Shown here piece by piece: positions 1-64,000 of a stretch of DNA of 64,000 nucleotides (position 1 is its first letter; each line of letters opens with the position of its first letter). The stretch is from an uncultured Clostridia bacterium (GTDB lineage Bacteria > Bacillota > Clostridia > Christensenellales > DTU072). Location: NCBI GenBank assembly GCA_944363505.1, contig CALVUD010000002.1, forward strand, positions 274,516 to 338,515. The letters are read 5' to 3'. Under the pieces are notes generated by a model. That model was not told the origin of the DNA and ran no database searches. It saw only the letters and a list, made by a program, of their open reading frames with translations. A program made the position numbers and the translations under genes.

Positions 1-956
1 AGATATTCTCCGTAATCGCCGAGATTCCATTTTCCTATGCACGCCGTAGAATAGCCCGCCGCCTGCAACACCTCCGCCAGAGTGATCTCGTCCCCGAGTA
101 TTCCGTCCACGTTATTATAGAACTGGAAAGGATTGACGAAATGCGTGATCGAATACGGAGTGGAATCTACGGGCGTGGGGAATACGACGTTATCGAGGTA
201 TCCGCGCGAAGAATAGCGCCCCGTGAGTATCGAAAATCTGGAGGGCGAACAAACGGGACTCGAGGCGTAAAAGTTATCCATCATTATGCCGTCGTCTGCG
301 ATACTGTCGATATTGGGCGTATTAATTGTCGCATTTCGGGAACCCAAATAACTGTATGACGAAATATCCGCATACGCCATGTCGTCCATCAGGATCACTA
401 GCACGTTTGGCGCGTCGCCGTCCGCTTTTTTTACGGAAGAAAGATACGCGTCGTGCCCCTCGCTCATGTCCTCTACTCGCGGATGCGCTCTCAGACTCAT
501 AAAAAACACATACGTTACGGACACCGTAAGCATCGCCGCCAGCATTACTAAAGCCGCGATACGCGCCTTTAAACGCGTAAATATCTTGTCCGAACGGATC
601 AGCACGACGAACAACGCCGCATTCGGCACCGCCCATATCGCGTTCCACCACAGGCGTCTTAAAAACCCGTCCGCGCCCCATATCAGGAAATAAAGGAATA
701 TTCCCGTTACCAATGTAAGCTCGGCAACCGCCAAAAGCATCGACACGCGGTTTTTCATGATCAGCACGACGAGCATGACCAGCGAAGCCGCGGCGCTCAG
801 TACCGCCGCCAACAACGGCAACTGAACGAATCCGCCCGCAAGCATGACCAACACGACCGCGGCGGATATTATCAGATAAACGAGGTCGAACGCCCTTTTA
901 GATTTGTCTAAGGAAAACTCCTCTCTCTCACGGTTTGCTTTACGCCCGGAATCCAT
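1..956 (-). CDS. Membrane-anchored sulfatase (partial, C-terminus outside window)
   Basis: Reading leftwards from ATG at 956, about 318 codons are open to the window edge. The first ~145 residues form about five hydrophobic segments. A sulfatase domain follows: PNVLVILMDDMAYADIS contains the metal-binding DD pair, and SSPVCSPSRFSILTGRY contains the CxPxR signature, in which Cys ~236 would be converted to formylglycine. The cell would need a formylglycine-generating enzyme or anaerobic maturase, not seen here. By family it hydrolyses sulfate esters, probably at the outer membrane face. The start is supported by AGAGG about 6 nt upstream and by a consensus promoter at 984-1012. The substrate cannot be told; sulfated glycans fit the glycosidases elsewhere in the window. 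The fused multi-helix N-terminus resembles LTA-synthase layout, but CSPSR points to an arylsulfatase-type enzyme. Confidence 0.88.
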   Translation of the reverse strand, partial: MDSGRKANREREEFSLDKSKRAFDLVYLIISAAVVLVMLAGGFVQLPLLAAVLSAAASLVMLVVLIMKNRVSMLLAVAELTLVTGIFLYFLIWGADGFLRRLWWNAIWAVPNAALFVVLIRSDKIFTRLKARIAALVMLAAMLTVSVTYVFFMSLRAHPRVEDMSEGHDAYLSSVKKADGDAPNVLVILMDDMAYADISSYSYLGSRNATINTPNIDSIADDGIMMDNFYASSPVCSPSRFSILTGRYSSRGYLDNVVFPTPVDSTPYSITHFVNPFQFYNNVDGILGDEITLAEVLQAAGYSTACIGKWNLGDYGEY

Positions 957-983
957 ACCCTGCCTCTGAAAATTTATATATTC

Positions 984-1012
984 ATTATAATACCGTAACC
1001 CGATTTAGTCAA
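984..1012 (-). promoter_or_regulatory. SigA-type promoter of the sulfatase gene
   Basis: On the minus strand TTGACT (1007-1012), a 17-nt spacer and TATAAT (984-989) lie 28 nt before the sulfatase ATG. This is one mismatch from consensus with ideal spacing. Confidence 0.8.
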
Positions 1013-1091
1013 TGCCGTCGGATCCCGAGCGGATAAGGCGGCGTATAAAATCGCAAACTACGTCAAAACTAATGGGGAGAGGTGTAAAAAT

Positions 1092-1718
1092 ATGTTAGTC
1101 AGTATGATTGTATTGGGCGTTTTGGCTCTTATGGTTATAGTAGGTCTGGGACGACCCGTTCTGAAAGATTTCCGTATACACTGGATCGCGGCGCTCGTGT
1201 TCTTCGCGGCGGTGATCGGTTTGAATTTCATTCCGCTTATCAGTATCGGAAGCTTCACTTTCAGCGTAGGCACGGCGCTATTCTATCTCACGATAATAGC
1301 GGCGTTCTTTATCAGAAGCAAATTCACTACGGCGATCACGGCTTTTGCCGCGGCGCTGATATTCGGCGGTCTGATCTATGCAGCCACCAGAGTGTCGCTT
1401 CTTACGGGCAACGAATTTTTCGGCACGACGAACTACGCTTACGCGTTGATAATGGGATTTATCGCGTTTATTCTGGCAAGAAACGGCAAGTATTCTTTCC
1501 TTATCGCGGCGGAAGCGATGATGCTGGCGAACATGCTGGTGCAGATCGGTAATCCCGAATTCGGGCTTAATTACGGTTTTGACTGGGCAGTCGTCGCGGC
1601 GGCTACCGCGTTCACTTTCCACGCCCTGACTGTGCTGATCCTGACGCATCTGCCCGCAGACAAACGCGGTAAAAGCCGTCTCGCGGAGATGTTCGAAGCC
1701 GACCGGCTGAAAGATTAA
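1092..1718 (+). CDS. Polytopic membrane protein, unknown function
   Basis: 208 residues, very hydrophobic, with about six membrane segments: an N-terminal helix from residue 2, a pair near 31-75, and further segments near 80-100, 115-130, 140-155 and 160-185. A short charged tail ends in ADRLKD. The start ATG follows GGGGAGAGG at a slightly long spacing. I do not recognise the family. It is divergent from the sulfatase and convergent with the gene ending at 1781, with a shared terminator between, so it appears monocistronic. No catalytic motif is evident. Confidence 0.75.
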   Translation: MLVSMIVLGVLALMVIVGLGRPVLKDFRIHWIAALVFFAAVIGLNFIPLISIGSFTFSVGTALFYLTIIAAFFIRSKFTTAITAFAAALIFGGLIYAATRVSLLTGNEFFGTTNYAYALIMGFIAFILARNGKYSFLIAAEAMMLANMLVQIGNPEFGLNYGFDWAVVAAATAFTFHALTVLILTHLPADKRGKSRLAEMFEADRLKD

Positions 1719-1734
1719 CTTCACTGTATCCGTG

Positions 1735-1760
1735 AAAAAACCGCCTGACGGCGGTTTTTT
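1735..1760. terminator. Bidirectional intrinsic terminator
   Basis: AAAAAACCGCC, loop TGAC, GGCGGTTTTTT: a perfect stem with T-runs in both directions, between the convergent genes ending at 1718 and 1781. Confidence 0.85.
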
Positions 1761-1780
1761 CGCATGGCGGGAAACTAATC

Positions 1781-2848
1781 TTATTCGTCCGCAAACGACA
1801 GTAACGCTTCCCCTACCCCGTTTGCGGGCATAGGGAGCGGCACGGGTTTCAACTTGCCCGCCAGCAGATGTCTGAAGAAATTTTCGGCGGCGTATTCGTC
1901 GGAAGCGTTTTCCGAATATGCCTTAAGCTTGTCGGCGTTCATCTTTTCGAGATTGTCGCGCGGCGCGGTCAGAGCGAGTATCTTGCCGGTCGTCGCCGCG
2001 GCGGCGGCATAATAGCTTTCCGGCGGCGTCATTACCGCTTCGGCCGCCGAATACAGCTCCGGTAAAGACGCGCCTTCGTTATACGCGTAAAGTCCGTATT
2101 TTATCGCCTGCCTGTACGAAAGGCGGTTTTCGCCGCAGTACGCCAGAAAAGTTATTTCGTCGGCAAAGCGCGAGGCTGCCGAAAAGTATTCCGAATAATC
2201 GCCTTTCCCCGTGCAGACCATTGTTACCACGGGTTTAGCGGCGCTGATTTTCAGATTGTTCAAAGCTTCCGCCTTCGAGGGCGCTTCCAAAAAACCTTTC
2301 CCCACCGCGATAGCCGCGAGTTTTACGCTGTCCTCGTCGACTTTTGCGTTGACCAGAGTCGTTTTTATCGCCATATCGTATACGACGTATCCGTCCATAT
2401 ACGTGTTTATCAGCTGTCTGTTCAGCGCGAAATCGTCTATGTACGCCACGACCTTGAAATTCGCGCCCTGCTTGTCGCGCACCGCGACCGCCTCGTTGAA
2501 AGCGCCGAAACCGATGCTGACCACGAGTTCCGGGGTATACCTGTTCAGAATGTTTTCCATGCGCCTGTAAGCGTCCGCGGGTTTAAAGGTATTGGCGGAC
2601 TGAGGGGTAACCGAAACCAGAGAGCGTATCTTTCTTTCACGTCTGTCGGCAAGCCTTTTTTCGATGTTGGCGGGTATCCCGAACACCTTTTCCAGAAAGT
2701 CTTTGAACGCGTCCGCATAAAGCTCGGCGTCGTCTATGATAATGACCGCCCCGCCCGGCATCAGAGCGCTGAGTTGCTGTTTGACCGCGCTGGCGGCGTT
2801 TGCTCTGTCCGCGTCCGTAAAAATCAGCGCGGTGCGCCTGTTCAACAT
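1781..2848 (-). CDS. Possible GT-B-fold glycosyltransferase-like protein
   Basis: 355 residues, no signal peptide. The layout of alternating hydrophobic strands and helices, with a segment near 105-160 (ELVVSIGFGAFNEAVAV, then VVAYIDDFALN) and a second-domain start near 205 (PVVTMVCTGKGDYSEYF), recalls the MGDG-synthase/UgtP/MurG group. I see no decisive sugar-nucleotide motif such as GGG or an E/D-rich HxxxE pattern, so the call is weak. The gene begins 12 nt after the RNase J stop with a GGGGG ribosome site, so it is co-transcribed with it. An alternative is a two-Rossmann-domain protein of unknown function. Confidence 0.4.
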   Translation of the reverse strand: MLNRRTALIFTDADRANAASAVKQQLSALMPGGAVIIIDDAELYADAFKDFLEKVFGIPANIEKRLADRRERKIRSLVSVTPQSANTFKPADAYRRMENILNRYTPELVVSIGFGAFNEAVAVRDKQGANFKVVAYIDDFALNRQLINTYMDGYVVYDMAIKTTLVNAKVDEDSVKLAAIAVGKGFLEAPSKAEALNNLKISAAKPVVTMVCTGKGDYSEYFSAASRFADEITFLAYCGENRLSYRQAIKYGLYAYNEGASLPELYSAAEAVMTPPESYYAAAAATTGKILALTAPRDNLEKMNADKLKAYSENASDEYAAENFFRHLLAGKLKPVPLPMPANGVGEALLSFADE

Positions 2849-2860
2849 ATTCTGCCCCCG

Positions 2861-4768
2861 TTAAATTCCAATAATCACAGGCACTATCAAAGGACAATGC
2901 CTCAAAGTCCTGTAAAACAGTTTCGTCAACGTCTTTCTGACGTTTTTGTCGGCTTCCTCCACGGTCAGATCCTCGAAGTCTCCGCCCGCGATCTTGTACA
3001 ATATCGCGCTTTTCAGTTCTTCCGAGAATTTATCCGTCAGCGTCAGTCCTTTCACCATCAGATCGACCGAAGGCTCGCCCTGTACGTTGACGACGGCTAT
3101 GACGACCCCGTCGTTTGCGAGTTTTCTGCGGTCCGTCATCATGGTTTCGCCGGCCTCGGTGTCGCCCACGAGCATCACCGAACCGGATTTGACGTCGGGC
3201 AGCCGCTTTAGTCCGGCGCGCGAAACCTCGACGTTGAAGCCGAGTTCGGGAATCAGAATGTTTTCGGGGCTGACGCCCATGGTTTCGGCAAGCTCGGCGT
3301 GCTTTTTCAGATGGCGGTATTCGCCGTGAACGGGTATAAAATACTCGGGCTTTATAAGAGCGAACATCATCTTCAGCTCCTCGCGACAGGCGTGCCCGGA
3401 CGAATGGACCTCGTACAGGCTTTCGTATATCACGTTGGCGCCCTTTTTGCAAAGGTTGTTGATGACTTTATAAATGCTGCGCTCGTTGCCGGGGATAGTG
3501 GACGCCGACAGTATCACGGTATCGTTTGAACCGATAACCACTTTTTTGAAATCGTCGTTCGCCATTCTGGTCAGCGCGCTCTCGGGTTCGCCCTGAGTGC
3601 CCGTGGCGATTATGCACAGGCGGTCGTCGGGAATCTGAGAGATCTTGTCCAGTTCCACCACCCTGTCCTGAGGCAATGTGAGCGCTTTCAGCTTTCCCGC
3701 TATTTCGGTCATGTACTGCATGCTGGTGCCGCTGAAAGCCACGCGCCTGGAATACTTCACCGCCACGTTGATTATCTGCTGAACGCGGTGAATGTTGGAG
3801 GCGAACGTCGCAACGATTATGCGCTTCGTCGCGTTGTCGCGGAACACGTTGTCCAGGGACTTCCCAACCGCCGATTCGCTCATCGTATATCCCGGCCGTT
3901 CGACGTTTGTGGAATCCTGCAACAAAAGCAGCACGCCCTTTTTGCCGATCTCGGCGATACGCTCCAGATTCATGTGCCTGCCGTCCACGGGCGTATGGTC
4001 TATCTTGAAATCTCCCGTAAAGAAAACAACGCCTTTCGGGGTCCCGATCGACAGCGCAAGGGAGCCTGCAACCGAATGTGTAACGGCAATGAATTCCACG
4101 TTGAACGCGCCGATTCTTACCGATTCTCCGTCGTCCACGGTGCGGCAGTCAGCCTCCTTGAAGCCGTTTCTTTTCAGTTTGTTTTCCAAAAACGCAAGCG
4201 ACATCGCCGAGCCGTAAACGGGTACGGGAACGTCCTTTAAAAAGTACGGAAGTCCGCCCAGATGGTCCTCGTGGGCGTGCGTCAAAAGCACGGCTTTGAC
4301 CTTGGAGCGGTTTTCCGCAAGATAAGAATAGTCGGGAATCACACAGTCGATTCCGGGATTGATTTCGTTGTCCGGAAACGCCATTCCGGCGTCCACGACC
4401 ACAATATCGTCGTCGAACTCGATAGCGGTCATGTTCTTCCCTATTTCGCCGACTCCTCCGAAAAACATTATCCTGAGTTTGCCGCGGGAAGCTCCCTTCG
4501 AGGTTTTCTTGCGGATATCGGATTCCCTGCCTTTTACGGGGCTTGTGGAGAGGTTTGCGGCGCGGGAGCGCTCTTTTCTCCGTTCCGATGCGTTCACCGA
4601 CCGGGATTTATTCTTTTTGTTCGCTTTTGACGCGGCGGTCCGATCTGTCGGCTGCCGATCGGTTTTTCCCCTGTTCCTGCGGAGAGGAGCGTTTACTGCC
4701 GCAAATTGTTCGGGAGCCTTGGCTTCCGTAGCGCCGTTTGCGGCGGTTTCTTTTTTTCTTCTTGCCAT
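2861..4768 (-). CDS. rnj: Ribonuclease J (metallo-beta-lactamase/beta-CASP)
   Basis: 635 residues. It is an exo/endoribonuclease of Gram-positive mRNA decay and RNA processing. The beta-lactamase core begins near residue 98 (KLRIMFFGGVGEIGKN) and carries the zinc motif HAHEDH at 164-169, with later GDF and the beta-CASP region, and a C-terminal domain. The start at 4768 (MARRKKETAANG) is chosen because TTGGAGA lies 5 nt upstream; an upstream in-frame ATG at 4930 lies above the promoter and lacks support. The first ~95 residues are an unusual basic, low-complexity extension rich in K, R, S, T and A, missing from typical ~555-residue RNase J. Whether this is J1 or J2 cannot be decided. Confidence 0.95.
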   Translation of the reverse strand: MARRKKETAANGATEAKAPEQFAAVNAPLRRNRGKTDRQPTDRTAASKANKKNKSRSVNASERRKERSRAANLSTSPVKGRESDIRKKTSKGASRGKLRIMFFGGVGEIGKNMTAIEFDDDIVVVDAGMAFPDNEINPGIDCVIPDYSYLAENRSKVKAVLLTHAHEDHLGGLPYFLKDVPVPVYGSAMSLAFLENKLKRNGFKEADCRTVDDGESVRIGAFNVEFIAVTHSVAGSLALSIGTPKGVVFFTGDFKIDHTPVDGRHMNLERIAEIGKKGVLLLLQDSTNVERPGYTMSESAVGKSLDNVFRDNATKRIIVATFASNIHRVQQIINVAVKYSRRVAFSGTSMQYMTEIAGKLKALTLPQDRVVELDKISQIPDDRLCIIATGTQGEPESALTRMANDDFKKVVIGSNDTVILSASTIPGNERSIYKVINNLCKKGANVIYESLYEVHSSGHACREELKMMFALIKPEYFIPVHGEYRHLKKHAELAETMGVSPENILIPELGFNVEVSRAGLKRLPDVKSGSVMLVGDTEAGETMMTDRRKLANDGVVIAVVNVQGEPSVDLMVKGLTLTDKFSEELKSAILYKIAGGDFEDLTVEEADKNVRKTLTKLFYRTLRHCPLIVPVIIGI

Positions 4769-4813
4769 ATATTCTCCAAAAAATAATTCGGTACGTTTTA
4801 TTCTATTATATTT

Positions 4814-4842
4814 ATTATATAATATATCGGCGGATATTACAA
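4814..4842 (-). promoter_or_regulatory. Promoter of RNase J operon
   Basis: TTGTAA (4837-4842), 17-nt spacer, TATAAT (4814-4819) on the minus strand, 45 nt before the RNase J ATG. This supports the short start. Confidence 0.65.
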
Positions 4843-4896
4843 GCGATATTCCCCTCTGTAATACGTTCGGTAATTTGTATAAACTGGATAAAATCA

Positions 4897-4925
4897 TGGA
4901 CTTTTTTAAAAGCGGAGAGTATAAT
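4897..4925 (+). promoter_or_regulatory. Promoter of serC-serA
   Basis: TGGACT (4897-4902), 17-nt spacer, TATAAT (4920-4925), followed by an AAGGAG ribosome site before the serC ATG at 4960. Confidence 0.65.
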
Positions 4926-4959
4926 TTCAATAAACACTATTTCATGAAGGAGTTTTACG

Positions 4960-6033
4960 ATGAAAGTTTACAATTTCTCCGCAGGTCCCAGCATGCTCCC
5001 CGAGGAAGTCAAACTCGAGGCCCAGAAGGATTTTGTCGATTATAAAGGTTCGGGTATGTCCGTAACCGAAATGTCGCACCGCTCCAAATGGTACGACGAA
5101 ATACATACCGAGGCGCTTTCTCTCATCAGAGAACTGATGAACGTTCCCGCCGATTACGACGTATTGTTCGTACAGGGCGGCGCCAGCCAACAGTTTGCGG
5201 CGGTTCCGCTGAACCTTCTGGTCAACGGCAAAGCCGACTATATCGTTACAGGTAACTTCGCGGGAAAAGCCGCTAAAGAAGCCGTCAAATACGGCGACTG
5301 CGTCGTTGCCGCGAGCTCCAAGGACAAAAACTTCACTTATATTCCCGAAGGCGTTAAATTCCGCGACGGTATCGACTACGTTCACATCACCCAGAACAAC
5401 ACCATCTTCGGGACCCGTTACACCGACAGGACCTATCCCGTTGCGAATTGCCCGATAGTGTCCGACATGTCCTCGATGATCCTAAGCGAAGAAGTCGACG
5501 TTTCCAAGTACGGTCTGATATACGCGGGCGCTCAGAAAAACATCGCTCCCGCGGGGCTTACGATCGTCATCGTCAGAAAAGACCTCGTCGGCAACGAAAA
5601 ACCCTACTGCCCCACGATGCTTTCGTACAAGACCCAGGCGGACGCCGACAGTCTGTACAACACTCCCCCCTGCTTTACCATTTACATGGCGGGTCTGGTA
5701 TTCAAATACCTCAAAAAGCTGGGCGGCGTCAAAGAAATGCAGAAGATAAACGAATACAAAGCCAAACTGCTTTACGATTTTATCGATTCCAGCTCTTTCT
5801 ATACCAACTCCGTCAATCCCGCGGACCGCTCGCTGATGAACGTTCCGTTCGTGGCGCCCTCGGACGAACTCAACGCCAAATTCGTCAAAGAAGCCGAGAA
5901 GGCGGGGTTAGTTTCCATCAAAGGACACAAACTGGTCGGCGGCATGCGCGCGAGTATCTATAACGCCATGCCCGTGGAAGGCGTCAAGAGCCTTATCGAG
6001 TTCATGAAGAAGTTCGAAACGGAGAATAAATAA
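4960..6033 (+). CDS. serC: Phosphoserine aminotransferase
   Basis: 357 residues, full length. It transfers the amino group of glutamate to 3-phosphohydroxypyruvate (EC 2.6.1.52), the second step of serine synthesis, using PLP. The N-terminus YNFSAGPSMLP is typical of the family, GGASQQF (73-79) is the cofactor phosphate region, and Lys193 in YAGAQKNIAPAG is the PLP lysine. A strong AAGGAG site precedes the start. serA follows after 2 nt, so both form one operon that makes serine from glycolytic 3-phosphoglycerate. No serB phosphatase is adjacent; whether the HAD protein at 7272-8081 fills that role is unproven. Confidence 0.97.
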   Translation: MKVYNFSAGPSMLPEEVKLEAQKDFVDYKGSGMSVTEMSHRSKWYDEIHTEALSLIRELMNVPADYDVLFVQGGASQQFAAVPLNLLVNGKADYIVTGNFAGKAAKEAVKYGDCVVAASSKDKNFTYIPEGVKFRDGIDYVHITQNNTIFGTRYTDRTYPVANCPIVSDMSSMILSEEVDVSKYGLIYAGAQKNIAPAGLTIVIVRKDLVGNEKPYCPTMLSYKTQADADSLYNTPPCFTIYMAGLVFKYLKKLGGVKEMQKINEYKAKLLYDFIDSSSFYTNSVNPADRSLMNVPFVAPSDELNAKFVKEAEKAGLVSIKGHKLVGGMRASIYNAMPVEGVKSLIEFMKKFETENK

Positions 6034-6035
6034 TT

Positions 6036-7193
6036 ATGTTCGACATACTGACTCTGAACGCAATCAGCGACAAAATTTACACGGTTTTAAATTCCGATTA
6101 CAGCGTTTCGTCCGACACAAAGTCGCCCGACGCGATACTGGTTCGCTCCTTTAAGATGGACGAATACGAAATCAACGACAACCTGCTCGCGGTAGCTAGA
6201 GCGGGAGCGGGCGTCAACAATATCCCCATCCCGAAAATGACCGAAAAAGGGATTTGCGTGTTCAACACTCCCGGAGCGAACGCCAACGCCGTAAAGGAGC
6301 TGGTCATATGCGGAATGTTGCTCTCTGCGCGCGACATCGTGGGCGGCAACGCCTGGGCGAACACTCTTACCGGCGACGTGGCAAAACAGGTCGAAAAAGG
6401 CAAAAAAGCTTTCGGCGGCACCGAGATCTCCGGCAAGACCCTCGGTATCATAGGACTCGGCGCTATCGGCAGAAAAGTTGCGGTGGCTGCCGCCGCGCTC
6501 GGAATGAAGATCGCGGGCTACGACCCCTTCCTTTCCCCCGCCGCGGCAAAGGAACTGCCCGAAGGCACCGAGATCGTTTCTTCCCCCGAGGATATTTATC
6601 CCTTGGCAGACTATATAACGCTGCACGTTCCGCTGACCGACGCCACCCGTCAGATGATAAACGCCGATTCCGTCGCGAAAATGCGCGACGGCGTAGTGAT
6701 ACTGAACATGGCGCGCGGCGAACTCGTAAACGTCGCCGACGTAAAGGCTGCGATAGCTTCTAAGAAAATCCGTAAGTACGTCGTGGACTTCCCCACCGAG
6801 GAATCGGTCGGCGTCGACGGCATCCTCGCTATCCCGCACCTCGGCGCAAGCACCGAAGAAGCCGAGGACAACTGCGCGATCATGGCTGCGGCACAGCTTA
6901 AGGATTATCTCGAGAACGGCAACGTCGTGAACTCGGTAAACTTCCCGCGCCTTGTAAAAGAGCGCGAATACCGGGAACGCTTCACCCTCGTAGGCAACGC
7001 GTCCAAAGACGTGGACAAGGCTTTGGAAAATATCCTCGACGGAACCGCTCACAGCGTAAGTTACGCCGAAAAAGGTAGCGTGTGCTACGCAATTATCGAT
7101 GTCGACGCCGATATTTGCGCGGGCGAAAACAGCATTCTCGACAAGCTTTCGGACATGGACGACGTCATATCCGTAAGGCTGTTGAAAGCGTAA
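6036..7193 (+). CDS. serA: D-3-phosphoglycerate dehydrogenase
   Basis: 385 residues. It oxidises 3-phosphoglycerate to 3-phosphohydroxypyruvate with NAD (EC 1.1.1.95), feeding serC. The NAD-binding Rossmann motif GLGAIG is at 140-145, the substrate/catalytic Arg is R227 in NMARGEL, and the catalytic His is H268 in IPHLGAS. The C-terminal ~70 residues look like a compact ACT-type regulatory domain (AIIDVDADI, DDVISVRLL), the short-form layout common in Clostridia. The ribosome site GGAG lies inside the end of serC. A shared terminator follows. Confidence 0.95.
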   Translation: MFDILTLNAISDKIYTVLNSDYSVSSDTKSPDAILVRSFKMDEYEINDNLLAVARAGAGVNNIPIPKMTEKGICVFNTPGANANAVKELVICGMLLSARDIVGGNAWANTLTGDVAKQVEKGKKAFGGTEISGKTLGIIGLGAIGRKVAVAAAALGMKIAGYDPFLSPAAAKELPEGTEIVSSPEDIYPLADYITLHVPLTDATRQMINADSVAKMRDGVVILNMARGELVNVADVKAAIASKKIRKYVVDFPTEESVGVDGILAIPHLGASTEEAEDNCAIMAAAQLKDYLENGNVVNSVNFPRLVKEREYRERFTLVGNASKDVDKALENILDGTAHSVSYAEKGSVCYAIIDVDADICAGENSILDKLSDMDDVISVRLLKA

Positions 7194-7212
7194 GATCAAA
7201 TTCGATCCGAAT

Positions 7213-7244
7213 AAAAAAACGGCGATGCAAACCGCCGTTTTTTT
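7213..7244. terminator. Bidirectional intrinsic terminator
   Basis: AAAAAAACGGCG, short loop, CGCCGTTTTTTT between the convergent serA and HAD genes. T-runs occur on both strands. Confidence 0.85.
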
Positions 7245-7271
7245 ATTCCTTAAAATCGTAAACGCCTGATT

Positions 7272-8081
7272 TCAATCCGTCAGGTTGTTTAATACCCAGG
7301 CGACTCCGCCCGCGTTACAGGCAGGACAAATAACGTCCGCCGCAGCCTTGGCTTCGTCCGACGCGTTCTCGACCGCGACGGAAAGCCCCGCGTACTTTAA
7401 CATCGCGAGGTCGTTGAGACTGTCGCCTATACATATCGTTTCTTCGGCGGGAATACCGTATTTCTCGCCCAGCTTTTTCATTGCCACACCCTTGTCGATG
7501 CCTTTTTTGACAAGCTCCACAACAAACTTTTTGCTGGTATTGGCGAGCACTTCGTCGCCGAAACGAGCGTTTATTTCCTTTATCAGCGCGCGCACCGCTT
7601 CCGCGTCGGCTATGTAGAGAAGTTTTGTAGGCGAAATGCGGTTCGCTATAAGGTATTCCTTTGTGTTTATCCCCGTAACCAGCGGAGGCATTATCGCATA
7701 TTTCGCGTATTCGCGGCTGACGTCGCTCTCTTTTTCGATCACGAAAGTATCCTTATAATAATACTGATAATATATCCCGCGTTCTTCCGCGAATTCGATA
7801 AGCTTCAGCGCCGTTTCGAAGGGTACGCTGTCTTCCTCCAGAAACTTTCCGGAGTCGATGTCGGCTATCACGGTTCCCTGGTATCCCACTACCTCGCCGT
7901 GAAGCCCGAGTTCCCTGGCATAAGGCAATATTGACGAAATCATTCTGCCCGTACACAACACGAATCTGCCGCCTTTGGCTATATAAGCCGCGACGGCTTT
8001 TTTCGTCGCTTCGTCTATTATCTGCGTGTCGTCCACCATGGTATCGTCGAAATCGGACGCCACCATTCTGTATTTAAGCAT
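7272..8081 (-). CDS. Cof-type HAD-IIB family phosphatase
   Basis: 269 residues. A haloacid-dehalogenase-fold hydrolase acting on phosphorylated sugars or similar metabolites; the substrate is unknown. Motif I is DFDDTM (catalytic Asp10 and Asp12), motif II is the threonine of LCTGRM, and motif IV is GDSLNDLAML with the Mg-binding acid pair. The cap between ~85 and ~185 and the overall length fit the Cof/YidA subgroup. The start overlaps the last codons of uvrC by 8 nt, so the two genes are translationally coupled. Confidence 0.92.
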   Translation of the reverse strand: MLKYRMVASDFDDTMVDDTQIIDEATKKAVAAYIAKGGRFVLCTGRMISSILPYARELGLHGEVVGYQGTVIADIDSGKFLEEDSVPFETALKLIEFAEERGIYYQYYYKDTFVIEKESDVSREYAKYAIMPPLVTGINTKEYLIANRISPTKLLYIADAEAVRALIKEINARFGDEVLANTSKKFVVELVKKGIDKGVAMKKLGEKYGIPAEETICIGDSLNDLAMLKYAGLSVAVENASDEAKAAADVICPACNAGGVAWVLNNLTD

Positions 8082-9909
8082 CGCTGTCCTCCTTGGCGCG
8101 GAAATAATCGTATACTTTCTGCGCCACGTCTTTCCCGAAACCTTCCACCTGCATTATCTCCTCCACGGATGCGGCGGCAATGTTTTCCACCCTTTTAAAG
8201 TAAGCCAGCAGCGCACCCGCCCTTCTGTCGCCCACGCCCTCGATGTTTTTGAGGTTAGAACGCGTCATCCTTTCCGAACGAAGCTTCCTGTGGTACGTTA
8301 TCGCGAAACGGTGCGCCTCGTCCCTTATCCGCTGACACAGCTTAAGCGCCAGACTGTCGCGCGGCAAAACTTTGGGCAAAGATTCGTGCGGACGGAAGAT
8401 TTCCTCTTCGCGCTTTGCCAGTCCCGCAAGTTCTATCCCCGTATCCGCAAGGATCTCCTCGGCGGAACTCAGCTGTCCTTTGCCGCCGTCCACGATGATC
8501 AGATCGGGCTTTTGCGAAAACGAAACGTCGCTTCCTTTTTTCAGTTCCGCCACGCGCCGCGACAGCACCTCGCGCATTGACCTGAAGTCGTCCGCACCCT
8601 CGAAACTTTTGATGCGGAAACGCCGGTACAGCTCGTGATGAGCCTCGCCGTTCACGAATACGACCATGCTCGCCACCTTGTCCGTGCCGGAAATATTGGA
8701 TATATCGTAACACTCCATTCTGTACGGCATGTCCGCAAGTTCCAACATCTGTTTCAACTGTTCAACCGCGCCGCGGGTCAGAGCGTCGCGCGAAGCGATC
8801 TTTGCGGAGGTCTTTTCCAGATATTCCACCGCGTTGTTGTAGGCAAGCTGCATCAGCTGACCTCTCGCTCCGCCTTTCGGCTCGAAAAGATTCAGCCTGC
8901 CGCCTTTTTTTTCGGAAAGGTATTCTTTCAGCTCCTCTTTAAAGGTAAGATCGGCGTTAACGAGTATCTCGTCCGCGACAACGGGATTTTTATCGTAAAA
9001 CTGCATGATGAACGAGGAAAGAATGTCCGTACTGTCGCCCGCCTCGACCACGGAGGCGTTTTCGCTGCCGAGGACCTTGCCCGCGCGCACCACGGTGTAG
9101 TTTACGCAACCGTACATCCCGTTAGTAGCGTAAGCGTAAATATCCAGATTGAAGTCGCGCGGCAGATTGATATTCTGTTTTCTGACGATCCTGTCCAACA
9201 GTGCCAGATTCTCCCTGTAAACTATCGCCCTTTCGAATTCTTCGCGCTCCACGGCTTCGTTAAGCTTTTGCTGAAGTATCTCCCTTGCCTCGCGGTCGTG
9301 TCCGGACAAAAGCGCCATGACTTTTTTCACGACGGCGCCGTATTCTTCCTTGCTTACCCTGCCGGTACACGGCGCAAGACATCTGCCGATATGATAGTTC
9401 AGGCACTCGCGTTTGGCTCTTGAGGAGCCTAAACTCCCTTTACACTCTCTAACGGGAAATACTGAATGGATCAGGTCGAGAGTCGCCGAAGCAGTAAGGC
9501 TTATCATATACGGACCGAAATACTTCGAGCCGTCCGCTTTTAAACGTCTGACGATTTCCACTCGCGGAAAGTCCTCTTTCAGATTGATCTTGATATAGGG
9601 ATAACTTTTATCGTCCTTTAAAAGGATATTGTAATAAGGCTTGTGCTTTTTTATCAGATTGTTTTCCAGCACCAAAGCCTCGACTTCGTTCGATGTAACG
9701 ATATACCTGAAATCTTTTATCTTGTCCACCAGCAACACGGTTTTTTCGGTCTTGGTGACGGAGTTCTGAAAATACTGTCTGACTCTGTTTTTGAGGTTTT
9801 TGGCTTTCCCGACGTAAAGTATTCCGCCCTGCTCGTCCAGCATTATATACACGCCGCTGGACGTGGGTAAAGATTTAAGCTTTTCTTTTATGATGTCGGA
9901 AGTTGCCAT
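8074..9909 (-). CDS. uvrC: Excinuclease ABC subunit C
   Basis: 611 residues, full length. It makes the dual incisions of nucleotide excision repair after UvrA/UvrB damage recognition. The N-terminal GIY-YIG nuclease domain spans ~13-92 (SGVYIMLDEQ, ILYVGKAKNL), a UVR motif lies near 200-235, the RNase H-like nuclease spans ~370-530 (YDISN, IIVDGGKGQL), and paired helix-hairpin-helix motifs are at the end (NIEGVGDRRA, VEGFGKDVA). The ATG is placed by alignment to the family N-terminus. There is no Shine-Dalgarno sequence, and the TATAAT box ends only 8 nt upstream, so the mRNA may be leaderless. The gene precedes and overlaps the HAD gene. Confidence 0.96.
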   Translation of the reverse strand: MATSDIIKEKLKSLPTSSGVYIMLDEQGGILYVGKAKNLKNRVRQYFQNSVTKTEKTVLLVDKIKDFRYIVTSNEVEALVLENNLIKKHKPYYNILLKDDKSYPYIKINLKEDFPRVEIVRRLKADGSKYFGPYMISLTASATLDLIHSVFPVRECKGSLGSSRAKRECLNYHIGRCLAPCTGRVSKEEYGAVVKKVMALLSGHDREAREILQQKLNEAVEREEFERAIVYRENLALLDRIVRKQNINLPRDFNLDIYAYATNGMYGCVNYTVVRAGKVLGSENASVVEAGDSTDILSSFIMQFYDKNPVVADEILVNADLTFKEELKEYLSEKKGGRLNLFEPKGGARGQLMQLAYNNAVEYLEKTSAKIASRDALTRGAVEQLKQMLELADMPYRMECYDISNISGTDKVASMVVFVNGEAHHELYRRFRIKSFEGADDFRSMREVLSRRVAELKKGSDVSFSQKPDLIIVDGGKGQLSSAEEILADTGIELAGLAKREEEIFRPHESLPKVLPRDSLALKLCQRIRDEAHRFAITYHRKLRSERMTRSNLKNIEGVGDRRAGALLAYFKRVENIAAASVEEIMQVEGFGKDVAQKVYDYFRAKEDSDA

Positions 9910-9917
9910 ACACTATT

Positions 9918-9946
9918 ATTATAATGACCCGCGAACGAAATGTAAA
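9918..9946 (-). promoter_or_regulatory. uvrC promoter, abutting the start codon
   Basis: TTTACA (9941-9946), 17-nt spacer, TATAAT (9918-9923). Only 8 nt (AATAGTGT) separate the -10 box from the uvrC ATG, which puts the expected transcription start at or within 1-2 nt of the ATG. Confidence 0.65.
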
Positions 9947-10008
9947 TCAAAGAAAGCTTCAAATTGTCGTGCTTGCGGTCCCGGTTTGAATTTTAAGCAA
10001 AAAAACGC

Positions 10009-10038
10009 TTGCCTTAACAAAAGAGCTTATGGTATACT
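10009..10038 (+). promoter_or_regulatory. Promoter of tRNA-Glu
   Basis: TTGCCT (10009-10014), 18-nt spacer, TATACT (10033-10038), 20 nt before the tRNA. Confidence 0.5.
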
Positions 10039-10058
10039 TACTAAGCACTAAACGATAT

Positions 10059-10133
10059 GCCTCCATGGTCAAGCGGTCAAGACGTCGCCCTCTCACGGCG
10101 GAATCTGGGGTTCGATTCCCCATGGAGGTACCA
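10059..10133 (+). tRNA. tRNA-Glu (anticodon CTC)
   Basis: 75 nt including an encoded CCA. The acceptor arm is GCCTCCA with TGGAGGT, the D-arm is TGGTCAAGCGGTCAAGAC, the anticodon loop CCTCTCA carries CTC, and the T-arm is GGGGTTCGATTCCCC. The body closely matches the bacterial tRNA-Glu consensus. It reads GAG codons. A terminator follows. Confidence 0.93.
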
Positions 10134-10145
10134 AACCGAGGATAA

Positions 10146-10168
10146 GGGCACATCTTGTGCTCTTTTTT
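10146..10168 (+). terminator. Terminator after tRNA-Glu
   Basis: GGGCACA, loop TCT, TGTGCTC, then TTTTTT: a 7-bp stem with one G-T pair just downstream of the tRNA. Confidence 0.7.
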
Positions 10169-10195
10169 CGTGACTCAAACTTCGGTCGATTTCTT

Positions 10196-10219
10196 GCGCC
10201 TGCCTGAACGGACAGGCGC
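10196..10219. repeat. Single hairpin related to the 164-nt repeats, inverted
   Basis: GCGCCTG, 10-nt loop, CAGGCGC. It is the reverse complement of the 3' hairpin of the repeat at 10346-10508 (10484-10507), with an identical loop and one stem pair changed on both sides (T-A for C-G). The surrounding 10170-10345 has no gene that I can support. Confidence 0.6.
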
Positions 10220-10345
10220 GACGAATATACGCTCCGAAAAGCCGTTTTCGTCCGCTTCCTGCGTAAGTATCGCTCGGTTTTTAAACTAAAACAGTTATAA
10301 GGAAATTTAAAACACGCCTTTATCAAAAATTGCTTATTCTATAAT

Positions 10346-10508
10346 TTCTTTCAGCGTACTCGGCGCCCGAGGGATGGGGATTTTCGTTCGGTTCTAGGGG
10401 TAGAAGCGAAGGCTACGGTTCCGTGCCGAGCTTCGCTCCCGACGAAACGGGCGAAAAGACGCTCCCGCAGGGTGTAACGGGAAGCGCCCGTCCGTTCAGG
10501 CGGGCGCA
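10346..10508 (+). repeat. Structured non-coding repeat, copy 1
   Basis: A 163-nt GC-rich unit, about 96% identical over its first ~140 nt to the unit at 10707-10870. It can fold into several hairpins: CTCGG/CCGAG at the 5' end; AGCGAAG/CTTCGCT enclosing an inner ACG/CGT stem; an outer TTTTCGTTCG paired with CGGGCGAAAA; TCCCG/CGGGA; and a terminal GCGCCCG/CGGGCGC. No coding frame is convincing. It could be a REP/BIME-like mobile repeat or a structured RNA. Orientation is given as the plus strand by convention. Confidence 0.7.
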
Positions 10509-10706
10509 ACGGGACTTCTACACTTGAAATCGGGCGAAAACGTCAATTTCTCGCTGCCAAGTAGGTTTAAAAGTGCGGTAAAAGAAATACGTCGATAATG
10601 CAATTATATAATGCAATCAATCCAAAATTTTAAAACTTCGGTCATTTGATTAATTATTAACTTTCTTGTCTTAACCGAATTATAAATTGCATTTATCCGT
10701 TTTAAA
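10509..10706. other. AT-rich spacer between the two repeat copies
   Basis: About 200 nt of AT-rich sequence with no open frame, no clear promoter and no repeat arms. It contains a short duplication of ATAATGCAAT around 10596-10615. I see no feature to name. Confidence 0.5.
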
Positions 10707-10870
10707 TTCTTTCAGCGTACTCGGCGCCCGAGGGATGGGAATTTTCGTTCGGTTCTAAGGGTAGAAGCGAAGGCTACGGTTCCGTGCCGAGCCTCGCTCC
10801 CGACGAAACGGACGAAAAGACGCTCCCGCAGGGTGTAACGGGAAGCGCCCCGTCCCTAAGGGCGGGCGCA
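10707..10870 (+). repeat. Structured non-coding repeat, copy 2
   Basis: Second copy of the 163-nt unit at 10346, in the same orientation. It differs by a handful of substitutions and a diverged loop in the terminal hairpin (GCGCCC/GGGCGC kept). One outer-stem G-T pair of copy 1 is an A-T pair here (CGGACGAAAA). It sits immediately before the terminator of the giant lipoprotein gene. Confidence 0.7.
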
Positions 10871-10872
10871 GC

Positions 10873-10906
10873 AAAAAAAGCTCCGCGGACTTCGCGGAGC
10901 TTTTTT
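10873..10906. terminator. Terminator of the giant lipoprotein gene
   Basis: AAAAAAAGCTCCGCG, loop GACTT, CGCGGAGCTTTTTT: a long perfect stem with flanking A and T runs, usable on both strands. It lies 12 nt after the stop at 10918. Confidence 0.88.
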
Positions 10907-10917
10907 AACTTAAATCG

Positions 10918-13900
10918 TCAGATAGCGGGAGTTTCGGTTATAGCGAAATCCATATCCGAATTGTCCGTTCCGAGATAGGCGCCGAACGAGTCTACCGTTA
11001 CCGTGGAAGTTCCCGTATATTCTATGGACACATATCCGAAATATCCGATAAACGAAGGAATATCGGCAAGATCGACGGCGTTTCCGTACGGATTCGAAGA
11101 GCCGAAGAAGGATTCGGAACCGTCGCCGTTTTCGATCAGCCACAGCCCCATATTGTCGCTGAACAACGGGCAATAGAACTCGATCTGTTTGCCGTTCAAC
11201 GTAACGCGCACGGTTTCGTAATATACGGGCGAATTGGAGGATGCCTGAAGTATTACCTTGGATCCGAAGCTGAGGTTCGACACCGCTTTCATCGAGACGG
11301 ATTCTTCGATGACGTCGGTTAAATAATTCGCGTCGAGTTCGAACTCGGCGGGAATTTCTCCGAAAAGTTCCGTAAGCGAAACCGTCTGCGCCGCAGACAA
11401 TCTGATACCTCCGCCGTCCTCTGCCGAAAGCGACATATAGAAGCGGAACGTAAGCGTGGCAGCGCTAAAGTCAAATTCGAGATAAACCCCTTCCGTGCCT
11501 GCCGCTTCGGGTTCGACGCCGTTTGCGGACAGATACAGTCTCATGATTCCGTCGGTCGTCGAACGGAAGGATATCTTGACGCCGTTATGCCTTAAAGCTC
11601 CGGGCACCAGTCCGTTTTCGCTTAGATACAGTCGTTCTCCGTCGGATACCGACACGCTCTTGCCGCCGGCAACAAACTCAAAGCCGCTGCCCGAAACGTA
11701 ATCGGACGCCATGGCGGGCAATCCCAAGCCGAATACCGCGTCGTAAAGCGTCACGCGCGCATATGTCGCGGTAGTGAGTACCAACGGACCGCCATCTGAA
11801 TCGGAAGAAGACTGTATCCCGGTACCGATACGCGCGCTCATGGTTTCGTCGGCTATCGTAACGCAGGTATATTCGCCGTCCGCGCCGAAGATAACGTTCA
11901 TATTGCCCGAACCGAAGTAGTCGGCAAAATTCCTGTCGACGTATGCCGTCAGCGAGAACAACGGAACGTCATTCTCGTTCAGAGTTGCCGAATAGAGCGT
12001 GGCTATGGCGTTACCGCTGATTGAGCCGTCTATCGTGTAATACAGCGCAGCCGTCAGCGTATATTCGCCGCCCGAACCGATATTCTGATCGGCGGACTGA
12101 GTGATCGTGAATACGAGCACTACTCCGTCATACAGATTGAACGAATCGGGAGTCAGCGAGAACAATGCGACGTTCATGAATTCCGCGCCGTCCGCATATG
12201 CGGGATAGTAAGCCGTTGCCCCCGTTCCCTTGATCGCGGAGCGTTCTGCGGTAAAGACCGTCGAAACGTAGTTGCAAACATCGGTGCTTCCTTGCATTAT
12301 TGCCGCGGAATAGATTTCGGAAGACGATTTGCGTACATATTCAGCGTTAGCGCCGGTATAAGTATCGTCGCGGTCGTAAAGCTCCAGTACCGTCGTCCCG
12401 TTGAATTTATAATCTTCGGGATCTTCGGAGTCGGGGTTGCCCTGCGAATCGTATCTTAGCGCGTAAACGGCGTTTGCCTCGAGCGCGGACACCACGTCAA
12501 CGGTCAGTCTGTCGACGTCCACGAGCGTGCTGCCGGTATACAGCGCGACTTCCACGAGGTGTCTGCCCGAGGTGAGCACGACTCCGTCCAGATTCTCGTA
12601 GTCGTACTGAACGCCGTCCAGATAGAATACGTAGTCGTAGCCTTCGGGTTCGAGATATGTGACTACCCCGCCCGAAGCGTTTATGACATAACTGAGTCCG
12701 AAGAAATCGTTTAGTCTTACGGAATTGAGTACGAAGTAATCCGATTCGCCGGGAGCCGCGACGACAACGGAGGACGATTCCTTTAACGAAACGAGTATTC
12801 CGCGCTTGTCGGAGTATCTGCCCACCGTATAATATTCCGCGCGCCTTAATACCACGCTGCCCGCGCGGAATCTGATGCCGCCGTAAGAGTTTTCGTTAAA
12901 CTGCGATACGCCGGCTTCGGTACCGGTCTTATATGCGTCGAACGATTTAAGATCCAAAAGCGCTCCGCTGTATCCGTCCACCGACGCGATGAACGTATAG
13001 CCGTCTTTGGATATTTCAAAGCGGATCCTGTGGATCTCTCCGTCGAAGAATCTGCCGTAAGGAACATAGTATTTCTGCGTTTCGGTTACCATACCTCCGG
13101 AATAGTATTCCAAAGTGAAGTAATTGTAAGAATCGGCATAGAACGTCATATACAGTCCGTCAGCCGCCGTACCGTTCAGCAGGAGGCTTAAAGAGCTGTT
13201 CTTGAACGAGATCGCATAATCCGCTCTGACCTCGAAATAACCCGCGTCGTAAGCGCCGAGAGCGCTGTTGGTGAAATAACCGTTAACCGAGTTGAGGGAG
13301 TTGGTAACGGCGCCGTAATTCATTCCGCCTATCCCGGGATTTACTACGGAAACCGTGGAGGTCTTTCTGAAACGCAGCGGCAGCATGCTGAATATTTCGT
13401 CGGAGTTGTACTGCAACAGCCTTTCGTCGTTAAGCGTAAGCGTGCTTTGTCTGGAAGTATAAACGCCGTCGGAGCCGCGCACATACGTCGAATAGGTGTA
13501 GCTCACGGAGCCTAACGAAACGCCCAGCGAAGCCTGCTTGGAGTAGAACACTTTCAATAGATACGTTATATCCGATTTGTATTCGGAACTCGAAATCAGT
13601 TCCAGAATAATGTTATCGTCCACGGAACTGAATGCGGTGTCGATTACGTCGCCCTCTCCGTACACGGCTTCGTTCGTAAGCATGGCGTTCATCGCATAGA
13701 ATGCGATCGCCTTTCTGAATTCGTCCGAGATCGCACCGTTTTGAATATATGCCGCCAGGTCCGCCTCGGATAACGTTTCTTTCAGCGACGTAACGACGCT
13801 GACTACCGATGTTACCACGTTTACGTCAAAGTCCTCGTAAGTAAACGCATAGTTGGAATTGCCCGTCTCCATGTTTTCCAGGCGACAAGTGGCGGTATAA

Positions 13901-16900
13901 CTGCCGTCGGCGTTCTTGACGGGATTGCCTTTGATCACGTTATGTACGTACAGCGATTCCAGATCATAATACTCCATACCGTCGGTATGCGCGCCGGGGG
14001 TAGTGCTCTTTGCGGGCATATCGGAATATTCATAGGTCCCGAAATTGTCTTTTAACGAATCGATATACTGTTGTGCGTCGGCTATCGTTATCCCGTATTC
14101 CGCCAGCGTTTCGGCGCTCAGCCCCAGTTCGAAGCGGAAATCGTTTACTCCGTATTGTCCGTCGGAGAGCGACACCGAAGCGCTGTCTATAAGGTAGATC
14201 CTGTACAAGCCGTTCGGATCTTCCACGTAATTGCCTGCAGAGTCTTTGGAAACGCTTACGGTCGTATATCCGTAGGTGATTGTGTAAGGTTGCAACTGAT
14301 AACCGCGGTCGGAGCCGTCATAAGTATACAACACGTTCATTCCTTCTTTGAGCGTCGCTACGATCGGTATGGGATTGACGCGGACGCGGAAGCTCTGTAC
14401 GTTCAGCGAATAATTCTCAAGCGCCGCCTGCGTTTTCGAAACGTTCAGGTTATTCGCGCCGAGCGTGTATGTACCCGCGCTGAAAGGAACTCCGTTGTTT
14501 TTCAGTTCGTTCAACGAAGGCTGATTGGCTCCGCCTTTCTGTATGTCGAACTGAGACGCGCTTTCGCCGTTTACGAAGCCCGAATAAGTGAACGTATACG
14601 ACGCTTCCGGAGGCATTCCCGTATAATACGTTTCGATATAGTTCGAGCCTACGGGCGAAACGTTCACATTGAGTTCTTTAGGCATTATGACGACGGCTAT
14701 CGCGGTATCGCCGAAATCCAGAATATAGTTTTCAAACACATAATTTTTATCGTTCGAGAACAACACGTATACGGGATTGTTCCCCGCGGTCAGCGAAACG
14801 GGAGCGGTCGCCGACAACGGATCGTCCGCGGGTTCGAGCTCTCCGGATTCCGCGAATCTGCCCGCAGTATAATTCCATACAATCGTCGAAAGCGCCACCC
14901 TATTTCCGTCCAGTTCTCCGTACACGGTATCGGCGCTTTCATTCAACACGAATCCCGAATACGCGAGGTTTTGCCTAAACCAGTCCATAGTCAGCGTATC
15001 GCCGTAATATTTCTCTACGTTACCTGCGCCCGAAACCGCATAGGAAAGCCTGAGCGTGGCTTTTTGGATCATCAGAATGCCCGGCTCGATTGTAATATAA
15101 TAGTTTTGCGAAGCGGAGGCGGGTAACGTAGCGGTCAGAGCGCGGCTTCCGGACACCGACGCGGTGCTGCCGATAAGGTTGGTAACGCCGTCGTTTCCGA
15201 GGCACACGAACGCAATATCCGTAAAGCTGATGACCGAAGTAAGTGTTTCGCCCTCGGCAAGATTGCCGCTCGTAACGTAAAACTGCGTAAGCGCCTTTTC
15301 GATTATTGCGTTCTGACTGATCTGATCGCCGTAGACCAGACCTATGTCGATGGAACCGAACGCGATGGTCAGGTTCGCACGCGTTATGGTATAAGTTCCG
15401 AAATTCGATCCGGTTCCCGCGACAAGCGAATAGTTGGGGCTGAGTTCCGAGCTTTCCGCGTCTGCATAAATTTTTATATCGCCGATATAAATCTGATATG
15501 TGCCGCGGTTGTTCCCCGCCGCCCTCGTTGCGTTACCGCGGATATAAAGTCTGGTACCGTTATCGTTAAAGTATCTGTATACACCGTCTTCTATCCTGAC
15601 CAGATAAGTGCCGCTGACAACGTCGAAAATGCTGTATTCTATCGTCTGCTCGCCGCTGCCGTACTCCACGCTGACGGACGGGACGTGTATCTCAAACGTT
15701 CTGGGCTGGATCCTGACTGTCGGGTTTTGGTTACTCATAACGAATGTTATGTTATAATCGCTGGCAACCGCTATGACGGGATATCCGCTGCCCGAAGTAA
15801 CTTCGGATATTTCGGTTACGCCCTCGCCGCCGACTATCAACGCTATATAGCTGTTCTCCTCGAAGTAAAGGGAGGTAAGCGAATTCAACAGGTTTTCCGC
15901 CGAAGCGTAAGCGTTTTGCGCCGCCACGGTATCGGATGCGTCTATGGCGCTCGAAGCCGAGTCGAGAGCGGCATCGAGATCGCTTATCGCAGAAAGCATT
16001 GCCGCTAAATTGTCGGCGTCCAAAAACTCGCTGCGTGCGGCAATAATCTGTCTGAGCTGCGACAAAACGTTTCTGGTGCGCGTAATATAGCTCTTGGCTT
16101 CGGACGGACGGTCGAGATTGATCTCGCCGAACGCGTTTCTAAGCGACGTGAGCGAATCGCCTATTACCGTCAGATTTTCGCTGAATTTCCACGACTTGGT
16201 ATCGGAATTATATACGTTTCCGTATGCGTAGGTGCGTATTGAGGGCGCGTTTTGCGATGAGAACGCCGTTCCGAAGTTAATATCCGGCAATTCGAATTTG
16301 ATATCCGCGCCGTCGTAATACTTGGTCAACGCCGCGGTATTCAGCGTATACCTCACGGTGGCGGGTTTGATTGTGTAAATGTAGGGAGAAGCCGCGCTGA
16401 CGGTAAAGTTTAAGTCCGTGCAGCCTACGGAAACCGTATACTCGCCTACCGAGGAATCGCTTCTGCCGTCGGAAAGTATTCTGTCGAAAGTGAAGAACAC
16501 CGTTGAAGTATCGAATCCGGCGAATACGTCCACCATGTTGAACTGGCTGTTGGATACGGACGGAGCCGCGCCGTCGTAAACCTTGCTTAACGCGTTATCG
16601 AAAATTCTGATCACGATAGCGCGCGGCAACATCACGAATTTATAATCCTCCGCGAAAATCACGTTAAAGTTGTTATTCGCGGGAGCGGAAGTCAGTCCCA
16701 CGGTATAAACCGCGGGATTGCCGTCGGAATCGAAGTAAACTTCCGTAACGAGAGTCGGCGTGCCGTTGGCAAGTACGCCTACCTCGAAGCTGAACGGCAG
16801 ATTGCCGCCGTACTCGGCGTCGACGGAAGTATAGTAGTCCACGCCGTAAATCAGCATCGAATTACTGCCGTACTCCCTGACCAAAGTCATCGGATAATCG

Positions 16901-19900
16901 GGGTTTTTACCCGCGTCCGCGAGAGTAATAATCACTTCCTTGGATTTAACGCTAAACGATATATTATAATCGCCGTCTTCTTCGAGAGCGTAGTTAGAAG
17001 TATCGAAGCCCGTCGCGTAAACGGTATATGCGCCCGCGTCCGTAACGCCGCTGAGATTCAGAGTAACGAACACTTCGTCGTAGCGCGGACGGTTCATGTT
17101 ATCGGTCGCCTGGGAACCGTCGGCATTATATATCGGCATGGGATTTTTGATAGATGCGGAAAGCTGATATACCGAAGCCGCATAAACGAGATCGGCTTCC
17201 GCCAGCGAAACCGCACCGCTTTCGGTAGCCACGAAATAATCGATTTCCGCCGGCGTTACGGTATACGGAGATATTACGTAAGTATAATCAGTTTCCGTCG
17301 CGAACGTGTAATTGGCTCCGGAAGAAGCCACGCTTACAGGATAGCTACCCGCGTTTTTGGAACCGCTTTGGAAGTTCAATTTCAAATAGCCGAGAACCGT
17401 TTGCGGAGTTTCCGCCCCGGCGATACCGGTTTCCGTCCCGAGGAACACGGTTATACCGTCCGCTTCGAACAGCGTTATCGCATCGGACGCGACCGAGGGA
17501 GTCTTTCCGTCGTATATCTTGTTCAGCCCGCTTTCGTCTATCTTGACCGTAAGGTTTCTGGAGGTTATGACAAAACGGGCGGAAACAAAGTTAATGTTAT
17601 AATTGGGATTCGACAGCGTATTCAGCGTTATCGCATATTCCCCTACCGCTTCGCCTTGCGACCTGGAAAGCTCGCCGTAAAGCGTGTCGCCTTCCAACAA
17701 TCCCGAGGAGGCGCCGAAAGCTTCGACCGTATACTGAGCCTCGGGATCAGCGAAACCGTATTGCTTATAGGTGGCGAGAGCCTCGACTTTCAGCGAACGC
17801 GCCGTAACCGTCAGTCTGCCGTTGACGATACGGACGTCGTAGTTATGGGCGCGTTCTCCCGTTCCGTCGGGAGTAGCGGAAACCACATAGCTGCCGACGG
17901 GAGTACGGTAGTACGGAACATATACGCCGCTTTCGTTCAGATATCCGTTACTTTCGTCTATTCCGGGATAAACGAAGGTCACCGCGCCAAGAATCTGCTC
18001 GGGAGTAAGCGCCGAATCCATCGACGCGAAAGCCGAAGAAGTATCCGTGCATGCGGCGTCGCCGAAATAGCTGAGTCCCGGGATAACGTACTCCGCTCCG
18101 TAAATTTTGGAGCTGCTGCCCACCTGCACGTAAACGGTGCGTTTTTGAATCGTAAACCATTTCGCGTCGGCGCTGTCGGCGGAATTTTCGAACACGATCA
18201 GATAGTTCGGATTCATCGTGCTCAAGGTGCCCGATGTGATCAGGTACTTTCCGACTTCGTAATCGCTGTTATACTTTTCCCTGAGGAGCGCGCCCAGTAT
18301 CGAATCGTTATTGACGAGTCCGCTTTCCGCAACGCCGTCGATTGCGGAAGCGTAAATCGGGATCGCGGGTTCTATCGCGCCGTAGGTCGCGCTGACGGAG
18401 TCGGTGTCTATTTTTACCTGTCTTCTGGCGACGGTATACGCCTGAGTCTGATAAGTTACGGCATAGTTTTCGGAAGCGCTCTGGGTTACGAACGAAAGCG
18501 CGTACGTTCCCGCGGCGGTTTTTTCGTTCATTTCTACGCGCGAAGCGCCGCTGAAGTATCCGAAGTCGAAGATATTGACACGCCTTGTGCCGTTATCGTC
18601 GGTAACGTAAGCGAAAGTCGAATACGCCTCGGGATTTTTGTAAAGGTCGTCGAAACCCTCGCCTTCGGCAAAGCCCGAAGCCATGACCGTAACGTCGGGC
18701 GTCGGCTGACCGTATACTTTTCCGCGTACCGTTGTACCCGCATACTCGAAAGGCGAAATCAGGAAAGTTACCGTGATCGTGCGCTTGTTTATGACCAAAC
18801 TTTGCGAAGTATCGGTAAATTCGTTATGAATCGGGTCTCCCGCATAATAGACTACGACGGTGTAAATGCCCGCATCCACGGGAAGCGTATCGTAAACCTT
18901 ACCCGAAGCGTCCGTATAATAGATCCTGTATGTGCCATCCGTACCGTCGCCCTCGGTAAAGCTCTTGCCGATGTTGTCGTAATCGAAATACCCCATCATC
19001 GTCAGTTTAATTCCGACGGAAGCGTTTTCGTCTTTATATACGCGCTCGTATACGTTAGAAGGATCGAACGTTATGCTCGGGGTGCGCCTGTCGCGCATAT
19101 AAACGAGGTAGCTCGTTTCCGCCGTCTTTCCGTCGAAGGTATAATCTATGACTATTTTTTGGGTGCGCGTAACGTTTCCGTCTATTTCGGAATTGTCAAA
19201 CGGCGCGGAGGTGTTCAGTCTGATATTGAACTGACCCGCGACCTCGCCCGCAACGCCCCTGATAACCGTGGCGTCCGCCAAAGAAACGATGTCGCTGAGT
19301 CCGTTGGAGTAATATATCCTGACGGTATCGGTTTCGGCGACTTCGAATTCTTCGCCTTCGACGTAATACTGTTTGGGAGGCATGCCGTTTATCTCTATTT
19401 TCACCAACTCCTTGGCGATAACGGAGACCGTAACGGAGGTTTCCAGCCTCACGCCTTCGTAAACGTAGTAAACGGTTACGTTGCGTTCGCCCACAAGCGT
19501 ATCGTATGCGTCGTAGCCGTTAGGATTTGACTCTGCGGAATAAGCGATGTATTGCTTTTCCAAAGGCACCTGCGCGTGGGTTCCGTCGCTGAATTCGAGG
19601 TTGACGGTGATCCCGGAAAGATTTATGTCCGCTTCCTGAACCACGGTAATGTTGCTTACGTTCAACGATATTGAGCTCAGCGTACGCTCTGCGATCGTCA
19701 GCAAAATATAGAACTCGCACCCGCGATAGATAAGTCTCGGGCTTTGCGTTCCGGGCGAAGAAAGGTTATACGAGCTTTCGTCCACGGTGATCTCGCCGAT
19801 AATGTCCGACAGAATCGACACTCTCGCCGAGCCGTCGGAATAGGTTACGGTAACGTACTGATCCATAAGGCGCGTGCTGTAGCCCGAGGACGAAACGACG

Positions 19901-22560
19901 TATACTCTGTTCAATTCCAACGGAGCGCCGCCGTAAAGCTCGGTCTGCGGAGCCGAAGTACCGCTCGTCCACGCGACGGACACGGGGACAGCCTCGTTTA
20001 CGGTTACGTCGAAAGTATCGGTCAAAGTATAAGTAAACGTGTTGCCCTCGGAAATTTCGTAATATGTATAGACGAGCGTTACCGTCTGGAGACCGCTGAC
20101 GGAAGCGTTGTAGCCCGAATAGCTCAGCGTGCCCGACTGTAGCGCGGCATTTATATCCGACACCGCCACGCGGGTACCGTTGTCGTAAACGAGATTGACG
20201 TTAAGTCCCGCGAAATTCAGGCTCTCGCCGCGCACGTATTCCGTTTTCATCGCGCTGACGTCGGCTTCCACGTCGACGAGCGAACGGGATTCAACGGTCA
20301 ACGCGAAAGCATACGCTTCGGGGTCGGAAAGCGTTACGCCGTTCTCGGTGAAAGAATAAGGCACGTCTATAATGCCGGGCGTAAGATTGTCGCGACCGTT
20401 ATAGACGATACCTACCCTGGGATCGGTCATGCGGACGAATTCCCTGAGGTTTACGCCGTCGGCAATTCCTTCGTAAACGATTTCCAGCCATACGCCGTCC
20501 AGATTAATCGAAGCGCCCGTCGGAATGACGAACTCGCTCGGGTCGTCGGGATTTACGGCGTCTATACCGCTCTCGTCGCGGTACATGCCCGCTATCGAAA
20601 CTGGCGCGTTGGTTACCGTTACCGCAATATTGCCGCCGAACACGGTCGACTCGCCTATTCCGCGGTTCTCGGGACGCAGAGTATATACGCCGACCTCCGT
20701 AAATATCAGATTGAGCCTGACCCCGTCGTACTCGGTTTCGTAAGTCAGATCATCCGAAACGGGAACAAAACTCCAAGCGTTATAGAAAACCGCGTCAAAT
20801 TCCGTAAAGGTTTCGCTGCCGCCGTCCGTATAGACGATTTCCAGCGCCAGCCCCGTCGGATCGAACGCGGTTCCCAAAGGTTGCGAGGAAACGAACGACC
20901 CGCCTTCGCCAATCACGTTCACCGCCGAAACCGCGCGAGCGATAATGACGACGGCTTCCTTTGTAAATTCATCCTCATAATCGTTGCGGAACACGAAATC
21001 CGCGGTCGTATATCCGAGCGCCGCCGCGGCGTCGTAGCGCAGTTCGAACGAAGCGTTGTCCAGCTCAGCCACGTTTTCTATCGCCGCCCTCTCGGAAGCG
21101 CCGGAGTTGTAAATAATCTCTATTTCCAGTTCGCCGTAATTTATTTCGCCGGTACCGCGGTATATTACCGCAATGGCGCCGTCGTCGTCGGAATAGAAAA
21201 GAATGTCCGTTACTTCCAAAGCCTTGACTTCGAAAGTATATTCGGTCTCGAGGTTGCTTTGACGTATCAGCCACGTTACCTGACCGGGTTCGTCGTAAGT
21301 ATCGGTTACCACGCCGCCCTGCCATACTATCATGGAATTGGTCAGCGCCGTTTCCTCGCCGTATTCGCCGTTGTCGTAAACGTACCTGTAAGTGAATTCG
21401 GAAACGTCGAAAGCGGTGTCCTCGAAAACTTCGGGAGCGGAAACGATCTCGAGTCCGACAAGGCTCCTGGCGTTAACGGTTACTACCAGCACGTCCTGCT
21501 TTTGGAGCACGGCTTCGCCGTATTTGAATTGCAATAAAAGCGACTGCTGTCCCGCTGCGGACGGAACGTATCCGGAAACGTCCACATACCTGTCGTCGGG
21601 AAGTTCTGCCGTAAGGATTTCGCCGTTGGTATAAGTGATCCTTATTACGGCGTCGCCCCAGTTAAAGGGAGTGCCCTGAAGCTGTTCGGGAACGGGGGTC
21701 AGGAATTCGTAAGAAGCAACGTTCCTCTCCTGTACGCTTACGTTGTACGATACGGTAAAACCGTAATACTCCAGCGTTACCGGAACGCGTGAGTTTTCGA
21801 CTCCCGAATCGAAAGAAACGACCTTTAACCCTTCCAGCAACGTGCCGCCCGACACCATTTGGAAACGTTCGGAATATCCGTTGTTATAGGTAACGAAAAG
21901 TTCCCCTCCGCTAAGATCGACGTCGCTGTCGCCGAGATAATAAATGTTTCTGGAGGGTTGAACGGTGATCTCGATACGGCTGATCTCGCGCTCTCTGACG
22001 TTCACCGCATACGTGGCGGTAACCGTTTCGCCGTTAACGGTATATGTTACGGTGATACTTTGCTGCCCTATCGTATCGCGGTCGTATCCGGAGCACATCT
22101 CGGCGGTAACGGGAACGGTCTCCACGCGTGAATCGACGTAAGTGATGATCAGATTGTTTCCTTCCGTTTTCAGGTTCTGACCCTGAACGTGATCGTAGTT
22201 TTCGGAAGGTATCTCGAGTTCCACCGTGGAAACGGAACGGCGCTTAACCTCGACCATAACGGTTACGCTGCTGTTGCCGTAATAGATTTTTATGTACTGT
22301 GTGCCCAAAACCGAAGAATCGAAATCGGAGATCATGCTGGGGGTAACGTCAATCAGTTCCTCCTGACCGTTGACGTAAGTAACCAAAATCCTGGCGCCGT
22401 TCAAATCGAACTCTTCGCCGAGATAATAGCTGGTTTTAGGCGAGGAGTAAACACGGATATTGTCTATGTTCGCCTCATTTTCGCACGCGGTCAGCGTCAG
22501 TAACGACAGCATGCCTATCATAACGATCGCCAGAATTATTAAAATCGATTTCTTCTTCAT
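10918..22560 (-). CDS. Giant (3880-residue) Ig-like repeat lipoprotein
   Basis: Predicted surface lipoprotein of roughly 420 kDa. The signal peptide ends in lipobox LTAC with Cys26, so it should be lipidated and held on the membrane outer face. Residues ~30-1160 are about a dozen tandem ~75-90-residue Big_3-like Ig domains with the recurrent pattern YxxGExxDLxGxxxxVTYxNG. Residues ~1160-2900 are MBG/YDG-type beta modules (KVYGQ, KIYDG, KYYGD motifs). A helical Ala/Ser-rich insert lies near 2137-2237. Residues ~3070-3245 resemble a concanavalin/LamG jelly roll (YFEVRADYAISF, FFDGEIHRIRFEI), and more beta domains fill the end. There is no LPXTG motif and no catalytic motif. It is transcribed alone. 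Adhesion or glycan binding is plausible but inferred. Confidence 0.88.
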   Translation of the reverse strand: MKKKSILIILAIVMIGMLSLLTLTACENEANIDNIRVYSSPKTSYYLGEEFDLNGARILVTYVNGQEELIDVTPSMISDFDSSVLGTQYIKIYYGNSSVTVMVEVKRRSVSTVELEIPSENYDHVQGQNLKTEGNNLIITYVDSRVETVPVTAEMCSGYDRDTIGQQSITVTYTVNGETVTATYAVNVREREISRIEITVQPSRNIYYLGDSDVDLSGGELFVTYNNGYSERFQMVSGGTLLEGLKVVSFDSGVENSRVPVTLEYYGFTVSYNVSVQERNVASYEFLTPVPEQLQGTPFNWGDAVIRITYTNGEILTAELPDDRYVDVSGYVPSAAGQQSLLLQFKYGEAVLQKQDVLVVTVNARSLVGLEIVSAPEVFEDTAFDVSEFTYRYVYDNGEYGEETALTNSMIVWQGGVVTDTYDEPGQVTWLIRQSNLETEYTFEVKALEVTDILFYSDDDGAIAVIYRGTGEINYGELEIEIIYNSGASERAAIENVAELDNASFELRYDAAAALGYTTADFVFRNDYEDEFTKEAVVIIARAVSAVNVIGEGGSFVSSQPLGTAFDPTGLALEIVYTDGGSETFTEFDAVFYNAWSFVPVSDDLTYETEYDGVRLNLIFTEVGVYTLRPENRGIGESTVFGGNIAVTVTNAPVSIAGMYRDESGIDAVNPDDPSEFVIPTGASINLDGVWLEIVYEGIADGVNLREFVRMTDPRVGIVYNGRDNLTPGIIDVPYSFTENGVTLSDPEAYAFALTVESRSLVDVEADVSAMKTEYVRGESLNFAGLNVNLVYDNGTRVAVSDINAALQSGTLSYSGYNASVSGLQTVTLVYTYYEISEGNTFTYTLTDTFDVTVNEAVPVSVAWTSGTSAPQTELYGGAPLELNRVYVVSSSGYSTRLMDQYVTVTYSDGSARVSILSDIIGEITVDESSYNLSSPGTQSPRLIYRGCEFYILLTIAERTLSSISLNVSNITVVQEADINLSGITVNLEFSDGTHAQVPLEKQYIAYSAESNPNGYDAYDTLVGERNVTVYYVYEGVRLETSVTVSVIAKELVKIEINGMPPKQYYVEGEEFEVAETDTVRIYYSNGLSDIVSLADATVIRGVAGEVAGQFNIRLNTSAPFDNSEIDGNVTRTQKIVIDYTFDGKTAETSYLVYMRDRRTPSITFDPSNVYERVYKDENASVGIKLTMMGYFDYDNIGKSFTEGDGTDGTYRIYYTDASGKVYDTLPVDAGIYTVVVYYAGDPIHNEFTDTSQSLVINKRTITVTFLISPFEYAGTTVRGKVYGQPTPDVTVMASGFAEGEGFDDLYKNPEAYSTFAYVTDDNGTRRVNIFDFGYFSGASRVEMNEKTAAGTYALSFVTQSASENYAVTYQTQAYTVARRQVKIDTDSVSATYGAIEPAIPIYASAIDGVAESGLVNNDSILGALLREKYNSDYEVGKYLITSGTLSTMNPNYLIVFENSADSADAKWFTIQKRTVYVQVGSSSKIYGAEYVIPGLSYFGDAACTDTSSAFASMDSALTPEQILGAVTFVYPGIDESNGYLNESGVYVPYYRTPVGSYVVSATPDGTGERAHNYDVRIVNGRLTVTARSLKVEALATYKQYGFADPEAQYTVEAFGASSGLLEGDTLYGELSRSQGEAVGEYAITLNTLSNPNYNINFVSARFVITSRNLTVKIDESGLNKIYDGKTPSVASDAITLFEADGITVFLGTETGIAGAETPQTVLGYLKLNFQSGSKNAGSYPVSVASSGANYTFATETDYTYVISPYTVTPAEIDYFVATESGAVSLAEADLVYAASVYQLSASIKNPMPIYNADGSQATDNMNRPRYDEVFVTLNLSGVTDAGAYTVYATGFDTSNYALEEDGDYNISFSVKSKEVIITLADAGKNPDYPMTLVREYGSNSMLIYGVDYYTSVDAEYGGNLPFSFEVGVLANGTPTLVTEVYFDSDGNPAVYTVGLTSAPANNNFNVIFAEDYKFVMLPRAIVIRIFDNALSKVYDGAAPSVSNSQFNMVDVFAGFDTSTVFFTFDRILSDGRSDSSVGEYTVSVGCTDLNFTVSAASPYIYTIKPATVRYTLNTAALTKYYDGADIKFELPDINFGTAFSSQNAPSIRTYAYGNVYNSDTKSWKFSENLTVIGDSLTSLRNAFGEINLDRPSEAKSYITRTRNVLSQLRQIIAARSEFLDADNLAAMLSAISDLDAALDSASSAIDASDTVAAQNAYASAENLLNSLTSLYFEENSYIALIVGGEGVTEISEVTSGSGYPVIAVASDYNITFVMSNQNPTVRIQPRTFEIHVPSVSVEYGSGEQTIEYSIFDVVSGTYLVRIEDGVYRYFNDNGTRLYIRGNATRAAGNNRGTYQIYIGDIKIYADAESSELSPNYSLVAGTGSNFGTYTITRANLTIAFGSIDIGLVYGDQISQNAIIEKALTQFYVTSGNLAEGETLTSVISFTDIAFVCLGNDGVTNLIGSTASVSGSRALTATLPASASQNYYITIEPGILMIQKATLRLSYAVSGAGNVEKYYGDTLTMDWFRQNLAYSGFVLNESADTVYGELDGNRVALSTIVWNYTAGRFAESGELEPADDPLSATAPVSLTAGNNPVYVLFSNDKNYVFENYILDFGDTAIAVVIMPKELNVNVSPVGSNYIETYYTGMPPEASYTFTYSGFVNGESASQFDIQKGGANQPSLNELKNNGVPFSAGTYTLGANNLNVSKTQAALENYSLNVQSFRVRVNPIPIVATLKEGMNVLYTYDGSDRGYQLQPYTITYGYTTVSVSKDSAGNYVEDPNGLYRIYLIDSASVSLSDGQYGVNDFRFELGLSAETLAEYGITIADAQQYIDSLKDNFGTYEYSDMPAKSTTPGAHTDGMEYYDLESLYVHNVIKGNPVKNADGSYTATCRLENMETGNSNYAFTYEDFDVNVVTSVVSVVTSLKETLSEADLAAYIQNGAISDEFRKAIAFYAMNAMLTNEAVYGEGDVIDTAFSSVDDNIILELISSSEYKSDITYLLKVFYSKQASLGVSLGSVSYTYSTYVRGSDGVYTSRQSTLTLNDERLLQYNSDEIFSMLPLRFRKTSTVSVVNPGIGGMNYGAVTNSLNSVNGYFTNSALGAYDAGYFEVRADYAISFKNSSLSLLLNGTAADGLYMTFYADSYNYFTLEYYSGGMVTETQKYYVPYGRFFDGEIHRIRFEISKDGYTFIASVDGYSGALLDLKSFDAYKTGTEAGVSQFNENSYGGIRFRAGSVVLRRAEYYTVGRYSDKRGILVSLKESSSVVVAAPGESDYFVLNSVRLNDFFGLSYVINASGGVVTYLEPEGYDYVFYLDGVQYDYENLDGVVLTSGRHLVEVALYTGSTLVDVDRLTVDVVSALEANAVYALRYDSQGNPDSEDPEDYKFNGTTVLELYDRDDTYTGANAEYVRKSSSEIYSAAIMQGSTDVCNYVSTVFTAERSAIKGTGATAYYPAYADGAEFMNVALFSLTPDSFNLYDGVVLVFTITQSADQNIGSGGEYTLTAALYYTIDGSISGNAIATLYSATLNENDVPLFSLTAYVDRNFADYFGSGNMNVIFGADGEYTCVTIADETMSARIGTGIQSSSDSDGGPLVLTTATYARVTLYDAVFGLGLPAMASDYVSGSGFEFVAGGKSVSVSDGERLYLSENGLVPGALRHNGVKISFRSTTDGIMRLYLSANGVEPEAAGTEGVYLEFDFSAATLTFRFYMSLSAEDGGGIRLSAAQTVSLTELFGEIPAEFELDANYLTDVIEESVSMKAVSNLSFGSKVILQASSNSPVYYETVRVTLNGKQIEFYCPLFSDNMGLWLIENGDGSESFFGSSNPYGNAVDLADIPSFIGYFGYVSIEYTGTSTVTVDSFGAYLGTDNSDMDFAITETPAI

Positions 22561-22872
22561 AATTACCTCTGAGAAGTTTTGGGCATAACTTCCCGTTTAA
22601 TTCTATCATATCGCGCGCGCGTACTTACAATATAAATAATTAAATTTACTATTGTTATACTTTGGAGCGCGCGTTCCGCCGCCGAAAATTCGCCGCGGCG
22701 GCAAAACTACCGAACCCGTTTTTCACGCAAATCAGGCTTTCGATGCAAGGCGATCCGCCCGCTTTTCCGGGCGACGACAAAAGACCGCCGCGTTTTGGCG
22801 ACGGTCTTTTAAATTAAAATTCAGGTATGGAAAAACCGTTATGCGTTTTGACAAAGGCGCTCTGCGGAAAAG
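22561..22872. other. Intergenic region: leader of giant gene plus terminator
   Basis: No gene is seen in this stretch. On the minus strand it holds the leader of the 3880-residue protein, with a possible but imperfect promoter (TTGTAA and TAGAAT, 19-nt spacing) near 22600-22635, a GC-rich hairpin GCCGCC/GGCGGC near 22678-22704, and the terminator at 22779-22810. The region around 22600-22625 contains a GCGCGCGCG tract. Confidence 0.5.
22779..22810. terminator. Terminator after the RAYT-like gene
   Basis: AAAAGACCG...CGGTCTTTT with an inner CGC/GCG pairing and T-runs at both ends, 62 nt beyond the stop of the gene ending at 22873. Confidence 0.8.
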
Positions 22873-24168
22873 TTATCTGCAATACGCGGCTATCGTTTTT
22901 ACCCTGTTCGGGTCTTCGAAAGAATCGCGTATGCCCAGCGAGTCGATCACGCTTTCCACGGGCTGACGACGGGAACGGGCGATGAATCTGATTATTTCGA
23001 CCACAAGCGCGTCGTTGTAATACTCCACCTTACCGCCGACCACGGCGCAATACGCAAACCCCATCATGGCGAATATCTGGTCCACGGAATAACCCAGTCT
23101 GTCGCTGAGATCTATTATCGTGTCTATCGCCAGAGAGCGTTTGTCGTAAATGTCCAGCTGAAGCGCTTCGCAGGCGTAATCGAACGTGCGCTTCGCGCCT
23201 ATTATCAGCTCCTGAATCGTCTTGAGCATCAGAACATACTTTACCCTGCCGGAAACGGCGAGTTTTTTGCAGATCTTGTCGAAAGGCGCCGCGGAACGCT
23301 CGTTGACCTCGGCAATTATCTTCGGCATCACGTCGTTTGGAATTTTCTTTTTGGTGAAGCAACCGAAGTCTATCAGCGTATTTTCTATCGCGTCGTTCAG
23401 TTTATCGAACGACGGGCACAGCATCGAAGCCAGATCCGCCGAGAAAACGGGTCTGACGACGTCCGACTGCGCTTCCTTCAGCGCGCTTTGTCCTTCCGCT
23501 CCGAAAGCCGCCGAGAATGCGGTACGGGACGAAATTCCCTTTTCGCCTTCGCCTACGGAACAGAACGGATACTTTCCGCCCTGGCGCGCTTCGCCGCGTA
23601 CCGCGGGCTGACGTTCGACCACCACTATCTGTTCGGCGGTCTCTGCCGCGTCCTTTAAACGCTTTATCAGCGGACGCGACCTGAACGGCGAACCCGAATG
23701 ATCGAAGACCTCGTTGTAATAGCCGATATACGTCGTCATCGCCAGGGCGAAGAAACGCCTTAAGCTTATCTCGGTCTGGTCGAAAGACGCCGCGACGAAA
23801 TATGCGGAGTTATTCAGCACGGAATAACTCTGTATTTCGACGGGATAATACGGCAACGCGCCCGCTATACATTTGATAAAATAGTTTTTCGCGCCCGCCG
23901 TGGGGAACACGGGCTGACCCGCTTTTCCCATCAGAGCCACTCTGTAAAATTTGGCGACGTCCGAGTTATAAGCGCCTACGCCGATTTCCTCGAAGCCTCT
24001 TCCGCTCCGTCTGACGATCGAAACGGCGTCGGGCTGCTGACCGTTGACGAACGTGCCGTTAACATACGACATGTCGCGGTTCGGATCGTATAGCGCCGAA
24101 CCCTGAGGCGGTACTGCGTAACCGGTTCCACGAACGTTAGAATTTATTCTGTCGGTACGTCTTGACAT
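22873..24168 (-). CDS. RAYT/IS200-type (Y1) transposase-like protein lacking the HUH motif
   Basis: 431 residues. Residues ~74-170 follow the REP-associated tyrosine transposase pattern: FYRVALMGKAGQPVF, then a YSVLNNSAYF segment where active members read Y-C-(M/L)-x-N-H-V-H-L, then YIGYYNEVFDHSGSPFRSRP matching the YxNxxxxxxGxxFxxR block. Here the metal-binding HUH residues are Ser121-Ala122-Tyr123, so DNA cleavage chemistry is probably lost. Tyrosines 147, 150 and 151 are present. The C-terminal ~200 residues are helical, with no family I can name. The start follows GGAGG at 7 nt. It closes the aminotransferase-aldolase-transporter cluster, 66 nt after the transporter start-distal end, and its own terminator follows. 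A domesticated DNA/RNA-binding role is inference. Confidence 0.62.
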   Translation of the reverse strand: MSRRTDRINSNVRGTGYAVPPQGSALYDPNRDMSYVNGTFVNGQQPDAVSIVRRSGRGFEEIGVGAYNSDVAKFYRVALMGKAGQPVFPTAGAKNYFIKCIAGALPYYPVEIQSYSVLNNSAYFVAASFDQTEISLRRFFALAMTTYIGYYNEVFDHSGSPFRSRPLIKRLKDAAETAEQIVVVERQPAVRGEARQGGKYPFCSVGEGEKGISSRTAFSAAFGAEGQSALKEAQSDVVRPVFSADLASMLCPSFDKLNDAIENTLIDFGCFTKKKIPNDVMPKIIAEVNERSAAPFDKICKKLAVSGRVKYVLMLKTIQELIIGAKRTFDYACEALQLDIYDKRSLAIDTIIDLSDRLGYSVDQIFAMMGFAYCAVVGGKVEYYNDALVVEIIRFIARSRRQPVESVIDSLGIRDSFEDPNRVKTIAAYCR

Positions 24169-24234
24169 AGCGTTTCCTCCACTTTGTTCCCTTAGGGATG
24201 CGGGAACCTGTTTTTATTGTTTCCCTAATTAAAT

Positions 24235-25830
24235 TTATGCGTTTTCGGTATCCGAAACCTCGGCTTGAGTAGCCGATTCCGCTTTACGCAGGTTGATTTG
24301 TTCGACAAGCCATCTCTGCTTGTCCTCGGTGATCGTATAGAAGAACATCGGGATCACGCAGGCAATAAAGCTGACAACGCCGGAAAGTACCAGCATCAGC
24401 CACAGCTTGTTGAGTCCGTCCACGGTCATGGAACCCTCGGGATTCGAAGGGCTTATACCGCTCATTCTGTAAGCGATAACGCCGATGAACGCGCCGATCG
24501 CCATACCGATCTTGTTGATAAGCGTCTGCATAGCGAAGCATATGCCTTCCGCACGTTCGCCCGTCTTCCATTCGAGATATTCGACGGTGTCGCCTATCAT
24601 CGCATAGGTCATTATGTTGGATATTCCCTGCGGAATACCTATCAGCAGCATGCATACTACGCATACGACCAGTCCGGCTGTACCGTTAGTGCCGCGCAGA
24701 GCGCCCTTGTCGAAGTCCCACATAAAGAACATCACTACCATCGCTATCGCTCCTATAATATGAGAACCGATAAACGACCATTTCTTGGTAAATTTCTTTG
24801 TAAGCCAAGGGCAAAGCACAGAAGCTATGAGTCCGCCCGGCACGACCAGCATCGTCAACAGACTGTACGCGCCTTCGTCGCCCAAAGCATATTTGCAAAA
24901 ATACAGACCGCCGGTGTATGTATAAACCATTCTGGCGCCGCCGAGAATACCCGACAGCACTATCAGCATCAGTTCTTTATTTTTAAACAGCAGCTTGAGG
25001 TTATGTCCGAGAGAAGGAAGTTTCTGATTGTCCTCTATCGTGCCGCAACGTTCCTTTGTGTTCTTGAAACCGATATAAAACATCGGTAAGGACAAAATGA
25101 CTAGTACGATTGCGATTATAAAGTATGTGTATTTCAACGTTGTCGCGTTTTCGACGGCATATATCGGATTGACCAGACTTTTGCCGTCTGCGGTGGTATA
25201 ATGATACTGTTTGGTTACCGCGGCGGTAATCTGGGGAACGAGTATCGTAACGAGTCCCGCGCCCGCCGTACAGAACAACCTTGCTATCGTCAACAGATTG
25301 CCGCGTTTTGTGGTATTATTCGTCATCGTGGTGGAAAGTCCCCAGTAAGGAACGTCAGCCACCGTATAAACCACGCTCCACACGACGTAGATAAGACTAA
25401 GCGCTATAAAACCGCCTAGATCTTTAGGATACCACGGCAAAAAGCACAAAATCGTCATGATTGCGATAGGAATTGCCATCCACAGAAGGTAAGGACGACA
25501 TTTACCCCACTTAGTACGCGTTCTGTCCACTATCGAACCCATAATCGGGTCGTTAAACGCGTCGAAAAGACGCGTAACGAGCATAAGGATCGCCACCGCG
25601 GTAACACCGGTCATTGCGCCTACATTGGTATCTATATTGAATCCCAAAGCGTCGGTCATGAACACCGTAAGGTAAGAACCTATAACGGTGCAGATAAAGT
25701 TTTGTCCCAGTCCGCAGATGCTGTAGCTCCAACTCTCTTTAGGTTGGATGTCGCCGTCGTTAGGCGTAGTTCCGAAAAGTTTGTGCGAAAACGCACTGAA
25801 CTTTTGCGAGATGGTCGTTTTCCCTTCCAT
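24235..25830 (-). CDS. GPH-family sugar:cation symporter (MelB-like MFS_2)
   Basis: 531 residues with about twelve membrane helices. The family imports oligosaccharides, glycosides, pentosides or hexuronides with Na+ or H+. The signature after helix 2, DAFNDPIMGSIVDRTRTKWGKCRPYLL (~85-115), is diagnostic. AGGAGG precedes the ATG, 12 nt after the class II aldolase gene, so it is in the same operon and probably imports that pathway's substrate. The C-terminal tail (~490-531) is cytoplasmic and charged. The substrate cannot be read from sequence. Confidence 0.92.
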   Translation of the reverse strand: MEGKTTISQKFSAFSHKLFGTTPNDGDIQPKESWSYSICGLGQNFICTVIGSYLTVFMTDALGFNIDTNVGAMTGVTAVAILMLVTRLFDAFNDPIMGSIVDRTRTKWGKCRPYLLWMAIPIAIMTILCFLPWYPKDLGGFIALSLIYVVWSVVYTVADVPYWGLSTTMTNNTTKRGNLLTIARLFCTAGAGLVTILVPQITAAVTKQYHYTTADGKSLVNPIYAVENATTLKYTYFIIAIVLVILSLPMFYIGFKNTKERCGTIEDNQKLPSLGHNLKLLFKNKELMLIVLSGILGGARMVYTYTGGLYFCKYALGDEGAYSLLTMLVVPGGLIASVLCPWLTKKFTKKWSFIGSHIIGAIAMVVMFFMWDFDKGALRGTNGTAGLVVCVVCMLLIGIPQGISNIMTYAMIGDTVEYLEWKTGERAEGICFAMQTLINKIGMAIGAFIGVIAYRMSGISPSNPEGSMTVDGLNKLWLMLVLSGVVSFIACVIPMFFYTITEDKQRWLVEQINLRKAESATQAEVSDTENA

Positions 25831-25842
25831 GAATACCCTCCT

Positions 25843-26484
25843 TTATTTAGTCGCTCTTTTGTAAAATACTTCGAATATATCGTCTATATCGATTTCTTCC
25901 TTATTCAGTTCGCGCCCGACCACGCTTTCGATATAAGCGCGGCTGTTTTCTTCCATCGCCTTGCATACATCGAACGCGCCCTCTATCGTTTCGGCGCAGA
26001 CTACTATTCCGTGATTGGACAAAAAGCAAGCGTTCCTGCCCTTTATTGCCTCGACCGCGCCGTTTGTCAGCTTCTTTGTCCCGGGCAGTCCGTAAGCGCC
26101 CGCGCGCACGGAGTCGCCTCCGAGCAACTTTTTATGCTCCTCGCTTATAACGGGGATCTCCTTCCTTGCCGCCGCCAATGCCGAACTCCACAACGGGTGC
26201 GAATGGATCACCGCGCCGATCTCGGGACGGTCGCGGTATATCGCGGCATGGATCTTCTTCTCCGACGTCGGTTTTATCGGACTGTCGTATTCCAGAGTTT
26301 CTATGTCGACCACGACGGTGTCCTCGGGACGCATACGGATATAATCCATGGCCGAAGGGGTAACCACCATCTTTTTGTCGTCCAGACGAATAGAGATGTT
26401 TCCCCATGTGCCTTGAACGAGATTGCTTTCCAGTAATTTTACGCCCGCGTCTTTAACAGCCTGCCTTACTTCTTTTTCCGTCAT
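25843..26484 (-). CDS. Class II aldolase (L-fuculose-phosphate aldolase family)
   Basis: 213 residues, normal for FucA/RhaD/AraD-type zinc aldolases and epimerases. The zinc ligands are visible: His94 and His96 in AVIHSHP and His158 in SNHGI. The general acid position Glu75 lies in PTSEKKIH, and the phosphate-binding loop in GTWGNIS (25-31). By family it cleaves a phosphorylated ketose into dihydroxyacetone phosphate and an aldehyde. Its start follows GGAGG, overlapping the end of the paralogue upstream, with 1 nt between stop and ATG. The exact sugar is unknown. No fucose isomerase or kinase is in the window, so a fucose role is not shown. Confidence 0.85.
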   Translation of the reverse strand: MTEKEVRQAVKDAGVKLLESNLVQGTWGNISIRLDDKKMVVTPSAMDYIRMRPEDTVVVDIETLEYDSPIKPTSEKKIHAAIYRDRPEIGAVIHSHPLWSSALAAARKEIPVISEEHKKLLGGDSVRAGAYGLPGTKKLTNGAVEAIKGRNACFLSNHGIVVCAETIEGAFDVCKAMEENSRAYIESVVGRELNKEEIDIDDIFEVFYKRATK

Positions 26485-26485
26485 G

Positions 26486-27124
26486 TCAGCCTCCCTGTTT
26501 CTGCTCTTCCAGCTTTGCCGCCTGGTCTTTTTTGCTGTATTTCAGTTTGTAGACCAGACGCATCAGAACGGCGTCGAACAAGCCTATCCTGACGGGTTTT
26601 GCGACTATCGACGAACCGACGTAACACAATGCGCCCTTTTCCAAAACCAACGAACCGGTGAACGCTTCGTCAAGCGTTCTGCCCGTGGCTATGACTCCGC
26701 CGTTTCTTATAAGGCACGCGTTTCTTCCCGACAACGTCTTTAAAACGTCGGCGGCTTTATCCGAAGGCGAAACTTTGGCGCTCGGTCCGATAATCTGAGC
26801 CATGTCGTCCAAAGTCGCGGGGAAAGATTTCAGCTTGCGCGCGATACCCGTACAAAACGGCGCATGATTCATAATGACGGCGTTAATATCCTCGCGGGTG
26901 CCGTAAACGGCAAGGTGCAACGCCTCCGTCGCGTTCGCCGCGGCGTTCTTGCCGACGAAACGCACGTCTTCTTCGGTCAATGACGCGACGTCTTTATCGG
27001 GGGAAGTTATAAGCATCCCTTCATCCGTTCTCAGACTGACCACGTCGCCCGGCATCGTCAGATTGTGTTCTGCAAGTTTTTTGCAACAATCCAACACCAG
27101 TTTTTTTCTGGTATCCTCAACCAT
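26486..27124 (-). CDS. Degenerate class II aldolase paralogue
   Basis: 212 residues, co-linear with the aldolase just downstream but with two of three zinc ligands replaced: AVIMNHAP has Met85 where His94 sits in the paralogue (His87 kept), and IRNGGV has Gly142 for His158. The general acid Glu67 in ATEALHLAVY is kept. The phosphate loop GTWGNIS is changed to TMPGDVVS. It is unlikely to be an active zinc aldolase. It may be a structural partner in a hetero-oligomer or have a new function (inference). The gene starts behind GGAGG after an intra-operon hairpin and is intact, with no stop codons. Confidence 0.7.
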   Translation of the reverse strand: MVEDTRKKLVLDCCKKLAEHNLTMPGDVVSLRTDEGMLITSPDKDVASLTEEDVRFVGKNAAANATEALHLAVYGTREDINAVIMNHAPFCTGIARKLKSFPATLDDMAQIIGPSAKVSPSDKAADVLKTLSGRNACLIRNGGVIATGRTLDEAFTGSLVLEKGALCYVGSSIVAKPVRIGLFDAVLMRLVYKLKYSKKDQAAKLEEQKQGG

Positions 27125-27142
27125 GCGGTAAATCCTCCTCTC

Positions 27143-27173
27143 GTGCGCGCACCCCCGCAGGCGACGCGCGCAC
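27143..27173 (-). other. Intra-operon hairpin between aminotransferase and aldolase genes
   Basis: GTGCGCGC and GCGCGCAC form an 8-bp perfect stem with a 15-nt loop, 10 nt before the ribosome site of the downstream gene. There is no T-run, so it is not a normal terminator. It may affect mRNA stability or translation. Confidence 0.5.
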
Positions 27174-27224
27174 GCATAAACCTAATAATGTTTTTCCCTT
27201 GCGGGAACGTCCTTTCGGAGCTGA

Positions 27225-28724
27225 TTATTTCAACAATCCCCTGTCGGTGGCTTCGACAGTCGAGAACACTTTGTCGAAACGGCTGAGCGCGTCGTCGATG
27301 ACCTCGTCGGTGTCGGCGAGTGAGGTGTACAATCTGCTGCCGGCGAGAGTAACTATGCCGTTAGCCATATAAGCGGCGCCCATATGTTCCATGGCGTCCT
27401 TTCTTTCGTAGATCATCGCTTTGTGCTTCAACACGCCCAGCAAGGATTTGACGAGGTTGAAAGAGCTGAAATCGAAACTCATTGCGCCCGTGCACTCGAG
27501 GTGAACGATACTGCCCTGGTTGTATACGACGTAAGGCAGTTTGTGTTTGGCGACCAAGGCTTTCAAACCGTTTGCCAGTCTGTCGCCCGCCTGACCCGCC
27601 TTCACGCACGCGTTCGTGCGCTCGATCTCCTGAATGGTCAGATAACCCGCCATAGAGCTCATAGGGTTTGCCGCCAGAGTGCCGCCGACGTAAGCGCGAT
27701 GTTTTCCGGTAGCGACGCCCGCAGCCATCAGACCCGCATAGTTCTTCTTGCCGCCTACGCCGCCCGCCGCGGGATAGCCGCCGGCGATGATCTTTCCGAA
27801 GATGGTCAGATCGGGTTCGATACCGAAATATCCCTGCGCGCCGCCGAGACCCAGACGGAATCCGGTAACCACTTCGTCGAATATGAACAACGCTCCGTAT
27901 TTATGAGCGAGTTTGAGCGCTTCCGCGTTATAGTCCTTGGATACGGGACGGGTTCCCGATTCGGGACCTACCGGCTCCACTATGACCGCCGCGGTGCCAC
28001 CGCGCATCTTGTTCAGCCACAGCATTTTGTCCAACATTTCCAAAGAATTGGGCTTGACTTCGTCGGTAGTCTTATAGCAGTTGCCGGGGATACCGAAGCT
28101 TTCGAGGAACTGTCTGGTTCCGGGAATCTTCAGCCCGTAAACCATCTGATCGGACCAGCCGTGATATGCGCCGCCGACCTTGATGACTCTCTTTTTCTTG
28201 GTCTCTATCCTGGCAATCCTGAGCGCCGCCATGACCGACTCGGTTCCCGAGCCGAGCATACGGAACATCTCGACTGCCGGCATATGCTTGTTGATTTCCT
28301 TTGCAAGCAACAGTTCGGCTTCGTGCAAAAGTCCCGTAACGGGTCCGCATTCGTCCAAAAGCTTTTTGATCTCAGCCCTTATAGAGGGATAGTTGCTGCC
28401 AAGGATCGTGGGACCGCCCGCCTGAAGAAAGTCGATATACTGGTTTCCGTCGACGTCCCACATATATGCGCCTTCGGCTTTCGCCACCGCGATCGGGAAG
28501 GGATAGTTGAACGCAAGATTGTGCTGTACGCCGCCGGGAATGTAATTCTTGGCTTCCGTGGAAATCTTTTTGGAACCGGCGCATTTGGTATCGAAGTATT
28601 CCAGAATGCGTTTGAGTTCTTCGGGATTTACCTCATAAATGGGTTTAGAGGTAAGTTCGTGCAATTCCCGATAAATTTTATCGGGATCTTCCCAAAAAGA
28701 AACACCGTATTTTTGCTCGTCCAT
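27225..28724 (-). CDS. Class III aminotransferase (glutamate-1-semialdehyde aminomutase-like)
   Basis: 499 residues, longer than HemL (~430) because of an N-terminal extension of ~55 residues. It is a PLP enzyme of fold type I: cofactor Asp in IFDEVVTGFR (D283), Schiff-base Lys311 in FGKIIAGGYPA, and GSGTESVMAA (158-167) at the phosphate site. Similarity is to the GSA-aminomutase branch, but no other haem gene is nearby and the neighbours are aldolases and a sugar transporter. A role in amino-sugar or amino-polyol catabolism is therefore more likely than haem synthesis (inference). AGGAGG stands 12 nt before the ATG. It is the first gene of the cluster running leftwards. Confidence 0.8.
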   Translation of the reverse strand: MDEQKYGVSFWEDPDKIYRELHELTSKPIYEVNPEELKRILEYFDTKCAGSKKISTEAKNYIPGGVQHNLAFNYPFPIAVAKAEGAYMWDVDGNQYIDFLQAGGPTILGSNYPSIRAEIKKLLDECGPVTGLLHEAELLLAKEINKHMPAVEMFRMLGSGTESVMAALRIARIETKKKRVIKVGGAYHGWSDQMVYGLKIPGTRQFLESFGIPGNCYKTTDEVKPNSLEMLDKMLWLNKMRGGTAAVIVEPVGPESGTRPVSKDYNAEALKLAHKYGALFIFDEVVTGFRLGLGGAQGYFGIEPDLTIFGKIIAGGYPAAGGVGGKKNYAGLMAAGVATGKHRAYVGGTLAANPMSSMAGYLTIQEIERTNACVKAGQAGDRLANGLKALVAKHKLPYVVYNQGSIVHLECTGAMSFDFSSFNLVKSLLGVLKHKAMIYERKDAMEHMGAAYMANGIVTLAGSRLYTSLADTDEVIDDALSRFDKVFSTVEATDRGLLK

Positions 28725-28769
28725 AGTAATTTATTGCCTCCTACTACGATTATCGTTATATTTTCATCA

Positions 28770-31700
28770 TCAGCCCGTTGCGGACAGAATCACGAATGAC
28801 AGTGAATATGTTCCGCGGAACGAATAGTTGTCCGAAATCTGGACCTTGTATTGTCCCGCCGCGCTCGGACGGTTGTCAAGCAACACCCAACCGCCGTCGG
28901 AATACATATAATACTTTATATCCGAAGATTTGATCTCCTCGGTAACGCCGCTCTCGTTCACGAAACTCGCCGTAAACGCGCCTATGCGGCTTCCCGTTTC
29001 CACGAACGTGCCCGTGGCAAAGCCCTGCGGCGGCGTAAATCTTACGTCTATGGCTGTGCCGTCGGGCATCGCGGTAACGACCCTTTGAGTTATGGTCAGC
29101 TCGCCGGGATCGGCGATAAGTTCGTAGAACGCGTTGTCGTTCGCGCCCGCGACCATGGAAGCGATAATGTCGTAGTAGCCTACGTTTTCTCCCGCCACCC
29201 TGCTTAGCGAAATCTGGATCAGATCGCCTTCCAGGACCACGCCGCCATCTATGGTATATCTGAATTCGGGGTCGGACTGACCGTAAACTTTCGACATATC
29301 GATTATCTCGATGAACAGCGTGCGCTTCGTTACGTTAAACGTACCGTACTCGATTTCGAGATCCTCGTAGTATTCGTTTCCGAAAATTATTATCTTTAAT
29401 GCGTAACTGCCGGGATATACGGGTCTCGATTCGCTCCAGGCTCCGTCAACGAAATACAATACGTCCGTCGAGGGCAGCACCGCCCCGGGAATGCTGGACG
29501 CGCTGATACCGACTACCGGTTCCGCCGAATCGCCGTATTCGTCCGAAGTACCCGAAAGAGATATTCTGTCGGCTCCGTCGGTACTCAGCCGGATTTTTCT
29601 GTACGTAGTAACTTCGAACGACGTTGACGCCGTACCGTAGGTAACGGTTACGGTCTGAACGTAACTGCCGCCGATAATGCTTCCCGAGCCGAAAGGACTG
29701 ACTATATAACCGCTTACCGCCAGCAGTCCGTCGGTCATGGGTACCACGTCGGATTCGCCGTTGGAATAATTCCTTTGCAAATATCCGCCGACGAGATCCA
29801 GTTGCTGCCCTTCCGCGTAATCGACTTTGGAGGGAACCTGAATGATCTCGATGCTTTCGAGCTGTCTGTTGCTGACGTAAAGGGTTATGGTGGCGGTAAA
29901 GCCGCCGTAGCTGATAGGCACTTCCAGCAAAACGTATATGCGTTCGCCGTTGTCGTCCTTGACCCAGTTCTCGTCCGACGCGACGACGTTACGGTCGTAA
30001 CGGATATATTCGACTCGCAGCGGCACTTCTATTTCCGTCGAGTCCGCAAGTATAGCGGTAAACGTCAGCATCGAGACTCCGCCGTCGGCGTCGCCCCGGT
30101 AAACGCTGAGATCCTGACCCAAAGTAACGACCAGAGCGTAATATCTTTCACCTTTGTCGTCGGTAAACTCGCTCATTCCCGCCTGGGTAGCGTCAAACGC
30201 GATACCCTTCAGCGGAGAGTCGTCTATAATTATATCGGTATAAGCGGTAAAGCTCTTGCCGCCCGCAGAATAGTATATCGGCAACGAATACAGTCCGCTC
30301 GTTCCGGGCGCTATCTCGCCGAATGAGATCGCGGCGTTGGGATACGATACCTGCTCCTGAGTGCCGTCGTCATATACCTTTACGAGCCTTAGCCCTGTGG
30401 CGTCGAAAGCCTCTCCCGGAGCGTAAACGCTCTTTGACGGCGCCGAAGAAACGGTAACCGAGGTAATCTGCCTGCCGGTCAGCGTTACCCCCAGGGTAAC
30501 GTAAGCGCCGCGGTATCCGAACACGAAAGTCTGACTCTTGCCCGTCAGCGAAGTCAATCCCGCCAAAAGCGTAACTTCGTCGGAACTTAGCGGTTCGTCG
30601 AACGGAGTCCCGTCCGCAAACTGTCCCCTGACGTCGTACGCCGCGAGGAGCGAGGCGTAATCGGATTCAGACACCACCGCGCCCAAACCTATCTGAGCGT
30701 TCGTTATAACGTCGTACACGCCTATCGAGCCGACGTATGCGGATGCGTCGACCACGCTGAAGTCGAACGACGCTTCAAGTCCGTAATATTCGATAACCAG
30801 CCTGTAATCGCCCAAAGTGTTGAACACGTTGGAGGTCTCGCCGCCCTGTTCTCCGTCGTTCATCACGTAATAACGCCCGTATTGAGAAACGAAATCCGCC
30901 GTCAGGAGCGAATAGCTGACCTGTTCGCCCGTATTGAGTTCGGCGTAAAGCGAAGTTCCCGTCAGATCGAGTTCGCGGTCGACGCTCGCACGATAAACGC
31001 TTTTGTACGGGAAAGACACGTCCAGTCTGTACGCGACGGGTTTGGCTACCTTGACAAGGAAAGAAGCCTCTTTTCCGCCTGCGGTGAAAGAAATCGTCTG
31101 AACGGAATAACCCGAACCCGTTTCGGTGGCGGCGTTGTATCTGAGCGTCAGCACCGAACCGTCCGAAAGCATGCTCTCGGTGAGCTGACCCCAACCAGAG
31201 CCCGAACCGTCGCCGTACTCGAATTCCCAGGTTTCGTTATTGTAAAGGATGTTGTACTTCAAATATCCCGTAGTCAGCACGGTGCCCTGAGCGAAGATCT
31301 TCTCGTTAATGCGATCCGCCGACGGACGCGCATCCGCGACAAACATCGTATGCGCCTGTTTTTCGAAAACGCTGACCGAAATCGGAGTAAAGAAATTGTT
31401 GGAAGCGTAACGGATATATGCGGTAACCTCGCCCGCCACGTCGAAAGTGTAATTGGTCTTGTCGACTATGTAATTCGCGGATTCGGTACCGTTGACGTAC
31501 AGATAAAACGCGCTGTCGTCCATATAAATTTCTTCGGTATATCCGTTGTCGTAAGTGATGCGCGCCTTGCCCGTCGCCCAGTTTATCTTGTCGCCCTGCA
31601 CGACGTGGGTAAGAAGCGAAGGCTGAACGCCGGTGGAGGCGAACCCCACAGTAACGGGAGCGGTTATTATTTCGACGGATTTACAGGAAGGATTGACGAC

Positions 31701-32525
31701 GCTGACGATGAACGACGTATATTTCCCGCCGTAAGTTATCGCCACGTTGGACCTGCCGTTGGCATAGCTGAAATCGTATTCGACGATAAAGTCGTCCTTG
31801 TTCGCTTCCGACCAGGCGACCGTTCCCTCGGTGCCGTTGTCGTAGTTCAGTTTCAGCTCCAGCCCCGTCAGCAGAATGGCGTCGCCGACGAAATACGAAG
31901 TCTTGCCGGGCGTCGAAAGCACGGAAACGGAAGTCAGCGTCTTGGATTTCACGACGATGTCGAGCGGAAGCGAGAAGCCGTAGTAATTGACGTAAACGAC
32001 GTATTCGCCCGCTTTCAGCGAAGTCGAATAACCGGTAACCATATCGGTAGTGATCTTCTCCATGATGACGCTCTTGCCGTTCTGGTATCTGATGGAGAGC
32101 GAAACGCCCGTAACGTCCAGCGCCCCGCCTTCCACTACGCTGATTTCGTCGGGACGCGCCGATATGAAAACGTCGGTAACCTGTATTGCCAGAACTGTGA
32201 CCTCGACGTTGACGGATTTACCGCGGTAAGTCAACGTAACCGTCTGGGTGCCTACCGTATTCGGGGAAAAACCCGTAACCGTAACGCCCTCGTCGTCCAT
32301 ATCGACGACGGAGCGGTTACCCGATTCGTAATTGACGATTATGGAGCAGTTTTCCAAAGAAAGTCCGTCGCCCTGATAGACCGTGGCGGCGGACTCGGGA
32401 AAGTTGTTTACGGCTATGGAAACGACGGCGTCGGAAGAATCGTCGGTAACGCAAGCGGACAACGCCGCGAGCGTAACCAGCAGACATATGACCAGTGCGA
32501 TTGTAACCGAGATTTTCCTGCGCAT
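28770..32525 (-). CDS. Ig-like (Big_3/MBG) surface lipoprotein, 1251 residues
   Basis: The signal peptide ends in lipobox LSAC (Cys25), predicting membrane anchoring. Residues ~33-1040 consist of repeated Big_3-like domains (SYFVGDAILLTGLELKLNYDNG and similar) in the same style as the 3880-residue protein. Near 1040-1170 an MBG module appears (KVYGQSDPEFRYTI), followed by a last beta domain. No catalytic motif or sortase signal is seen. It has its own promoter and lies 45 nt before the aminotransferase gene with no visible terminator, so it may lead that operon. Binding of the glycan whose products enter the cluster is a reasonable but unproven role. Confidence 0.85.
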   Translation of the reverse strand: MRRKISVTIALVICLLVTLAALSACVTDDSSDAVVSIAVNNFPESAATVYQGDGLSLENCSIIVNYESGNRSVVDMDDEGVTVTGFSPNTVGTQTVTLTYRGKSVNVEVTVLAIQVTDVFISARPDEISVVEGGALDVTGVSLSIRYQNGKSVIMEKITTDMVTGYSTSLKAGEYVVYVNYYGFSLPLDIVVKSKTLTSVSVLSTPGKTSYFVGDAILLTGLELKLNYDNGTEGTVAWSEANKDDFIVEYDFSYANGRSNVAITYGGKYTSFIVSVVNPSCKSVEIITAPVTVGFASTGVQPSLLTHVVQGDKINWATGKARITYDNGYTEEIYMDDSAFYLYVNGTESANYIVDKTNYTFDVAGEVTAYIRYASNNFFTPISVSVFEKQAHTMFVADARPSADRINEKIFAQGTVLTTGYLKYNILYNNETWEFEYGDGSGSGWGQLTESMLSDGSVLTLRYNAATETGSGYSVQTISFTAGGKEASFLVKVAKPVAYRLDVSFPYKSVYRASVDRELDLTGTSLYAELNTGEQVSYSLLTADFVSQYGRYYVMNDGEQGGETSNVFNTLGDYRLVIEYYGLEASFDFSVVDASAYVGSIGVYDVITNAQIGLGAVVSESDYASLLAAYDVRGQFADGTPFDEPLSSDEVTLLAGLTSLTGKSQTFVFGYRGAYVTLGVTLTGRQITSVTVSSAPSKSVYAPGEAFDATGLRLVKVYDDGTQEQVSYPNAAISFGEIAPGTSGLYSLPIYYSAGGKSFTAYTDIIIDDSPLKGIAFDATQAGMSEFTDDKGERYYALVVTLGQDLSVYRGDADGGVSMLTFTAILADSTEIEVPLRVEYIRYDRNVVASDENWVKDDNGERIYVLLEVPISYGGFTATITLYVSNRQLESIEIIQVPSKVDYAEGQQLDLVGGYLQRNYSNGESDVVPMTDGLLAVSGYIVSPFGSGSIIGGSYVQTVTVTYGTASTSFEVTTYRKIRLSTDGADRISLSGTSDEYGDSAEPVVGISASSIPGAVLPSTDVLYFVDGAWSESRPVYPGSYALKIIIFGNEYYEDLEIEYGTFNVTKRTLFIEIIDMSKVYGQSDPEFRYTIDGGVVLEGDLIQISLSRVAGENVGYYDIIASMVAGANDNAFYELIADPGELTITQRVVTAMPDGTAIDVRFTPPQGFATGTFVETGSRIGAFTASFVNESGVTEEIKSSDIKYYMYSDGGWVLLDNRPSAAGQYKVQISDNYSFRGTYSLSFVILSATG

Positions 32526-32553
32526 TTCGACTCCGTACTACTTAAGTATTTTT

Positions 32554-32582
32554 ATTATAAAATACGCACGCGCAAAATGCAA
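32554..32582 (-). promoter_or_regulatory. Promoter of the 1251-residue lipoprotein
   Basis: TTGCAT (32577-32582), 17-nt spacer, TATAAT (32554-32559); a CGGAG ribosome site precedes the ATG at 32525. Confidence 0.7.
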
Positions 32583-32609
32583 GAGGTATTTTGAAATTTA
32601 GCCGTAGGT

Positions 32610-34535
32610 TTATCTGTCGAAGAAGTCGCCTGCGGGATAAGCGTATGCCAGCTGTCCTAATGCCGACCAACCCTGCAACAACGATCCCTGCGGATGCGTG
32701 GGCGAGAAAAATTCAACGGGCGTGAAATTGTATTTTTCGACGTTGTATTCGAACCATCTGGTCAGCGGATAGACGTGATCCATACCGTATTTCAGTTTGG
32801 CATAAGCGTATGCCGCGGAAAGGTACGGCCAGTCGCCGCCGTTATGGTAATAGTACGGTAACGACGACTTCAATACCACGGACGAATCGGGCTTATAAAA
32901 CGGGAACACCGCCAGCGTGCCGAAGTCGCCCGCTTTCTGTAACGGGTTGTTCTTGCTCTCCAGCAGTTTCTCCATTTTTTCCAGAACGGAACGCGCTTTT
33001 TCCGGATCGGCTATATCGAACAACACCGTCGTAACGGTATCTATCGACAAATTCTTTTCCGTGTAGTCTTTATTTTTATAGTTAACATAATAGCCGAGTT
33101 CGGGATCCCAAAGTATATCGTTTATGGCTTTCTTTACCGCCTCGGACTTTTTAAAGTATTCTTCGCACCTGGAGTCGTTGCTCTTTTTCAGCAGCCACGC
33201 GACGGCATAAAGCGCCCTCGCGTAAAGTGCTTCGTCGTAGGTGCAATAACCCTCTCTGAATACGTTGTCGCACCAGTCGCGGCGGTTATACGGACCACCC
33301 TTGAACAGAAGTCCCGTTTCGTCCTCGTACTCGGAAAGTTTGTTCACCACCTTCATTGCCGCGGCAAGGATCGTCATGCCGCGCCATTTCTCGGTCAAAA
33401 TGCCGAGGTCGCCCGTGAGCCTGACGTAATCGTACAAAAGTATCGCGAAAAACGACGGCGAATCGTAATGGTTGCCCCACCAGTTCTTGAAATTGGATTT
33501 GACCGCCGAGGGGCATTTGCCGTCTTTATTTATTCCCGCCGCCAAAGTTAGTATCTGATTGCGCACCATGTCCGGGCGGTATTTAAGGATCGAGATCGCC
33601 GTCCAATATCCGTCGCGGTAATACGTTCGGGCAGGAGACTGATATACTATTCCCGCGATAAAGCCTTTGAAACGACCCACTTCTTTATACATCGATACCG
33701 CGCAGTTATAAAGCGATTTGAAATAGGATTTTTCAAATTCGCTCTTGCAGGCGTCGGGCACGGGGATGGCGTCGCAATAATCGCACGCCGCTTTATAATG
33801 AATGTCGAAATCGTCGAACGCGCGTGCGACGTCCGTAGCCGAAAAATCGCCCCTCGTTCCCGCCGAAAGCACCATGCGGATCCTGCCGGTTTCCCCGCGT
33901 TTCACGCTTAGCGACGAATTGAACTGGTTTGTGTACAAATGGTTGGTTTCCAGCGCAACAGCCGGAACGGACACCGCAAAGTCGAAATAAAATCTTTCGA
34001 TGACGGTGTTTCTGATTACCAGACGTCCTTTGGTTTCCTCGTTCTTTCTGTGCCCCGCGATCTCGGAAGCCAACGTGCCGAACAAAAGTCTTGCAAGCGT
34101 GCCTGCAGAAAAACGCACCGCAAAGAAGTTCTTCATCCAGGATGTGATGTTTAACCCGAAATTCACCGTATCCGAAAACACGACGTCGCATTCCTCGGCT
34201 TTGACCTCGAATTCCGTGAATACGGCGTTCGTGCCGGGATCGGCGAACTGCGTGATCTTGATTTTCGCGCCGTTGAACGCGGTCTCCACGGTCTGAGTCC
34301 TGCCGCACATCGTAACCTTTTTGGGAGCGTACATGTCCATAGGCTCGCCGTTGACGGACATCTGGTTGTAATAGCAATCTATAAAGTCCCATTTATTGAC
34401 TACCGCATATTTCGATATCCCCCCCATTCCGTCGAACTGCGCCGTCAGCAGATTGTTGGAAATATCGTAGTAAGTCCTTTTCGAAAAATCTCCCTCGTAA
34501 ACGAGCGCGCCGTCAGCGTACGAAAACTTTTCCAT
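32610..34535 (-). CDS. Six-hairpin (alpha/alpha)6-barrel glycosidase-like protein
   Basis: 641 residues, no signal peptide, so cytoplasmic. An N-terminal beta-sandwich (~1-240) precedes an (alpha/alpha)6 barrel (~250-640), with ARTYYRDGYWTAISIL, NWWGNHYDSPSFFAILLYDY and a late PYYYHNGGDWPYLSAAYA. The layout resembles GH78/GH63/amylo-1,6-glucosidase-type enzymes; acid candidates are the Asp in YRDGYW and the Glu in PVEFFSP. The exact GH family is not clear. The start at 34535 is set by GAGGAGGAG 6 nt upstream; it overlaps the 3' end of the Gfo/Idh gene by 23 nt. It is the last gene of the citrate synthase operon. Confidence 0.7.
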   Translation of the reverse strand: MEKFSYADGALVYEGDFSKRTYYDISNNLLTAQFDGMGGISKYAVVNKWDFIDCYYNQMSVNGEPMDMYAPKKVTMCGRTQTVETAFNGAKIKITQFADPGTNAVFTEFEVKAEECDVVFSDTVNFGLNITSWMKNFFAVRFSAGTLARLLFGTLASEIAGHRKNEETKGRLVIRNTVIERFYFDFAVSVPAVALETNHLYTNQFNSSLSVKRGETGRIRMVLSAGTRGDFSATDVARAFDDFDIHYKAACDYCDAIPVPDACKSEFEKSYFKSLYNCAVSMYKEVGRFKGFIAGIVYQSPARTYYRDGYWTAISILKYRPDMVRNQILTLAAGINKDGKCPSAVKSNFKNWWGNHYDSPSFFAILLYDYVRLTGDLGILTEKWRGMTILAAAMKVVNKLSEYEDETGLLFKGGPYNRRDWCDNVFREGYCTYDEALYARALYAVAWLLKKSNDSRCEEYFKKSEAVKKAINDILWDPELGYYVNYKNKDYTEKNLSIDTVTTVLFDIADPEKARSVLEKMEKLLESKNNPLQKAGDFGTLAVFPFYKPDSSVVLKSSLPYYYHNGGDWPYLSAAYAYAKLKYGMDHVYPLTRWFEYNVEKYNFTPVEFFSPTHPQGSLLQGWSALGQLAYAYPAGDFFDR

Positions 34536-35661
34536 TGTTTTTCTCCTCCTCTTTGAATTTTGCAATCGTCATCGAATATTCCTCGGGATCTATCGGCAAG
34601 CTTACGGCTTTTCCCGAATATGCCGACATGTACGCGGCGTTAATGAACTCCAACGCCCTCGCCCCCTCGACGCCGTAAGCCACCGGCTTTGCGGCTTTGC
34701 CGTTCAGAAAATCCGCAAAAGTCCCGATCACGTTCAGCTGCTGTCCGAACAGCGCGTCGCGTATCAGTTTTATCAGACCGTAACGGTAGCGCTTTACTCT
34801 GACTTTGGCTTTTCCGTATCCGCGCTTGGCGGTGGCGTTCACGACCTCTTCCGACGGAGTGAACCTGTAATATTTCATCGAATACTTGCCTATCGTGAGC
34901 TTACCTTTGTCGGCGGCGATTTCCAAAAGATTGCTGCCCTTAAGCTCGTGCGCGGAAGCAGTAAAAGTGCCTTTCAGCCCGTCGGGATATTCCATGTAAC
35001 AGTACATCTCGTTTTCGACGGTTATATTCCGGTTGACGGTGCCCGCGTGGGCATAAATCCTCTCGGGCATACCAACCAGCCATTGTAATACGTCCAGCTG
35101 ATGCACGCATTGGTTTATCAGCACGCCGCCGCCTTCGCCCGACCAACTGGCTCTCCAGCCCCCCTGATCGTAATAGTTTTGAGAGCGGTACCAGTCTGTA
35201 ACCGTCAGAGTTACGCGCTTCAGCCTGCCCAGCGCACCCGAATCCACGATCTCTTTGGCACGCATATAAACGGGGTTGGTACGCTGATTGTACATTATCG
35301 CGAAAGGCGTTTCCGGATGAGCGGCGGCGATTTCGTTCATCCTAAGCGCTTCGCACGTTTCGACCGCCTCGGGTTTCTCGCTGAGCACCGCTATACCGCC
35401 CGCGATAAGCTCTGAGGCTATGGGTACGTGCGAGTAGTGCGGAGTGGCTATTATCGCGGCATCGGGTTTTATCTCCTCGACGCAGCGGCGCCAGTCGGTG
35501 AAACAGCGTACCTTTCCGTGAGCAGACTCGAATTTTCTCAACGCCTCGGTCGAGCAATCGGCTATCGCCGCGAGGCATGCGCCGTCGACCCTGTTTTTCA
35601 AAAGATTGGTTGCGTGTTTGGAGCCCATACGCCCCACGCCTATCACTATAAACTTTTTCAT
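34513..35661 (-). CDS. Gfo/Idh/MocA-family oxidoreductase
   Basis: 382 residues. The N-terminal Rossmann domain binds NAD(P) through IGVGRMGSKH (7-16). EKPEAV carries the conserved catalytic-type Lys (EKP motif), and GGGVLINQCVHQLDVLQWL matches the substrate domain helix with its His/Asp. Such enzymes oxidise or reduce sugars, inositols or amino sugars; the substrate is not predictable. It overlaps both neighbours (4 nt with the GDPD-like gene, 23 nt with the glycosidase), implying tight co-translation. Confidence 0.88.
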   Translation of the reverse strand: MKKFIVIGVGRMGSKHATNLLKNRVDGACLAAIADCSTEALRKFESAHGKVRCFTDWRRCVEEIKPDAAIIATPHYSHVPIASELIAGGIAVLSEKPEAVETCEALRMNEIAAAHPETPFAIMYNQRTNPVYMRAKEIVDSGALGRLKRVTLTVTDWYRSQNYYDQGGWRASWSGEGGGVLINQCVHQLDVLQWLVGMPERIYAHAGTVNRNITVENEMYCYMEYPDGLKGTFTASAHELKGSNLLEIAADKGKLTIGKYSMKYYRFTPSEEVVNATAKRGYGKAKVRVKRYRYGLIKLIRDALFGQQLNVIGTFADFLNGKAAKPVAYGVEGARALEFINAAYMSAYSGKAVSLPIDPEEYSMTIAKFKEEEKNNGKVFVR

Positions 35662-36293
35662 AATTCGGACAAATACTTGTACGCCGAAAGCGGTTTGTTG
35701 GTCGTAACGTTGTCGTTACCCTCGGCGACTATCTCTTTCAAAGAAGCTTCGTCATCCACGGTGTAAACCGAAAGCCCCAGACCCGATTCCCTGATCGCGC
35801 GTCTGACGCGGGCGTCGGCGGATCTGTAATTTACGTTCAACCCTTTCAGTTCATCGGCTTTGAACGACAATACGTAATCCCTGATCTTTTCCGCGTTCTG
35901 CTCGTTCAGCGCGAAGGGATAAAACGAAGAATTAAGGTACGCCTCCGCGCCGTCAAGGTATTTCACTTCTTCGGCGCACACCGCGCCCGTAAAATAGACG
36001 TTGCTTACCGCGTCCAAAGTCTTTGCCGCGGCTACGACGTCGCGGACCATGCCGCGCGCCTTCACGTCGCAGTTTACGCGTTTGCCGTAGCTTTTACAAA
36101 ACTCGAAAACGTATTCGAGCGGAATGCGCTTGCTCTTCGACAAAGGCACTATGACGTGCCCCAGCCACAGTCTCCCCCCGAGCCGCCTGATGTCGACCTC
36201 GATCGCTTCGATCTCGGGATGAAGAGCCATCTCTTCGAAATACCTGTAGGTGTTTCTGCCGGTGCCCAAAGCACCGCCGTGTGCCGTAATCAT
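35658..36293 (-). CDS. GDPD-like TIM-barrel protein with altered active site
   Basis: 211 residues. The start at 36293 is chosen because its ATG overlaps the stop of the PHP gene as ATGA; an upstream in-frame start lies deep within that gene. The glycerophosphodiester phosphodiesterase outline is visible: AHGG at 4-7 in place of the usual HRG, IEVDIRRLGGRLWLGH at 31-46 in place of E-x-D-(V/I)...(V/P)xHD. The Arg of HRG and the Glu of EN(T) are missing (GRNTYRYF). It is either a divergent phosphodiesterase or a sugar-phosphate hydrolase of related fold. The operon is all sugar genes, which favours the latter. Confidence 0.65.
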   Translation of the reverse strand: MITAHGGALGTGRNTYRYFEEMALHPEIEAIEVDIRRLGGRLWLGHVIVPLSKSKRIPLEYVFEFCKSYGKRVNCDVKARGMVRDVVAAAKTLDAVSNVYFTGAVCAEEVKYLDGAEAYLNSSFYPFALNEQNAEKIRDYVLSFKADELKGLNVNYRSADARVRRAIRESGLGLSVYTVDDEASLKEIVAEGNDNVTTNKPLSAYKYLSEL

Positions 36294-36970
36294 ACTTCCC
36301 TCCGTTCGGGAGTTACGAGTATCTCCCTGTCGTTTTGTATTATCGCGGTACGCCCTCGGCGTATTGCTTCCAGTGCGTTTTCGACGTTTAAGGCTCCCTC
36401 TATCGCCAGTTCGGTAACCGCATATTCGATATTCGAGGGTCTGTGCCAATCTCTTCCGTAAACTGCGGCAATGCGGTATCCCTGCTTTATCAGCTGCAGG
36501 TATTCCTCCGTCTGCCGTCTGTTGGTCGGTGTATCAACGTCCTCGGAAACGGCTTCGTAGCCGTCGATCAAAGCAAATATTTCCTGCGGAAATTCGTTCA
36601 TTCCGCCCGTACAGACCGGGTAACCCACGCGGTAAGGATGCGCCAGGATACAAACGTCTCCCGCCCGGTGAGCCTCCTTTATTTTATCCGCGACCGTCGT
36701 TGGGTTGACGCTTTTCCAGTCGATACGGGAGTGTCCGCCCAACACGGTCATGTGCCCGTAAAAGGTCGTCCATTCTATTCCGGGTATAACGAGAACGCCG
36801 TATTTTTCGCCGTAATAAACGGCTTCCGCCACACCCGAAGACGTGTTGTGATCCGTCAGCGCGATACCGTCCAAACCCGCCGCGCGCGCCGAAAGGACCA
36901 ACTCCTCGGGCGAAAAGTTCCCGTCCGAATGATATGTATGGCAATGCAATTCGAATTTGTATTTTTTCAT
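36290..36970 (-). CDS. PHP-domain metallohydrolase (catalytic half of a split CehA/McbA-type protein)
   Basis: 226 residues. The trinuclear-metal PHP motifs are seen: ELHCHTYHSDG (H9, H11), LTDHNT (D40, H41), PGIEWTT (E66), LGGHSRIDW, and later CILAHPYR. Hydrolysis of a phosphate ester or related bond is expected. The ATG overlaps the stop of the 149-residue gene upstream (4-nt overlap), and the two products together match the usual two-part CehA/McbA-like architecture, here encoded as separate polypeptides. Confidence 0.82.
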   Translation of the reverse strand: MKKYKFELHCHTYHSDGNFSPEELVLSARAAGLDGIALTDHNTSSGVAEAVYYGEKYGVLVIPGIEWTTFYGHMTVLGGHSRIDWKSVNPTTVADKIKEAHRAGDVCILAHPYRVGYPVCTGGMNEFPQEIFALIDGYEAVSEDVDTPTNRRQTEEYLQLIKQGYRIAAVYGRDWHRPSNIEYAVTELAIEGALNVENALEAIRRGRTAIIQNDREILVTPERREV

Positions 36971-37416
36971 TCGACTTTTGCCTCCATTCTTACCGAAACC
37001 TCCTCGTCCAAAATGGCGTGTACGGACAAAACGATCGTATATTTTCCGGGCGTAACGGGGGTCGGGAAAAATCCCGGCGACGCATATTCGCCCGTGATTT
37101 CGAATAAGTTATCGGGCGAATGTCTGTGCGCCGTTCCCACGACCGCGCCGTCTTTTTCCAAAGACAAAGTTATATGATTGTTCAAAGGCAGCGTCCCGAG
37201 GACAGCTGCCTTTTCGATTTTTTCGTCGGACGGATACGCGCGGAGAAAAGCCTCGTAAGCCAGATTCTCGGCGTCGGCGCCGCAATAACGCTTAGGGGCG
37301 TAAGAGTACGCGATAACCAGTTTCTCTCCCCCCTCTTTTATTTCGAATCCGAACGGAATATGGGTGTGCAAAGCGCGTTTGGGCACGATCGTCTCCGTTT
37401 TGAATACCGTACGCAT
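36967..37416 (-). CDS. N-terminal beta-domain partner of the PHP protein
   Basis: 149 residues, mostly beta strands, no signal peptide. Features such as LVIAYSYAPKRYCG, THIPFGFEI and GKYTIVLSVHAIL resemble the N-terminal domain found fused to PHP in CehA/McbA-like metallohydrolases. It directly precedes and overlaps the PHP gene, and its own ATG abuts the GH20 stop. On its own it has no recognisable active site. The function is inferred from the coupling. Confidence 0.5.
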   Translation of the reverse strand: MRTVFKTETIVPKRALHTHIPFGFEIKEGGEKLVIAYSYAPKRYCGADAENLAYEAFLRAYPSDEKIEKAAVLGTLPLNNHITLSLEKDGAVVGTAHRHSPDNLFEITGEYASPGFFPTPVTPGKYTIVLSVHAILDEEVSVRMEAKVE

Positions 37417-39041
37417 TAAAATCTGTACCTTCTCCTCTTTTGAACGATAAGCGCGCGGTTATATTCGATATGCGCGTTTCTCTTTACGAAAGTTCGGCAA
37501 ATTTTCGCGCGTTTTAAAGGGTTTTTCATATTCATCATGGACGGCGGACAGTACCCGATATTCATCTTGTCCAGAATCGGCAGATACTTGTTCAGTCTTT
37601 GACGGAAATCCTTGTAATCCCTGAGCTCGGTTTTTGTCCACGCCACTTCGCTCAGAGCCTGCATCCTGGGATAAAGCTGATAGTTTATGCGTTCGTCCGT
37701 GGAAATCCACTCCGACCAAAGAGTGCCTTCGACGCCCAAAATGCCTTCGGTATCGGAATTGAGACCGTATTTTTCGGGAGTAAAATTATAAGTGCGTTTC
37801 AACGGGTTCTGCGCGTAAGGCATGTCGAAATAGAATGCCTGATGCTTGGCGATGATGACGTTTCTGCCGTACATCAGATAGTTTTCGACGTTCGGATCGC
37901 GTTGCGGCGTCCAGTATTCGGCGATCACGCCGTTGTCCAGGGTGCGCGCTTTCAGTATTTCGTTCCAGCCTATCATCCGTTTTCCTTTGCGTTGCAGATA
38001 AACGGCTACCTTGTTGTTGAAATATCCCTGAAGCTCCTCTTCGTCCTTCAAACCCTTTTCCTTGATGACCGCCTGACAATGCGGGCACTTTTTCCACTCC
38101 TTTTTCGGCGCTTCGTCGCCCCCGATATGGAAGTACGGCGCCGGGAACAATACGCTGAGTTCGTCGATGACATCGTAAATAAATCTATAAGTAAATTCTT
38201 TCCCGGCGCACGCTATCACGTCGCCGATACCGTTGGTTTCGGGCGTTGCTCCGTGAATTATCGGGACGTCCATTTTTACGTTTGCGCAACTGAGTTCGGG
38301 ATACGCCGCGATCGCCGCGCCGAGATGCGCGGGCATATCTATTTCCGGCACTATCATTATGTTGCGTCTCGTCGCGTAGGCAACTATTTCGCTGATCTCT
38401 TTTTGCGTATAAAAGCCTTCGTGTTCCGTCCAGTCGATCGACTTGTTGCCCCACGCCATGTGCTGAGAACCGCGTCTATGGGATCCTATCTCTGTTAATT
38501 TGGGATACTTTTTTATCTCTATACGCCAACCTTCGTTGTCGGTCAGATGCCAGTGCAGAACGTTTAATTTATTGAACGCCATCATGTCCAGAAGCGATTT
38601 TACGGTTTCGGGACCGTGAAAGTATCTGGCGTCGTCGAAAAGAAGTCCGCGGTACTGATACAATGGTTCGTCTTTTATGTACAGCGCATGCATGGAAAGC
38701 ATTTGCGGGTTGTCCAACAGTTCCGTCAGCGTCAGCTGTCTGAAACTCTGCACCGCGTAAAACGCGCCCGCTATCGACGACGCGGTTACGGTCAATTGCT
38801 CGGTGCCGGCCTCCATCGTATACCCTTCCTGCGGGATATGTTTATCCACCAAAAACCTTATCGAAGCCTGTTTGGTGGCGACAACCTGCAAACGGAATCC
38901 GCACGCCTTTTCGACCGCCTCAAGGAGTCTGTCCCGCGCGTAAGTCAGCCTGGAATCGGCATAGACGGTCGAGTCGCGCGTTACGGTGAACTCTCCCAGT
39001 CTTTCCTCGACGTATGCGGGCTTCGGAATCAAGTTAATCAT
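37416..39041 (-). CDS. GH20 beta-N-acetylhexosaminidase
   Basis: 541 residues, no signal peptide, so probably acts on imported oligosaccharides. An N-terminal GH20b domain (~1-120) is followed by the TIM barrel with LHWHLTDNEGWRIEI (163-177), VPEIDMPAH (231-239) and the catalytic pair Asp309-Glu310 in FHIGGDEAPK. The family removes terminal GlcNAc or GalNAc by substrate-assisted catalysis. The C-terminal ~45 residues are basic. It starts 27 nt after citrate synthase behind GAGG. Its neighbours point to amino-sugar glycan breakdown. Confidence 0.95.
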   Translation of the reverse strand: MINLIPKPAYVEERLGEFTVTRDSTVYADSRLTYARDRLLEAVEKACGFRLQVVATKQASIRFLVDKHIPQEGYTMEAGTEQLTVTASSIAGAFYAVQSFRQLTLTELLDNPQMLSMHALYIKDEPLYQYRGLLFDDARYFHGPETVKSLLDMMAFNKLNVLHWHLTDNEGWRIEIKKYPKLTEIGSHRRGSQHMAWGNKSIDWTEHEGFYTQKEISEIVAYATRRNIMIVPEIDMPAHLGAAIAAYPELSCANVKMDVPIIHGATPETNGIGDVIACAGKEFTYRFIYDVIDELSVLFPAPYFHIGGDEAPKKEWKKCPHCQAVIKEKGLKDEEELQGYFNNKVAVYLQRKGKRMIGWNEILKARTLDNGVIAEYWTPQRDPNVENYLMYGRNVIIAKHQAFYFDMPYAQNPLKRTYNFTPEKYGLNSDTEGILGVEGTLWSEWISTDERINYQLYPRMQALSEVAWTKTELRDYKDFRQRLNKYLPILDKMNIGYCPPSMMNMKNPLKRAKICRTFVKRNAHIEYNRALIVQKRRRYRF

Positions 39042-39068
39042 ACGAACCTCTTATATCGTTAATTTCGT

Positions 39069-40442
39069 TTATTTTCTGTCGACCAGTCTGACGTAAGGCT
39101 GATGCTCCGCGACCGAATCGTATGCGGGACGGATGATCTTGCCGTTGTTGGACAGTTCCTCTATCCTGTGCGCGCTCCAGCCAGACATCCTTGCTATCGC
39201 GAAAATCGGGGTGAACAGTTCGACGGGTATACCCAGCATGCTGTAAATCAGACCCGAATAAAAGTCGATGTTGGCGGAAACGCCTTTATATATCCTGCGC
39301 CTCTCGGAAATGACCTGCGGCGCGATCTTTTCAATTTTGCTGTAGAAGCGGTATTCTTCTTCCAGCCCCTTTTCTATCGCAAGCGGCTTGATGAAAGATT
39401 TTAGAATTTTGGCGCGCGGATCCGAGATCGAATAAACCGCGTGCCCCATGCCATATATCAAGCCCGATTTGTCGAACGCTTTTTTGTCCAGAATGTCGTT
39501 CAGATAGCGACGGATGCTGTCGTCGTCGTTGGGATTGACGTTCTCGCGGATATTCTGCATCATACGGATGACCTTGACGTTGGCGCCGCCGTGGCGGGGA
39601 CCTTTCAAAGAACCGAGCGAAGCGGCTATCGCCGAGTAAGTATCCGTGCCGGAACTGGTAACGACGTGATCGGTAAACGTCGAGTTATTGCCGCCGCCGT
39701 GCTCCGCGTGCAGGACAAGACACAGATCCAACAGTTTGGCTTCCAGCTGCGAGTATTCTCCGTCCGGACGGAGCATATGCAGAATACTCTCCGAAGTCGA
39801 CATCGCGGTATCGGGTTTATGTATTATCAGACTGCCGTCCTCGTGATAGTGTCTGAATACCTGATAGCCGTAAACGGCGAGCATCGGAAACTTGGCGATA
39901 AGATCCATGCATTGAAGCAAAACGTTATCTACGCCGATATCGTCGGGATTGTCGTCGTACGCGTAAAGAGTCAACACGCTCCTTTGCAAAACGTTCATCA
40001 TGTCCACGGACGGGCGTTTCATTATGACGTCGCGCAAAAATCCGGAAGGAAGCACTCTGAGCTGTGCGAGCATTCCGGAAAACTCCTCGAGCTGCGCCTT
40101 GTCGGGCAGACGACCGAAGAGCAACAAATATGTAACCTCTTCGAATCCGAAGCGTTTTTCCTTCACGAACCCGCGGACGATGTCGTCCAACAGGATACCT
40201 CTGTAATACAGCTCGCCGTGACAAGGAACTCGTTCGCCGTTTGCGTCAGTTTTGGAAGCTATGATCTCGCTGATCTCGGTCAGTCCTACCAGCACGCCCT
40301 TGCCGTTGATGTCTCTCAACCCGCGCTTACAGTCGCGCTGCTCGTAATACTCTTCCTTTATGACGGTAGATTTTTTGGCGACCACGCTCAATTCCTTGAC
40401 GCGTTTCATTATGCCCTTTTTAGGATTTTCGGTCTTTGCCAT
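39069..40442 (-). CDS. Citrate synthase
   Basis: 457 residues. It condenses acetyl-CoA and oxaloacetate to citrate, or propionyl-CoA in 2-methylcitrate homologues. Active-site His residues lie in LHAEHGGGNNST and YGMGHAVYSISDPRA, and the later catalytic Asp region is around NIDFYSGLIYSMLG. An N-terminal extension of ~60 residues before the core is typical of the Clostridia long form. AAAGGAGG and a perfect consensus promoter drive it. Its position as the first gene of a glycosidase operon is unusual; the link may be transcriptional convenience or anaplerosis. Confidence 0.93.
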   Translation of the reverse strand: MAKTENPKKGIMKRVKELSVVAKKSTVIKEEYYEQRDCKRGLRDINGKGVLVGLTEISEIIASKTDANGERVPCHGELYYRGILLDDIVRGFVKEKRFGFEEVTYLLLFGRLPDKAQLEEFSGMLAQLRVLPSGFLRDVIMKRPSVDMMNVLQRSVLTLYAYDDNPDDIGVDNVLLQCMDLIAKFPMLAVYGYQVFRHYHEDGSLIIHKPDTAMSTSESILHMLRPDGEYSQLEAKLLDLCLVLHAEHGGGNNSTFTDHVVTSSGTDTYSAIAASLGSLKGPRHGGANVKVIRMMQNIRENVNPNDDDSIRRYLNDILDKKAFDKSGLIYGMGHAVYSISDPRAKILKSFIKPLAIEKGLEEEYRFYSKIEKIAPQVISERRRIYKGVSANIDFYSGLIYSMLGIPVELFTPIFAIARMSGWSAHRIEELSNNGKIIRPAYDSVAEHQPYVRLVDRK

Positions 40443-40499
40443 TACTGCCTCCTTTAAACGTATATAAAAGATTCCCTCCCCGTATATACATTTTAAATT

Positions 40500-40528
40500 A
40501 TTATACTACTATTAAAACGAATTGTCAA
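40500..40528 (-). promoter_or_regulatory. Consensus promoter of the citrate synthase-glycosidase operon
   Basis: TTGACA (40523-40528), exactly 17 nt, TATAAT (40500-40505): a perfect housekeeping promoter, 58 nt before the ATG at 40442. Confidence 0.9.
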
Positions 40529-40567
40529 ACGCGTCGTTTTATCGGCTTTAATGAAAGACCGTACCAT

Positions 40568-40603
40568 ACAGGAAGCCGCGCCCTGCGGGACGCGGCTTCC
40601 TGT
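40568..40603. other. Strong 13-bp hairpin after the 1903-residue gene
   Basis: ACAGGAAGCCGCG, 10-nt loop, CGCGGCTTCCTGT. The stem is perfect but no T-run follows on either strand, so it is at best a non-canonical terminator or an mRNA 3' barrier. It lies 54 nt beyond the stop at 40657. Confidence 0.55.
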
Positions 40604-40656
40604 GCTCGGGTGTTCGATTATGCGAAATCGGTAGTTCAAGCTACCGAATATCGTCG

Positions 40657-43600
40657 TTATTCGTCGTGATATTGTATGAAACGTGCGTTGCGGCGGCGTT
40701 TGAGGACAACAGCAATAACCACAATCAGGACTATCACCAGTACGGCTGCGCCGATCGCTATATACAGTATGTATCCGCCGGCGTCCTCGGGAACCGATTC
40801 CGCAAGCAACAGATACGCCGCGTCGGTGGCTTTCAGAGTAACGGTGCCGTCCTCGTTATAGAGCGCGCCGTCTATCGGGAGGATCTCGCCCGAGTTGGTA
40901 ACGACCAGATACTGGAGCGTATCCGCCGACGCGCCCTCGGGAACCGAAAGCCTGATCGTTATCTCGTCGGCATTTACGTATCCATCCCGTCCCGTATAGA
41001 TGATTTTGTAAACGCTCTTCAACTGTTTGTCGGAAAGAATGTTGTATGCGCCTTTAATGCCCTGATAAAGCTTGTCGGCATTACCCTCGGAAACGTTTTC
41101 CGCAAGGCTTAATGCGACGCTGACGTTTGCGGGGAATTTGCCCGTGAATACGGCGCCCGATTCCTCATCGACCAATTCGGAACGGTATATGATAATTGAC
41201 GAAGAAACGTAATCGAACGTGTAATTGTCAGCGCGTGCGCCCGAAGCCCTTAGCGTATATTCGCCAGGCGCCGAAATCAAGGTAAACGTGGCTTCTCTCG
41301 TCAGCACGTCTTTTCCTTCGCCCGCCACGAAACCGCTGTAGACCAGCCGAACGTCTATTTCTTCGCCTTCGGTATAGATGTACTGTTCTTTTTCGAACGA
41401 GACGGTAACAACTGCGGCTTCCACGGTAACCTTTACGGAATCTGCGCCGCCAAACGCATAGTTTTTATTGCCGAGCGACGCCGTTACGGTATAGGCGCCC
41501 GCATTGATCCTGTCGCCCGTATATTCGAGCGTGAGATCAAGTTCGTCTCCCTCGTCAGCGCCGCTTACCGTATAGGTCATATCGGGCGTTGACTCACCCG
41601 AATATGTGTAAGTCAGGGCACCGGTAAAGTTCAGCGAAAGCGTTTTGGGTATAACGCCGACTTCCACGTCGAATTCCGCTCGCGCATAGTTCTGATTCAA
41701 AGGAGTAAACGCCGCCGGGAACCGAAGAACTGCCGAGTCCTTGAAATCCGCGACAAATTCCTCCGTCCATTCGAATATGCCGTCTATGATCTCGCCCGAA
41801 GCGTTTTCGGCGCGTACATATGCCGAAATATCGACGTCGAGGGCGCTCTTGGCTGCGACTTCCGGCGTTGATAGCTGCGTAACGACCGGAACGGCTTTCA
41901 ATATCCTCAGATATGCGTTATAGCTCGCGTCCTGCTCGTAATAATAATTGCCGTCCGCGGGTACGCCCGAAACGAATACGTTGTAATAATAGTATATCGG
42001 ATTTCCCGAAGCATCCACGGCGTCCTCGCCCTCGTCGCGGGTAACGGCGACAGAGATCCCCAGCGATTCCGTAGTATCCTCGCCGACCAGTCCTCTGAGT
42101 TCCCATTCGGGTTCGGGATCGGCTTCTCCGAAATACTTTTCGGCATTTTCCAAATAAACGCTGAGCCGCGCGGGGGTAACCGTGTAAACGTAATCGCCGT
42201 CCACGAACGAAACGTCGTAATAAGGATTTTCCGCCGTAATGCTTCCCGTCGTAATCGGATATTCGCCGACGGGATAATAACCCGCGACGGTTTCTCCCGT
42301 TATCGAAAGCGCGCCCGACAAAGCTACGTCTTGCGCGAGAACGGGTTCGCCGTCGACAATTTCGTAAACCTCGTAGCCGATTTCGGCTATATCCTCGCCG
42401 TAAGCCGAAACGGCGGTCTCAACGTCGGGAAGTATCAGTACCGCGCGCTTTATGACCGTAAGCGTTGCAGCTTCGCCCGAAACGCTTACCGCAAAACATT
42501 CCGAATAAACGGTGCCCGCCTCCAAAGAAACCGGGTAGTAGCCGGGAACGGGACAGACGGGATCCTCCGCCGAGACCGTGGGAGTGAGCGTAACGCCGAG
42601 CTGTTCGTAGCTAATCCGTTCATCCCCGTCGGCGTCCGTTACGGTGTATTTGAAGACTATCGGCATGCCGTATTTTACGGTAACGTCGTCTATCGAAAGG
42701 TTGACGTTGCGTCTGACGACCTCGAACTCGCAGACCACGCTGTCGGATTCAAAATAATTCTCGTTGCCCGCGGCTTTAAAAATCACCCTGACCGTTCCCG
42801 TGCCGAATACTGTCAGCACACCGTCCGTAACGGACGCCATGTCCTCGCTGACGTCGCCGTCAAAAGCGTAGATCGCCTCGAAAACATAGTTTTCGGTTTC
42901 CGCCGAGGAGGAGAAATATTCGCTTAAATCGAATTTCGCGCCCGCCGTCGCAACGGAATATGCCGTCGAAACACGGTCGCCCGACAAAAGCCCGACCGTC
43001 TGTACGGCGCGCAAAATTTCGAATTCGCAGACTTTCACGGTATAATTTTTTAGACGAGGATAATCCTGCGCGGCGCTATCAAGGTTTATTACCGCTTTGT
43101 ATAAGCCCGCATCAAGGATCGAGTCGACCCGATTGTCGGCAAAATCGAACACGGTCAGATAATCTTTCAGATTATCGAAAGAATCCGTACCCAGTCCTTT
43201 TGCGGACGCGGAGATTACGGATAAGGCTTTTCCCGTATAAACGTTGCCGTCCGTAACGAAGTCCAGCTCTATTTCGAGCGGGCTGACGGTAAACGTCAGT
43301 TCTTTTACGCCGTCGGACTGAACGCTGCGCTTCAGATAGATTTCATAGCAGTCGTTAAGCGCCGCCGCGGAACTCTTTAAAGCGACGGTAAGCGTGTATT
43401 CGCCGGCGTCGCCCGCCGTTATCCCGTTCAAAGGCTCGAACAGATAAACCAGATCGGAATTGGTCACGGGATATGCGGAAACGCTGTTGGAAATATTGAT
43501 CTTGCCCATTTCTCCCGCGGAAGGTGCCGCACCGTTATATACGCTTGTCAGCGATCCGGGCACCACATACACGGGACGTTTTTCCACCACTCCGACGCTT

Positions 43601-46368
43601 CCCGAATAGTTATCGGGCGCGGCATAGTTGTTTGAGGAATTACCTATCAGAACGAATACGAATGTAACAGGTTTTGCGGTTCCGACGCTGAGTTCTATAT
43701 CGTTGAAGGTTACGTCGGCAAATACTTTGACGTCGTCGCCCGTAACGAGTCCGGAAATATCCTCTGAGCGTATCGAGATACGTACCTTGCCTTCGTCGCC
43801 CCAATATACGGACGGCACCGTGCTGTCCGCGGAAGCCGTATAAGCAAGCGTTTTTTTGTTGATCTTGAAAAGACTTTGTACGGAACCGACTCTGATACCG
43901 TATGCGTTGTAATATGCCACCGTAACCGCATAATAGGAATCCGACGCGTTTACGGGCGCGCTTTCGCCGTATAACGTGGGGTTGCTTTCGGTACCGTAAA
44001 AGTATCTGATTCTGAAACCGTCGGGACAGGCATACGCCTCCGAAGTATATTCGGCGGGTATGCCGTCGTATATTTTTTGCAGCGTTTCATTGTTGTTCTT
44101 CGTCAAGGAATTCAGGTTTACTTTGATTTCGGAAACGTTTTCACGCATCTTGAAAATAAAACTGAGGATATGGTTTACGGCATCGTACCTGTACGGAGTG
44201 CCGGTAACCGTACCCGAGACTTCCTGACCCAGAGCGTCGGTGGTTTTTACGGATTCGACGTAAAAGTTGTTGTTCGCCCTCTTGTCGGAATGAAGTCCGG
44301 CAACGGACAGAGTAACTTCCTGTCCCGCATAGAATGTTTCGCCGCTGAGTGTGGCGGTAATATACTGAGAAGCCGTGGAATCCGCAGCAATCAATGCAGT
44401 GCTCACTGTGCGGGTGAATCTGAGATAAATCGTTTCCCTGTTCGCGGACGCGGCGGGAGTATATTCGCCCTTACCCACAACGCTTTCGTCGACGCGCCTG
44501 AATTCGGAATCGGTCATAGAACTGCCCTGCGGCATTACGGCGGTGAAAGTAAACGCATAAGCGTCTTCGCCCGCAAAAGAAAACTCGGCCGCGTTCTCGT
44601 CGTCGGCAACTAAACCCGAACCGAATTCGGAAGTTATGTACAAATATTTCGCGCCGCCGCGCATAGCGGGGGCGAAATACCAAATATTCGTTCTGGGCGA
44701 AGGCGCCGTTCCCTCGGTTATACCTATTACCGGATATAACGTGGCGGAAGGTACCGTAGTTGCCGAAACCATCTCGACGTCCAAAAACACGTTTTCGACG
44801 CTGCCGCCGTTCTGGCTGCCTACCAGTCCGCCGCCGTAACCGGTAGCGGTCACCTTGCCGTCCGTAACGAAAATATTGCGGTAAACGGCGTTCAGCGATC
44901 TGCCCGCAACAATTCCGACATAGTTTACGCCCGTAACCGACGGCGCGCTGAGCGCGAGATTGGTAACGGTTGCTCCGTTAAGATATCCGAAAAGACCGGC
45001 GTTGTCGGGTTCTCCCGCAACCGTGTCTATCGTCAGATTGTATATGACGCGGCTTCCTCCGTCGAAATTGCCCATGAACGCCACCGCATCGTTCACGCTG
45101 CCTATCGGAGTGAACTCGGAGGTCATATGAATATCGGCGGAAACCCGAAAATATTTGCCCGCGAAAGTTCTGGCATACGTATTGACGACGTAGGACAAAT
45201 TCCTGAGATGAGTTTCGTTTTCGATCAGGTACGGATTGGACTGCGTGCCCCACTGTCTGAAATCCGTGTCCGCGCCGATACCGAACATCCTTACGGTTAT
45301 CGCCTCGGCAAGATAAGAATCCCTGCCGTATATGTCGCTTTCGATATTGTTTTCGGTTTCAAAAAAGGCTTTCAGCAGCGGAGCGGCGTACCCGGTATCG
45401 TTGTTGAGCGTGAATACCGACGGGCGCGTCCAGTATGCCGCCGCAGAAGTGCTGAACATCACGGAAATGCTGTTCGACTCCATTTCTTTGCCGCTGAGTC
45501 CGCGCACATTGTTGGAAGCCACGACGTCTTCGCCCGTGGATTCGTTGCCTATGGCTTTAAATACCGGTTCCGAAACGGTATTGTAGTATGAATTGGTTAT
45601 GGCGGAACCGTTCCCCGTAACCGCGCCGACATGACTCGCCGTGCCGCCGAGAGAGGTCATTTCCACGTCTACCTGAGCGTAACAGTATCTGATCAAACCG
45701 GAATTGTTGCCGCTGACGCCGCCCAAATACGAATCCGCGATACTGGCGGAGGCGCTGCCCTTTGCAAACGAGTTGGCTATAACGCCCGCATTCTCGCCGA
45801 CAAGACCGCCCACGTACATTTCTCCCCCGACGCTTCCGTCAAAGAAGCATTCGGAAACGTTGCCTGCGTTGTATCCGGCGAGTCCGCCGGTATATCTGAG
45901 TCCGTTAACGCTTCCGCCGGAAATTCCCACGCGGGTTACCGCACCGGAAGCGCCTATGTATCCGAATAGACCCGTATAATCGCCGCCTCCGACGGAAAGA
46001 CCGCTTAAGATAACGCCGTTGCCGTCGAAATTCCCGTTGAACGGAAACTGAGCGGTACCTATGGGCGTAAAAGTACCTTCGCATTCCAGAACTTTTTCGT
46101 TGCCGGAAATTTCTATCCTGTAATATGCCGAAGCGAATTTGCCCGAGGTTTCCGCATTGTTGACCGCGACGGCGAGAGCTTTCAGATCGTCAGCCGTGCG
46201 AATGACGTAAGGGTACGCCTCGGTCCCCTGGCCGCTAGGATTGAAGTCCGCCGCAAATGCGGTGCTTCCGTTTTTTGCGGAAAGCGAACAGCATACCGAA
46301 GCCGTCGCCAAGGCGACAGCCAGTAAAACCACAAAAACAAAAAGAATGCGCCGTGCGTTTGTTGCCAT
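40657..46368 (-). CDS. GLUG/MBG repeat surface protein with C-terminal membrane anchor
   Basis: 1903 residues. The start at 46368 (MATNARRILFVFVVLL) follows GAAGGAAAC; a longer frame begins above the promoter. A Sec signal peptide with likely cleavage after AFAA (residue 40) leads into GLUG-type beta-helix repeats (~60-590: GYTGLFGYIG, YTGGLAGYNAG, YVGGLVGENAG). MBG/YDG-like modules follow (~770-1790; KIYDGIPAEYTS, SVYNGAAPS, KYFGEADPEPEW), then a small domain and a single membrane helix (~1866-1890) ending in KRRRNARF. It is thus a membrane-anchored rather than lipid-anchored surface protein. A matrix, adhesion or glycan-binding role is inferred. Confidence 0.87.
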   Translation of the reverse strand: MATNARRILFVFVVLLAVALATASVCCSLSAKNGSTAFAADFNPSGQGTEAYPYVIRTADDLKALAVAVNNAETSGKFASAYYRIEISGNEKVLECEGTFTPIGTAQFPFNGNFDGNGVILSGLSVGGGDYTGLFGYIGASGAVTRVGISGGSVNGLRYTGGLAGYNAGNVSECFFDGSVGGEMYVGGLVGENAGVIANSFAKGSASASIADSYLGGVSGNNSGLIRYCYAQVDVEMTSLGGTASHVGAVTGNGSAITNSYYNTVSEPVFKAIGNESTGEDVVASNNVRGLSGKEMESNSISVMFSTSAAAYWTRPSVFTLNNDTGYAAPLLKAFFETENNIESDIYGRDSYLAEAITVRMFGIGADTDFRQWGTQSNPYLIENETHLRNLSYVVNTYARTFAGKYFRVSADIHMTSEFTPIGSVNDAVAFMGNFDGGSRVIYNLTIDTVAGEPDNAGLFGYLNGATVTNLALSAPSVTGVNYVGIVAGRSLNAVYRNIFVTDGKVTATGYGGGLVGSQNGGSVENVFLDVEMVSATTVPSATLYPVIGITEGTAPSPRTNIWYFAPAMRGGAKYLYITSEFGSGLVADDENAAEFSFAGEDAYAFTFTAVMPQGSSMTDSEFRRVDESVVGKGEYTPAASANRETIYLRFTRTVSTALIAADSTASQYITATLSGETFYAGQEVTLSVAGLHSDKRANNNFYVESVKTTDALGQEVSGTVTGTPYRYDAVNHILSFIFKMRENVSEIKVNLNSLTKNNNETLQKIYDGIPAEYTSEAYACPDGFRIRYFYGTESNPTLYGESAPVNASDSYYAVTVAYYNAYGIRVGSVQSLFKINKKTLAYTASADSTVPSVYWGDEGKVRISIRSEDISGLVTGDDVKVFADVTFNDIELSVGTAKPVTFVFVLIGNSSNNYAAPDNYSGSVGVVEKRPVYVVPGSLTSVYNGAAPSAGEMGKINISNSVSAYPVTNSDLVYLFEPLNGITAGDAGEYTLTVALKSSAAALNDCYEIYLKRSVQSDGVKELTFTVSPLEIELDFVTDGNVYTGKALSVISASAKGLGTDSFDNLKDYLTVFDFADNRVDSILDAGLYKAVINLDSAAQDYPRLKNYTVKVCEFEILRAVQTVGLLSGDRVSTAYSVATAGAKFDLSEYFSSSAETENYVFEAIYAFDGDVSEDMASVTDGVLTVFGTGTVRVIFKAAGNENYFESDSVVCEFEVVRRNVNLSIDDVTVKYGMPIVFKYTVTDADGDERISYEQLGVTLTPTVSAEDPVCPVPGYYPVSLEAGTVYSECFAVSVSGEAATLTVIKRAVLILPDVETAVSAYGEDIAEIGYEVYEIVDGEPVLAQDVALSGALSITGETVAGYYPVGEYPITTGSITAENPYYDVSFVDGDYVYTVTPARLSVYLENAEKYFGEADPEPEWELRGLVGEDTTESLGISVAVTRDEGEDAVDASGNPIYYYYNVFVSGVPADGNYYYEQDASYNAYLRILKAVPVVTQLSTPEVAAKSALDVDISAYVRAENASGEIIDGIFEWTEEFVADFKDSAVLRFPAAFTPLNQNYARAEFDVEVGVIPKTLSLNFTGALTYTYSGESTPDMTYTVSGADEGDELDLTLEYTGDRINAGAYTVTASLGNKNYAFGGADSVKVTVEAAVVTVSFEKEQYIYTEGEEIDVRLVYSGFVAGEGKDVLTREATFTLISAPGEYTLRASGARADNYTFDYVSSSIIIYRSELVDEESGAVFTGKFPANVSVALSLAENVSEGNADKLYQGIKGAYNILSDKQLKSVYKIIYTGRDGYVNADEITIRLSVPEGASADTLQYLVVTNSGEILPIDGALYNEDGTVTLKATDAAYLLLAESVPEDAGGYILYIAIGAAVLVIVLIVVIAVVLKRRRNARFIQYHDE

Positions 46369-46405
46369 AAGTTTCCTTCGCCCCGACGGGCATTTACTGT
46401 CTAAA

Positions 46406-46434
46406 ATTTTAGCATATTTATATAATAAAAGCAA
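46406..46434 (-). promoter_or_regulatory. Promoter of the 1903-residue surface protein
   Basis: TTGCTT (46429-46434), 17-nt spacer, TAAAAT (46406-46411), 37 nt before the chosen ATG; this supports the shorter start. Confidence 0.65.
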
Positions 46435-46656
46435 TACCCTTTTGCATTAATTTGTGATTTGTCAATCGTTTTTTAGTAACTTTTCCAAAATTTCTAAAAA
46501 TTTTTTGGGTACTGCTGTTTTGGGCGTGAAAATAGCCCCCTCTCGGGAGCCTGACCCCGTAGATGACTTCGCAATATCCCCGTTTCAAGAGCGAACGGGC
46601 AGCAAGAAACTCTCCTACCCGTCCTGTGCAGGAGCTTTATACTCTCCATGTGAGCT

Positions 46657-46888
46657 CTATGCGGCTTTCTGCTTGATAAACCGCACGCGCGGGGTGTCCG
46701 TTTGTCCTGCTTTCAGAATAGCCATGAGCTCGGCTCTCTTTTGCAGCGGCGTAAACCACACTCGTTTTCCCTCGCTGTTCCTCAATGAGGAGTGCGGGCG
46801 GTTGTTGTACCGGATGTTCCATTCTGCCATTTTCTCTTTGAGCTCATCGTATGTCTCAAAGGTCAAAGTCTTGTAAAAGTTCTCCTGT
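46657..46888 (-). pseudogene. 3' fragment of a DDE (rve-type) transposase
   Basis: About 77 residues in frame, from QENFYKTLTFETYDEL through WNIRYNNRPHSSLRN to the stop at 46657. The YNxxRPHxxL block is the C-terminal end of the integrase-core domain in IS3-like and IS481-like transposases. The catalytic DDE region is gone: the sequence upstream belongs to a terminase fragment in another frame. Region 46369-46656 has no gene; the element's terminal inverted repeat could not be identified. Confidence 0.7.
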
Positions 46889-47435
46889 AAATCGTCCAAT
46901 CTTCGGGGATTCGGAACGGTTCGCAGGTATGCTTGCTGTAATCGAACTCGGGGAAGTAGCTGCATCCGAGGTTAGAGCGAGCCTCCTCCGCCGTGCGCGG
47001 GTACTCCTGCTTAACCATGACGCCCAAATCTTTGGCTGTCCTTTCGTACCACTCCTGCGTTCTGCGAGGATCAGAAAACACAGAGAGGAATATATTGTGA
47101 AAGGCGTTGTCCTCTATCCACAAGTTCTCAAATAGCGTGCCCTTTTTGATTGTGGATAAGCCGATGACTTTGCCGCCCGTCGGTCGGTTGGTTGTCGGGT
47201 ACGCGGAAGTCCAAATCTCCTCTGCATACTCCTGAAACGCCCACTCGTCGAGCAGCAGGATATTGCCCGTAAAGGAACGACCTGCCGACGGCGACGAGGG
47301 AAAGGCTTTGAACGTAGAAACGAGCTTTCCGCTTCCGAATGCCCGCCGGACCGAAAAAGATCGTGCCTTGTCCGACAAATATTTTTCGGGATCCCGGCGG
47401 ATGTTATCCCTGTAACGGTGAGTTTGCCTGAAGAG
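46885..47435 (-). pseudogene. Internal fragment of a phage terminase large subunit
   Basis: About 180 residues open from just after the transporter stop (47436) to a junction near 46885. ILLLDEWAFQ looks like a Walker B strand and GKVIGLSTIKKGTLFE like the ATPase coupling motif; RTAEEA and FPEFDYS are also terminase-like. Both ends are missing: the N-terminal Walker A region is replaced by the transporter gene, and the nuclease domain is replaced by the transposase fragment, with a frame change. No capsid or portal gene is nearby. Confidence 0.72.
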
Positions 47436-49148
47436 TTATTCCTTTTCGGACGTTACCGCTGCCGCCGCTTCGTCGCATAGGTACCCCATCTCGGCTGCGC
47501 GTTCCGCGCTTATAACTCCGAGTTCAACGGCTTCTCCGATCTGAGACGGATCGAGTTCCCCGTTCTCGATTTCCTCTTTATAAGCCCGTATCTTAAGTTC
47601 GCGAGCCATGGCAAGCTGTTTTTCCTCGGTAAGATTCCAGAAGAAAAACGGTATCATCGCAAGTATGCCGCACGCGACGCCCATCACGGACCAGATAACG
47701 AATACGTTACGCATCACCTCGGGATTTTCGTAGTCCAGAGAAGTATTGGCGCCGTAGGCCTTAAGTATTTCCGCAACAAGCAGTCCCGTCGCCATGCCGC
47801 ACACGGTAGTTACCACCGAGGTATACTGCGACATATATCCGTCAAGCCTGTCGCCCGTTTTCCACTGCTGATACTCGCAATAATCGGCAGTCATGGCGGG
47901 AGAAGTGACCGTCCATAGCGCCGCAAATATGTTATGAATGAATATCCCCGCGAACATTAGGTACGGCGTATAATCGGCTTCGTAGGCAAACAGAACGAGA
48001 AACAGTATTAAAACCGACAGAGTTGCCGAACCGCCGAAAGACAACAAAGTCATCTTTTTCTTGCCCATATATTTCTGTATAACGGGAGAAAAAAGCATGC
48101 CCGGCACGAATCCCACCGCCATGAGCGTAGGCATAATGCCGCGCAAATTCCCGCCGAGATCGCCGCCTATCATGTAAGCGCAAATATAATTTACGGAAGC
48201 GAATATCGTAATTCTGCCGAAAGCCAGAACGTTGGATATATTGAAAATCCAAAAATATTTATTTTTGAAGCTTCGCGCTATACCTGCGAAAAATCTGATT
48301 TTTTCGCGGCTGCGTTTGGTTTGAATAATTCTTTCTTTGGTCCCGAAAAACATTATCAGCGCAACGGCGACGCAGGCGCAACCCATTATCGGGAAAATTA
48401 TCTGATAAGTATGAATGTTCTCCATGCCGAAGCCCATTCCGACGCCGGACAACTCTTCCGCGGTGAGGTTGCCGTAGCGCTCTGCGTAAACCAGCCCTTT
48501 CTGCCCGTAAACCCAGTTAGCGATTAACGGGAAAAGCATTTGCACTATCGACGGTCCGAGCGAATCGATGACTCCGCCTATAGAATACAGCTTTGTGCGT
48601 TCGTTGGTATTTGGCGTAATAACCTGCGAAAGTCCTACTCTGCCGAAAGAGAAAAATCCGTACACGGTCATCGCGATAAAATATATGAGCTGATACGATC
48701 CTATGACAGCCCATTTGCGCGCTACCGTATATTCTTGTCCGGTTTCAGGCATAAATATCTGCGGGATAAAAGCAAGCAACCAGAAACAAGCGACGCTTAA
48801 AAAACCGGTAAACAACAGATAAGGTCTGTATTTACCCCATTTTGTATTGGTGTTGTCTATAATCCAACCCACCAGCGGCGCTCTGAAAATCGATAGAACG
48901 GCGGCTATCCATGTCGTGTAAAGAACAATTGTCTGGTCAAAATTGTACACGTAAGCCAAATGAACACCCATGTTTATGGCAAAGTACTGCGTAAGTATTC
49001 CCATACCCTGCACGCCCATGCCGCCTACCGAATACGCGACGAATTCCTTATTGGGCAGATAATAGCCTTCTTTGGCCGGAGTATTCCAATGTCCGAAAAA
49101 GTCTTTTACCAAAAAAACGATTTGATTTAAAAGATTGCTTTTTGCCAT
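47436..49148 (-). CDS. GPH-family sugar:cation symporter
   Basis: 570 residues, about twelve helices, with a longer C-terminal tail than usual (~510-570, acidic, ending AAVTSEKE). The GPH signature after helix 2 is GWIIDNTNTKWGKYRPYLL. AGGAGG precedes the ATG. It lies 16 nt after the broken GH20 fragment in a cluster headed by the GH109-like gene, so it likely imports that cluster's sugar. Its stop is followed directly by terminase debris. No terminator is visible, so the original 3' end of the operon was probably lost. Confidence 0.92.
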   Translation of the reverse strand: MAKSNLLNQIVFLVKDFFGHWNTPAKEGYYLPNKEFVAYSVGGMGVQGMGILTQYFAINMGVHLAYVYNFDQTIVLYTTWIAAVLSIFRAPLVGWIIDNTNTKWGKYRPYLLFTGFLSVACFWLLAFIPQIFMPETGQEYTVARKWAVIGSYQLIYFIAMTVYGFFSFGRVGLSQVITPNTNERTKLYSIGGVIDSLGPSIVQMLFPLIANWVYGQKGLVYAERYGNLTAEELSGVGMGFGMENIHTYQIIFPIMGCACVAVALIMFFGTKERIIQTKRSREKIRFFAGIARSFKNKYFWIFNISNVLAFGRITIFASVNYICAYMIGGDLGGNLRGIMPTLMAVGFVPGMLFSPVIQKYMGKKKMTLLSFGGSATLSVLILFLVLFAYEADYTPYLMFAGIFIHNIFAALWTVTSPAMTADYCEYQQWKTGDRLDGYMSQYTSVVTTVCGMATGLLVAEILKAYGANTSLDYENPEVMRNVFVIWSVMGVACGILAMIPFFFWNLTEEKQLAMARELKIRAYKEEIENGELDPSQIGEAVELGVISAERAAEMGYLCDEAAAAVTSEKE

Positions 49149-49164
49149 ATATCGCCTCCTATTT

Positions 49165-49425
49165 TCATAGTTTTTTGCCGTAACGCAAACTTATTTTTAT
49201 GTCGTTGTAAAGGTTTGTAAGCCCTTGCCAATGCAATTGACGCCTTTCAAACCATAGTTTCTGAAACAGTGCGCGCGTTTTCCCGGGCGACGCGCATTTC
49301 TGCGAAGCCCCTTCGAATCCTATTGCGCGCATAAACCCGAGAGTATAATTCAGCCTTGACTTGAAACTTCCGAAATCTTTTTCGGCAGAATTCCACATGA
49401 CTTCCGCCAACGCTGCGCTACGCGG
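49165..49425 (-). pseudogene. C-terminal remnant of a GH20 hexosaminidase
   Basis: About 86 residues, PRSAALAEVMWNSAEKDF through to the stop at 49165, matching the C-terminal end of GH20 enzymes (compare PRMQALSEVAWTKTEL in the intact GH20 of this window). The catalytic domain is absent. It is joined out of frame to the acetyltransferase remnant upstream at about 49425, the mark of a deletion. Confidence 0.75.
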
Positions 49426-49906
49426 CAACTACGGCGCCGTCGCCTATTTTAACACCCGAAAGCACCGTGGCATGCGAGCCTATCCACACGTTTATGCCTA
49501 TTTTTATGGGCGCGGCGGTCATTGACGCGCGCCGCGCCAGATCAAGATCGTGATTGAGCGTAGCAAGCACGACCTGATGCCCTATAAGCGAACCGTCGCC
49601 TATCTCTATGCCGCCCTGATCCTGAAAGCAACATCCGGAATTTATAAAAACGTTTTTACCTATCCGGATATTCTTACCGCAATCTGTGTAGAACGGCGGA
49701 AAAATCGTGAAAGTATCGTCGATTTCGCTTGCCGTAAGCGACGAAAACAATTGCCTCAATTCCTCTTGAGTACGGTAAGCGCCGTTTATTTAAGCGGTAA
49801 TCCTGCGCGCTTTCTCCGCGTAAGCGTGGAAAACCTCGTGCACCTCGGAATTCCCCTCGATATACCGGCGAGAAGCCATAAATTCTCTGAATTCTTTAAG
49901 TTCCAT
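49418..49906 (-). pseudogene. Sugar O-acetyltransferase (Maa/LacA family), broken
   Basis: The reading frame begins at ATG 49906 behind GAGGAAG with MELKEFREFMASRRYIEG, reaches an in-frame TAA at 49790-49792, and continues in the same frame with INGAYRTQEEL and left-handed beta-helix hexapeptides (IRIGKNVFINSGC, IEIGDGSLIGHQV, GINVWIGSHATVLSGVKIGDG). It ends at the junction with the GH20 remnant, so the C-terminus is lost. The catalytic His lies in LNHDLD. It has both a nonsense codon and a 3' truncation, so it is not functional as an acetyltransferase. Confidence 0.82.
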
Positions 49907-49915
49907 ACCGCTTCC

Positions 49916-51142
49916 TCATATCTTATATCCGCAAAACGCGACGGGCTTACGCTCCTTCCACTTGCCGGAAGTAAAGTCGGGAAATTCCACTCGCGCTCCG
50001 CCTTTCTCTATCGACTCCGCACTGAGCGCCGTGATCGCCATCCATGTCGCCGCGTCGTAGACATCTATGGGCATCGGCTCGCCGCCAGCTACCGCTTCTA
50101 TAAAAGCGCGCAACACGAGATAATCCATACCTCCGTGTCCGCCGAGAGCGCTCGCGAAACGGATCTTTTTCCATATGGGATGCGCGTACTTCTTGACGAA
50201 CCGCTTTCCGTTGTTGTAACTCTTGCCGAAGATGACCGACTTAAGGTGCGCCGCTTTCGAATCGAAATAGAAGTAATTGCCGTCCTCCGTATACATTCCC
50301 TTCGTGCCCTGCACTGTAAACCCTCTGCTGTACGGACGCGGCAAACAGGTATCCAGAACTATATGTACGGTTTCCCCGTTTGCACATTCTATGAGAGTAT
50401 GTACTACGTCGCCCTGCTTGAATTCGACGTCGCGGAGTTTGTTGAGATATTCGTCGTCGCCCCTTGACACAAACTCTTTTAAGCCTACCGACTTACTCGC
50501 AAGCGAGCGGAGGCTTACGAAACGGTTACCGCGGTTTATGTCGAGAAGCTTCGCTATCGGTCCTATCTCGTGAGTTGGATAATTGTCGGCGTTACGCGAC
50601 ATATATTCTTTCAAACGGTAATGGCGGTTCTTCTCGCCGTAGCAAATTTCGTCGCGAAGATCGTGCTTATACCCGCCTTCAACGTTCACCACCGTACCGA
50701 AAAGCCCATGACGTACCATATTGAGGCAGGCAAGTTCGTATTCGCCGTAACAGCAGTTCTCGAGCATCATATACGGAGTGCCCGTACGCTCCGAAACCTC
50801 GACGAGCCTGAAACATTCCTCCACCGAATACGCGCCGCCTACTTCGCAACCTACCGGAATACCCGCTTCCATAGCGGCGAACGCTATCTCCGAATGCGCC
50901 GACCACGCTGTCGTGACCAGCATTGCGTCCACGTTTCGCTTATCCAACAATTTGCAGTAATCGGTCTCGCCGCGGGCGGAGCCTACTCTTTTCGATATCG
51001 CCGCGAGAGCTTTATTCACTCTGTCTTCGTAAAGATCGCATACCGCTACGACTTCAACGTCTTTCATGCGCAAAACGGTATGCATCAGACCCATCCCTCT
51101 GCCGCCTAAACCTATCACTGCAAGCTTGATTTTGTCTTTCAT
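49916..51142 (-). CDS. GH109-like NAD-dependent glycosidase (Gfo/Idh/MocA fold)
   Basis: 408 residues. The Rossmann motif is IGLGGRGMG (10-18). The segment DNYPTHEIGPIAKLLDINRGNRF and the later DTCLPRPYSRGFTVQGTKG match GH109 enzymes, retaining alpha-N-acetylgalactosaminidases that use bound NAD for transient oxidation; the Tyr and His of YPTH correspond to the catalytic region of the characterised Elizabethkingia enzyme. No signal peptide is seen, so it is cytoplasmic. A near-consensus promoter lies upstream. The ribosome site is poor and the ATG overlaps the stop of a small reading frame (51139-51279) as ATGA. A plain oxidoreductase role is the alternative. Confidence 0.75.
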   Translation of the reverse strand: MKDKIKLAVIGLGGRGMGLMHTVLRMKDVEVVAVCDLYEDRVNKALAAISKRVGSARGETDYCKLLDKRNVDAMLVTTAWSAHSEIAFAAMEAGIPVGCEVGGAYSVEECFRLVEVSERTGTPYMMLENCCYGEYELACLNMVRHGLFGTVVNVEGGYKHDLRDEICYGEKNRHYRLKEYMSRNADNYPTHEIGPIAKLLDINRGNRFVSLRSLASKSVGLKEFVSRGDDEYLNKLRDVEFKQGDVVHTLIECANGETVHIVLDTCLPRPYSRGFTVQGTKGMYTEDGNYFYFDSKAAHLKSVIFGKSYNNGKRFVKKYAHPIWKKIRFASALGGHGGMDYLVLRAFIEAVAGGEPMPIDVYDAATWMAITALSAESIEKGGARVEFPDFTSGKWKERKPVAFCGYKI

Positions 51143-51279
51143 TTTCTTTTCCCGTTAATTCGCTTCTTCGAAACTATAATACTGTATTTAAGGTTTTTTG
51201 TCAATTTTCTTTGCAATACTACTTTACCGCCTTGTTTGATATAATATTTCACGTTTTCATCGCTATGTGTTTCCAGCAC
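51139..51279 (-). CDS. Candidate 46-residue basic protein
   Basis: A GTG start (51279) stands 5 nt after AAGGAG. The product begins VLETHSDENVKYYIKQGG and is lysine-rich, and the stop overlaps the ATG of the GH109-like gene as ATGA. It starts 26 nt after the SSB fragment's stop. The front half looks like a small phage or plasmid protein; the back half contains the promoter of the next gene, so the frame may be a truncated remnant that ends by chance. It is unrecognised. Confidence 0.3.
   Translation of the reverse strand: MLETHSDENVKYYIKQGGKVVLQRKLTKNLKYSIIVSKKRINGKRK
51176..51204 (-). promoter_or_regulatory. Promoter of the GH109-like gene cluster
   Basis: TTGACA (51199-51204), 17-nt spacer, TATTAT (51176-51181), 33 nt before the ATG at 51142. 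Confidence 0.75.
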
Positions 51280-51305
51280 GAAAGCTCCTTTTGCTCGAAA
51301 ATAAT

Positions 51306-51512
51306 TCAAGGCTGCACTTCCGAGTCCTTTACTGCGGTATTCTGATTGGATGAAAGGAATTGAATATCATCGGCGCTAACTTCGATAGCGAACTTCTTAG
51401 AGCCGTCCTCGGCTGTAAAGTTCTTCGTGTAGAGAGAGCCGGTAACGAATACTTTGCTGCCTTTCTCCAAGAACTTAGCGCAGTTCTCGGCTAAGTTTTC
51501 CCACGCGACTAC
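51306..51512 (-). pseudogene. C-terminal fragment of single-stranded DNA-binding protein
   Basis: About 68 residues: VVAWENLAENCAKFLEKGSKVFVTGSLYTKNF and AIEVSADDIQFLS are the latter half of the bacterial SSB OB-fold. The N-terminal strands are missing, replaced by the start of a replication-protein gene in another frame. The short tail lacks the DDDIPF-type tip. It is probably debris of a phage or conjugative element. Confidence 0.75.
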
Positions 51513-51591
51513 GGTAGTCGAGGCGTTTGTCAAAGACGACCTCACGCGGAATGACGGTGTATTGATCGCGGTAAATGTTGATTAGTTTCAT
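51505..51591 (-). pseudogene. N-terminal fragment of a phage/plasmid replication-type helix-turn-helix protein
   Basis: ATG at 51591 opens 29 codons: MKLINIYRDQYTVIP then VVFDKRLDYRSR. This resembles the first residues of DnaD-like/HTH replication proteins of Clostridia mobile elements, where the text usually runs on as DYRSRGVLC. Here the frame breaks at 51505-51512, where SSB sequence begins. Confidence 0.45.
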
Positions 51592-51620
51592 AGCGGTCTT
51601 CTTTTTTAAGAGGCGCCGGA

Positions 51621-51654
51621 CTTTTTTGTTAGCACCGCGGTGCTAACAAAAAAG
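51621..51654. repeat. 34-bp perfect palindrome
   Basis: Arms of 17 nt, CTTTTTTGTTAGCACCG and its exact complement, meet with no spacer. It could extrude as a cruciform, act as a bidirectional terminator (A and T runs at the ends) or be a recombination or attachment-related site. It is followed at once by AGACCTATGT/ACATAGGTCT (51653-51678), a second perfect hairpin with a 6-nt loop. Confidence 0.8.
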
Positions 51655-51891
51655 ACCTATGTCAAACTACATAGGTCTATTCAAAACTACAATTTTGGCT
51701 ATGTGATTGACGTTCTCTCTTCTCTATTTCTCCCACCTTCGTGAGAGAGAATGTCAGGGTTATACGGAGGTTGAAGGAAAACTCTTGATCCGGTATAACC
51801 CTTCATTCACCAAAATTTTACACTAACTTGCATTAATTCCCCGCGAGCCGCCTTTCGCTTTCCAGGCAACGCGGAAGATACCCGGATCATT

Positions 51892-51919
51892 AAAAAGTCC
51901 GCCCGTTTTTCGGGCGGAC
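51892..51919 (-). terminator. Intrinsic terminator of the beta-galactosidase operon
   Basis: On the minus strand GTCCGCCCG, loop AAAAA, CGGGCGGAC, then TTTTT, 20 nt past the stop at 51940. Confidence 0.9.
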
Positions 51920-51939
51920 GGAGCGGATCCGGCAAATCG

Positions 51940-54351
51940 CTATTTGACCACGAACATCATTCCGGAATGCGCGCGGAGCCGCATGGGTTTTCCGATATTT
52001 ACGCGTTTGGCGCGTTGCAGTCCTTCTATCGCGGGAGCGCGCAGCTTTTTCCCGACGGTGGTGAATCCGAGTTTGTTTTCCACGCCTACCTCGAACGACA
52101 CGGCTTTGTCGGAGGTGTTATACAGCACGACCAGCATGTCCTTTCCGTTGATGTATGAGGTCGCAAGCACCGACGATGTATCCACTCTGACGGGATTTTC
52201 CTTATCCCAGAAACCGCGCAGTTTCGCGTTCGCAATGTCGAAATCCTTGAAAACGCGCTGTATGTCGCCAAGCGCCAGAGAAACCGTCTCGTCCTTGCCG
52301 TACCTGGGCAGCATGGCGAACGCGAGAGAACGCATTATGCCCCAGTTTTCGGGAGAATCAGCGTTCAATCCGAACGGTATTCCGGACATTTCCATCAGTT
52401 CGGCGTCGCAACTGAGTTTTTCGGAGAATCCGCCCGCGGCATAAATTCTGGTCATGAACGGCAGGATGTCCGCATACGCCGTAAGCGCGGAAAGAAATCC
52501 GTTTTCGCGGTTGTATCTGGACGAGAACCCCAGTTCCGTCATACCGCGTTTTCCCGCCGTGCGTTCTATGCACTTTGCCGCTCTTTCCGCGGTATCCCTC
52601 AGGATCGGAGTGTTCATCAGCGTAACCCCGTCAGCCGCCGTTCGCGTAGTTAAAAATTTTACGCCTTCCACAAAGAAATTGTCTGTCCTGGAGCCGGGCA
52701 CGGTAAGATAAGATATATCCCTTTCTCCTCCAGCGGAAGCGGTATCCTCGCAAATCACCACGCCGCCGCCGAGTATCGAGGTAAGCGCGTTTTCGCCGGT
52801 CTTTCCGGGGCGTCTGTAAATTATCTCGTCGCCCATGGATTTCAGCGCGAAAGTCTCTCTCGCGTGAACGCTCATACTGCCCGTATCGAATGCGACGGTC
52901 AATCCCATTTTGCGTTTATGGGCTTCCAAAGCCAGAGCTTCGAGTTCCCTGAACTTGTCAAACGGATAGTTCCTGTAAGGGTTCGCTTCGCCGTGAGCGG
53001 AAGCCGAAACATAACCCGCCGCATCCGCGCTCGCGCGGTTTATCAAAGACGCGTAACTCGGTTCGATGTCGCTTTCGGCGACCCTGGCGGCTAGCGTTTT
53101 CGACAGTTCAATCGGCTTGAATGGCGTAAGATGCAGCGTGAATCCGAACTTGATTCCCGTTCCGGTTTTGAAAACGAGCTGCCCGGTATACGCGCGGAGA
53201 ACCGCCGCGCCGGAAACTTCGTCGCGGTACAGTTCGACGCCGCCTTTATTGAAGTTCGCCCATGTGTTTTCAGGCTTTACGCGTTTGGACGGAGAATACA
53301 GATTCATGGGAGCGAGAGGTTCGTCTTCGCCCTCGGTAAATCTTATCCTCGCGCCGCAGTTGACGTCGCCCACGAACAGGGAGTCCGATGCCGTCTTGTT
53401 TTCCCAGCAAAACGAAATGTCTTTATATTTGCCGCCCTCTTCGCCCAGCCCCGCGACATATCCCGCGGAAGCGAAATACATATACAGCGACGCGTCGTTG
53501 ACGACGGCGTTTTTTTCGGCGTTAAGCTCTATCTCGTAACGCACGGAGCCTTCGTACAACACGGTGGCGGAAACGTCGATCCTGAGTTTTTCGCTCTTTC
53601 CGTCGGCACTCAGAGACGCGGCGCCCGAACGAGACTGTATACGCAGTTTGTTGTATTTGAATTTCTGACCCTCGCAAACGAACTCCATGGGTCGCGTGAA
53701 CAGACGTTTGACGGGTTCTTCGGTCAAAGAGTTGGAGCCGTCGAAATACGAATCGACCTGTTCGATAAATCCGTCGTTGCCGAAAGTTACCGCCTTGCCG
53801 GTCAACCGCACGACGTTTTTATCGACGATCAGTTCTTCGAAGCGCTTCAGCGGGCGCTTGTCGCGGTATGCCGAGGAATCCAGCCATTTCAGTCTGCTGA
53901 GTCTGCCGGAATCCGTCGTTCCCATATTGAAAACGAGTTCGTCGTTTAGCCGGAATTTTAGCTTTAAGCGCTTGTCGCCGACGCTGACGTAGGTGGAATA
54001 CTCGTCGTTATCGGCTTTTATAAAGTTTACTCCGAAATACAGCGGCTGCAGAACGCCTTTCGTCAAATTAAAGGTTTTGGTATACTTTTCTCCGTTCGGA
54101 AGTACTCCCGAAGTATTGAAACACGTTACGCAGCGCTCTATGGGTTTCCCGCCCGAAGCGGGAATAAGGTCGCCCGTCGCAACGCTTACGCCGCGGCGGG
54201 TATATAAAGGATCTATCACCAGTTGAATGACGAAATATTCATGCCTGGAGCACGAAAACTCGAATTCTTCGCCGCAAGGCGCGCCCTTCAGCGCGTCTTT
54301 AGAGGTATAGTCCGTAACCGCCGAGCGGCGGTCCAAAGCGTATATTTTCAT
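51940..54351 (-). CDS. Large possible glycoside-hydrolase-related protein (DUF6067/GH123-like outline)
   Basis: 803 residues, no signal peptide. The N-terminal ~400 residues are beta-rich; the segment FGFTLHLTPFKPIE (~400-415) resembles the strand and KP motif at the entry to the TIM-barrel domain in DUF6067/GH123-type proteins, and the rest (~480-700) could be a barrel (MGLTVAFDTGSM, MTELGFSSRYN), with a C-terminal beta-sandwich ending RLRAHSGMMFVVK. The catalytic residues are not certain. The ATG overlaps the stop of the beta-galactosidase gene as ATGA, so the two products are co-translated and likely act on the same glycan. Confidence 0.5.
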   Translation of the reverse strand: MKIYALDRRSAVTDYTSKDALKGAPCGEEFEFSCSRHEYFVIQLVIDPLYTRRGVSVATGDLIPASGGKPIERCVTCFNTSGVLPNGEKYTKTFNLTKGVLQPLYFGVNFIKADNDEYSTYVSVGDKRLKLKFRLNDELVFNMGTTDSGRLSRLKWLDSSAYRDKRPLKRFEELIVDKNVVRLTGKAVTFGNDGFIEQVDSYFDGSNSLTEEPVKRLFTRPMEFVCEGQKFKYNKLRIQSRSGAASLSADGKSEKLRIDVSATVLYEGSVRYEIELNAEKNAVVNDASLYMYFASAGYVAGLGEEGGKYKDISFCWENKTASDSLFVGDVNCGARIRFTEGEDEPLAPMNLYSPSKRVKPENTWANFNKGGVELYRDEVSGAAVLRAYTGQLVFKTGTGIKFGFTLHLTPFKPIELSKTLAARVAESDIEPSYASLINRASADAAGYVSASAHGEANPYRNYPFDKFRELEALALEAHKRKMGLTVAFDTGSMSVHARETFALKSMGDEIIYRRPGKTGENALTSILGGGVVICEDTASAGGERDISYLTVPGSRTDNFFVEGVKFLTTRTAADGVTLMNTPILRDTAERAAKCIERTAGKRGMTELGFSSRYNRENGFLSALTAYADILPFMTRIYAAGGFSEKLSCDAELMEMSGIPFGLNADSPENWGIMRSLAFAMLPRYGKDETVSLALGDIQRVFKDFDIANAKLRGFWDKENPVRVDTSSVLATSYINGKDMLVVLYNTSDKAVSFEVGVENKLGFTTVGKKLRAPAIEGLQRAKRVNIGKPMRLRAHSGMMFVVK

Positions 54352-57300
54352 TCGTCGGTCTCCTCGTCGAATTTGTCCGTTACCTCTTTCAGTTCGGTGA
54401 ACGGCACTATTTTAAACGAATACGTATAGGTTCTGTCCGTATTCAGTCTGTATTCTTTCATTGTAAGCGGTCCGCAGGAATTCGAGCCTATTCCCAGCAT
54501 ATATCCGTCCACGGAATAATAGATCGCCTTGTCGTCGTTGACGATGTCCTCGCGGTGTTTGAAACCTTCGAGAGCGGAGTCGGTATAGCGTTTGCCTCCG
54601 AAATTTAAAAGCGCGGTATCGGCAAGGAACATCAATCCTTCGCCCTTTTGATTCATTACCGCGGCGTACCTGACGTCGGTGCGGTTGCCGCATTCCTGCG
54701 GACGTATGTATTTATCGCCGAGGTCGTCCACCCCGGTTTTGTAAACGCCGGGACGCGACTGCGCTTTGAAATCGGGATAGCTTTCGTAAGGACCCGCTCC
54801 GTAATAAACAATATCCGAAAATTCGGGGCGCATCTCAACGGTCTTTCCCACTCTCGGCAACATGGGCATCAGCTTCGACAGCGGACTCAAAGCGCTCTCC
54901 ACCCTGACGATTCCGTCGGCGTAAACGGTATAGGTATCCTTGACTCTGAAACGCGTCTTCCCGGACGGAGTTACGAGTCTGTTGTCGACGCCTATTTCCA
55001 CTCTGCCGTCGTATTCCTTGTATTTGAAGTTGTCGTTGACGGTTTTTAAGGCGTTATAGCCGAATATCTTCCATTCGATCTTGATGTTTTGGTCGTTGTC
55101 GGTCGGCGCGCGGTATATATTGGTATATATCCTTCCCGAACCGCATTTTGCGGGCACGTCGGCAAGATAATCGACGTCGTTGACGGAATAACCCACCACG
55201 GCTCCGTCGGAACGGTCGAAGCGTATCATGCCGCCGTCGAAGCGGACGGCAAGTATACCGCTTTCTTCGGATACTCTGACCTTGCCCCTGTTGGGCAAAG
55301 CTTTCAGCTTCGTCAGTTCCACGTTCGCATCCACGCTTTCGTAAGCAACGAGTCTTTCGCCGTCGTAATAGTCCAGATGTATCTGAACGTCGCCGTGCAT
55401 TACCTCGAAATTGAGATTGTAAATATGTTTTGCGCCGGGAGCTATGTCGCACGGGAATTCAAACTTCAAAACGGCGTCGCCGTTGAGCATCACCCTGCCG
55501 CGCGCGGTCAGATAAGCAGTGTTTCTGAACGAAAGCCTGTTTCTAAGCTCGAGTATTCCGTTCGCTATCAGTCTCGCCGTAACGGGGCGATACAGATTTT
55601 TCGCGCTGATAGCGCCTGTCGAAGGAGTTCTGTCGGGATAGAACAGCCCGTCTACACAGAATTCTCCGTCGTGAATATATTCGCCGTGATCGCCGCCGTA
55701 AGTGTATTTATAAGGCTTGTCCGGCGCGTGTTTTACCGCATGATCCGCAAATTCCCAGATACAGCCGCCGAGCAACGAATCGTATTTGAAAAACGCGTCC
55801 ACGTATTCTTTGAGGTTGCCGGGTCCCACGCCCATGGCGTGCGCGTACTCGCAAAGCATAAACGGTTTTTTCTTTATGCCCGCTCTGGCGGCACGGTTGA
55901 ACTCGAACACGGGCGGTCTGCCTTCCGCCGCCTTTATGAGCGAAGGAACGGAAGTGTACATCGCGCTCATCACGTCGTATCCGCCGCGCCCGGTATTTAT
56001 CGCGCGCTCGTAATGCACGGGAATCAACGTCAGCGGTTTTAGCATTTTGTAACAATAATCGTGGCAGCGTATGCCTCCCGATTCGTTACCGAGCGACCAC
56101 AGCGTTACGGAAACGGAGTTGCGGTCGCGCATAAACATAGCTTTGACCCTGTCCCAGAAATGTTCGCGCCATTTTTTCTTGTCGCTTATCTGTTTTGGCG
56201 TCTTTGTGCCGTGCGTTTCTATGTCCGCCTCGTCAATGACGTACAGTCCGTATATGTCCGCCAGTTCTATCAGCAGCGGATCGGGCGGATAATGCGAGGT
56301 ACGGATCGCGTTCATGTTGTATTCTTTGAACAGTTTTATGTCCCTCTCGATTTTCTCGGGGGTCATATAATATCCCGTTTCCGCGTCGGTATCGTGATGG
56401 TTCGCGCCCAACAGCTTGATTTTCTTACCGTTCAGCGTAAACACTCTGCCGTCTATGTTTACGGTTTTGAATCCGACCTTCTTGCGGATGAATTCAATTA
56501 TCCTGCCGCCCTGCATCAAAACGATATTCAGTTCGTAAAGCTTCGGGATTTCCGCGCTCCATTCCTCGACCTTCAGCGCGTCCAGCATCAGCTTGGTTAC
56601 GGGTTGCGCCTCCGCCACGCGCATTGCCACGACGCGGTCGCCGTCCGAAAGACTGACCGAAACGCTTACGCCGTCGAAGCCCGTTACTTTGACATTGACA
56701 ATAGCGTCGTAAAGGTTATTGCGTTTTGAGGTGAAAAACTCGAAGTCGTAAACGAAAGACTGCTCGTTTTTAAACAACAGTACGTCCCTGAATATCCCGT
56801 TTTCGCGGAACATGTCCTGGTCCTCGAGATAGGAGCCGTTGGACCATTTTCTGACGGCGACCACCAATTCGTTATCGCCCTCTCTCAGTAAAGAATCTAT
56901 CGCGAATTCCGCGGTATTGTGAGAGCCTTCGGAATATCCGACATAGCTTCCGTTCAGATACACCTCGAGCGCGCCGGCCACTCCCAAAAACGAAAGGATG
57001 TACCTCTTCGTAAGGTCGTCGACGTTTATGAACGTGCGGTACACGCCTATCGAATTGTACTGCGCGTTGCCCACCGCATAGGTTTCTCCGTCCACGGCGT
57101 TTTTATAATAGCCCTCGATCTGTCCGTCGGAGGGTTTGGGCGGAGTGCATAGATACGGATACCTGACGTTCGTATAGAAAGGCGGCTCGTAGCCCAGTCT
57201 GCTCCATACCGAAGGAACGGGAATGCGGTCGAACTCGACTGCGTCGGTATCGAACGGGTCGGGCAGATCCTTCATACGCTTATAGTATTTGAAGTCCCAT

Positions 57301-57473
57301 TCTCCGTTCAGAACTCTGACGCGGTCCGAAGAGTAACGCACCTTTTTAGGATCGGAACATTTCGCGGCTTCTTTGGAGCCGAACGGAATGAAATACGCGC
57401 GCGCGTCCAAACGGTTTTCACGGAAAACCTTGAAATTTTTGTAGTTCTTACGGGTTTTTATATCGTACCGCAT
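54348..57473 (-). CDS. GH2 beta-galactosidase (LacZ-type, five-domain)
   Basis: 1041 residues, the usual length of LacZ-type enzymes. Sugar-binding domain (~50-235, WSNGSYLEDQDMFRENGIFRD), Ig-like domain, TIM barrel with acid/base Glu464 in LWSLGNESGG and nucleophile Glu542 in MLCEYAHAMG, then a second Ig domain and the C-terminal beta-galactosidase small-chain domain (~780-1030). It hydrolyses terminal beta-galactose. It has no signal peptide, so it acts in the cytoplasm on imported oligosaccharides. GGAGGAG precedes the ATG, 33 nt after the GLUG protein stop, so both share the promoter at 59059. Confidence 0.95.
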   Translation of the reverse strand: MRYDIKTRKNYKNFKVFRENRLDARAYFIPFGSKEAAKCSDPKKVRYSSDRVRVLNGEWDFKYYKRMKDLPDPFDTDAVEFDRIPVPSVWSRLGYEPPFYTNVRYPYLCTPPKPSDGQIEGYYKNAVDGETYAVGNAQYNSIGVYRTFINVDDLTKRYILSFLGVAGALEVYLNGSYVGYSEGSHNTAEFAIDSLLREGDNELVVAVRKWSNGSYLEDQDMFRENGIFRDVLLFKNEQSFVYDFEFFTSKRNNLYDAIVNVKVTGFDGVSVSVSLSDGDRVVAMRVAEAQPVTKLMLDALKVEEWSAEIPKLYELNIVLMQGGRIIEFIRKKVGFKTVNIDGRVFTLNGKKIKLLGANHHDTDAETGYYMTPEKIERDIKLFKEYNMNAIRTSHYPPDPLLIELADIYGLYVIDEADIETHGTKTPKQISDKKKWREHFWDRVKAMFMRDRNSVSVTLWSLGNESGGIRCHDYCYKMLKPLTLIPVHYERAINTGRGGYDVMSAMYTSVPSLIKAAEGRPPVFEFNRAARAGIKKKPFMLCEYAHAMGVGPGNLKEYVDAFFKYDSLLGGCIWEFADHAVKHAPDKPYKYTYGGDHGEYIHDGEFCVDGLFYPDRTPSTGAISAKNLYRPVTARLIANGILELRNRLSFRNTAYLTARGRVMLNGDAVLKFEFPCDIAPGAKHIYNLNFEVMHGDVQIHLDYYDGERLVAYESVDANVELTKLKALPNRGKVRVSEESGILAVRFDGGMIRFDRSDGAVVGYSVNDVDYLADVPAKCGSGRIYTNIYRAPTDNDQNIKIEWKIFGYNALKTVNDNFKYKEYDGRVEIGVDNRLVTPSGKTRFRVKDTYTVYADGIVRVESALSPLSKLMPMLPRVGKTVEMRPEFSDIVYYGAGPYESYPDFKAQSRPGVYKTGVDDLGDKYIRPQECGNRTDVRYAAVMNQKGEGLMFLADTALLNFGGKRYTDSALEGFKHREDIVNDDKAIYYSVDGYMLGIGSNSCGPLTMKEYRLNTDRTYTYSFKIVPFTELKEVTDKFDEETDE

Positions 57474-57506
57474 CTCTCCTCCGAATATCGATATTTTGAT
57501 TTTGAT

Positions 57507-58997
57507 TTATAAATTCGCCACGCCCTCGGACGCCTTCTGTAAGGCGGTTACCGACGACTTGTCCGTGTCAATTTCGGGCATGACCGAGCCGTTTACCGCC
57601 GAATACTCGATATTGTCCCCTTTCTCGAAAGCCCCGGCGATGCCGCCGGCATACGCGTTGCACAGAGTATACACGTATATCTGTCCCGAAACGGAAACGT
57701 TCCTGACCTTTAGGGTCAGCGAAGTCGGGTTGAGCGCCCTTGCGGCGATCCCGCCCGCATAAACGGCTATACCGTCGGCAAACACGCTCAGTTTGCCGCC
57801 GAATACGGCGTTATTCAGCGAAACGCCGTTTATCTGTCCGAAGATCCCGCCCGTTTCCGATGCGAACAGATCCGTATTTCCCGACACCGTTACGCTTATT
57901 TCGGCATACGAGTATATGCGCGAACACTCCTCCAGCGCGCCGCCCGAAGGGGTCGCGGAACCGTAGTCTTTCGTAGCGACGCCCGCTATCCCGCCCGCAT
58001 ACAGCGCGCGCATGCTTCCGGCGTTGCCGTTAAAGGTTATTTTGCCTGATACCCGGGTATCGTAAACGGAAGCGTTCTCGATTACTCCCGCGATGCCTCC
58101 GAGTCTGACCTGTCCGTCGGACGTAAGCGACAACTTAAGCGTGGTACTGCATTCCGATATCACCTTCGCCGCGGAGCCGGGCGAGTTTCTGACCCCCGCC
58201 GTAAAAGTGCCGACCAATCCGCCCGCGGCAACCGCCGCGGTGCGTTCGCAGTCCGCCGTAATCGACATCGAACCCGTTACGGTGCAATACGACACGTCCG
58301 CGTTCAGCGCTTCCGCGGCGAGCGTTCCGAAGCTGCCGCCCGAAGAGAGCGACGCGGAGATTTCCGCTTCCAGCTCCACCCCGACAACGCGAGCGAAAAC
58401 CAGTTCCTTGAAAACCCCGGTCGGAAGTTTTATGCCGTACAGCCTGTGGTGGTTGCCGTACAGGGAACCGTAAAACCGAGGAATGCTCTCGAGTAACGCG
58501 GAAACGTCGACGTCCGCGCCCAAAACGTAAACGCCGGATTTTCCGTTCAAAGCCGCCAGCCCTTCGACCGTGGTGATTATTTCGTCTATTTCGACCACGT
58601 TGACGACGACGTACGCCTTTTCCGCGCCGTTAAGACTGATAGAGTATTCCGCTCTGTCGCCCACCGTCGCTCCCCCCGCGGTCAGTTTCATGTCGGAAGC
58701 GAGTTCCACTCCCGAAGCGGATTTTACCGCGTCGATCTTAAAATCGGAAATCGGGACGTCGCCCGCGAACGAGTCGTCGATATAATAACCCGTCGAATTG
58801 CCGGGCGCTATGGCGTAACTGTAGCGTTTATATTCCCCCGCGACGGGATCGGTGTCTTTTCCGCGCGTCAAAAGTACCGCCGCCGTAACGGCGCCCGCAA
58901 TCAGCAACGCCACGAGAACCGCCGCCACTATCCAGGCGATTTTCTTTGGGCGGTTCAATCCTTTGAAATATTGCGTTATTTTGCCCGACGAGCTCAT
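57507..58997 (-). CDS. GLUG-type beta-helix membrane-anchored surface protein
   Basis: 496 residues from the ATG at 58997. A single membrane helix (~20-43, IAWIVAAVLVALLIAGAV) after a basic KK puts the bulk outside. The rest is Gly/Ser/Ala-rich, with repeated motifs such as GGIAGV, GGIAGA and GGLVGTF typical of GLUG repeats that stack into a beta-helix. The start is uncertain: no good ribosome site precedes 58997, and an alternative ATG at 59042 also lacks one. It leads the operon with the GH2 enzyme, so a glycan-binding or surface-tethering role is reasonable (inference). Confidence 0.72.
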   Translation of the reverse strand: MSSSGKITQYFKGLNRPKKIAWIVAAVLVALLIAGAVTAAVLLTRGKDTDPVAGEYKRYSYAIAPGNSTGYYIDDSFAGDVPISDFKIDAVKSASGVELASDMKLTAGGATVGDRAEYSISLNGAEKAYVVVNVVEIDEIITTVEGLAALNGKSGVYVLGADVDVSALLESIPRFYGSLYGNHHRLYGIKLPTGVFKELVFARVVGVELEAEISASLSSGGSFGTLAAEALNADVSYCTVTGSMSITADCERTAAVAAGGLVGTFTAGVRNSPGSAAKVISECSTTLKLSLTSDGQVRLGGIAGVIENASVYDTRVSGKITFNGNAGSMRALYAGGIAGVATKDYGSATPSGGALEECSRIYSYAEISVTVSGNTDLFASETGGIFGQINGVSLNNAVFGGKLSVFADGIAVYAGGIAARALNPTSLTLKVRNVSVSGQIYVYTLCNAYAGGIAGAFEKGDNIEYSAVNGSVMPEIDTDKSSVTALQKASEGVANL

Positions 58998-59058
58998 TTC
59001 GACACACCGTACCGCCGTTTCTTTGTGCACGCGTGCGTACATAGCGCGATACGTATAA

Positions 59059-59087
59059 ATTATAATAAATACGCGCGCATATGTCAA
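59059..59087 (-). promoter_or_regulatory. Consensus promoter of the GLUG-GH2 operon
   Basis: TTGACA (59082-59087), 17-nt spacer, TATAAT (59059-59064): a perfect match, 61 nt before the chosen ATG. Confidence 0.85.
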
Positions 59088-59174
59088 TAGCCGTCGGACA
59101 TTTTGCCTTTCCCCCGCCCGCCTCAAACGCAAAAAAACGACCCCCGTACGGGAGCCGCGATCGGATCGTATATT

Positions 59175-60140
59175 CTATACGCGGGGTCTCGCCGGCCGGC
59201 GGCGCGGCGCCATGCGTACCGGACGCTTGTCCGCAAAATACGCGCGGTACATGGAGTTCAAACGCTTTTTTGCCGTTTCCAGCGAGGAAGCGTGCGGTAT
59301 GCAGATGTATCCCGCGCGATCTATCTTGCCGTCGTAACGTTGGAAATTCTTGTTGATATTGACGTATATGTTGCCGTTGGTGCAATGCAACACTCCGAAC
59401 AAGGTTCTGCCCAGATAAATCAGGTCGCAATCGTAACCCTTGTCTATTTTGAAGACGCCCGCACCGAGTATGAATTTGCGGATATTCTCGTAAATATACA
59501 GATTTTCCGTGCTGAGCTTATTGATATTTACGCCCTCGGGATAAGGACTGCCCATACGGCGTTCCTTTATCCTCAGCACGAACACGATGATCGGTATTCC
59601 CATCATTATGAGCGCCAGTCCTATCAGCGAGCAGTAAGCGAGCGCGGCGGAAGACGTAAGATACGCGGTTATGGTGCCGAGTACCGGAATAGCCGTAACG
59701 TATACCCCCATCAGTCTGCCCGACGCGATATTGACCGAGTGGATCTCGGCGTCGTCGAGATCGTGTACGTAATACACGGTTTCCCCGTCGATACCCTCTT
59801 CCGCTCTTTTGAAGATCTGGGTGACTATGACGGTTTCCGCACCGTCCTTATAATAAAACGCTATGACGTCGTTTTCCTTCAGTTCTCCCGCGGTAACGCT
59901 TCTGACAAGCACCTTGGAGCCTTTTTCGATATACAACATCTTGTCGCCTTCGGCAATGTCGTAATCGTCGACCTTCACTACTTCGTCCGAGAAATCGTAA
60001 AATCTGAACCCGCCCAGAGTAGCGTCGATATTGAAATAATTCAAAAAGAACACAAGGAAAATCACGGCGTATACGATCGCCATGAAAAAGAACGCTATCA
60101 GCGGTGAATATGTCCTTTTCTGTTCCGATAAGTTGCGCAT
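59175..60140 (-). CDS. Signal-peptidase-I-like membrane protein without recognisable catalytic dyad
   Basis: 321 residues. The start at 60140 has AGGGG upstream. TM1 is at ~12-34, an extracytoplasmic beta domain at ~45-150, TM2 at ~163-190, and a ~130-residue cytoplasmic tail ends in a basic, proline-rich stretch. The beta domain follows SipW/archaeal-type S26 order: GSKVLVRSVTAGELKENDVIAF, then TQIFKR, YYVHDLDDAEIHSV and GRLMGVYVTAIPVLGTI. Where active enzymes have S-G-S-M-x-P, this protein has EGDKMLYIEKG, so the nucleophile seems missing. It may be a pseudo-enzyme or membrane scaffold. The tail domain is unrecognised. Confidence 0.6.
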   Translation of the reverse strand: MRNLSEQKRTYSPLIAFFFMAIVYAVIFLVFFLNYFNIDATLGGFRFYDFSDEVVKVDDYDIAEGDKMLYIEKGSKVLVRSVTAGELKENDVIAFYYKDGAETVIVTQIFKRAEEGIDGETVYYVHDLDDAEIHSVNIASGRLMGVYVTAIPVLGTITAYLTSSAALAYCSLIGLALIMMGIPIIVFVLRIKERRMGSPYPEGVNINKLSTENLYIYENIRKFILGAGVFKIDKGYDCDLIYLGRTLFGVLHCTNGNIYVNINKNFQRYDGKIDRAGYICIPHASSLETAKKRLNSMYRAYFADKRPVRMAPRRRPARPRV

Positions 60141-60170
60141 TCTCAGTCCCCTGGGCACATTACTATTGAC

Positions 60171-60199
60171 ATTATATACTATCCGCGCGCCTTTTTCAA
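60171..60199 (-). promoter_or_regulatory. Promoter of the signal-peptidase-like gene
   Basis: TTGAAA (60194-60199), 17-nt spacer, TATAAT (60171-60176), 31 nt before the ATG at 60140; this supports that start over an ATG 18 nt upstream. Confidence 0.75.
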
Positions 60200-60258
60200 T
60201 AATTATTTAAAATTTCGGCATCGTAATTATTTCGGCGCGCATAAGATGCGAGTCCGAG

Positions 60259-60825
60259 TCAGGCGTTAGGAGTGATTCCCTTATGATAACGGTCGTATCT
60301 AGGCAGATATTTGTTGATTATTTCCAACGCTTCCTCGGCGGAACTTACGCCGTAAAAGCGGTCTTCGGGTATATCCGGATATCTGTTTCGGGTGTCCAAA
60401 CGCGTATCTGCGAGTTTTGCGCTCCAACCCTCGGCGTTTTTGTAACCGAGCACCAGACGCTGCAAAGCCCATGCGTTCGCTATTTCCGAAAGCGTTCCCG
60501 CGCCGCCGCCCACGGCGATCACCGCCGAAGCCGAAGCGACGATCACGTTACGGAAAACGTCAAGTCCCGTAGGTATCACGACGTCAACGTATTCGTTTGC
60601 GGTCGAGGGGTCGAACGAGGGCAGAAGACCTATTATATCCCCTTCCCTGTATTTGTCGGAGGAACGCGCGCCCATGCACGCCGCTTTCATCACGCCGTCG
60701 AGTCCGCCGCATTGCAGACGGTAACCGTTATCGATTATGGCTTTGCCTGTATCGAAAGCGAGTTTATAGTTTACGGAGTCCTGCGGCACCGCGGCGTTGC
60801 CGGCAACTGCTATTATCTTTTTCAT
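60259..60825 (-). CDS. SLOG/TIGR00725-type LOG-like protein
   Basis: 188 residues. The start at 60825 is picked because AAAGGAG lies 5 nt upstream; an ATG 18 nt earlier has no such site. The Rossmann-like SLOG fold is shown by IIAVAGN at the N-terminus, CGGLDGVM (39-46) and GGGAGTLSEIANAW (106-119). Relatives bind nucleotides and include cytokinin-activating LOG phosphoribohydrolases, but this subgroup lacks a proven reaction and has an atypical core. It is monocistronic with its own promoter. Confidence 0.82.
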   Translation of the reverse strand: MKKIIAVAGNAAVPQDSVNYKLAFDTGKAIIDNGYRLQCGGLDGVMKAACMGARSSDKYREGDIIGLLPSFDPSTANEYVDVVIPTGLDVFRNVIVASASAVIAVGGGAGTLSEIANAWALQRLVLGYKNAEGWSAKLADTRLDTRNRYPDIPEDRFYGVSSAEEALEIINKYLPRYDRYHKGITPNA

Positions 60826-60861
60826 ATATGCTCCTTTATCCATATAATATTAGCTTATGCA

Positions 60862-60890
60862 ATCATACCACAATCCGTCAAATTTTTCAA
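60862..60890 (-). promoter_or_regulatory. Promoter of the SLOG-family gene
   Basis: TTGAAA (60885-60890), 17-nt spacer, TATGAT (60862-60867) on the minus strand. Confidence 0.6.
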
Positions 60891-61005
60891 GCGAGCATTC
60901 CCGGGGGAACTTTTCCGCATATTATAAATTTACCTTCTTTCTTCCGTCGTCGTTTTATATTATAATGTTTCCGAGCCCTTTTCGCAGGGTTTTCGGAGGG
61001 AAACA

Positions 61006-61943
61006 ATGCCGCTTAGCAAATCCGATCTTGTACGCACCGCGCTTTTTTCAAAATGCGCAAACCCGGTCGAATCGTGTTATTACCCGCTGCTGTATCATAA
61101 ATACGACGGCGTATCGAAAAGAGAAAATTTGCGCTACGCCGACTGCGGCAAGCGCGCGGTTCTGGACGTATACCGACAGGAAAAAGGAAGTCCTGAAAAA
61201 CTTCCCCTCTTTTTCTATATACACGGAGGCGGTTGGGTCTCGGGAAAACGGTCCGTCAGAAAGTATTATTGCATGCGCTGGGCGACGGAAGGTTTCGTCG
61301 CCGTCAACGCGGGCTACGACTACGCTCCGGGCACGTCTTATCCCGAATATTTGAAACAGGCTTTCCGGGCTTTGGAATACGTCCTGGAACGCGCCGACGA
61401 GTTCGGATTCGACCTGACAAAGTCGTCGTCGCGGGTGAATCGGCGGGCGCGTATCTTGCGGCGATGTTGTCCGCTACAGCCACACACCGCGAGCTTTACG
61501 ACAAACTGGAAATCGAGTTTAAATACAGGGATTTCTTCGTACCGTCCGCGACTTTGCTGCTAAGCGGCATCTACGATCCTTTCCGTTCTCTTTCCACGCG
61601 CGCGCCTTTTCTCGGATTGTATATTTCAGCATTCGCGGGCGAAAAACGCAAAAAGCTGAAAGAGCGTTTCGACAAAGCCTTTTGCGAAATATCCGTTCCC
61701 GAACTGTATGCGGACGCGTCGTTCCCGCCAGCGTTCGTCGTCGGCTCCTCGCGGGATAAACCGGAACCGGAATCGGCGTCCTTTTTCGAACGTCTTTACA
61801 AAAACGGCGCCCGATGCGAATACTTCCTGTGCACGGGCATCAACGGAATGCACGCCGCTTCGTTGGACTGCGTTTACGGGAAATCGGGTCGGGAATGTTA
61901 TTCTCGCGCCGCGGCGTTCGTCAAATCCGCGCTCGTTTTATAG
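61006..61943 (+). pseudogene. Alpha/beta hydrolase (HSL/BD-FAE-like esterase), frameshifted
   Basis: From ATG 61006 (GGAGG, 7 nt upstream) the frame runs to FGFDLTK at 61422, with oxyanion-hole motif HGGGW. The rest of the protein continues only in the next frame: VVVAGESAGAYLAAML with nucleophile Ser in GESAG, then to the stop at 61943 (late catalytic His likely in GINGMHAAS). One missing base near 61422-61423 (AAAG-TC where AAAGGTC would restore the frame) explains this. A single-base assembly error is as likely as a real mutation. Repaired length is about 312 residues. The 3' end overlaps the convergent GDPD gene by 46 nt. Confidence 0.85.
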
Positions 61944-62809
61944 GTTTTTTTCTTTAAAACCTTTGCTTTATACCGTTCCGAATCGAAATATTTCAGCATG
62001 GCTTCCGGCCAGTCCGTCTGTATTACCCCGTACCCCAGATCCGCCAAAACTCCCCAATGCTCGTCGGGATCTCCGAACAAAGCGAAATTGTCGCCGTGAT
62101 TAAAACACATATCTGGTTTGCCGTTTAAATGTATGGAATTTGCCCAGACGAAACGCCCCTCTTTTTTCTCCTCCGCGATAAATTCCGGGTCCATGAACTC
62201 GTCCGAACCGCTTTTGAAGATCACCTCCGTTCCCCTGATGACGATACCGCGTTTAGCGCACTCTCCCTTTGCCGTCAGATACGAACGATAACTTTTGCAT
62301 ATCGGCATGAACCATGCCTCGGGATAGTTTTTCAAGTGATCCAGAACTTTGTTTTTCCCTTCACACACCTTGCTCTTAAAAAGGATCTGGTCGAACATTC
62401 CCAGTCGTTTAACGGTTTCCAGGCACTTTTTTATGTCGGCGCACCATATTCTGTCGAAATTCAGGATACCCTTTCCTTTCAACGCCGACAGGTATTCCTC
62501 GAGATCGCATATGCCGTAATTCAACAGTCCTTCCGATTCCGAACGGTATCTGCGTTTTTTAAGTTCCCCCATCAGCGAGAACATTACGGGAGGCAGACAC
62601 GGAAACAGAAGCTTGAATTCCATTCCCTCGTGAAAAACCGCGATTTTATTATCCAGCGTCCTTTGAACGTCGAATTCCACGATGTCCGCGCCCGCGTTGA
62701 ACGCGTTCAACGCCGAATAGACGGTGTTTTCCACCACCGCCGCGCCGCTTTTGCCGCGGTGAACGGCGATCAAAGGTCTGAATCCCGATTCCGTCAACTT
62801 ATTTAGCAT
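61898..62809 (-). CDS. Glycerophosphodiester phosphodiesterase family protein
   Basis: 303 residues; start set by CGGAGG 5 nt before ATG 62809. Catalytic features of the GDPD TIM barrel are present: AVHRGKSG (H17, R18), ENTVYSALNAF (E27, N28), IVEFDVQ (E45, D47) and VFHEG (H60), the last having HE where HD is usual. A later Trp-rich C-terminal region (HWGVLADLGYGVIQTDWPEAM) matches the family end. It would cleave glycerophosphodiesters to glycerol-3-phosphate and an alcohol. It has no signal peptide. Confidence 0.85.
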   Translation of the reverse strand: MLNKLTESGFRPLIAVHRGKSGAAVVENTVYSALNAFNAGADIVEFDVQRTLDNKIAVFHEGMEFKLLFPCLPPVMFSLMGELKKRRYRSESEGLLNYGICDLEEYLSALKGKGILNFDRIWCADIKKCLETVKRLGMFDQILFKSKVCEGKNKVLDHLKNYPEAWFMPICKSYRSYLTAKGECAKRGIVIRGTEVIFKSGSDEFMDPEFIAEEKKEGRFVWANSIHLNGKPDMCFNHGDNFALFGDPDEHWGVLADLGYGVIQTDWPEAMLKYFDSERYKAKVLKKKTYKTSADLTNAAARE

Positions 62810-63034
62810 TCCCGCCTCCGAAAACATTTACGTTTGTCGCAACCATTATACAATACTTTTTGCCGTAACGAATACGACATTAACCCTATTTTAAATTTTT
62901 CTGTTCCGAGCTGTGCGGACGACGGAAAAATACATTATAATCGAAATATAAACGTTCAAATCGTTCGGGGGTATCGATGAACAAAACTTTGAAAGCAGAA
63001 ATTCTTAAAGAACTTTTTTAACCGAGCTGAAATT

Positions 63035-63079
63035 CGTAATTTCGGGCAATTTCCCTAAAAGCATTTGCCCGAAGTTACG
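63035..63079 (+). promoter_or_regulatory. 15-bp stem-loop upstream of the transporter promoter
   Basis: The arms are complementary except for one G-T pair, with a 15-nt loop. No T-run follows, so it is not a standard terminator. It could be an operator or DNA-level structure, or a structure in a longer leader transcript starting further upstream (a TATAAT occurs at 62935-62940). Confidence 0.5.
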
Positions 63080-63109
63080 ATTATGGAGTCTACTGCCCGA
63101 TATTCTGTC

Positions 63110-63138
63110 TTGAAAAGCATAATTTGTTATGTTAACAT
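63110..63138 (+). promoter_or_regulatory. Promoter and candidate operator of the third GPH transporter
   Basis: TTGAAA (63110-63115), 17-nt spacer, TAACAT (63133-63138). The perfect palindrome ATGTTAACAT (63129-63138) covers the -10 box, a place where a repressor could act. The ATG is 31 nt further on. Confidence 0.6.
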
Positions 63139-63169
63139 TGTTTTGTAATCGGAGAACGGGAGCCAAACA

Positions 63170-64000
63170 ATGTACAATGACAAAAAATATCTGACAAAGT
63201 CAAACGTCTTCGGTTTTGCCGCCGGCGGTTTCGGACAGAACCTGATCATCGGCACGGTAAATTCGTTTATTCTGTATTTTTATACCGACATATTCCGTAT
63301 CGGACTGGTTGCCACCAGCGTGTTGATGATGGTTGCGCGAATTTTCGACGCGCTGAACGACCCCGTCATGGGTACGATCGTCGATAAAACAGACTCGAAA
63401 CTGGGAAAGCTGCGCCCCTATCTCGCGGCAACGCCGATACCGCTGATGATATTGACGATTGCCGTTTTCTGCACTCCGAACTTTTCGCTTGCGGGCAGAA
63501 TAGCCTACGCTTCCGTCACATATATACTTTGGGGGATTACATATACCGTGTGCGACATCCCTTTCTGGGGATTGCCGTCGGTGATGACCCCCAACCCCGA
63601 AGAAAGAGTCAAATTCATTACGTTCTCCCGACTCTTCCACGGCATAGGCGGCTCGCTCCCCCTGCTGGTACTGCCGATATCGGAATTAATCTGGGGCGAA
63701 AAAAGTTCCGGAGCCTATCTTGCCGCCGCCGTCTTTGCGGGAGTTATAGGCGCGGGACTGTTCTCGACGGCGTTCTTTTGTTCCAAGGAACGCGTGATAT
63801 CCGCGGACAAACACCCTTCGGTTGCCGACTGCTTCAGGTACCTGATAAAAAACAAACCTCTGCGCACGGTCGTAGTGTCTAACGTGGCAGGCTTTACGCG
63901 GGCCATCGCCATCAGCGCCGGGCTGTACATAGCCACCTATCTCGCGCCCGACGCGCCAGATTTTCTGCCCGCCTCTTTGATCAACACGATCATCGCCGCA
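63170..64000 (+). CDS. GPH-family sugar:cation symporter (partial, C-terminus outside window)
   Basis: 277 codons open to the window edge. The GPH signature is intact: ARIFDALNDPVMGTIVDKTDSKLGKLRPYL, with helices at ~10-60, 75-100, 105-130, 140-170 and beyond. GGGAG lies 7 nt before the ATG. It is the third member of the family in the window but the only one on the plus strand. Its substrate partners would lie to the right. Confidence 0.92.
   Translation, partial: MYNDKKYLTKSNVFGFAAGGFGQNLIIGTVNSFILYFYTDIFRIGLVATSVLMMVARIFDALNDPVMGTIVDKTDSKLGKLRPYLAATPIPLMILTIAVFCTPNFSLAGRIAYASVTYILWGITYTVCDIPFWGLPSVMTPNPEERVKFITFSRLFHGIGGSLPLLVLPISELIWGEKSSGAYLAAAVFAGVIGAGLFSTAFFCSKERVISADKHPSVADCFRYLIKNKPLRTVVVSNVAGFTRAIAISAGLYIATYLAPDAPDFLPASLINTIIAA

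What the first reader, a model, noticed from the sequence alone, without database searches (positions are those of the whole stretch)
22873..24168. Domesticated RAYT-like protein with the HUH catalytic motif erased, in a sugar cluster
Seen: the block order of REP-associated Y1 transposases is kept (MGKAGQPVF, YSVLNN, YYNEVF...GSPFRSR), but the His-x-His position reads Ser-Ala-Tyr and the C-terminus carries ~200 extra residues. Known: RAYTs and IS200-like enzymes need HUH for cleavage and recognise palindromic hairpins. Inferred: an exapted nucleic-acid-binding protein, perhaps recognising hairpins such as those at 10196-10870. The alternative is coincidental similarity.
Basis: partly seen in the sequence, partly recalled or inferred. 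Interest (0 to 1): 0.62.

Follow-up and report, generated by a model that had tools for sequence, protein, structure and literature searches.

The report
Dead transposase kept beside giant lipoprotein
In one family of uncultured gut Clostridia, a DNA-cutting transposase protein has lost its cutting residues but is still kept by nearly every member, usually right next to a gene for a giant cell-surface protein, which suggests that a jumping-gene enzyme was re-used as a cell component, probably a regulator.

Summary
The 431-aa minus-strand ORF at 22873-24168 descends from REP-associated tyrosine transposases (RAYTs). No Pfam model recognises it, but a profile of its relatives matches canonical RAYTs (hhalign 99.6%, E 1.7e-24), and the best structural match of its AlphaFold model is E. 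coli RAYT bound to a REP hairpin (Z 14.7, 144 residues). His-x-His reads S121-A122-Y123 and the catalytic Tyr reads V183. None of 33 aligned relatives has both histidines; 39 of 40 canonical RAYTs do. The C-terminus is four ~33-aa helical repeats that resemble the RAYT C-terminal HTH.

The protein is not decaying: it is in 38 of 40 genomes of its family and dN/dS is 0.03-0.13. In seven of ten genera it lies directly beside, and in the same direction as, a giant Big_3/MBG lipoprotein (3880 aa here). Eight species of the genus carry a single-copy, covarying hairpin just upstream.

I think it is an exapted pseudo-enzyme that regulates its neighbours through a nucleic-acid hairpin. Origin and loss of catalytic residues are well supported; the regulatory role is inferred. 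The hairpins at 10196-10870 are probably not its target.

The parts
22873..24168 (-). RAYT-derived pseudo-enzyme gene, 431 aa (P0001)
   Evidence: ORF; homology; dN/dS
23461..23970 (-). Y1-transposase-like domain, residues 67-236
   Evidence: profile and structure matches; coordinates
23800..23808 (-). S121-A122-Y123 in place of His-x-His
   Evidence: alignments
23620..23622 (-). V183 in place of the catalytic tyrosine
   Evidence: alignments
22924..23340 (-). four ~33-aa helical repeats (residues 277-308, 309-341, 342-373, 384-415)
   Evidence: internal hhalign; model pLDDT 90.5; RAYT HTH match
24186..24207 (-). 6-bp hairpin GTTCCC-GCATCCCTAA-GGGAAC upstream of the gene; position matches the 13-15 bp covarying hairpin of eight sister species
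   Evidence: weak in this genome
22780..22809 (-). terminator-like hairpin after the gene
   Evidence: sequence
22600..22630 (-). promoter-like site of the giant gene (CGCGCGCG in the spacer)
   Evidence: sequence; not tested
22571..22594 (-). hairpin in the 5'UTR of the giant gene, next to its ribosome-binding site
   Evidence: covariation not formally tested
10918..22560 (-). giant lipoprotein, 3880 aa, Big_3 and MBG_2 domains, lipobox LTAC
   Evidence: neighbour in seven of ten genera
24235..25830 (-). MFS_2 sugar transporter, gene directly upstream
25843..27124 (-). two class II aldolase-like genes (25843-26484, 26486-27124)
27225..28724 (-). class III aminotransferase
28770..32525 (-). 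second Big_3/MBG_2 protein, 1251 aa

Best explanation
This is a REP-associated tyrosine transposase (RAYT) that was domesticated within one Clostridia family and became a pseudo-enzyme. It kept the Y1 (HUH-type) fold but lost the metal-binding histidines and, in most lineages, the nucleophilic tyrosine, so it should not cut or join DNA. Its C-terminal helix-turn-helix appears to have been multiplied into a four-repeat array. It is now a vertically kept single gene beside a giant Ig-like surface lipoprotein and, in most genera, at the end of a sugar-use operon. Most likely mode of action: the Y1 domain still binds a folded strand (DNA or mRNA), for example the hairpin upstream of its own gene; the repeat array contacts a second site or a partner; the result is control of its own operon and of the giant lipoprotein gene. 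Shown: ancestry, lost residues, conservation, synteny, covarying upstream hairpin. Inferred: nucleic-acid binding, the target, and regulation.
For: RAYT ancestry: hhalign 99.6%, E 1.7e-24; 4er8 best fold match Z 14.7; NF047646 hits. Lost catalysis: 0 of 33 relatives have both His, 39 of 40 canonical RAYTs do. Selection: 38 of 40 genomes of the family, dN/dS 0.03-0.13. Repeat array and HTH origin. Linkage to the giant lipoprotein. Upstream hairpin: 12 of 12 pairs in each of five distinct stems, 10 of 12 positions with two-sided changes, scores above every shuffle, single-copy in 4 of 4 genomes. Precedent for a dead transposon nuclease regulating an adjacent surface gene: TldR (PMC13418256).
Against: No binding or regulation data. 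The Y1 domain is not basic in all relatives (-6 to +8). The upstream hairpin shrinks to 6 bp in this genome and its sister, is absent in g9, and in g3 and most g2 loci the space upstream of the gene is too short for it. The giant is not directly adjacent in g6, g7 and g8. The C-terminal model has no clear solved relative.
Confidence: 0.5

Rival explanations
1. The protein no longer binds nucleic acid. The Y1 fold and the helical-repeat array became a protein-protein adaptor, for example a cytosolic partner in making or exporting the giant lipoprotein.
For: Helical repeats often bind proteins; several relatives have acidic Y1 domains or acidic repeat arrays; constant pairing with a surface protein; no signal peptide in P0001 (sequence).
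Against: Canonical relatives are hairpin binders; the array resembles a DNA-binding HTH; a covarying hairpin sits at the gene in most of the genus.
Confidence: 0.3
2. The upstream hairpin is an ordinary mRNA processing, stability or attenuation element that has nothing to do with this protein, which binds elsewhere.
For: It lies between two co-directional genes, is weak in the window's own genome, and hairpins there differ freely in sequence.
Against: A similar 3' foot (ACC then AAA) recurs in 11 of 13 species; canonical RAYT genes are often flanked by palindromes (PMC6006769); no T-run as in intrinsic terminators.
Confidence: 0.4
3. It is still a nuclease or strand-transferase with replaced active-site residues.
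For: Q187-P188 keeps part of the Y---NP motif and the fold is kept; Tyr and one His persist in some g2 members.
Against: Both metal-binding His lost in most, the first His lost in all 33; Tyr column variable (V, L, I, A, S, N, H).
Confidence: 0.05
4. A decaying transposase remnant without function, or coincidental similarity.
For: Loss of catalytic residues; no Pfam hit alone.
Against: Open frame in 38 of 40 genomes, dN/dS 0.03-0.13, conserved synteny, and agreement of profile and fold.
Confidence: 0.02

Closest known systems
RAYT / TnpAREP, class 2 Y1 HUH proteins (PMC6006769; E. coli structure 4er8)
   Same: Y1 fold, block order, SSY-type motif after the active site, HTH-like C-terminus in some subclasses, single-copy domesticated gene
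   Different: No HUH, no catalytic Tyr, four-repeat C-terminal array, no multicopy REP found, fixed linkage to a giant lipoprotein gene
IS200/IS605 TnpA (IS608, ISDra2)
   Same: Same fold (Z about 9-10.5)
   Different: TnpA is a small catalytic transposase of a mobile element; the own genome has three intact ones elsewhere
TldR, nuclease-dead TnpB repressors (PMC13418256)
   Same: By analogy: dead enzyme from the IS200/IS605 world, domesticated and tied to a neighbouring surface gene
   Different: TldR is RNA-guided and RuvC-derived; no sequence relation claimed, no guide RNA known here

Membership tests
RAYT / TnpAREP | Y1 (HUH-type) fold | tested here: met
   4er8 Z 14.7, 144 residues, 3.1 A
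RAYT / TnpAREP | Sequence homology to RAYTs | tested here: met
   hhalign 99.6%, E 1.7e-24; NF047646 best E 0.0027
RAYT / TnpAREP | PF01797 match over its cut-off | tested here: not met
   No PF01797 match for P0001 or any of the 26 relatives; the PF01797 scan of the own genome finds only three IS200 copies
RAYT / TnpAREP | His-x-His motif | tested here: not met
   SAY here; 0 of 33 relatives with both His
RAYT / TnpAREP | Catalytic Tyr in Y---NP | tested here: not met
   V183---Q187-P188
RAYT / TnpAREP | Multicopy REP palindromes recognised by the protein | tested here: inconclusive
   The upstream hairpin is single-copy in 4 genomes; the 10196-10870 repeat is multicopy but missing in 5 of 13 genomes; no genome-wide REP census was made
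RAYT / TnpAREP | Binds and cleaves ssDNA hairpins | not testable with these tools
   Needs biochemistry
RAYT subclass with C-terminal HTH / DnaA-like domain | C-terminal HTH | tested here: inconclusive
   Repeat 1 aligns with RAYT HTH, 81%, P 1.2e-5; DnaA domain IV only Z 4.5
TldR | Derived from TnpB, RNA-guided | tested here: not met
   Fold and sequence are those of a Y1 protein

The most novel reading that the evidence does not exclude
A catalytically dead single-strand transposase, the TnpA-side counterpart of TldR, is a structure-reading regulator: it binds a folded DNA or RNA hairpin at its own locus and controls a giant Ig-like surface lipoprotein, using an HTH array amplified from the RAYT tail.
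Probability: 0.4. Interest if true: 0.78.

Novelty: new variant of a known kind. Interest (0 to 1): 0.62.

Why it matters
RAYTs are called domesticated, yet what they do for the cell is unresolved, and a large survey kept only members with intact HuH and Y motifs because the others were taken as probably non-functional (PMC6006769). Here is a clade in which the HUH motif is gone in every member checked, the gene is under strong purifying selection and it is almost universal in its bacterial family. That separates domestication from catalysis and makes a non-catalytic role of a RAYT directly testable. If it regulates the giant lipoprotein, it would be a second case, after TldR, of a dead IS200/IS605-type enzyme becoming a regulator of a surface gene.

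Tried and rejected
Single-sequence searches of P0001 against Pfam, NCBIfam and PDB gave nothing usable, nor did PHROGs. A profile search of PDB sequences with A1 gave no hit. Rfam found nothing over its cut-off at the hairpins except the tRNA. The CGCGCGCG motif in the giant-gene promoter was considered as an operator and set aside, because the same kind of motif sits in other promoter-like sites of the window. The C-terminal model matched no solved structure clearly; absence of a match is not evidence of a new fold. Searching the family with part of the giant protein found only genus members, because that protein diverges fast, so giants of other genera were linked by BLAST clustering and Big_3/MBG domains instead. 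MAFFT alignment of the upstream hairpins misregistered the stems, so the count was made on foot-anchored arms chosen by hand in a script. Bertels et al. 2017 on domesticated transposases is not held in the library.

Full report
What is there. The ORF at 22873-24168 is on the minus strand, 431 aa, with a clean start, ribosome-binding site and stop. The host is an uncultured member of Clostridia (1.87 Mb, 12 contigs, 96% complete). Records with the closest relatives include Candidatus Stercoripulliclostridium and other gut MAGs.

Ancestry. Alone the protein is recognised by no curated family model. I collected homologues from whole genomes and aligned 26 (A1). Scanned one by one, four of them hit NCBIfam NF047646, 'REP-associated tyrosine transposase' (best E 0.0027). 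The A1 profile retrieves canonical RAYTs from other families of the order and class; nine that I aligned all match PF01797, and profile-profile comparison with them gives 99.6%, E 1.7e-24 over 251 columns. An AlphaFold model (16 sequences, pLDDT 79.8) has E. coli RAYT bound to a REP hairpin as best match: Foldseek E 1.6e-3, prob 1.00; VIA-align Z 14.7, 144 residues, 3.1 A, with IS608 TnpA next at 10.5. Sequence and fold agree, so coincidence is excluded.

Catalytic residues. In the alignment the HxH of RAYTs falls on S121-A122-Y123 and the nucleophilic Tyr on V183. None of 33 relatives has both histidines, and none has the first one. Six members of two genera (g2, g3) keep the second, and four of the g2 members also keep the Tyr; most others have x-A-Y/F and an aliphatic or small residue in the Tyr column. 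In 40 canonical RAYTs from the order and class, 39 keep HxH and 35 keep Tyr. The state is therefore a property of the clade, not of one genome. Class 2 proteins are described by Y---NP (PMC6006769); here it reads V---QP.

C-terminus. Residues 277-415 contain four ~33-aa repeats (non-overlapping repeats 1 and 3: hhalign 96%, P 4.6e-9), each a long plus a short helix in a confident model (pLDDT 90.5). Repeat 1 aligns with the C-terminal HTH of canonical RAYTs (81%, P 1.2e-5), and weaker further alignments fall on other repeats. I infer that the RAYT tail HTH was multiplied. In the class, canonical RAYTs match only the Y1 part and at most the first repeat, so the full architecture was seen only in this family.

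Conservation. The gene is in 13 of 13 genomes of the genus. By profile 39 of 40 genomes of the family match; one of these (G039) is a canonical RAYT with HAH and Tyr in an unrelated neighbourhood, leaving 38. The motif itself was checked in 33 of these plus one fragment. One genome (G032, 89% complete) has none. It is one copy; the two matches in G030 and in G038 are pieces of one longer ORF. dN/dS between species of the genus is 0.03-0.13, in the Y1 part as well (some dS values are near saturation).

Neighbours. In the genus and in g3, g4, g5, g9 and g10 the gene is followed, on the same strand, by a giant lipoprotein-like gene with Big_3/MBG domains; it usually ends an operon of aldolases, aminotransferase and MFS transporter. 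In g2 the order is reversed: the giant lies directly upstream, 9-34 nt away by ORF limits in most loci, the sugar genes are missing, and housekeeping genes follow. So the pair with the giant is the most constant unit: seven of ten genera. In g8 another ORF lies between them, in g7 the giant is not adjacent although a Big_3 gene is in the same cluster in one genome, and in g6 none was seen in 12 kb.

Candidate target. Between the MFS gene and this gene, eight species of the genus carry a 13-15 bp hairpin (scores 32-39 against a maximum of 23 in 1600 shuffles). Read from a similar 3' foot (ACC then AAA), 12 of 12 pairs form in each of five distinct stems and 10 of 12 positions show changes on both sides. 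It is single-copy in 4 of 4 genomes. In the window's genome and its sister it is only 6 bp (24186-24207). A hairpin also abuts the ribosome-binding site of the giant gene, with a TATGYCC loop shared by the window, L064, L066 and L071; that was seen, not tested.

Mechanism. I favour a hairpin-binding regulator of its own operon and of the giant lipoprotein (about 0.5). The main rival is a protein adaptor (about 0.3), since the Y1 domain is not uniformly basic. The nearest precedent is TldR, a nuclease-dead TnpB that regulates an adjacent surface gene (PMC13418256); this is analogy, not homology.

Novelty. RAYTs and their domestication are known. A survey of this superfamily kept only proteins with intact HuH and Y motifs (PMC6006769). 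A conserved, selected, HUH-less clade with a repeat array and fixed linkage is, as far as I could find in the library held here, undescribed; some key papers are not held. I class it as a new variant of a known kind.

Noticed in passing
window 10194-10870: Dispersed 148-169-nt repeat ending in a 26-nt imperfect palindrome (GCGCCYGTCCGTTCAGGCRGGCGC), in direct and inverted pairs next to a tRNA gene; full-length or partial copies at several places in the own genome and up to 15 matches in a sister genome, in 8 of 13 genomes of the genus. REPIN-like; what moves it is unknown.
   Followed up: partly
L149 (G667, another family of the class): A RAYT of normal length with R-A-N in place of HxH and Ser in the Tyr column, beside mcsA/mcsB-like genes: perhaps an independent loss of HUH.
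   Followed up: partly
L014, L015, L016 (own genome): Three nearly identical intact IS200-type TnpA genes, so apparently active Y1 transposases coexist with the dead one.
   Followed up: no
window 22571-22594: Hairpin in the 5'UTR of the giant gene with a TATGYCC loop shared by four species; a GCGCGC-type hairpin takes its place in other species of the genus.
   Followed up: partly
window 22600-22630 and about 59087, 60199 (minus strand): Promoter-like sites with CGCGCG in the spacer between the two hexamers, possibly a general feature of this genome.
   Followed up: no
L065 after position 11272: In G009 about 2.6 kb of extra sequence separates the RAYT-derived gene from the giant ORF, unlike in all other species of the genus.
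   Followed up: no
L023, L025, L026 (g7, g8): These homologues carry an N-terminal extension of about 100 residues that reads like a second, degenerate copy of the Y1 start (by eye only).
   Followed up: no
L027 and L029 (g10, g6): Homologues of 695 and 554 aa with large insertions between the Y1 domain and the repeat array.
   Followed up: no
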